From NCBI GenBank assembly GCA_017545095.1, contig JAFYCU010000115.1:1-28500 (forward strand): a stretch of 28,500 nt of DNA, in the 5' to 3' direction. Shown here in pieces: positions 1 to 28,500 of this stretch. Every line of letters starts with the position of its first letter. Position 1 is the first letter of the stretch. The position numbers and the translations under genes are program-made. Under the pieces are notes generated by a model. The model was given only the letters and a program-made list of their open reading frames with translations, searched no databases and had not been told where the DNA came from. This stretch comes from Muribaculaceae bacterium (GTDB lineage Bacteria > Bacteroidota > Bacteroidia > Bacteroidales > Muribaculaceae).

Positions 1-767
1 GCCCAGGTAGCCGTCCACATGATGTTTGAGCGAGCCTCGTAGTCTTGCGGATTCTTCACGGCGATGCGAGAAGAATGGATCACTGAGCGCATCAAACCTT
101 CGGCCAAATAGTCGCTGGTGTTGTCATCGAAATCTGAGAAGTACTGCTCCATGATGTGGTTCATGATGTCGTAGATGCCGGCCTTCATCTGGTTCTCTGG
201 CACAGTCATCGTGAACTTCGGGTTCAGGATGGAGAACTTGGGCATCAAGCGGCTGTCGAACACATGGCCCACCTTGAACGTGTGTTCCGCATCGGTGATC
301 ACCGTGCCGGCATTCATCTCCGAGCCCGTTCCTGCCATCGTCAGGATGCAGCCCACGGGTAGCAGTGGCTGGTCGGCATCGGGATTTTCCTGCTTCAGCC
401 AGAACTTGTCCCAATAGTCGCCCTCGCAATGTACCGAGGCTGCCACTGCCTTGTAGTAGTCGCACACGCTACCGCCGCCAAGGGCAAGAATCAAATCCAC
501 CTCGTGGTCGCGGGCAATCTTCACACCCTCATGCAGCTTCTCAAGAGTGGGATTGGTCATCACGCCAGGATTCTCAACGATGGTCTTACCGGCCTCGTTC
601 AGGATGGCCACCACTCGGTCGTAGATGCCATTGCGTTTCACACTGCCGCTGCCGTAGTTCAGCAGCACCACAGGGCCATAGCCCTTCAGCTCGTCCTTGA
701 GGAAGTTCAAAGACTCATCACCAAAATATAACTTGGTGGGATTGTAATAAGAAAAATTTCCTAACAT
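1..767 (-). CDS. Iron-containing alcohol dehydrogenase, partial (C-terminus outside window)
   Basis: Reading the minus strand from the ATG at 767 gives about 255 codons open to the window edge, beginning MLGNFSYYNPTKLYFG. This is the N-terminal two thirds of a group III (Fe-dependent) alcohol dehydrogenase of the YqhD/BDH type, usually about 385 residues. Visible signatures are the dinucleotide-binding GGGSVCD (residues 97-103), TMAGTGSEMNAGT (143-155), and the first two metal ligands in YDIMNH (D200, H204). The two later His ligands lie beyond the window. The family reduces aldehydes or oxidises alcohols with NAD(P)H in the cytosol; the substrate cannot be told. The start lies 48 bp after the susD-like stop on the same strand, so it may be co-transcribed with that pair, although no functional link is evident. 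Confidence in the family is high. Confidence 0.93.
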   Translation of the reverse strand, partial: MLGNFSYYNPTKLYFGDESLNFLKDELKGYGPVVLLNYGSGSVKRNGIYDRVVAILNEAGKTIVENPGVMTNPTLEKLHEGVKIARDHEVDLILALGGGSVCDYYKAVAASVHCEGDYWDKFWLKQENPDADQPLLPVGCILTMAGTGSEMNAGTVITDAEHTFKVGHVFDSRLMPKFSILNPKFTMTVPENQMKAGIYDIMNHIMEQYFSDFDDNTSDYLAEGLMRSVIHSSRIAVKNPQDYEARSNIMWTATW

Positions 768-815
768 GTCGATATTCTTTTGATAGTTATGTTAATTCAT
801 ATTGCTTTCAGCGAT

Positions 816-2357
816 TTAGTAACCAGGGTTCTGCGTTAGGTTGCTGTTGAGTGCTCGCACGTCGGCGGGTATCGGGAATACGGTGGTGTGGCCGTCAGAC
901 TCGTCGATGGCATCAGGTCCCTCATAGAGCGACTTGTATTTATTGAAGCGGATGAGGTCTTGTCTTCGCCAACCTTCCCAGCAGAGTTCCAGCAAGCGCT
1001 CGTCGAGGATATTGTCGAGCGTACACTCGCGCTCTTTTGCTCCTGCCCGCGACCTGACGGCATTGAAGTCGGCGCTGCCGTCCTGCCCTAAGCGAACCTT
1101 TGCCTCGGCGCGCATTAGCAGCACGTCGGCGTAGCGGAAGAGCACAATGTCGTTGTCTACGAGTTTGCCGTCCTTGATGGCATTCTTGTCAAACTCGTAT
1201 TTGAACATGCGTGCACCTGCCGTCTCTACGTATGGCGAACCACTGAGGTCGAGCTGCACCTTTTCGGGCTCATATTTCAGATGGTTTCCCGTTCGGTCGG
1301 TGACGGGTATCCCGCTTGGGGCATAGACATACGTGTAGTGGTAGCAGTCGAGGAACCGAGGGTCTAATTCGTCGGGGTAGCCAAACACCTGTAGCGTCTT
1401 AAGCGTGGCGCAAGCACCGTTCTCACCGTTATATCCGTATGCTGCTGCATGACGGTAGTGCAGGGAACGGGTGATGTTCTGCTGCTGATTGGAGAAGAGG
1501 TGCTTGTTCATCGGAATGGTGAAGATATTCTCCTTGGAGTTCTGGTTGTAGACAAGGAAGTTGGCGCTATAGATAGGTTCAAGCTCAAAATTCAGATATT
1601 CCAGTTCGTCGCAAAAGCTTATGCAATCGTCCCATCTCGGCACACCCGTGTATACCTCCGACCCCAGCATCAGTTTAGCCAGAATAAAGAAAGCCACAGA
1701 TTGTGTGATGCGTCCGTAGTAGTCGCCCTCGCGGGTGCTGTTTTCGTAGGACAGGAAGTTGACAACGGAGAGGAGTTCTTCTTCGCAGAATTTGAATATC
1801 TCGGCCCTCTTCTCGCGTTTCACTTCGTTCATCGATACGCTGCTGTTGGTCACTAAGGGCACATCGCCAAACAGATCAATGAGGTACCAGTAATACATGG
1901 CTCTGAGCGCTCTCACCTCTGATGTCCAAGCGAGATGGTTCTCGTCGCCGGCAAGGTCTTTGTAGGTGTTTAGTGTCTCAAGCGACCTGTTGCACAGCGT
2001 GATGACCTTATAGAGGTATAGCCACGAGTTCTTCATCAGATCGTGACCGGCTGTCCATGAATGCTTATACATGTCCTGCCACAGGCCACCGTCGTACCAG
2101 TCGCCTCCGCGCAGGGGAATCATGGCTTCGTCGCTACCAAAGGTCTGCAAGTCGTAGACGCCCCGGTTGGTGCCTTGCAGCCCCTGACCGTCTTCGTATC
2201 CGCCAATGTAGTTATATAATGTGGCGACGGTGTTGAGATACAGGGTCTCCTTGGATGTGTAGGCTGCGCTCTCGGGCAGCTCACTGCGTGGTGTCTCGTC
2301 AAGTGAGCACGACGTGCAGGCGAGTGCGATGATGATGAGTGTATGATAGATTTTCAT
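816..2357 (-). CDS. SusD/RagB family outer-membrane lipoprotein
   Basis: This 513-residue protein begins MKIYHTLIIIALACTSCSLD, a lipoprotein signal with the lipidated Cys probably C17 (C14 is an alternative). The family forms the surface lid of a SusC barrel and binds the nutrient before TonB-driven import. The sequence shows SusD landmarks: an N-terminal helical start with TLYNYIGG, an RALRAMYYWYLIDLFGDVPL segment, ERLLELCWEGWRRQDLIRF near the C-terminus, and the closing VFPIPADVRALNSNLTQNPG. It starts 2 bp after the SusC stop and so is translated in tandem with it. No glycoside hydrolase, lyase, sulfatase or peptidase flanks the pair, so the ligand is unknown. Confidence 0.96.
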   Translation of the reverse strand: MKIYHTLIIIALACTSCSLDETPRSELPESAAYTSKETLYLNTVATLYNYIGGYEDGQGLQGTNRGVYDLQTFGSDEAMIPLRGGDWYDGGLWQDMYKHSWTAGHDLMKNSWLYLYKVITLCNRSLETLNTYKDLAGDENHLAWTSEVRALRAMYYWYLIDLFGDVPLVTNSSVSMNEVKREKRAEIFKFCEEELLSVVNFLSYENSTREGDYYGRITQSVAFFILAKLMLGSEVYTGVPRWDDCISFCDELEYLNFELEPIYSANFLVYNQNSKENIFTIPMNKHLFSNQQQNITRSLHYRHAAAYGYNGENGACATLKTLQVFGYPDELDPRFLDCYHYTYVYAPSGIPVTDRTGNHLKYEPEKVQLDLSGSPYVETAGARMFKYEFDKNAIKDGKLVDNDIVLFRYADVLLMRAEAKVRLGQDGSADFNAVRSRAGAKERECTLDNILDERLLELCWEGWRRQDLIRFNKYKSLYEGPDAIDESDGHTTVFPIPADVRALNSNLTQNPGY

Positions 2358-2359
2358 AT

Positions 2360-5089
2360 TTAGAACTGTATGCTTAGTGCGAGTGAATATGTTCGGTAGG
2401 GTGGAATGGTACGTTTGTCGTCAACGCCGAGTGTTGAGTCTACTACCGATGAGTTGATGATAGGCGTAAGGCCCGAATAAGAGGTGATGTTGGCGAGATT
2501 GTTGACGGAACATGATACGCGCAACTTGCTGACGTATCGGGAGCGGACAGGTATGTTCCACCCCAGCGTGACATAGTCGATGTTCACGTAATCGCCACGC
2601 TCAAGCCAGTAGTCGCTGATGTCTTGGTCCTGGATGTTCATCTCAGGTGCTCCCTGCATCACGTTGTAGTTGGGCAGCGAAGCCATATTCATGTACGCCA
2701 GCGCCGTGCCGTTGTATATCTTGTGACCGAAGGCTCCGTTCACCTGCATCGTGATGTCTAACTGCTTGTAGCGGAAGGCGAAGTTAGAGCCCATCGTCGC
2801 CTTCGGTGTTGCCTGTCCGCAAATGAATTTCTCTGATGTCAGGTCGTAACGCTTCGAACCGTCTTCTGCTATCGTAAATCCTTTGCAGTGGGGCAAATAG
2901 AACACGCCCAGCGGTTGACCAACAATCTGGAAGCACACGTCGCTCGCCCCATGATAGCCGGCTCCGTAGAGTCCGCTGATGCCCTGCACGTCAGGAGCTG
3001 TCAGGTATTGTCCTTGGTAGTATCCGTTGAGGGTTACGAGCCTGTTGCGCTCAAAGGTCCAGTTCATGTTGATGTTCAGCTCCATGTCTTGCTGTCGCAG
3101 CGGAGTGATGCCGAAGCCTATCTCCAGACCGTGATTGCGCATTTTACCCAGGTTGGCCTGCAATTGGTCGTAGGTGAACGGCGGCACGGGCACGGTGTAG
3201 TTATAGAGCATGTCTGACGTGCGCGAGGTGTAGAAGTCGGCTGTCAGCACAATCCTGCTGTTCCAGAAGGCCATGTCCAGACCTGCGTTGAAGGTGCGCT
3301 TGATTTCCCATCCCAGGTCGGGATTGGCGTTGCGTATGATGCCCAGGGTGGTGGTGGGCATGCCGCCCACACTCACAACGCCGTTAGGGCGGATGAGCTG
3401 CTGCGACAGAAAAGCGTCGATGCCTCCGAGGTTACCGCTCTTACCGTAGCCCACACGCAGGTTGAGCTTAGAGACATATCGTTTCAGCGGTGCCACCCAT
3501 TGCTCCTTTGTCACGTTCCATGCGGCGCTGACAGATGGGAAGACACCCCAGCGATTGAACTCGCCCACCTTCGAAGAGCCGTCAAGACGAGTGCTGACGT
3601 TGATCACATAGCGATCGTCGAAGGTGTATTGCGCCTTCAAGAGGTAGGACATCAAGCTGGAATTGTAGGAGTAGGAGTTTGTGCCGTCCCAGGGTCTGAT
3701 GGCTCCTGCCGAGAGGTTGTCGTAGCCAAAGGCATCGGTGTTGAAGTTCGACGAGGTGGCATAGAAGCCTTTATCCTTATAGCGTTCTCCCTCTATCAGT
3801 CCCAGCAACTCCAGCTGATGGCGCTCTGCTATCCGTCCCGTCCAGTTCAGGGCTATATTGCCCAGCAGTTCGATAATCTTTTTGTCGCCTTGATAGGCTT
3901 CACCGTGGCTCCACACATAGGTGGGGTAGTAGTGGGCGTTGCTGATGTTGTTATACGAATAGCTGCCGAAGGCGGTCAGCGTGAGTCCGTATCCTAGGTC
4001 AGCTATCGCCTTCGCGTGGACATTCACGTGTGCGTCGTCCTCATCTTCCTTCATGGTAAGCAGGGCGTAGGGATTGTTGATCCACCAGGCTTCTGTCACG
4101 TCGTCGTAACCGCCGGAGGCATTAGCGCCAGCAGGGAAGGTGGGATTGAATGTGGCAGCAGAGTAGAACAGCTTCTGCCTGAAAGGAATGACGTTGTTGT
4201 CCTGTAAGGAACCCAGCACGCCGAGGTCCACCGTCAGATGGTTGTCGAAGGCCTTCTGATGCAAGTCGAGCTTGGCGATGTAGTTGCGCAGATTGTAGTT
4301 CCTGACGGTTGTTTTGTGGTCTGTCATACCAATGGAGGCACGATAGTTGGCCGTCTCCGAACCACCTCCGAATGCTAAGTGGTGATTTTGCACAAGGCCC
4401 GTTCGGAGGGGGGCTTCGGTGAAGTCGGTATCAGCGCCTTTATCGATGATGCTCATCCCCAGATTGCTGGCTGCCTGACGGAACTGGCTGGCGTTGAGCA
4501 TGTGGAGATTCTTGTAGGTGTGCAGAAAACCTATGCTGCCGTCGTAGGCTATGTGAAACCGTTCTGCCTTGCCTTTTCTCGTCACCACTTGTATGACGCC
4601 GGCAGCGCCGCGGCTGCCATACTGCGATGTCTCCGAGGCGTCCTTCAGGATGGTGAAGCTCTCGATGTCGGCGGGGTAGATGGTGCTCAGCGTGGCGATG
4701 TCAGACTGCACACCGTCGATGACTACCAGCGGGTCGTTGCCACCCGTGAGCGATGTTGTACCACGCACTCGCACTGCCGACAACATAGCTTCGTGATTGC
4801 CGCCCGACTGCACCTGCACACCTGCTGCCTGACCGCTGAGGGCATCGAGGGAATTGGTCACCATACCTTTGTTCATCCTCTCGCGGGTCACCGTGTTTGG
4901 TGCGCCGGCATTCGTGGGATTGTCGCCGTAATAGTTGTTGATACTAACCTTAGTGGTGTCGCCCTGATGCTCATTTGTTATGGCCGACGGGCTCTGCGCC
5001 AAAGCAACCGTTGCCGGCATCCAGCATTCCAGCAACGCCAAGCACAACATCCGCAACAGTAGTGATTTTTTGACGTTTAGAGGTTTCAA
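2360..5089 (-). CDS. SusC/RagA family TonB-dependent outer-membrane transporter
   Basis: This 909-residue barrel partners the adjacent SusD protein. The signal peptide ends about VALAQ (residue 32). The plug follows: SLDALSGQAAGVQVQSGG, VRVRGTTSLTGGNDPLVVID, then KDASETSQYGSRGAAGVIQV, the SusC signature. The chain ends in the aromatic residue typical of barrels (LALSIQF). Two oddities stand out. First, the 80-100-residue carboxypeptidase-regulatory-like domain that most SusC proteins carry before the plug is missing; only a short linker separates signal and plug, which explains the short length. Second, the frame has no ATG at its 5' end. The start at 5089 is TTG, chosen because it supplies the basic n-region KKSLLLR; the first ATG is residue 14 (5050). 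The ligand cannot be inferred. Confidence 0.95.
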   Translation of the reverse strand: MKPLNVKKSLLLRMLCLALLECWMPATVALAQSPSAITNEHQGDTTKVSINNYYGDNPTNAGAPNTVTRERMNKGMVTNSLDALSGQAAGVQVQSGGNHEAMLSAVRVRGTTSLTGGNDPLVVIDGVQSDIATLSTIYPADIESFTILKDASETSQYGSRGAAGVIQVVTRKGKAERFHIAYDGSIGFLHTYKNLHMLNASQFRQAASNLGMSIIDKGADTDFTEAPLRTGLVQNHHLAFGGGSETANYRASIGMTDHKTTVRNYNLRNYIAKLDLHQKAFDNHLTVDLGVLGSLQDNNVIPFRQKLFYSAATFNPTFPAGANASGGYDDVTEAWWINNPYALLTMKEDEDDAHVNVHAKAIADLGYGLTLTAFGSYSYNNISNAHYYPTYVWSHGEAYQGDKKIIELLGNIALNWTGRIAERHQLELLGLIEGERYKDKGFYATSSNFNTDAFGYDNLSAGAIRPWDGTNSYSYNSSLMSYLLKAQYTFDDRYVINVSTRLDGSSKVGEFNRWGVFPSVSAAWNVTKEQWVAPLKRYVSKLNLRVGYGKSGNLGGIDAFLSQQLIRPNGVVSVGGMPTTTLGIIRNANPDLGWEIKRTFNAGLDMAFWNSRIVLTADFYTSRTSDMLYNYTVPVPPFTYDQLQANLGKMRNHGLEIGFGITPLRQQDMELNINMNWTFERNRLVTLNGYYQGQYLTAPDVQGISGLYGAGYHGASDVCFQIVGQPLGVFYLPHCKGFTIAEDGSKRYDLTSEKFICGQATPKATMGSNFAFRYKQLDITMQVNGAFGHKIYNGTALAYMNMASLPNYNVMQGAPEMNIQDQDISDYWLERGDYVNIDYVTLGWNIPVRSRYVSKLRVSCSVNNLANITSYSGLTPIINSSVVDSTLGVDDKRTIPPYRTYSLALSIQF

Positions 5090-5398
5090 CTTTTTTGAGT
5101 TTTAGGAGGTTCTTGGAAATTTTGCTCCGAAAATACGAAAAAAATCCCAAAGCATGATTATTTTGCCTTGAGTTTTATGATTATTTGTGTATTACTTTCT
5201 TTTCGCACAATCCTCCAAATCTTTCTTTGATGCTCGATTCTATGCAGATTGGCGCAACTCATGATGGCTCTCGCTACTCCGTTGGCTCCATCCGTCCCCA
5301 TTTCATTTCTACTCCATCTTTGTCGTACTGCTTGCGCCCATTTGCAATGTATTGGGGAAACAATCGCCCCCTCTTTCTTCAACTCGGCAAAATCCTTT
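5090..5398. other. Gene-poor 309-bp spacer between the HAD gene and the SusC gene
   Basis: No convincing gene is present. A minus-strand open frame (5158-5382) exists, but its upstream-most start is TTG, it resembles no family I recognise, and it uses a different frame from the homologous part of the downstream repeat. The spacer holds one copy of a 51-bp element (5287-5337) also found at 6269-6319. A TATTTTCG near 5133-5140 on the minus strand resembles the Bacteroidetes -7 box with one mismatch and could serve the SusC gene, but no -33 box fits. The spacer probably holds the SusC promoter plus a remnant of duplicated sequence. Confidence 0.5.
5287..5337 (-). repeat. 51-bp dispersed direct repeat, copy A
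   Basis: This matches 6269-6319 at 48 of 51 positions by eye (differences at repeat positions 25, 30 and 42). On the minus strand one frame reads GRKQYDKDGVEMKWGRMEPT then stops soon after. That parallels the C-terminus of the Nim-like protein, KRKQYDKEGEEMKWGRME, encoded by copy B. Here the copy is not attached to a gene, so it looks like a detached 3' end or a mobile small element. Confidence 0.8.
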
Positions 5399-6031
5399 TC
5401 ATCGTTTTGTACTATTTCTTGTTGAGATTGTGCAAACTTCTAATCCATTCAAATCTTCCTCAAATTGGTGCACATCGGTGAAAAGCACGGCTGGCATTCC
5501 AGCAGCCTTGGCTCCGTCAATGTTGATTTGTTTGTCGTCTGTGAACAAGCATTCTTCCTTGACAAGCCCGAATTTCTCGCAAAGACGATTGTAGATAGCC
5601 ACGTCAGGTTTCACAAGATGCTCTTCAGAGGAGATGAGCCTGTCGTCCATCATCTGGAGAATGCTGAATTTCTCAATGACGGGATATACCGTATTGCTCC
5701 AGTTGGTTAGCCCATAGAGGCGGTAACCGTTAGCCTTGAGCCTTGTGAGCAGGTCACGCATCCCTGGCATCTCGATGGTCATCGCGTCAAGCTGTCTATC
5801 ATGGAACTCCTGCAACGGCCTTTTCCAATAAGGAAACTTTTCTTGAAATTCTCTAATGATGTCGATAAATGGCTCCACTCCCAAATCACAACGCTGGGTG
5901 AACTCAATGCTGCAAACGATTTTCTCGAATTCCAAGCGTTCGCCATCGTCATCAAAGATCGTCTTGAGAAACGACTGATAGTCATAGCAGATCAGAACCT
6001 TGCCAAAGTCGAAAATGAGGTTTTTTATCAT
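5399..6031 (-). CDS. HAD-superfamily (subfamily IA) hydrolase, YihX-like
   Basis: A cytosolic phosphatase-type HAD protein of about 210 residues. Motif I is NLIFDFGKVL (nucleophile D8; the usual second Asp is Gly, as in YihX-type glucose-1-phosphatases). Motif II is YGLTNWSN, the motif III Lys lies in EHLVKPDVAIYNRL, and motif IV is CLFTDDKQINIDGAKAAG. The cap between motifs I and II is helical, as in subfamily IA. I chose the ATG at 6031 (MIKNLIFDF); a TTG two codons upstream (6037) is the alternative. It is the last gene of the operon that starts at 8057, 45 bp after the truncated YgbA-like gene. The substrate is not predictable; a sugar phosphate or a small phosphorylated metabolite is usual for the family. 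Confidence 0.9.
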   Translation of the reverse strand: MIKNLIFDFGKVLICYDYQSFLKTIFDDDGERLEFEKIVCSIEFTQRCDLGVEPFIDIIREFQEKFPYWKRPLQEFHDRQLDAMTIEMPGMRDLLTRLKANGYRLYGLTNWSNTVYPVIEKFSILQMMDDRLISSEEHLVKPDVAIYNRLCEKFGLVKEECLFTDDKQINIDGAKAAGMPAVLFTDVHQFEEDLNGLEVCTISTRNSTKR

Positions 6032-6076
6032 ATGCAAACCATGTTACTTTTTTCATGCTTATCTGGTGCATCTTCA

Positions 6077-6268
6077 CTAGCTTCGTTGCTTGCCCGTATG
6101 GGCTGGTGCAGTCTTTTTCTCACCATATCTACAATGATCAAGACGACGACAAGCATATTCAGCCAGTAGTTTAAAATCTTCTGGAATCGTTTCTTCCTTC
6201 AAACGATGGCAGCAATACAGTTCAATCATCTTTCGGACTGTTTGCTTCTCCTGTTCTATCCTGCTCAT
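6077..6268 (-). CDS. Truncated YgbA-like (nitrous-oxide-stimulated promoter family) protein
   Basis: A 63-residue frame starting MSRIEQEKQTVRKMIELYC. It continues through LLAEYACRRLDHCRYGEKKT, which matches the N-terminal half of the YgbA_NO family (REKRTI..LMI.LYCR..., Y...RLD.C.FGE.K.TC). The family normally continues with a conserved CxxCxxHCY segment and a helical C-terminus to about 90-120 residues. Here the frame ends in PAHTGKQRS just where the first of those cysteines should come, so the putative metal or redox site is lost. A +1 reading beyond that point gives KLVKMHQI, which loosely recalls the family's KM.QIM segment and hints at a frameshifted remnant. The ATG overlaps the preceding gene's TGA (ATGA), a translational-coupling arrangement. 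Family fit is fair; function is probably lost or altered. Confidence 0.6.
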   Translation of the reverse strand: MSRIEQEKQTVRKMIELYCCHRLKEETIPEDFKLLAEYACRRLDHCRYGEKKTAPAHTGKQRS

Positions 6269-6780
6269 TCCATCCGTCCCCATTTCATTTCTTCTCCTTC
6301 TTTGTCGTATTGCTTGCGCTTGCCAACAGGAGGCTCAGTCAAGGTTATACGCACTACAGCTGTCCGCTCTAGGCTACGGGCAATAGCATCATCAAAAGCG
6401 TCCATATGGTGAGGGAGAAATCGCTGGCTGACGGCTCTCAGGCCTGCAATCCTCTCTTCACGCTCTGTCACAATCTCAGCCTTTCCAACTGCTGTTGCCG
6501 ACTTGTACTGTAGCGTAAAACTGCTGTCTTTAGGGCCAACTGTGGGCGCACATTTGGTAACAGCCGACAGGAACACCATCGGATTGTGTGCTATGCAGTC
6601 TAACTTGTCTCCTTCCAAAGCACAATGGAAATAAAAGGTTCTTTCGTCTGTTCGTGCCAACGACAGGGGCAATCCGTAGGGCATACCATCAGGCCGCGTC
6701 ATGCTGACTGTCACGTATGGAGCCTTGTCAAATACCTCCAATGCGAAGGCGGCATCCATTTGGCGACTCGCCTTCCTCAT
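6265..6780 (-). CDS. Pyridoxamine 5'-phosphate oxidase-fold flavoprotein, NimA-like
   Basis: About 171 residues with the split-barrel FMN-binding fold of the PNPOx-like/5-nitroimidazole-resistance family. Visible landmarks are FDKAPYVTVSMTRPDGMPYG, PLSLARTDERTFYFHCALEG, KLDCIAHNPMVFLSAV, FTLQYKSATAVGKAEIV and the closing ERTAVVRITL. Such proteins use FMN to reduce nitro compounds or other small oxidants; here that is family inference only. I chose the ATG at 6780 because MRKASRQMDAAFALEVFDKA matches the usual family start and an AGAGG precedes it. An upstream in-frame ATG (6855) would add 25 residues, lies only 8 bp from the preceding gene, and also begins MRKASR. Its stop overlaps the next gene by 4 bp. 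Confidence 0.85.
   Translation of the reverse strand: MRKASRQMDAAFALEVFDKAPYVTVSMTRPDGMPYGLPLSLARTDERTFYFHCALEGDKLDCIAHNPMVFLSAVTKCAPTVGPKDSSFTLQYKSATAVGKAEIVTEREERIAGLRAVSQRFLPHHMDAFDDAIARSLERTAVVRITLTEPPVGKRKQYDKEGEEMKWGRME
6269..6319 (-). repeat. 51-bp dispersed direct repeat, copy B (3' end of Nim-like gene)
   Basis: 48/51 identical to 5287-5337. Here it encodes the charged C-terminal tail KRKQYDKEGEEMKWGRME of the Nim-like protein and ends at the ATGA junction with the YgbA-like gene. The tail lies past the last beta strand of the fold, so it may be an acquired extension. Confidence 0.8.
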
Positions 6781-6863
6781 TTGCCTCTCGGCAGAGTTTG
6801 TGCTAACACAGCTCTGCTCTCGCTGCTCATTCGGGTGTCTGCTTGCTTTTCTCATATAAATAT

Positions 6864-7250
6864 CTATACTGTTATCTCAATCTGAATGCCCTCTGGGCCG
6901 AGAATGCAACTTTCGTAATAGCCATCGCCAGTGGTACGTGGACCACTGACCACTTGATAACCAGCATCTCGAAGCTCTTGTGTTTTTGCATCCAAAGCCT
7001 CTTTGCTTCCTGCTGCTAACGACATGTGAATGAATCCGATATTAGGTCTTGAAGGGTCGGCATCAACGGTGTCAGGTCGCTGCATCACCTCCAAGCGTGT
7101 ACTGCCATGAGGAAACGTAAGAATGTATGTGCGAAGGCCTGTACGCGGATTATGATACTGCTTGTTACTTGTCGCATCAAAATAGTCAATGAAGAACTGG
7201 CGCATTTGCTCCAAATCCTTACAGAATAATGCTATGTGGTCGATTCTCAT
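6864..7250 (-). CDS. VOC-superfamily protein (glyoxalase/bleomycin-resistance/dioxygenase fold)
   Basis: A 128-residue single VOC protein starting MRIDHIALFCKDLEQMRQFF. The paired beta-alpha-beta-beta-beta modules are seen as HIALF...STRLEVMQR and NIGFIHMSLAAGSKEALDA...GIQIEITV. They offer the four usual metal ligands: His5 in DHIALF, Glu in RLEVM, His in FIHMSL and Glu in IQIEITV. I took the ATG at 7250 because the family begins at this strand; the longer frame to 7283 adds 11 unrelated residues and crowds the upstream gene. Members isomerise or conjugate small electrophiles such as methylglyoxal-thiol adducts, or bind drugs. Its place among a flavin reductase and a Nim-like gene suits detoxification. 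It sits 36 bp after the FMN-reductase stop. Confidence 0.88.
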   Translation of the reverse strand: MRIDHIALFCKDLEQMRQFFIDYFDATSNKQYHNPRTGLRTYILTFPHGSTRLEVMQRPDTVDADPSRPNIGFIHMSLAAGSKEALDAKTQELRDAGYQVVSGPRTTGDGYYESCILGPEGIQIEITV

Positions 7251-7286
7251 AAGCGTATTGGATAATCTTGGCGGCAAAAACAACTC

Positions 7287-8057
7287 TTATGCCATGATTT
7301 TTTCTGCCATGCGCTTGCCTGCATCGAGGGCGTTTTGCAGTTCCTCCTGCCAGTGTTCTTCGTGCCACTGCTGCTTGGCGGCAAGATTGAAGCCTCCCAT
7401 GTCGTAGCGGTCGTAGTTTTTCACCTGCAGGGTGTTCACGGCAAGGATGCGCTCTGGTTTCTCCAATGCATTGCCGATAATCATCTCGTTCTCGTTCATG
7501 TTATTCTCCTGAACGTGAACCATTTCAGCTGGAGCATTCATCGTATAGATAAATGCCGTTGGTATGCGACCCTTCGGAGGATTGCTGCTGTAGTCGTTGT
7601 ACGACAACCAGGGAAAGAACAAGCGCTCAATGAAGGCTCTGAGCTGGGCTGTAATCTGGAAGAAATACATGGGCGAGGCAAACACGATGCCGTCGGCATA
7701 GGCCGTCTCGCGCAGCGGCTCTGTGAAGTCATCTTTGCGTGCGCAGACATCGAGATACTTCGAGTTCTTCATTTTACAAGCCAGACACGATACGCAGCCC
7801 TTGCAGTTCATGTCATAGACGCGGATGGTCTTTACCTTGATTTCTTCACTGACGGATTTTGCGCCATTCGCGAAAGCCTCAATCATTGCGGCGGTGTTCA
7901 TGTTCCTGCGTGGACCGCCGTCGATTATCATAATCTTTTTCATATTGTGATTGTTTTTCGTTTCATTGGCAAGCACACTCAATGGCGACGACAAGACAGG
8001 TATGGCGGCCATTGCCATAGCCGTCTTCTTGATGAAATCACGTCTGTTCGTAGCCAT
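7287..8057 (-). CDS. Tat-signal NADPH-dependent FMN reductase / flavodoxin-fold oxidoreductase
   Basis: This 256-residue protein begins MATNRRDFIKKTAMAMAAIP, a twin-arginine signal (RRDFIK) followed by a hydrophobic stretch and an Ala-rich cleavage region near residue 30. The mature part is an FMN_red/flavodoxin-like fold: MKKIMIIDGGPRRNMNTAAM, a cysteine cluster CKGCVSCLACK (C84, C87, C90, C93) with C104, and FASPMYFFQITAQLRAFIERL. The cysteine pattern recalls iron-sulfur flavoproteins, in which a 4Fe-4S cluster passes electrons to FMN. Tat export would suit a pre-folded cofactor protein. An internal Met39 (7943) coincides with the usual cytosolic start of the family, so two forms are possible. 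First gene of a five-gene operon with its own promoter. Confidence 0.88.
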   Translation of the reverse strand: MATNRRDFIKKTAMAMAAIPVLSSPLSVLANETKNNHNMKKIMIIDGGPRRNMNTAAMIEAFANGAKSVSEEIKVKTIRVYDMNCKGCVSCLACKMKNSKYLDVCARKDDFTEPLRETAYADGIVFASPMYFFQITAQLRAFIERLFFPWLSYNDYSSNPPKGRIPTAFIYTMNAPAEMVHVQENNMNENEMIIGNALEKPERILAVNTLQVKNYDRYDMGGFNLAAKQQWHEEHWQEELQNALDAGKRMAEKIMA

Positions 8058-8077
8058 TGAATGAAGTTTTTAGGTTA

Positions 8078-8108
8078 CAAAAATACAACTTTTTGAGTAT
8101 ATCGCAAA
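8078..8108 (-). promoter_or_regulatory. Bacteroidetes-type promoter of the FMN-reductase operon
   Basis: On the minus strand TTTG (8105-8108) lies exactly 19 bp upstream of TATTTTTG (8078-8085), matching the TTTG-N19-21-TAnnTTTG consensus of the Bacteroidetes primary sigma factor. It sits about 20-28 bp upstream of the ATG at 8057 and is the only consensus match in front of the five genes down to 5399. Confidence 0.8.
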
Positions 8109-8149
8109 AAAGCGGTTATCGTACGTTTTGCTGCGTTATTTTTATGAAG

Positions 8150-8175
8150 CGAGTGAAACGATGATGGTTCGCTCG
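8150..8175 (-). terminator. Hairpin after the AraC gene, possible terminator
   Basis: CGAGTGAA (8150-8157) can pair with TTCGCTCG (8168-8175) with one G-U pair and a 10-nt loop. It lies 17 bp past the AraC stop and before the next operon's promoter. No strong T-tract follows, so a regulatory role is possible instead. Confidence 0.4.
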
Positions 8176-8191
8176 ATAGTGATATGGTTAA

Positions 8192-9106
8192 TTAAGCTGG
8201 CTGGCGGCTGCGCTTGCGATATCCGGTCGGAGTCATGCCGGTGTAACGCTTGAAATAGCGGTTGAAGTGCTGGCTGCTTTGGAAGCCGAGGCGGTATGCC
8301 ACCTCGGTAATGGTGTTGTCGGTCGCGTGCAAATCTTCTTTCGCGATGTCGATAATCTTCTGCTGGATGAATTCCAAAGGAGTTTTGCCGGTCTCCTTTT
8401 TCACTAGGTCGCCGAAGTAGTTGGGCGACAGGCAGCATTTCTCGGCAAATATTTTGACCGACGGCAGTCCGTTCATAAAGATGGCGTCCCTGTTGTGGAA
8501 ATAGTCGTTGAGAGCCTGCTCAAAGGTTGACATCACGTTGCTGTTCTCCAACTCACGAGTGATGAATTGGCGGTCGTAGAAACGAAGGCAATAGTCGAGC
8601 AACAATTCAATATTGCGACAGATGAGTTTGCGGCTAAACTTGTCAATGGGACGATTGATTTCCTCCTTGATTTTTTCGATGCAGTCGAGATAGATGCCTC
8701 GCTCGCGCTCCGACATGTGCAGAGCCTCGTTTGACGAGTACTGGAAAAAGCGGTAATCCGCCATCCCTTTGGCGAGCGATGTGCCGCGAATCAAGTCGGG
8801 GTGGAACAGCAACGCCACCACGTTGTGATCCATGCCAGGAATGGGTTTGACGGTCACCGTCTGCATCGGGGCGAAGCTCGTCACCGTACCGTCGCTATAG
8901 TCATATTCCTTATGGCCGTATGACAGCAGACAACTTCTGGTGTTCTTCAAGTACAGAGCATACACGCCATACTGCCACGTGGTCTCATTGTCAATAAACT
9001 CACGATTGGGCACGTCCTTGAGGTTGCACACCGTCACGAGCGGGTGCAAGGTCTCAATACCCAAAGCTTGGTTGAATTGGTCGATATTATCTACTCTGAA
9101 CATCAT
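8192..9106 (-). CDS. AraC-family transcriptional regulator
   Basis: This 304-residue cytosolic regulator has an N-terminal cupin-like sensing region (about 1-190) and a C-terminal double helix-turn-helix (about 205-300). The first HTH is VKIFAEKCCLSPNYFGDLVK, followed by KETGKTPLEFIQQKI. The second is ITEVAYRLGFQSSQHFNRYF, followed by KRYTGMTPTGYRK. The invariant GF and P.YR of the family are present. It lies 52 bp after the alpha/beta-hydrolase gene and 134 bp before the FMN-reductase operon, all on the same strand. It is therefore the likely regulator of one or both flanking units; this is inference from position. The inducer is unknown. Confidence 0.95.
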   Translation of the reverse strand: MMFRVDNIDQFNQALGIETLHPLVTVCNLKDVPNREFIDNETTWQYGVYALYLKNTRSCLLSYGHKEYDYSDGTVTSFAPMQTVTVKPIPGMDHNVVALLFHPDLIRGTSLAKGMADYRFFQYSSNEALHMSERERGIYLDCIEKIKEEINRPIDKFSRKLICRNIELLLDYCLRFYDRQFITRELENSNVMSTFEQALNDYFHNRDAIFMNGLPSVKIFAEKCCLSPNYFGDLVKKETGKTPLEFIQQKIIDIAKEDLHATDNTITEVAYRLGFQSSQHFNRYFKRYTGMTPTGYRKRSRQPA

Positions 9107-9158
9107 CGTATATACTTAACGTGAAACGACACCTATTTATTTGATAATCTTCTTTGTT

Positions 9159-10283
9159 TCACTGTTTGAAGTGGGCATTGAAGAAGTCAGAAATCTTGTC
9201 GTATGGAATCATGCCGTTCTTGTCGTCGTAGAGGTCAGTGTGGACTGCACCAGGGATGATATAGAGTTCCTTGTTGCCCTCGACGATGCTCAAGTTATTA
9301 CCATCGCCCAGATTCGTGGGAATTACAGGTTTTTTGCCTGTCATTTTCTCAAATGCTGTCTCGCTGAAATAGCGACTGTGGGCATACTCGCCGTGGATAA
9401 GCAGCACGGGGTTGGAAATCTCGTGGGCATAGCAGAGCAGAGGCTGGTTGAGGAACGACTGGCAGCCTATGACGTTCCAGCCGTCGTTGGAGCCGCCTGA
9501 GCGCTTGTGATATCCGCGAGGGGTTGTGTAGTAGTCGCTGTACTCCTTCACAAACTGCGGAGCCGCATAAGGCAGGTCGGATTGCTTGGGTACGCCACCG
9601 CCACGCTTGTAAGTGCCAGCGCGGAAGTCCTCGGTGCGTTGCTGAGCAATGGCCAGACGCAGCTTGTCGCGGAATTCCTTAGTGTCCTCGGCATCGTTGT
9701 AGTTGTTGGCTATCTGACGACTCATGTCGTACATCGTCGAGGCAACGGTGGCTTTGATGCGAGGGTCGAGAGCGGCAGCGTTGATGGCCATGCCGCCCCA
9801 GCCGCAAATGCCGATGATGCCTATTCGCTCCGGGTCAACATTATCCTGCACCGAAAGGAAATCGACGGCGGCAAGAAAGTCTTCGGTATTGATGTCGGGC
9901 GAAGCCATCTGCCGTGGATCACCACCGCTCTCACCAGTGAACGAGGGGTCGAAAGCGATGGTCAGGAATCCTCGCTCAGCCATGTGCTGGGCGTAAAGCC
10001 CGGATACTTGCTCTTTCACTGCGCCGAAAGGTCCACTCACTGCGATGGCCGGGAGTTTGCCTTTGGCATCTTTCGGCGTGTACATGTCGGCTGCCAGTTC
10101 GATGCCATAACGGTTCTTGAACGTGACCTTCTTGTGGTCAACCTTGTCACTCTTGGGAAACACTTTGTCCCATTCCTGTGTAAGTTGTAATGTGGTGTCC
10201 ATGTTTTGTCCGTTTTTACCATCTGTGCTGCACGACTGGAGTGTCAATCCCAAGAGCAGGGCAGCTAATATTGCCTGTTTCAT
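9159..10283 (-). CDS. Lipoprotein alpha/beta hydrolase (dienelactone hydrolase/X-Pro peptidase-like)
   Basis: 374 residues. MKQAILAALLLGLTLQSC is a lipoprotein signal with lipidated C18. The mature part is a complete alpha/beta hydrolase resembling YcjY-type and DLH-type enzymes: LAADMYTP, AIAVSGPFG, GFLTIAFDPSFTGESGG, then the nucleophile elbow IGIIGICGWGGMAINAA with Cys160 where serine is usual. Late elements are PVLLIHGEYAHSRYF and IPGAVHTDLYD (catalytic His about 348). Family members cleave esters or lactones; the substrate is unknown. It is only 13 bp downstream of the flavodoxin-fusion gene and shares its transcript, so an envelope hydrolase is paired with an envelope flavoprotein. Confidence 0.9.
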   Translation of the reverse strand: MKQAILAALLLGLTLQSCSTDGKNGQNMDTTLQLTQEWDKVFPKSDKVDHKKVTFKNRYGIELAADMYTPKDAKGKLPAIAVSGPFGAVKEQVSGLYAQHMAERGFLTIAFDPSFTGESGGDPRQMASPDINTEDFLAAVDFLSVQDNVDPERIGIIGICGWGGMAINAAALDPRIKATVASTMYDMSRQIANNYNDAEDTKEFRDKLRLAIAQQRTEDFRAGTYKRGGGVPKQSDLPYAAPQFVKEYSDYYTTPRGYHKRSGGSNDGWNVIGCQSFLNQPLLCYAHEISNPVLLIHGEYAHSRYFSETAFEKMTGKKPVIPTNLGDGNNLSIVEGNKELYIIPGAVHTDLYDDKNGMIPYDKISDFFNAHFKQ

Positions 10284-10296
10284 TGTTGTGAATTGT

Positions 10297-11475
10297 TTAG
10301 TTGGCGCGTTTTCCCAGCAAGATGTCGATGAGGATGCTTACGTCGCCCACATCGATTACAGCATTGTGGTCAAGGTCGGCCTTGTCGAGGTTTTGTTCAA
10401 TTTTTCTCAACACCATATCGATGATGATGTTCACATCGGCCACGTCAACCATGCCATCGCCATTCAGGTCGTGGGCGGCTGTTGATGCACCTGAGATGGA
10501 GTCATAATCGATGGCCTCGAGCCAGTTCTGTATTAACGTGGCTCGGTTGGCGTGGTTGCTGGCATTAATCCACAGGTTGCTGAAGTAGATGCCGTTTGGT
10601 ACGAGCCGCTTGCAGTCGGCCACCACACCGCTGATGCCCGATGAGTGGCTTGACACAATCAGCCCGACATGCTTGCCGGCCATCTCCGCCCCATGATGAA
10701 ACAGATAGGTTTGCATGATGGCGGCCATCTGGCTCCACCACAAGGGTGTGACAATGATATAGGTGTTGTAGTTGGCAAGGTCCACATCCACGGGGTCGAT
10801 GGCGGGATAACTGTCGGGCGAGTCAGGATTGGCATTGATAGCGTTCAGCAACTGCGTTCCCACAGCGTAGCCGTTGGCCTCGTACCGTTGCGTCTTGTCG
10901 GCCGGCTCGATGCGCACCACGTCGGCCTCAATCTGCGAGGTGAGCGTCTGCACAATCTCGTGGCAGTTGCCTGTGTAGCTATAGTACACAACGAGCGTTT
11001 TGGATTTGGGCTCATGACTGGGCGGTAGCGACAGAGTCACCCCAATATTGCTCTGTCCGGCCTTGAGGAATGTTGCAAGTTCACTGTCACTGAGCCCGTC
11101 AATCTTGCCCAGACGGGTATAGCTCCACGAGTTGGAGCCATACATCAGGCAGATGTTGCTGCCGTTGTAAAGAATCACATCGCCGGGTTGTGCGGTAATC
11201 TGCTCATTGCTCGTTGGCAAAGAGAAACCCAGCGCACCCCAAATCTCGAAACCTCCACTGGAGTTGAGGGTGACGGTCACTGCACCTTCTTGCAACTTGG
11301 CGACGAGTGCTTGAGTGGCGGAGTTGTCATAGAGCGTGACAGATTGTGTGGCACCATCAATGGTGATGTTCATCTTTTGCGTCATGGTGTTCTGAGCCAT
11401 AACGTTGTTGTCGATTAAACAGCCACAAAGTATCATGACCGCCATCATCAATAGAGTGCTGGAAAACGTTTTCAT
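10297..11475 (-). CDS. Exported cyclophilin-like / flavodoxin / dockerin-like fusion protein
   Basis: This 392-residue protein has four parts in order. (a) Signal sequence MKTFSSTLLMMAVMILCGC with a possible lipobox at C19, or cleavage after VMAQ. (b) A cyclophilin-like domain, about 34-125 (MNITIDGATQSVTLYDNSAT, FEIWGALGFSLPTSNEQ, PGDVILYNGSNICLMY). (c) A flavodoxin domain, about 158-325, with FMN phosphate loop YSYTGNC (165-171), TPLWWSQMAAIMQTYL and VSSHSSGISG. (d) Two dockerin-like EF-hand repeats, 336-388: DLNGDGMVDVADVN is canonical, while DLDHNAVIDVGDVS is degenerate at loop position 6. Cyclophilin-like plus flavodoxin occurs in Bacteroidales proteins; adding a dockerin module to an electron carrier is unusual. 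It is first in a transcript with the hydrolase, behind a -7 box at 11522. Confidence 0.88.
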   Translation of the reverse strand: MKTFSSTLLMMAVMILCGCLIDNNVMAQNTMTQKMNITIDGATQSVTLYDNSATQALVAKLQEGAVTVTLNSSGGFEIWGALGFSLPTSNEQITAQPGDVILYNGSNICLMYGSNSWSYTRLGKIDGLSDSELATFLKAGQSNIGVTLSLPPSHEPKSKTLVVYYSYTGNCHEIVQTLTSQIEADVVRIEPADKTQRYEANGYAVGTQLLNAINANPDSPDSYPAIDPVDVDLANYNTYIIVTPLWWSQMAAIMQTYLFHHGAEMAGKHVGLIVSSHSSGISGVVADCKRLVPNGIYFSNLWINASNHANRATLIQNWLEAIDYDSISGASTAAHDLNGDGMVDVADVNIIIDMVLRKIEQNLDKADLDHNAVIDVGDVSILIDILLGKRAN

Positions 11476-11521
11476 AGATGTTCTATTTTATTAGTACGTG
11501 ATTGAGTTGCTTTTTCGGCTG

Positions 11522-11529
11522 CAAAATTA
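11522..11529 (-). promoter_or_regulatory. Candidate -7 box for the flavodoxin-fusion gene
   Basis: TAATTTTG on the minus strand, about 47 bp upstream of the ATG at 11475, within TAATTTTGCAGC. The same string precedes the 19427 gene. No TTTG lies at the 19-21 bp spacing, so this is a half match only. Confidence 0.5.
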
Positions 11530-11849
11530 GTCACTATTTTTTCATGCGGTTGTGACCATTTTACTGAAATTTGTGCTCAATTTACGGAAACAGTATTTTT
11601 TGAACGAAAAGAGATAGCGTCGGGTAACTGCTGCAGACATCCGCTCTGATTGCACACCTGCCGGAAAAGGGCACCAATGTTACAAAGCACGATGGCAATG
11701 ATTAGGCTGGTATAAAAATAACCAAGAGAAAATGCCGCTGCCCAGCCTGAATAGCAATGGCATAGAACTACCCTTGGCTGAATAGTGCCCAGTCATGAAC
11801 AAAAAACCTAATAATTATTAATTTCTTTCTTCCATTGAGAAAATATTGC
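11530..11849. other. Gene-free divergent intergenic region
   Basis: This 320-bp stretch separates the divergent flavodoxin-fusion and C10-protease genes. Neither strand holds an ATG-started gene I can support. A minus-strand frame (11577-11792) is open for about 71 codons and contains a hydrophobic run (SLGYFYTSLIIAIVLCNIGA), but it has no ATG. The stretch becomes A/T-rich toward the protease promoter. No repeats or hairpins stood out. Confidence 0.4.
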
Positions 11850-11857
11850 TATTTTTG
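11850..11857 (+). promoter_or_regulatory. Candidate -7 box for the C10 protease gene
   Basis: TATTTTTG fits TAnnTTTG and lies about 90 bp upstream of the ATG at 11946. A T-rich TTTCTTTC stands in the -33 region, but no exact TTTG. Confidence 0.45.
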
Positions 11858-11945
11858 CTGCCCGAAATGCTTTCACCTTTGTATTTTGGTGCGGGCGTGA
11901 ATTAAGTTGGGACAGACAACTTTTACTAATCAAATATTTCCAAAG

Positions 11946-14900
11946 ATGAGAAAATTCACTTTTGTTTTTGTGGCCATGGCACTGCTGGTGTCGCTTGCCG
12001 CTATGGGTGCACCTGTCAGCCGGCAGCAAGCGCTTGCCGAGGCCACGGCCTTTGTCCAGCAACGTCAGGTGTCTAACGGTGCGTTGCGCTTGGCAACCCA
12101 TGCCCCACGCTTTCAGGCAGCTGCCGACATGGGCTACTACTATGTGTTCAACATCGGCTCTGGAGGCTTTGTGATTGTGAGCGGCGACGACCGCACCAAT
12201 CCCGTGCTCGGCTTTTCGACCGAGGGTGCTTTCGACCCCGACCGCGTGCCGGTGAACATGCAGAATTGGCTCGATGGCTATGTTGGCCAAATAAAGGTCT
12301 TGGATGCGATGGACAATGCTCAGGCAGCCCAGGCTCTTGCCTTGCCGCGTCGCGCCACTGTGGTCGACACGCGCAACTCCATCGCCCCACTGCTTACCAC
12401 CAAGTGGGACCAGGCCACTCCCTACTGGAACGAGTGTCCCGAGTTTATGAGCATCAACGAGAATGGTGACACCATCGGTGAGCTGGCCTATGCCGGTTGT
12501 GTGGCCACGGCCATGGCACAGGTCATGAAGTTCCACAACTGGCCCGAGCAGACCACCAAGGTGATTCCGTCTTACGACTTCACTATCTCCAACGGCGACT
12601 TTACCTATTCCACTGTGCAGATGGAGGAACTGCCAGTGACCACTTTCGACTGGGCACACATGCGCGACAGCTACACCGGCAGCGAGGATGAGGTCTACAC
12701 CACTGCCGTGGCTCACCTTGTCTATTATGCTGGAGCATCGGTGAAGATGCAGTATGGACTCTCGGGTTCGGGAGCCTACACCGATGACATCCCCAAGGGA
12801 TTTACCGAGTATTTCGCCTACGACCGCAACACCATCCAAATCAAGTTCCGTACCGACTTCACCCAGCACGACTGGAACGAGCTCGTGTATCAAGAGCTCG
12901 CGCAGGGCCGCCCCATGATTTACAACGGCACGGCCGGGAGCGGCGGCGGACATTCGTTTGTGTGCGACGGATATGAGTATGGCGACTACTACCACATCAA
13001 CTGGGGATGGGGCGGCATGGGCAACGGCTACTTCCAGCTGGCCATCCTCAACCCGCACGAGAGCGGCATTGGCGGCTCCACCAGTGCCGAGGGCTACAAT
13101 ATGAAGCAGAACGTGATTATCGGCATTCAGCCCGGTGACCCCAATGACCCTGGCACCGAACCCGAGGTGGTGCACGCGCTCACGGCCACGGGCATCACCA
13201 CCGGCTTCTCGGGCGCACTCGAGCGCGAGAACCAAACCGAGGGATTCAGCATCTACAAGCGCAAGACCTTCAAAATCAATTTTGCCGACCATGTGGGCAC
13301 ACAAAAGAAATACGACGTAGGTGTGGCACTCTATGATACCGACATGAACTTTGTGCAGATGGTCATCAACCGGGGCACCTATGCCGTGGCCCTCACCTCG
13401 GCGCTTGGCAGCTACGAGAACCTGGGTGGGAACATCGATGCGCGCTATGCTGTCAAGTTTGCAGCAGGACTCATAGGCAACTACCGCATGGTGCCTGTGT
13501 ATCAGCTGCAAGGAACCACCGAGTGGAAACCCATGCTCGAAACCGACCGTTACTACCTTGATGTGGTGATTACCGCCACCACTGCCACCTTCACCGAGCA
13601 TCCCATGCTCGACCTGGTGGCCACCAACTACGAGTGTGTGGGCGGCGAGAAGGTGGGCAGCCCCGAGCAGGTGAACGTCACCCTGCACAACAACAGTGCC
13701 GACCGCTTCTTCGGCAACCTCTATTTGTGGTTCGGCAACCAGCAAATCGATGAGTTCTCTCAGTACACTACCACCTTGCAGGCCGAGGTGCTGCCCGGTC
13801 AGGACGCCGTGGTGACATTCAACCTTACCCCGCAGAATGCCGGCACGCAGCAGCTGCGCATCTCCTATGACGAGAGCGGTAACCAGTGGGTGAGCGGAAC
13901 GGGGTCGGTCACCGTGACCGAGACCGTGGAGAGCGTCATGAACCTGGGCGTGGCCATTGAGGCCGTGAATGCTACCGATGGCATCATCTACGACACCCAC
14001 GCGCGCTTCCGCGCCGATGTCACCAACAACGGCACGGGCGAGTACAACAAGTATGTGCTCGCGCCGCTGTTCCTCGTCCACAAGGATGAGCAGGGCAACG
14101 TGCTCGGCGGCGAGATGGTCACCTATAAGCAGAGTGCGCTCAGCCTGCAGCCCGGCGAGACCAAGACGCTCTATTTCGACTTCGACAACCTGGGCTACGA
14201 CCAAACCTATTCGATGAACCTCTATGGCCGCAACGAGAACGACGCTTTGGTCAACCTGGTGCAGGCGGGGCAATCGGTCCTCTACGATGTGCGTCACGGA
14301 CTGGTGGTGTGGACCTCCGACGACCTGGGAGAGGGGAGACCCGCAGCGGGCGACATCGTTATCCCCGACAGCGCCATCGCCGTGCGCCTCGAGGGGCTGG
14401 ACATCACAAGCGTCACGCCCAATGACAATCCTAACACCATCTATCTGATTGGGGCCGACGAGGTGGTGCCTGCCGGACTCGAAGGCTGCAACGTGGTGCG
14501 CGGCAACCAGGCCGAGTGCATCGTCCTCAAGGATGGTTATCCCTATTTCACCCCGCAGAGTTTTACCGCAGCACAAGTGACCTATGAGCGCAAGTTTGCC
14601 CAGTCGCGCCGTCCGGGCGAGTGTGCCGCCTGGAGCACCATTGTGCTGCCCTTTGCACCGCAGACCATCACCGCCAATGGTGAGACCCTCAACTTGTGCG
14701 ACGATGACAACACCGCTAGTGGACAGCTGTGGGTGGAACGGTTCGCGCAGGAAATCGACGGACTGCCGGCTTTTGAGTGCGTCACCGAGATGGAGGCCAA
14801 TGTGCCCTATCTTGTTGCCGCTGCGCAGCCCGTCGTGGGCAAGGCCGTGCTGTGGCAGGCCGCCAATGTGCAGCTCAAGGCCGAACCCATAGCCTATACC

Positions 14901-15284
14901 AGTGGCGAGAACTACCTGATGGCGGGCACCTTTGTGCCGCTGTTCATGCAGGCAGTGTATGTCTCGGACGATTACGAAAGCATTGCCACGCTCATGCGCA
15001 GCTGCCATGTGGCACCCTTCCGCGCCTATTTCAAGCGGCTGGGAGGCGATGTCGAAGATCATGGACAAATCAACTTCCCTGGCGATGGCTGGATGCCGCC
15101 GCTCACCCCCGGCGATGTGAACCTGGATGGCAACATCGACATCGATGATGTAAACGCGTTGGTGAACGTGATTCTGGAGCAAGTGGCTCCCGGTTTCTAT
15201 GGCGGCGATCCCGATGTGAACGGCGACGGCAGTATCGACATCGACGATATCAACGCCCTCATCAACATCATCCTCGCCAACTGA
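11946..15284 (+). CDS. Secreted C10 (streptopain-like) cysteine protease with dockerin-like C-terminus
   Basis: 1112 residues from the ATG at 11946. That start is chosen over an in-frame start 13 codons earlier because MRKFTFVFVAMALLVSLAAM is a clean signal peptide. Residues about 22-115 form a Spi-type propeptide (SRQQALAEATAFVQQ, GGFVIVSGDDRTNPVLGFS). The peptidase follows: catalytic Cys185 in YAGCVATAMAQVMKFH, catalytic His336 in GGGHSFVCDGY, then HINWGWGGMGNGYFQL. Beyond about 410 come Ig/CARDB-like segments (about 550-770) and a module typical of large Bacteroidales secreted proteins (about 820-1040, STIVLPFAPQTI). Residues 1056-1112 are two intact dockerin-like EF-hand loops, DVNLDGNIDIDDVN and DVNGDGSIDIDDIN. 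The enzyme is likely autoprocessed outside the cell and acts on host or dietary protein. Streptopain itself is about 400 residues. Confidence 0.95.
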   Translation: MRKFTFVFVAMALLVSLAAMGAPVSRQQALAEATAFVQQRQVSNGALRLATHAPRFQAAADMGYYYVFNIGSGGFVIVSGDDRTNPVLGFSTEGAFDPDRVPVNMQNWLDGYVGQIKVLDAMDNAQAAQALALPRRATVVDTRNSIAPLLTTKWDQATPYWNECPEFMSINENGDTIGELAYAGCVATAMAQVMKFHNWPEQTTKVIPSYDFTISNGDFTYSTVQMEELPVTTFDWAHMRDSYTGSEDEVYTTAVAHLVYYAGASVKMQYGLSGSGAYTDDIPKGFTEYFAYDRNTIQIKFRTDFTQHDWNELVYQELAQGRPMIYNGTAGSGGGHSFVCDGYEYGDYYHINWGWGGMGNGYFQLAILNPHESGIGGSTSAEGYNMKQNVIIGIQPGDPNDPGTEPEVVHALTATGITTGFSGALERENQTEGFSIYKRKTFKINFADHVGTQKKYDVGVALYDTDMNFVQMVINRGTYAVALTSALGSYENLGGNIDARYAVKFAAGLIGNYRMVPVYQLQGTTEWKPMLETDRYYLDVVITATTATFTEHPMLDLVATNYECVGGEKVGSPEQVNVTLHNNSADRFFGNLYLWFGNQQIDEFSQYTTTLQAEVLPGQDAVVTFNLTPQNAGTQQLRISYDESGNQWVSGTGSVTVTETVESVMNLGVAIEAVNATDGIIYDTHARFRADVTNNGTGEYNKYVLAPLFLVHKDEQGNVLGGEMVTYKQSALSLQPGETKTLYFDFDNLGYDQTYSMNLYGRNENDALVNLVQAGQSVLYDVRHGLVVWTSDDLGEGRPAAGDIVIPDSAIAVRLEGLDITSVTPNDNPNTIYLIGADEVVPAGLEGCNVVRGNQAECIVLKDGYPYFTPQSFTAAQVTYERKFAQSRRPGECAAWSTIVLPFAPQTITANGETLNLCDDDNTASGQLWVERFAQEIDGLPAFECVTEMEANVPYLVAAAQPVVGKAVLWQAANVQLKAEPIAYTSGENYLMAGTFVPLFMQAVYVSDDYESIATLMRSCHVAPFRAYFKRLGGDVEDHGQINFPGDGWMPPLTPGDVNLDGNIDIDDVNALVNVILEQVAPGFYGGDPDVNGDGSIDIDDINALINIILAN

Positions 15285-15337
15285 TGAAAACCACCGCTCA
15301 AGCCCCTGAGGACAGAACTTGAGAGCACCATCACCGA

Positions 15338-15387
15338 ATACACAAATCCGCAAGGACATAATAAAAGTTCCTTGCGGATTTGTGTAT
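15338..15387. terminator. 19-bp perfect inverted repeat between convergent genes
   Basis: 15338-15356 (ATACACAAATCCGCAAGGA) is the exact reverse complement of 15369-15387, with a 12-nt A/T-rich loop. It lies 54 bp past the protease stop and about 100 bp past the opposite gene's stop. This is the expected place for a shared bidirectional terminator. No T-run follows on either strand, so it may instead act as a 3'-end stabilising stem. Confidence 0.7.
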
Positions 15388-15489
15388 CAAGATGCAGGAA
15401 TAGAACCATCCGGAAACCTTGGATTCCCGATTAAGAACCGCTTAGAATCCCTATTTTGCGTAAGCTCCCATCCCTCACGAGCTCATCGC

Positions 15490-15753
15490 TCATTCCTTGT
15501 GCAGAATGATATTGATAAGCGCATTCACATCGGCGATATCGACCACGTTGTCGTCGTTAACCATCGCACGGTTGCCATAGTGGTCGGCATCGTCCTTGTG
15601 CAGGATGATGTTGATGAGCACATTCATGTCCCCAACGTCCACGAGTCCGTCGCCGTTCACATCGCCTCGCATGGGTGGCGTCTCGTCCATGACTCGGAAC
15701 GGCAGCGTGAACGCGGCCATGCACACGGCCCAGTCCTGTGTGGCCAGACTCAA
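15490..15753 (-). CDS. Dockerin-like C-terminal fragment, frameshifted from the upstream gene
   Basis: An 87-residue frame whose only upstream start is a TTG overlapping the preceding stop (TTGA). It carries RGDVNGDGLVDVGDMNVLIN, a good dockerin-like loop, and a second loop VNDDNVVDIADVN that lacks Asp at position 1, followed by ALINIILHKE. It has no signal peptide and could not function as a separate secreted protein. The frame is open upstream (AAIGSDLSLATQDWAV) into the end of the 15750-17312 gene, so it is read as that gene's C-terminus displaced by a -1 shift. A true indel, a sequencing error or low-level recoding are all possible; no slippery heptamer is visible. Confidence 0.7.
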   Translation of the reverse strand: MSLATQDWAVCMAAFTLPFRVMDETPPMRGDVNGDGLVDVGDMNVLINIILHKDDADHYGNRAMVNDDNVVDIADVNALINIILHKE

Positions 15754-17312
15754 GTCGCTGCCGATGGCTGCAGCTCATACATGGGCATGTGGCTGTCGCG
15801 GCCGCGGCTCAGCGTGTAGAGGGTGTTGCCCGTGGCGATGCATTTCTGCGCCGTGGGCATACTGCCGCCGCCAATCAGCGTCACCATCTCCTCGCCGGCA
15901 AGCGTGGAGGTATCAAGACGCATGAGCGTCACACTCTCGCCGCCAAAGGTGTAGCCGTAGATGCACACGTGGCTGCCGCTGGCATCCTCAAATGCGCCTA
16001 AGTAGCCCTGAATGCCGTTTTTCATCGTGGGGAACGCTGTTTTGCTGGTGGTGGCGGCCAGCCATTCGCCGGTGGCGGCATCGCATTTCACCACCACTCC
16101 CTCGCGCACGTTGCCCGTGGTGCTGGCCACCGTGTGCAGGCCATCGGTGAAGCTGCCGTTGAACTGACCGGTCAACCACAGGTCGTTGCCTGCCACGGTG
16201 AGCCGCGCACTTTGCACCACGGCATCGCGGCTTTGCACCGGCTCTCCCTGCCACTGGTGCAGCCATTGCACATGCAGGTCGGTGTCGAGGCAGGCGATGA
16301 CCACGCATTGCTGGTTGCTGAGCAGTGCCACCTGGTGGCCATCGAGGGCGATGGCACAGCTGCCATCGCTTGTGCCCATCGCAGTCATGGCCAGCCACAG
16401 CTTGCCTTGTGCCATTGTGAGCGAGGCATTACCCTCGGCACAGGCCACGCCGGTGGTGGTGAGCGTGCGCACCAAATTCCCTTGAGCATCGAATTTGGCG
16501 ATGAACATGTCGCCACGCGTTTGCTGTGAGTCGCCGTTCCACCCCTCGGTGTTGTGCGGCGTGAGTGTGTTGCCATCAATGGTGATGGGCACCACATAGC
16601 GGCCAGCCACATACACATGGCCTGAAGCATCGCTAGCCATGCCGCTGAGATAGAAGGCAGCACTTGTGTGGTCGGCGTGCTCGCCGGTGGCAGCTGCCAC
16701 TGGGGCATGGCTCACGTTAATCAATTTTGTCCATTCAATCACTCCTTCTTGGCTCACCTTGATCAGCAAACCTTGATACCACCGCTTGTCCTCTTCGTTG
16801 GCAAGTCTCCAATCCACGATGGTCTCCTGGCCGGTCGCATCTACAAAGCACAAGGGTTGTGTGCGCAGGTTGTCGGTGTGGCGAATCACCACCGAAAGCA
16901 TCACGCTACCGTCGGGCAGTGCCACCACGCCGCCGTTGTTCGAGGCGATATCGCCGCTGCTGCTGTAGACCGCCCACAGGAAACGGCCTTGCAGGTCTGT
17001 CTTCACGAGCGATAGATTGTTGTTGAAACCGTCTCCCTCATAGGGAGCACCTGTGGCGATGATCTCTCCATCGTAGTAGATGCTGGCTGTGGGGTCGGTA
17101 TATTCCTTTGGGATGCCACTCTCGCCTGCACCAACCGTCGTGCCTGTGCATGATAGGTAGTAGAGTGATTCATAGCTCTTGGTGAAAGCAATACCCATGT
17201 CGGGTGCCGCAGCATCGAGCAGCAGCGCCCATTGTGTGGTGGTTTGCGACAATTGGGCACTTGCCGATATGCTGGCTCCCAACACGCAAAGTGAAAAGAT
17301 TGATTTTCTCAT
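15750..17312 (-). CDS. Secreted beta-propeller-like repeat protein, C-terminally frameshifted
   Basis: 520 residues with signal peptide MRKSIFSLCVLGASISASAQ. The mature chain is built of recurring blade-like units around a hhKhDxxGxhxW pattern: VKTDLQGRFLWAV, IKVSQEGVIEWTKL, AKFDAQGNLVRTL, ACLDTDLHVQWLHQ, as in SBBP/PQQ-like propellers. It is a paralogue of the gene just upstream; compare DGNTLTPHNTEGWNGDSQQT with DGVTIEPHNVAGWNGNAQTT. The frame ends abruptly in MYELQPSAAT at a TGA. In the -1 frame the sequence continues without a break into a dockerin-like tail (15490-15753). Function is unknown; the propeller suggests binding at the cell surface or outside the cell. It probably follows the 19427 gene, separated by a hairpin. 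Confidence 0.8.
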   Translation of the reverse strand: MRKSIFSLCVLGASISASAQLSQTTTQWALLLDAAAPDMGIAFTKSYESLYYLSCTGTTVGAGESGIPKEYTDPTASIYYDGEIIATGAPYEGDGFNNNLSLVKTDLQGRFLWAVYSSSGDIASNNGGVVALPDGSVMLSVVIRHTDNLRTQPLCFVDATGQETIVDWRLANEEDKRWYQGLLIKVSQEGVIEWTKLINVSHAPVAAATGEHADHTSAAFYLSGMASDASGHVYVAGRYVVPITIDGNTLTPHNTEGWNGDSQQTRGDMFIAKFDAQGNLVRTLTTTGVACAEGNASLTMAQGKLWLAMTAMGTSDGSCAIALDGHQVALLSNQQCVVIACLDTDLHVQWLHQWQGEPVQSRDAVVQSARLTVAGNDLWLTGQFNGSFTDGLHTVASTTGNVREGVVVKCDAATGEWLAATTSKTAFPTMKNGIQGYLGAFEDASGSHVCIYGYTFGGESVTLMRLDTSTLAGEEMVTLIGGGSMPTAQKCIATGNTLYTLSRGRDSHMPMYELQPSAAT

Positions 17313-17340
17313 TGTAGATGTGGGTTTAAGGTAGCTTAAA

Positions 17341-17370
17341 ACCAGCCGCTCTATTTTTGGAACGGCTGGT
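17341..17370 (-). terminator. Hairpin between the two paralogous genes
   Basis: ACCAGCCG (17341-17348) pairs with CGGCTGGT (17363-17370) around a 14-nt loop. On the minus strand it is followed by TTTAAG. It lies 27 bp past the stop of the 19427 gene and 29 bp before the next ATG. It fits an intrinsic terminator or attenuator that would lower expression of the frameshifted paralogue. Confidence 0.6.
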
Positions 17371-17396
17371 AGGCATTGCTCAGGGTCAATTCATGT

Positions 17397-19427
17397 TCAT
17401 TTCACTGCCACTTTGCGTCCTCCGGCAATGTAGATGCCTGCGGGCAGGCCGGTCGTACTGGAGGTGCCACGGCGCACAAGGCGACCGTCCATAGTGTAGA
17501 CGTTGCCGTTATGGCTCGTTGCGGTGTTAAGGTCGGCCACACCGGTGGCGGTGCCTTCCTGCACCGTCACGGCGATGTTTTTCTTCACATTCGGGTTGCT
17601 GGCGCTGGTGGCGGTGACGATGGCGTTGCCCAGCACATCGCCTGGTGCACGGCGCAAGCCCTGAAGGCTGTTGGCCTCGGCGGCTGTGATGATGCCGTCG
17701 GCAACGGTCACCACGCCCTCGTTGCTCGAGGTCCAGATAATGTCGCTGTTGGCGGCTCCCTCGGGCATGATGGTGGCGGTGATCTGGCCGCTCTCGCCGG
17801 GGGTGAGCTCCAGCTGTTCGGCATCGAGCACGATGTCTTGCACGGCACCCATCGGCACGCGGTAGGCCGACTGACCCCAGTTGTAGGCGGCACTGCTGTG
17901 GGTGATGTCGCTGTTCAGGAACGTGCAACTCTCGTTTTTGTTGCCGAAGCGGTTCATCACATACAGGTAGTCGCCGTCGGTGACGAGCGACTGGCCGTCG
18001 CACGAACCAGTGGCGAGTTGCACCTGATCGACAACTTCAAGGCTCTCCATATTGTATTTGTACAGCATCAGCTCGCTGCCGAAGCTGGCCGAGGGGGTGA
18101 GGCCGCGCTCGATGGCGTATAGGCTGCCGTCGCAACCCTCATAGGCTCCGAAGAAACCATGCTGCATCTGCATCGGGCCGGTGGCCAGCACGCTGGCTTT
18201 CACAGCCTCGCCGTTGCTGGCATCGAACTGTAACAGCCACGACTGACGCGCTTTGTTGGTGGGCTGGTTGGTGATGTTGTTGCCGTCGATCTGGATACCA
18301 TACTTGGCCGACCCCATCAGGTAGATGTGGTTGCCGGCCACGGTCATCGTGGGCATCTGCCAGGCGCTGCCGCTCACCGTGCACTCGTGCAGCTTGAGCC
18401 ACGCCACGTTCAAGTCGGTGTCCAGCTCGGCAAGCATCCAGCTGGGGTTGGTGGTGGATGGGGTGACTTGCTGGCTGCCCAGACCGAGGGACGTGCCTGC
18501 CAGACCGGTAACCCATGCGGCCATGTAGAGCTTGTTGCCCACCACCTTCAGGCTGCGTGCGCTTTCCTGAGTGGACTCGCCCTCGGTGACCAGATGCTTC
18601 ACATAGTTGCCCTGAGCGTCAAACTTGATGACGAACAGGTTGCCTACGGTGGTCTGTGCGTTGCCGTTCCAGCCAGCCACGTTGTGCGGCTCGATGGTCA
18701 CGCCATCAACGTTCATCGTGGCGCACATCAGGCCGCCAATGTAGATGTTTCCGCTGTTGTCCACGTCGAGGGCGTAGGTCTTCACGCCCTGCCCGATGTG
18801 GCGGCTGCTCTGGCTCCAGGCGGGATAGGTGGCTTCGTCGGCCGTGGCGTTCGCCTCTATCTGGCGGGTCCACTCGATGCCGCCATCGGCATCCACCTTG
18901 ATCACTGCGGCGCGGTAGCTCCGTTCGCTCACCGTCCAGTCGATGGCGAAGTCCGTTCCCTGTGCATCGGTGATGGTGATGCTTTCGCCCAGGTGTCCCT
19001 CGGTGTGGCGCAGGTTAACCAGCAGCACGGCACCGCCGTCGGGGGTGGAGGCCACCCAGTTCTCGTTGCTGCCCGACTCGCCGTTGGTCTGTGCGAGTTT
19101 CCACACCACGTTGCCGTCGTTGTCGAGCTTCATCATCAGCAACCCCTGGTTGGCTCCGTTGCCGCTGTAGTCGATGCCACTGGCCACCACCTCATCGCCA
19201 AACATGATGTTCTGGCTGCTGCTGGTCGAACCTGCCTGGCCCACGACGTACAGGCCGCCGTCCGGCGACAACACCATCTGGTTGCCTTGCGTGGTGAGGC
19301 TTTGGCCACCATCGCTGTTGGTCACAAACTTGGCCCATAAGGTCTGGGTGTCGCCAAGCGACTGACCAGAAACCGGCATCGATGACGATGCCAGCGCCAA
19401 TGCTAAGAGAGTAATGATTTTTTTCAT
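17397..19427 (-). CDS. Secreted beta-propeller-like protein with Big_2 domain and Por-type sorting tail
   Basis: 676 residues. The signal peptide MKKIITLLALALASSSMPVS is cleaved near SGQ (21). Residues about 25-520 carry propeller-type units (MKLDNDGNVVWKL, IKVDADGGIEWTRQ, IKFDAQGNYVKHL, AELDTDLNVAWLKL). About 528-622 is a bacterial Ig-like Big_2 domain (LTPGESGQITATIMPEGAAN, IIWTSSNEGVVTV). The last 50 residues resemble the C-terminal secretion tail common in Prevotella-like species: NGNVYTMDGRLVRRG then LPAGIYIAGGRKVAVK. It is therefore probably secreted by the type IX (Por) route and held at the surface. No enzymatic motif is visible. It has a near-perfect promoter at 19470-19500 and is divergent from the receptor operon. 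Confidence 0.85.
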   Translation of the reverse strand: MKKIITLLALALASSSMPVSGQSLGDTQTLWAKFVTNSDGGQSLTTQGNQMVLSPDGGLYVVGQAGSTSSSQNIMFGDEVVASGIDYSGNGANQGLLMMKLDNDGNVVWKLAQTNGESGSNENWVASTPDGGAVLLVNLRHTEGHLGESITITDAQGTDFAIDWTVSERSYRAAVIKVDADGGIEWTRQIEANATADEATYPAWSQSSRHIGQGVKTYALDVDNSGNIYIGGLMCATMNVDGVTIEPHNVAGWNGNAQTTVGNLFVIKFDAQGNYVKHLVTEGESTQESARSLKVVGNKLYMAAWVTGLAGTSLGLGSQQVTPSTTNPSWMLAELDTDLNVAWLKLHECTVSGSAWQMPTMTVAGNHIYLMGSAKYGIQIDGNNITNQPTNKARQSWLLQFDASNGEAVKASVLATGPMQMQHGFFGAYEGCDGSLYAIERGLTPSASFGSELMLYKYNMESLEVVDQVQLATGSCDGQSLVTDGDYLYVMNRFGNKNESCTFLNSDITHSSAAYNWGQSAYRVPMGAVQDIVLDAEQLELTPGESGQITATIMPEGAANSDIIWTSSNEGVVTVADGIITAAEANSLQGLRRAPGDVLGNAIVTATSASNPNVKKNIAVTVQEGTATGVADLNTATSHNGNVYTMDGRLVRRGTSSTTGLPAGIYIAGGRKVAVK

Positions 19428-19469
19428 AGATTCGTTTGTTTAGTAAGTTGATGTTAAAGTTTCTCGCTG

Positions 19470-19500
19470 CAAAATTACTGCCACTCCATTTCATGCCAAA
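19470..19500 (-). promoter_or_regulatory. Bacteroidetes-type promoter of the 19427 gene
   Basis: On the minus strand TTTG (19497-19500) precedes TAATTTTG (19470-19477) with a 19-bp spacer, an exact consensus match. The -7 box lies about 43 bp upstream of the ATG. Confidence 0.8.
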
Positions 19501-19547
19501 TCGCTAAAACATGTGATTTTTGTCATGCGAAATAGCCGAATGTGGGG

Positions 19548-19579
19548 ATTGGGCAGGATTGAGGATAGTAGTAATTTTG
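19548..19579 (+). promoter_or_regulatory. Bacteroidetes-type promoter of the receptor/M16 operon
   Basis: ATTG (19548-19551) and TAATTTTG (19572-19579) are separated by 20 bp, within the allowed spacing. The -7 box is 26 bp upstream of the ATG at 19606. It is divergent from, and about 50 bp away from, the promoter of the 19427 gene. Confidence 0.7.
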
Positions 19580-19605
19580 CACCGAACTTCAAGACGATGA
19601 ATTGA

Positions 19606-22383
19606 ATGAGAGTGATTTCTATTATAACTGCCATCCTGTGTGTGCTGTCGGCACACAGCCAGAGTGCCAAGCTCAGTGGTGTGGTCACCGACAATGGCAC
19701 GGGCGAGCCGGTGGCGTTTGCCACGGTGGTGGTGCAGCCTGGCGCACATGCCGTGGCCACCGATGTCCAAGGGCGATTCATGTTCTCGCTTCAGCCAGGT
19801 AACTATACGGTGAACGTGACCTTTGTGGGCTATGAGCCGGTGTCGCGGCAAGTTGCTGTTAACAGTGACCAACACATCGCCGTATCCCTCAAGGAGAACA
19901 CCCGTGTGCTTCAGGAGGTGGTGGTCACCGCCAAGGAGAATACAGGCATGACCAGCGGCAGCCGCATCGACCGCGATGCCATGGCTCACCTGCAGCCCAC
20001 CAGCCTCACCGACTTGATGGAATTGCTACCAGGCAACATCAGCCACGACCCCGATATGGGCAGCGTGAACAGCATCAAGCTGCGCGAAACCGGCACACTG
20101 GGTGCCACGGGCACAGCCACGGCGAGCGACGACTACAACATCTCGGCCCTGGGCACGCTGTTTGTGGTGGACGGTGCATCGGTCAATGGTGATGCCAACA
20201 TGCAGCAGGTGCCGGGAGCCGATGCCGCTTCGGCCGAGCACCGGCGCGACATGACCAACAAGGGTGTGGACATGCGAACCATCAGCACCGACAACATCGA
20301 GAGTGTGGAGGTGGTGCGGGGCATTCCCAGTGCCGAATATGGCAACCTCACCAGCGGCATGGTCAACATCAAGCGCATTCGCCGTGCCACACCGTTCACG
20401 GCACGTTTCAAGGCCGATGAGTACAGCAAACTCGTGGCCGTGGGTAAGGGATTCCACCTTGGGGCGTCGGACCACATCATGAATGTGGACGCTGGCTATC
20501 TTGACTCGAAGGTGGACCCGCGCAACAATCTGGAGAATTACAAGCGGCTCAACCTGTCGGCACGGCTCAACCTGCGATGGAACGCTCCCGCCCTCGTGGC
20601 CGGGTGGGTGACGGGCATCGACTACACCGGCTCGTTTGATGATGCCAAAACCGACCCTGACCTCAGTTATAATAAGGTGAACGAATACCGCTCACGCTAC
20701 AACCGCTGGGCGTTCACCAGCGATTTCTCCCTCACATCGGTGAAATGCCATTGGCTCAAAAGCATCAATCTGAACACCAGCGTGAGCTATCAGCACGACC
20801 GCTTGGAACGCCGCAAGCAGGTGGCCCCACAGCGTGCTTCGGTGGCTCCCACCACGATGGCCGAGGGGGTGAGCGACGGGCAATACCTGCTGGGCGAGTA
20901 CCTAGCCGACTTCGTGAGCGATGGACGGCCGCTCAACGTGTTTGTGAAACTCAAAGGCGAGGGAAACGACACGATTGGTGCACTCACACAGGCCTACAAG
21001 GCGGGACTGGAGTGGACCGTGTCGAAAAACTTTGGCGACGGGCAGGTCTACGACCTGACGCGGCCTCTGTCGGCCTCTTGGACAACCCGTCCCCGCGCCT
21101 ATCGCGACATCCCCGCGCTGCATGTGCTCTCGTTCTATGCCGAGGACAATCTTTCCGTTGCGCTTCCCGCCGGGCATAGCTTTGAGTTGCAGGCCGGTGT
21201 GCGCTCGCAACAAATGCCAAATCTTGACAACCGTTACACATTGGCACGAAAGGTCTATATCGACCCACGTGTCAACGCCAAGTGGTCGTTTCCCGGCATC
21301 GCGTTGGGCAACCGCACGCTGAAGCTGCATCTCGCTGGCGGCTACGGACTCACCACCAAGATGCCTACCATAGCCTACCTGTATCCGCAGGTGCATTACA
21401 CCGACTTCATTCAGCTCAACTATTATGATGTCAACCGTCCTGCGGAGCTGAGCCGCATCAGCCTGCGCACCTATATCGATGATGTGACCAATTATCAACT
21501 TTGTGCCGCACGCAACCACAAGTGGGAGGTGCGACTGGGAGCGCAGATTGGCAAGAACACGCTGTCGGTCACCTATTTCAGCGAGAAGATGACCAGCGGC
21601 TACCGCTATTCGAGTCTTTACCGGCCTTATGCCTACACGAAATATGACGCCGACGCCATCAATCCGCTCACGCTCACCCGGCCGCCCGAGCTCGACGACT
21701 TGCCCAGCACCCAGGTCAGTGAACTGGCGGGCTATAGCGTTGCCGCCAACGGCAGCCGGCTCGATAAGCAAGGTGTGGAGTTTACCCTCACCACCGCGCG
21801 CTGGCAGCCGTTGCGCACGGCGCTCACGCTCACTGGAGCCTGGTTTCGTTCCACCTACAGCAATTCACAGATGCTCTACGACCCCGTGAGTGTGGTGGTC
21901 GACGACCGAGCTGTGAGCGACAGTTACATTGGATACTACCGCATGGATGATGGACGCGTCAACGAGCAACTGAACACCAACCTGATGTTCGACACGCAAA
22001 TTACCCGCTGGGGATTGGTGTTTACCACCTCGTTGCAGTGCATGTGGTATGTGAGCACGCGCAAGCTGTGGCAGAACGGCGTGCCGGAATCCTATCTTGA
22101 CGTGGCCGACGGGCAGCTTCACCCCTACACCAGTGCTTCGATGGCCGACGAGATGTTGCAGCACCTGATGCGCAGCTACAACGACGACGTGTTCCGCCGC
22201 CAGCGCGTGCCCATGGCACTCTATGTGAATCTCAAAGCCACCAAAACCATTGGCAAGCACCTCAAGGTGGCGGTCTTTGCCAACCGACTGCTTGACCATT
22301 TGCCCGACTATCGCAGCAATGGCTTGATGGTGCGCCGGGTATCCGACCCGTATTTCGGAATGGAATTGAATTTTAACCTCTAA
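19606..22383 (+). CDS. TonB-dependent outer-membrane receptor (CarboxypepD_reg-like type, not SusC)
   Basis: 925 residues. The signal peptide is MRVISIITAILCVLSAHSQS. A carboxypeptidase-regulatory-like domain spans about 21-100 (LSGVVTDNGTGEPVAFATVV, GNYTVNVTFVGYEPVSRQVA). It is followed by a TonB-box-like LQEVVVTAKEN and a plug, about 120-265, containing TLFVVDGASVNG and NIESVEVVRGIPSAEYGNLT. A 22-strand-type barrel runs to the end (FGMELNFNL). There is no SusD partner. Instead, a DUF4876 lipoprotein starts 56 bp downstream, followed by a barrel and an M16 peptidase. That arrangement suggests uptake of a metal complex, peptide or protein rather than a glycan. First gene of the operon, with its own promoter. 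Confidence 0.93.
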   Translation: MRVISIITAILCVLSAHSQSAKLSGVVTDNGTGEPVAFATVVVQPGAHAVATDVQGRFMFSLQPGNYTVNVTFVGYEPVSRQVAVNSDQHIAVSLKENTRVLQEVVVTAKENTGMTSGSRIDRDAMAHLQPTSLTDLMELLPGNISHDPDMGSVNSIKLRETGTLGATGTATASDDYNISALGTLFVVDGASVNGDANMQQVPGADAASAEHRRDMTNKGVDMRTISTDNIESVEVVRGIPSAEYGNLTSGMVNIKRIRRATPFTARFKADEYSKLVAVGKGFHLGASDHIMNVDAGYLDSKVDPRNNLENYKRLNLSARLNLRWNAPALVAGWVTGIDYTGSFDDAKTDPDLSYNKVNEYRSRYNRWAFTSDFSLTSVKCHWLKSINLNTSVSYQHDRLERRKQVAPQRASVAPTTMAEGVSDGQYLLGEYLADFVSDGRPLNVFVKLKGEGNDTIGALTQAYKAGLEWTVSKNFGDGQVYDLTRPLSASWTTRPRAYRDIPALHVLSFYAEDNLSVALPAGHSFELQAGVRSQQMPNLDNRYTLARKVYIDPRVNAKWSFPGIALGNRTLKLHLAGGYGLTTKMPTIAYLYPQVHYTDFIQLNYYDVNRPAELSRISLRTYIDDVTNYQLCAARNHKWEVRLGAQIGKNTLSVTYFSEKMTSGYRYSSLYRPYAYTKYDADAINPLTLTRPPELDDLPSTQVSELAGYSVAANGSRLDKQGVEFTLTTARWQPLRTALTLTGAWFRSTYSNSQMLYDPVSVVVDDRAVSDSYIGYYRMDDGRVNEQLNTNLMFDTQITRWGLVFTTSLQCMWYVSTRKLWQNGVPESYLDVADGQLHPYTSASMADEMLQHLMRSYNDDVFRRQRVPMALYVNLKATKTIGKHLKVAVFANRLLDHLPDYRSNGLMVRRVSDPYFGMELNFNL

Positions 22384-22439
22384 CCCAATTTGAATAAAGA
22401 AATAGATAAGATTCTTATCACTACCAAAATAGAGTTGTT

Positions 22440-23786
22440 ATGGTTGTATTAAGTTGTTATAGTTGTTTGAAATCTCTGCGCGTTGCGGTACAGCGCATTG
22501 CGAAATTACGCATGATGCATTGTGCATTGTGCATTGTTTTAGCCCTTGCCGCGTGCGACGATACGCTTGACCAGTCGCTTGTGCACTACACGCCATCGGT
22601 CACCATCACCATGCCCGAGGGCATGGACGACGCCGAGTTCCTCACCGAGCAATGGGAGGTGAAGGACGTGAGTTCGGGGCGCACCACCACCTTTAGCAAC
22701 CGAAGCGACATCGCGCTCAAGGCGGGGCTTTACGACTTGTTGCTCGACGCCACCGTGCGCGTGCCGGGCGATTCGCTGCCATCACGCCACCTCACCGGCT
22801 ATGCGCAGTCGGTGCAAATTGGAGCTAAGAATGCCAACCAAGTGGCCCTCACCGTGTTTGAAACTCGGGTGGCCGATGACTTTGTAATCGAAGAAATATT
22901 CTTCGCAGGCACTTTGCAGCCGTCGGGCAATCAATACTATGGTGACGATTATGTGAAAATATACAATAACACCGACCATGTGCTCTATGCAGACGGGCTC
23001 ACGCTGTTGGAGTCGAAGTTTGTCACCACCGAGAAATTCGACTATTATCCCGATATCATGAACGAATGCATGTCAGTTCAGGCATTATATACCATTCCCG
23101 GCAGCGGCACCGACCACCCGGTGAAGCCGGGCGAGAGCCTGCTCATTGCCGACACCGGCATCGACCATCGTGTGGCCAATCCCAATTCGTTCGACCTGAG
23201 CAATGCCCAATTTGAATGGTACGACCTGTCGACCCAGCCGGCTCACTTGGACATCGACAGCCCCACTGTGCCTAACCTCGACCGGTGGTATTGTTACACG
23301 CATTCTTTCTTTGTGTTGCACAACCGTGGCTTCCGGGCTTGGGCACTGGCACGCATCCCGATGGAAAAGGATGAATATCTGCGTCAGAACCTTTATCGTT
23401 ACAATTATGTGGTTGTCGTGGCTGCAGGCACCTATCCCATGAGCCAGCAGGCCTATAAAGTGCGCAACGAGTGGATTGTGGATGCCGTGAATTGTAGTGT
23501 CGAGGCCATGCGGGTTTGGAACGTCACCGATGCTTCGCTCGACTGCGGATGGACCCATTGCGGCAATATGGATCACGACAGGACGCGTTACTTTCACAGT
23601 GTGCGGCGCAAGATGCTCTATGTGCGCGACGGACGTGCCGTGCTGCAGGACACCAACAACTCCACCGAGGACTTCAATCCCGACTGCGTTCCCAGCGTGG
23701 TTGAGCTTCAGGGAACGGCCATTGATGTGAATGGAACACCTTGCACACAACTCACCTGGGACGGCGTGCAGCCTCGCCAGCGATAA
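22440..23786 (+). CDS. DUF4876 family lipoprotein
   Basis: 448 residues in the longest frame. The signal region reads RMMHCALCIVLALAAC, with the lipobox Cys followed by DD, so it is an outer-membrane or surface lipoprotein. The body matches DUF4876: VIEEIFFAGTLQPSGNQYYG, YVKIYNNTDHVLYADGL, MSVQALYTIPGSGTDHPVKP, HSFFVLHNRGFRAWALARIP, VDAVNCSVEAMRVWN and TLDWG-like segments. The function of the family is unknown. The start is uncertain: ATG at 22440 gives a long n-region, while ATG at 22512 gives a signal without basic residues. The signal coding region contains three tandem 7-bp units. The second gene of the receptor operon, it probably forms a surface accessory to the upstream receptor. Confidence 0.85.
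   Translation: MVVLSCYSCLKSLRVAVQRIAKLRMMHCALCIVLALAACDDTLDQSLVHYTPSVTITMPEGMDDAEFLTEQWEVKDVSSGRTTTFSNRSDIALKAGLYDLLLDATVRVPGDSLPSRHLTGYAQSVQIGAKNANQVALTVFETRVADDFVIEEIFFAGTLQPSGNQYYGDDYVKIYNNTDHVLYADGLTLLESKFVTTEKFDYYPDIMNECMSVQALYTIPGSGTDHPVKPGESLLIADTGIDHRVANPNSFDLSNAQFEWYDLSTQPAHLDIDSPTVPNLDRWYCYTHSFFVLHNRGFRAWALARIPMEKDEYLRQNLYRYNYVVVVAAGTYPMSQQAYKVRNEWIVDAVNCSVEAMRVWNVTDASLDCGWTHCGNMDHDRTRYFHSVRRKMLYVRDGRAVLQDTNNSTEDFNPDCVPSVVELQGTAIDVNGTPCTQLTWDGVQPRQR
22516..22536 (+). repeat. Three tandem copies of a 7-bp unit inside the lipoprotein signal sequence
   Basis: TGCATTG is repeated three times without interruption at 22516-22522, 22523-22529 and 22530-22536. The unit is not a multiple of three, so any change in copy number would shift the frame relative to an upstream start. 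It encodes part of MMHCALCIVL. Confidence 0.9.
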
Positions 23787-23823
23787 TGCTGCACCCCAAA
23801 AACACCATAGCATCCAGTATCGT

Positions 23824-25350
23824 ATGAAAAAGCTTTTTCCAGAAAGGTTGCTGCTCATGCCATTGTGCTTGGCCTATTGTGCGTGTTGCCTTGGGCAACA
23901 GTTGACCGACAGCGTGGTTCTTGACCGTGTGCGACAGCGCAGCCTCCTGAGTGAGTCGGCACTGCAACTCGTGTGGCAGAACCCGGTCGTGGCTCAGTGG
24001 CAGCGCAATTATTCAATCAGCGACGTCGCCATCGGCTACCAGTGGCGACACGAGTCGCAGGCGGTGGTGGCTCAGCTGGGTAATCATGATGCGCAAGGCA
24101 CATTCGATGCCGAAACCCACATCAAACACCGCACCAGAACCTTGTGGGGACGCGCCCACTACGACAAAGGTTCAACGCGCGGCATCGCATGGAACGAGAC
24201 CAGCGACATCCACATGGTTTACCCTTATCTCATGGCCGACAGTGCGGTGCTGGCACCGATGCGGCACGAACGCTATGGCTTTGGCGGTGGTTATGCCGAC
24301 CATCGCGGCCGTTGGCAATGGGGCGGCGAGGTTGACTATCGCGCCGGACACTACTACCGCAACGTGGATCCGCGACCGCGCAACATCACGGCTTGCCTCA
24401 CCGTCAAGGGCGGGGTGGGGTGGTCGTTGTCGAGCCGTTATGTGGCGGCAGCGGCTCTGGCCTATCAGCGTTACAAGCAGACCAACGATGTGGTATTCTA
24501 TAGCGAGCTGGGAAAGGAGAAACTCTTTCATCTCACTGGCCTTGCCAACGATTATGGCCGCTTTGCCGGTGCGGGCGATGAGAGTTTCTACCGTGCGCAT
24601 CAGTGGCAGGTCATGGTGGGTGTGCATCCGTTTGCCAACCAAGGATTGTCTGTTGCCGCCAGGGCGAGCCGCATGTCGCTCGATAAGGTGCTCACATCGC
24701 TCAACAAGTTGCCGTTGGCACACATCGCTCAATGGGCTGTGGATGGCGAAATGGCCTGGCTCGAGCATTCGTGGAACACCAGGATGCGTGTTGAAGCATC
24801 GCGTCGCGTGGGACGTGAGAATATCTTCGGCGACCCGGCGGCTTCGGTCTATCCGATGATAGGCTCACTCGACATGTATCATGAGAACCGCTTTGCCGCG
24901 TGCCTCGATGGCGTGTGGCAGCACCGGTGGCGCAATGTCGACCTGGGGGTGAAACCCGCTGTGGACTACGCGCACGTCAACACCATCTATGCCGACCCGG
25001 CTGGCCGCCAATGCATCAACAGCCTCACCCCGGCCCTCGCACTGCGCGGCGGCTACCGCACACCATCCACCTATAGTACGCTGCATGTGCAATTCGCGTG
25101 GACTCACCCCGTGGAGCAAGAGTTGATGCTCAGCGGGGTGAAGGCGGAACTCACCGGGTTGCAACAGGTGCTGGAAAGCGACCACCGCTATGCATCCCAC
25201 AACCGCACGGCACTCAATGCTGCACTGGCCGTGCATGTGGCACTCAGCAACCGTTATGCCCTTCAAGCTGCTGTTGACTGGTGCTTCACACGTTACACGG
25301 CTGGCGCCGTAGCCCATAGGCTCAAAAGCAGTGTGGCAATTATCTTTTAA
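23824..25350 (+). CDS. DUF6850 family outer-membrane beta-barrel protein
   Basis: 508 residues from the ATG at 23824, chosen because MKKLFPERLLLMPLCLAYCA is a signal sequence cleaved near LGQ; the longer frame adds 31 residues overlapping the previous gene. The chain alternates polar and hydrophobic residues with many aromatic strand ends and finishes VAIIF, as a barrel should. Segments such as HYYRNVDPRPRNIT, VGWSLSSRYVAAAALAYQRY and LGKEKLFHLTGLANDYGRFA fit the DUF6850 family known beside DUF4876. Function is unknown. It sits 37 bp after the DUF4876 gene and 47 bp before the M16 peptidase, so it is clearly in the same operon. It could be an export or ligand-release channel, or a surface scaffold. 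Confidence 0.8.
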   Translation: MKKLFPERLLLMPLCLAYCACCLGQQLTDSVVLDRVRQRSLLSESALQLVWQNPVVAQWQRNYSISDVAIGYQWRHESQAVVAQLGNHDAQGTFDAETHIKHRTRTLWGRAHYDKGSTRGIAWNETSDIHMVYPYLMADSAVLAPMRHERYGFGGGYADHRGRWQWGGEVDYRAGHYYRNVDPRPRNITACLTVKGGVGWSLSSRYVAAAALAYQRYKQTNDVVFYSELGKEKLFHLTGLANDYGRFAGAGDESFYRAHQWQVMVGVHPFANQGLSVAARASRMSLDKVLTSLNKLPLAHIAQWAVDGEMAWLEHSWNTRMRVEASRRVGRENIFGDPAASVYPMIGSLDMYHENRFAACLDGVWQHRWRNVDLGVKPAVDYAHVNTIYADPAGRQCINSLTPALALRGGYRTPSTYSTLHVQFAWTHPVEQELMLSGVKAELTGLQQVLESDHRYASHNRTALNAALAVHVALSNRYALQAAVDWCFTRYTAGAVAHRLKSSVAIIF

Positions 25351-25397
25351 TCCCCTTGTTGACTAATATAATCTGTTGAAAACAAAAAATTGATATA

Positions 25398-28211
25398 ATG
25401 AAAAGCTTTAGAATCCTATTCTTGGCCCTCGTGGCCTTCTCGGCCCTGGCGCAGGCTGCCGAGGTTCCTGTCGACCCGGCTGTGCGCATGGGCACACTGC
25501 CCAATGGCTTGACCTACTATGTGCGCCACAACAACTTCCCCGAGCATCATGCCGACTTCTTCATCGCCCAGCGCGTGGGCTCGATTCAGGAGGAGGACAA
25601 TCAGCGCGGATTGGCCCATTTTCTTGAGCACATGTGCTTCAACGGCACGAAACACTTTCCGGGCAATACGCTCATCAGCTACATGGAGTCAATCGGGGTG
25701 AAATTCGGGGCCAACCTCAATGCCTACACCTCGACCGATGAAACCGTCTACAACATCAGCGATGTGCCCACCCACCGGCGCTCGGTGCTCGATTCCTGCT
25801 TCCTGGTGTTGAGCGACTGGAGCCACGATTTGTCGCTAAAAGGCAAAGATATTGACGAGGAACGGGGGGTGATCGAGGGTGAGTGGCGGCATCGCACCTC
25901 GGCCGCCAACCGAATGCTGGAACGTGCATTGCCCACGCTGTATCCCGGCAGCCGCTATGGCCAGCGCATGCCCATCGGCACCATGGATGTGGTGAAGAAC
26001 TTCAAGCACAAGCAACTGCGCGACTATTACAAGAAATGGTACCACCCCAGCAACCAGTGCATTATTGTGGTGGGCGACATCGAGCCCGACTATGCCGTGG
26101 CCAAGATTCATGAGCTCTTCGCCGGAGTCAAGCCTCCCAAGCACGCGGCCCCGGTGGTGCGCGAGTCTGTCCCCGACAATGCTTCGCTCATTGCCACTGT
26201 GCAGACCGACCCCGAGCAACCGTCGACGAGTGTGCGCTTGCTCTTCAAGCACGACGACCTCACAGCCGGTGTCGATGGCGAACAATGGCTCAGAAACGAC
26301 TATTTGAATTTTGCCGTAACAACAATGCTCAATGGGCGATTTGTCGACCTCAAGCAACTGCCCGAGGCTCCGTTCACCCATGTGTCGGTCACCGACCGCG
26401 ACTACCTCATCAGCCGCACCCGGCAGGCCCTGCAATTCACCGCCTTGAGCAAGAGCGGTCAGGCGGCTTCCACCATGCAGTGGATGGCGCGAGAGGTGAA
26501 ACGTGCCACCGAGCATGGCTTCACCGAGGCCGAAATGTTGCGGGCGCGAAACACCTACGACGGCGCACTCAACAAGCTCTACCGCGAGCGCACACGCTAT
26601 TCCAACACACGATATGCGCGTGATTATGTGCGTGCCTATCTTGATGGCGAACCCATTCCCAGCATCGATGACAACTGCGCCATCATGCGCCGAATCATCG
26701 ACGAGGTATCGCTCCAAGAGGTGAACGACCATCTGCGCCGCTTGGTGAGCGACACCGACCGCAACGTGGTGCTCATGGCCTACGCTCCCGACAAGGCCGG
26801 TGAGCCGGTACCCACCGAGCAGGCGCTTATCGACGCGTTCCACGCCGGCCGTGCCGAGCGCGTGGAGGCTTACGTCGACACGCTGCACGCCACCACGCTC
26901 CAGCTTCACGATGTGTGGGAAGGCACCATTGTCGACGAAAAACCCGTCCCCGAGTTCGATGCCACCGAGTGGACACTGTCGAATGGCATTCATGTTATGG
27001 TGAAGCACACCCTTATCGCTCCGGGCGAGGTGGTCATTGCCGGCGCAGGGCCGGGCGGACTGTCGCAGAACTATCGCCCCGAAGATGCCCCCTCAATCAA
27101 GGCTTTCGCGCAGCTGGCCGGCACTTTTGCCTTTGGCGGCATTTCGAGCAGCAACCTCAAGAAGTATTTTGCCGGGAAAGATGCCACCATGCGCACGTTT
27201 TTCAGCAAAACCGAGGAGGGCTTCCAGGGAGCCGCCTCACGGCGCGACTTGGAGACGGCCTTTCAGTTGCTCTATATGCGGCTCACGGCCCCGCAGAAAG
27301 ACGAGCGCGCCTATGCCGCCTGGCTCGAGAACCAGCGCAGCAGCCTCGCCAACCGGGCCGCCGACCCGAAATATGAGTTTGCCGACTCGATTTTCGCCGG
27401 GGTCTATGACCACCACCCCTTGGCAGGCGAACGTCTCACCAACGACGAGATTGAGCGCACCAACATCGACCGCGTGCTGGAGATTTACCGCGACCGCTTT
27501 GCCGATGTGAGCGATATGACGGTGTATCTGGTTGGCGACTTCGACCTCGACTCGCTGCGCCTGCTCACACAGCGCTACCTCGCCTCACTGCCTGGTGGCG
27601 GCCGACATGAGCAGCCGCGCGACATCGGGTTCCGTGTGTTCACGGGCGAGCACGACAACGCTTGGAGCCGCGCCATGCAGAACCCGCAGGACAAGGTCTA
27701 TTATTTCTGGACCGGGGCTTGCGACTACACCCTGCGCAATGCCTTGCTGGCGCAAATCACCAGCCAGGTGTTCAAGGAGATTTTCCGCGACGAGATTCGC
27801 GAGAAACGTGGCTGGACCTACCACGTGGACACGCATTGCAGCATCACCACCGACTACAACGGCAACGACCAGCCCGTGATTTTCATGCCGCTCAACGTCA
27901 CGGTCACCGCCGGCAAGGCACAAGACACGCGGCAAGTCGTCGAGCAGGCCATGGCCGCTGTGGTGGAGCACGGCATCACCAGCCAGCAACTTGACAAGGC
28001 CAAGGAATATCTGCGCAAGGTGCACGACGAAAGCCTCAACGACAACACCTACTGGATGGACATCATGCGACGCTACACCAAATTTGGCATCAATTTCGAC
28101 CGCGACTACCTCGTCACCCTCGATGCCATCACCACCCACGAGGTGCAACAGTTCGTGGCCGACCACATTGGCACCGGCGGCCGCCTACGCCTAACCATGA
28201 CCGCGGAATAA
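25398..28211 (+). CDS. Secreted M16 (pitrilysin/insulinase) family zinc metallopeptidase
   Basis: 937 residues with signal peptide MKSFRILFLALVAFSALAQA. The N-terminal M16 half has the inverted zinc motif HFLEH (H74, E77, H78) in GLAHFLEHMCFNGTKHFPGN. The third ligand is probably Glu155 in DIDEERGVIEGE, 77 residues on as in pitrilysin. The C-terminal half is a second, inactive M16 pair lacking HxxEH but keeping the substrate-binding RDEIREKRGWTYHV. Two homologous halves in one chain form the clam-shell chamber that degrades peptides or small proteins. The signal peptide places it in the periplasm. As the last gene of the receptor operon, it resembles in logic the Fus system of Pectobacterium, in which a TonB receptor imports ferredoxin and an M16 protease cleaves it; that analogy is inference. 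Confidence 0.95.
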   Translation: MKSFRILFLALVAFSALAQAAEVPVDPAVRMGTLPNGLTYYVRHNNFPEHHADFFIAQRVGSIQEEDNQRGLAHFLEHMCFNGTKHFPGNTLISYMESIGVKFGANLNAYTSTDETVYNISDVPTHRRSVLDSCFLVLSDWSHDLSLKGKDIDEERGVIEGEWRHRTSAANRMLERALPTLYPGSRYGQRMPIGTMDVVKNFKHKQLRDYYKKWYHPSNQCIIVVGDIEPDYAVAKIHELFAGVKPPKHAAPVVRESVPDNASLIATVQTDPEQPSTSVRLLFKHDDLTAGVDGEQWLRNDYLNFAVTTMLNGRFVDLKQLPEAPFTHVSVTDRDYLISRTRQALQFTALSKSGQAASTMQWMAREVKRATEHGFTEAEMLRARNTYDGALNKLYRERTRYSNTRYARDYVRAYLDGEPIPSIDDNCAIMRRIIDEVSLQEVNDHLRRLVSDTDRNVVLMAYAPDKAGEPVPTEQALIDAFHAGRAERVEAYVDTLHATTLQLHDVWEGTIVDEKPVPEFDATEWTLSNGIHVMVKHTLIAPGEVVIAGAGPGGLSQNYRPEDAPSIKAFAQLAGTFAFGGISSSNLKKYFAGKDATMRTFFSKTEEGFQGAASRRDLETAFQLLYMRLTAPQKDERAYAAWLENQRSSLANRAADPKYEFADSIFAGVYDHHPLAGERLTNDEIERTNIDRVLEIYRDRFADVSDMTVYLVGDFDLDSLRLLTQRYLASLPGGGRHEQPRDIGFRVFTGEHDNAWSRAMQNPQDKVYYFWTGACDYTLRNALLAQITSQVFKEIFRDEIREKRGWTYHVDTHCSITTDYNGNDQPVIFMPLNVTVTAGKAQDTRQVVEQAMAAVVEHGITSQQLDKAKEYLRKVHDESLNDNTYWMDIMRRYTKFGINFDRDYLVTLDAITTHEVQQFVADHIGTGGRLRLTMTAE

Positions 28212-28500
28212 AAGAAGCGAGCCGTAGGGCCTCTCCAAACCCCTCTTGGAGGGGCTACCCGCTGCAATGCCGAATCCTGTAGAGCCGCATCCATGACTTC
28301 ACATCGAAAAAAATGCGTGGTTGTGAATAACTTTTCTGCTCTGCATTTATATTGATATGCAATTCAAGTTTCGCAGGTTGCATAGCTTTGACAATGAGCG
28401 AATTGTTCGTTTGTTGGCCCTCTACAAGACCCGTCGCAGAGTGTGACCGCCATCCCCATGGCACCCGAAGGTGTATCAAAAGTGTGGAACATTGGATTCA
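28212..28500. other. Intergenic tail of the window with short hairpin
   Basis: No gene is supported; the one minus-strand open frame (28255-28479) resembles nothing and looks accidental. CCCCTC/GAGGGG (28240-28245 and 28249-28254, loop TTG), 28 bp past the M16 stop, forms a compact GC hairpin. It could end the operon, although no T-run follows on the plus strand. Downstream is A/T-rich (28310-28400) and may hold the promoter of the next gene. Confidence 0.45.

Follow-up and report, generated by a model that had tools for sequence, protein, structure and literature searches.

A Bacteroidales operon joining a TonB receptor, DUF4876 and DUF6850 to a PqqL/FusC-type M16 protease: a candidate iron importer

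Does a gene for a periplasmic M16 peptidase that follows genes for a TonB receptor and two proteins of uncharacterised families form one import system with them, or does it happen to lie beside an unrelated receptor? The question arises in a 28,500-nucleotide stretch of DNA from a Muribaculaceae-like genome (the window), which contains the four genes as an operon. Our preferred reading, with a probability of about one half, is an iron-responsive outer-membrane importer whose substrate would be cut by a dedicated PqqL/FusC-type protease. We infer the substrate, its import and its cleavage. The features are as follows.

15750–17312, minus strand: second cluster c1 paralogue, 520 aa (c1 profile, 559.2 bits)
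17397–19427, minus strand: divergent cluster c1 protein, 676 aa (c1 profile, 617.8 bits; Pfam Big_2)
19470–19477, minus strand: -7 element TAATTTTG of the divergent gene (motif match)
19498–19519, minus strand: predicted operator of the divergent c1 gene, 12 of 18 consensus positions, 42 bp before its -7 element
19530–19551, plus strand: predicted operator of the receptor operon, 12 of 18 positions, 42 bp before the -7 element
19572–19579, plus strand: -7 element TAATTTTG of the receptor operon (motif match)
19606–22383, plus strand: TonB-dependent outer-membrane receptor, 925 aa (Pfam CarboxypepD_reg and TonB plug)
22440–23786, plus strand: DUF4876 lipoprotein (Pfam PF16215, E = 2.5e-70)
23824–25350, plus strand: DUF6850 outer-membrane beta-barrel, predicted (Pfam PF21012, E = 2.2e-83)
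25398–28211, plus strand: M16 metallopeptidase, 937 aa, last gene of the operon (Pfam Peptidase_M16 and M16_C)

The ORF coordinates agree with the original prediction of gaps of 56, 37 and 47 bp, the 37-bp gap presuming that DUF6850 starts at 23824 in a frame open from 23731. DUF4876 probably starts at 22512 (MMHCALCIVLALAAC) instead, because the lipoprotein signal fits better from there; the first gap would then be 128 bp. Median gaps across relatives are 20, 10 and 23 bp (n = 136, 139 and 69). The arrangement is beyond chance because the same gene order recurs in related loci, the closest among the genomes compared being a goat-rumen MAG (L001; 79% identity in DUF4876, 81% in M16). Downstream of the M16 gene, no gene family is shared by most loci.

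Bacteroidales promoters carry a -7 element, TAnnTTTG. The operon promoter fits this type and not sigma-70, for which a scan gave 6 sites against 5.0 in shuffles. Counted within 200 bp upstream of each gene, with the expectation taken from shuffles, the element precedes 114/138 receptor genes (15.6 expected) and 62/95 c1 genes (7.4 expected), 3/134 DUF4876 genes (7.0 expected), 2/209 DUF6850 genes (7.0 expected) and 3/85 linked M16 genes (3.6 expected); these counts and the operator counts below pool two locus sets (best-80 and systematic) that overlap in contigs and are not independent. The M16 gene lacks a -7 promoter of its own and is therefore most simply transcribed from the receptor promoter. 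A single transcription unit, as originally proposed, is supported by the short gaps and by a -7 element that is present at the receptor and at chance level at M16.

The earlier account of the operon omitted two divergent c1 genes (15750–19427). Judged by eye, the 676-aa product has a signal peptide and a T9SS-like tail; the 520-aa paralogue scores 25 bits against an SBBP-propeller model with a cut-off of 400, and by such weak model matches c1 proteins appear propeller-like. A c1 gene lies in the region in 57/69 close-group loci of the best-80 set, 17/27 of the systematic set and 0/95 distant-group loci, where the close/distant split is by receptor score and was chosen after the data were seen. 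Prevotella-type loci (L046, L062, L066 and L076) have c1 between DUF6850 and M16.

The rest of the window is occupied by other functions. Its start carries a SusC/SusD-type pair on the minus strand (816–5089; SusD at 816–2357, TonB receptor at 2360–5089), followed on the same strand (5399–11475) by HAD, PNPOx-like, glyoxalase, FMN-reductase, AraC-regulator, alpha/beta-hydrolase and fused cyclophilin-like/flavodoxin genes. At 11946–15281 the plus strand encodes, by Pfam, a C10-family cysteine peptidase with an I69 inhibitor/propeptide-type domain and a dockerin-like tail. The opposite minus-strand ORF (11808–15359, 1183 aa) had no match in a Pfam scan and is probably spurious, the plus strand being the likely coding one.

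The receptor scores 79.6 bits against the SusC/RagA model TIGR04056 (cut-off 368). Searches of PDB sequences with phmmer and a 14-sequence profile returned neither FusA/YddB nor haem receptors among the matches, and matches at E <= 0.001 covered only N-terminal parts of other receptors. At the sensitivity of these searches the receptor has no detectable sequence kinship to FusA/YddB, and weaker kinship is possible. In DUF4876, the lipoprotein-type cysteine is invariant in 23/23 aligned sequences, the window's own among them, and is directly followed by two acidic residues. A cysteine with two acidic residues is a surface-export motif of lipoproteins, which suggests that DUF4876 is exported to the cell surface. 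Its predicted structural model is poor (pLDDT 55.9). AlphaFold2 models DUF6850 with 18 long strands and N-terminal helices (pLDDT 92.8, pTM 0.87), and its C-terminal residue is Phe; it is predicted with high confidence to be an outer-membrane barrel, and fold searches returned generic barrels only. In Bacteroides nordii (L047 11319–12898, also L171) DUF6850 is split into two overlapping reading frames.

Two sets of loci show how these genes travel together. The first was the best 80 of 188 loci from a scan of the genome collection. In it, the receptor is present in 77 (the other three are cut by contig ends) and DUF6850 in all 80 (displaced in L072). Downstream of these genes, 53 loci carry M16, 14 carry an ABC-type module and 5 have neither of the two; no locus has both, and 8 are cut off. 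For the systematic set, regions were drawn by PF16215 matches, which occur in 22/119 genomes from the order of G013, 54/119 from the family of G001 (53 over the cut-off) and 38/151 from the family of G012. Neighbouring matches of one region were merged (G254, G065, G095 and G102), genomes drawn twice (G037 and G069) were counted once, and a 33.7-bit piece with a stop (G259:C8) and M16 rows below 850 aa were left out. Among the 135 regions with a usable DUF4876, 129 have DUF6850 and 126 have the receptor (>100 bits). Receptor, DUF4876 and DUF6850 are a conserved core.

Members of the ABC-type module are c5 (ABC ATPase), c6 (permease-like), c7 (lipoprotein-like), c8 (DUF4857) and c9 (PepSY_TM); a locus was scored as ABC with at least two of c5, c6 and c8. 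Downstream of the core, the 136 systematic regions have M16 in 32, ABC/PepSY/DUF4857 in 48, neither in 50 and both in 0, with 5 cut off by contig ends and 1 unusable (L169, no usable DUF4876). Fisher's test for exclusivity in this set gives 2.7e-8; Fisher values, 1e-8 to 1e-18 overall, ignore shared ancestry. DUF4857 occurs in 0/38 M16-type genomes, the window's own genome not being among them. Over the cut-off in the two family draws, it is found in 0/31 M16-type genomes, 36/60 other DUF4876 genomes and 1/179 genomes without DUF4876, with G139 (23.3 bits, below cut-off, no DUF4876) scored negative. These genome counts pair the DUF4876 and DUF4857 draws, which were taken to hold the same genomes from their equal counts and identical handles.

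The position after the core is thus a swappable module, M16 or the ABC set and never both in the loci examined, and the window has M16 in place of the ABC ATPase/PepSY/DUF4857 module. This exclusive swap is the strongest new result. It points to two exchangeable routes for releasing iron from imported material. M16 adjacency (19/60 Muribaculaceae, 12/53 Bacteroidaceae and 1/23 further regions of the order) extends to several lineages and is not peculiar to this one, as the original prediction needed; the core mostly does without M16, however (98/130 classifiable systematic loci). Gene order varies in some Bacteroidaceae loci, with a full DUF4876 after DUF6850 (e.g. L177 and L184). L123 looks intermediate: at 8694–10959, the ABC-module protein c7 is encoded next to an M16 gene that is truncated where the contig ends.

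A connection to iron comes from published relatives of the core. According to part of the text of PMC10434189, PG1019-22 of P. gingivalis rise 20.8- to 214.5-fold and BT3625-33 of B. theta 36.7- to 128-fold in iron depletion, and for another DUF4876 locus, BT1933-39, the rise is no more than 3.5- to 7.4-fold. The available text of that paper does not use the term M16; published iron induction covers relatives, one with ABC-type genes, and M16-type loci are not among them. For P. gingivalis, the accessible portion of PMC10470040 places a DUF4876 gene among strongly haemin-dependent genes, and that of PMC10101095 has PG_1019 and PG_1020 up 4- to 9-fold in one listed comparison. DUF4876 had been expected to be a new part in an iron context, which it is not: its relatives are already iron-stimulon genes in the available part of PMC10434189. 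In the literature searched, DUF4876 is mentioned in three papers, DUF4857 in one and DUF6850 in none, and the titles and abstracts found for M16, TonB and Bacteroidales do not describe this system.

Several known systems resemble the operon in part. PG1019-22 and BT3625-33 have a TonB receptor with DUF4876, matched via the annotation in the part of PMC10434189 at hand, where the BT3625-33 locus further contains genes for ABC, PepSY and DUF4857 proteins, as the alternative module does. The window has the adjacent TonB receptor and DUF4876 of the BT3625-33 kind, here with DUF6850, but M16 instead of the ABC/PepSY/DUF4857 module. SusCD is likewise a TonB receptor with a lipoprotein, although here the lipoprotein is DUF4876 rather than SusD and the receptor falls far under the SusC/RagA cut-off. 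A further comparison is with BT2063-65 of B. theta, the xus xenosiderophore locus. This locus also combines a TonB receptor, a companion and a PepSY protein and is iron-induced, but in the portion of PMC10434189 available its companion is DUF4374, and DUF6850 and M16 are absent from the locus as listed.

A parallel in gene content is Fus/YddAB-PqqL of Pectobacterium and E. coli, which also has a TonB receptor and a PqqL/FusC-type two-half M16 in one operon. In both cases the protease is sporadic and redox genes occur where it is absent (cytochrome c peroxidases there, PepSY/ABC here). The part of PMC6793856 available reports Fus-like receptor–M16 clusters in Proteobacteria, cytochrome c peroxidases where FusC is lacking, and no growth defect of E. 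coli pqqL and yddB deletions in iron-limited LB, a result that speaks against the iron reading. Unlike those Proteobacteria, the present lineage is Bacteroidales, its receptor lacks detectable FusA/YddB kinship, and two extra outer-membrane parts, DUF4876 and DUF6850, are present. The Fus-like reading of the original prediction therefore holds for the protease in the operon but not for the receptor, and import and cleavage of a protein for iron would be its conjectural part.

The same material admits an importer of haem or a siderophore whose M16 would act not on imported protein cargo but on carrier protein or on debris of surface proteins, degrading haemoglobin fragments or turning over c1 and DUF4876. 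The haemin-responsive DUF4876 gene of P. gingivalis (available text of PMC10470040) and the PepSY_TM gene of the alternative module are in keeping with this explanation, but the receptor searches of PDB sequences brought no haem receptor and a protein in the periplasm is still required; we regard this explanation as unlikely.

Regulation gives a second line of evidence on the signal. A palindrome, AAATACCTAnnnnTAGGTATTT, occurs in receptor promoters and starts exactly 42 bp before the -7 element. Its consensus was built from receptor promoters that were themselves later counted; c1 promoters were not used. At least 10 of 18 positions match at offset 42 in 92/115 receptor and 44/62 c1 promoters, compared with 0–2 at control offsets of 35 and 50. 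At least 14 match in 28/74 M16-type and 18/49 ABC-type receptor upstream regions and in 3/680 shuffles. One palindromic operator, a predicted site, is common to both module types and to the divergent c1 promoters.

Allowing at most two mismatches, the palindrome with the -7 pattern has 79 matches in 12 genomes and a reversed control 4; operator and -7 box mark a small regulon of 79 sites in these Bacteroidales. Of these sites 40 were taken (L307–L346), 36 had an ORF of at least 60 aa close behind, and 10 first genes were scanned with Pfam. Genes behind the operator include feoAB (L343, with a homologue in G002, L344), TonB receptors, PepSY_TM and an ABC ATPase, as well as a cysK-like PLP enzyme (seven homologous loci, one scanned), a Rex-like regulator (three, one scanned), a Cys/Met enzyme and a hydrolase. 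The closest genome, G001, has no match at this threshold other than feoAB. The link between feoAB and the receptor in G001 and G002 is on weaker sites because the two-mismatch pattern misses their receptor operons, whose sites are degenerate like the window's; operator left arms vary in the window's subclade. Because cysK-like, Rex-like and other genes lie behind the operator too, the regulator may sense more than iron, which makes iron a good but not exclusive candidate signal.

Import of peptides as a source of carbon and nitrogen, with iron limitation a mere co-signal, would accommodate the operator before cysK-like and Cys/Met-metabolism genes and the C10 peptidase gene at 11946–15281. It fits poorly with the strong iron-depletion induction of relatives (available part of PMC10434189) and with the finding that a version of this operator stands before feoAB in the close genomes G001 and G002, and we consider this reading improbable.

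The remaining question is whether the protease is a partner of the core. Its signal peptide was judged by eye. HFLEH and ERGVI are zinc-ligand motifs of M16 peptidases; the sequence agrees with the earlier statement that HFLEH is intact, and ERGVI follows it. HxxEH and ERG are kept in 70/71 linked M16 homologues, the 71st having HxxEH and ERS. Against PDB, the protein matches 9ldy over nearly its full length (640 bits), E. coli PqqL (235 bits), FusC (6b03 and its kin, 140 bits), half-size M16s (80 bits) and pitrilysin (33 bits). Among characterised proteases it is by sequence closest to PqqL/FusC, of the single-chain two-half type.

When 67 M16 proteins were placed in a tree, the 46 linked ones of Muribaculaceae type grouped together (SH-aLRT 100), to the exclusion of 17 unlinked full-length and 4 Prevotella-type linked M16s. 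As judged from this tree, the operon M16 is a paralogue separate from the unlinked M16s. A single origin of all linked M16s is not rejected here (AU p = 0.151); in a wider tree (26 linked and 26 unlinked after thinning) a single linked clade is rejected (AU p = 7.3e-5), also when the longest branch is removed (AU p = 1.15e-5). Near-identical rows were thinned before the wider tree and the DUF6850 tree, and the later M16 trees omit two odd rows (L106 and L110). Mapped onto a DUF6850 tree of 135 rows (192 before thinning), the M16 state requires 9 changes, and supported branches make at least 5 of these unavoidable; some M16 loci have ABC loci as sisters, as M16-type L123 has ABC-type L122. M16 was probably linked to the core more than once; the M16 trees could also be read as a single gain after which some copies became unlinked. 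Given the separate clade and repeated linkage, M16 is best regarded as a dedicated partner that was probably acquired more than once. That it is a true partner, as first proposed, agrees with its separate clade, its occurrence in several lineages, its lack of a -7 element and its absence from every examined locus with the alternative module.

A housekeeping M16 that removes signal peptides or misfolded proteins from the periplasm and has no more than a neighbour in the receptor is quite improbable: the genomes searched do carry unlinked full-length M16 genes, several of them PqqL-like, and the best PDB match, 9ldy, carries only the name 'Peptidase, M16 family', but the linked M16s fall in their own clades, follow the same core in separate lineages, lack their own -7 element and are in no case accompanied by the DUF4857 module.

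For the iron importer with a dedicated protease, the following sequence of events may be proposed. Under iron or haem limitation, a repressor would leave the operators at 19530–19551 and 19498–19519. Surface DUF4876 and the secreted c1 proteins would bind an iron-bearing cargo (a peptide, a small protein or a fragment of a haemoprotein), which the receptor would import with TonB energy, and the DUF6850 barrel may be a second passage. The periplasmic M16 clam-shell would enclose and cut the cargo, and the freed iron or haem would be taken onward by FeoB or other transporters. In relatives, the PepSY/ABC module would achieve release by reduction and transport, not proteolysis. A wider proposal, which we make tentatively and at rather below even odds, is that a Bacteroidales import system for iron-bearing protein or peptide arose independently of Fus, as a three-part core with an interchangeable release cartridge, either M16 digestion or PepSY/ABC/DUF4857 reductive extraction, swapped repeatedly and never together in the genomes examined.

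The uncharacterised families DUF4876, DUF6850 and DUF4857 gain a common logic from this arrangement, one import core with two alternative release modules, and they are found in loci whose iron induction ranks among the strongest in gut and oral Bacteroidales. If the proposal is true, the DUF4857, PepSY and ABC genes would be candidates for a reductive or transport equivalent of the protease, and iron piracy from proteins or peptides, represented by the proteobacterial Fus system, would also be a trait of common gut commensals.
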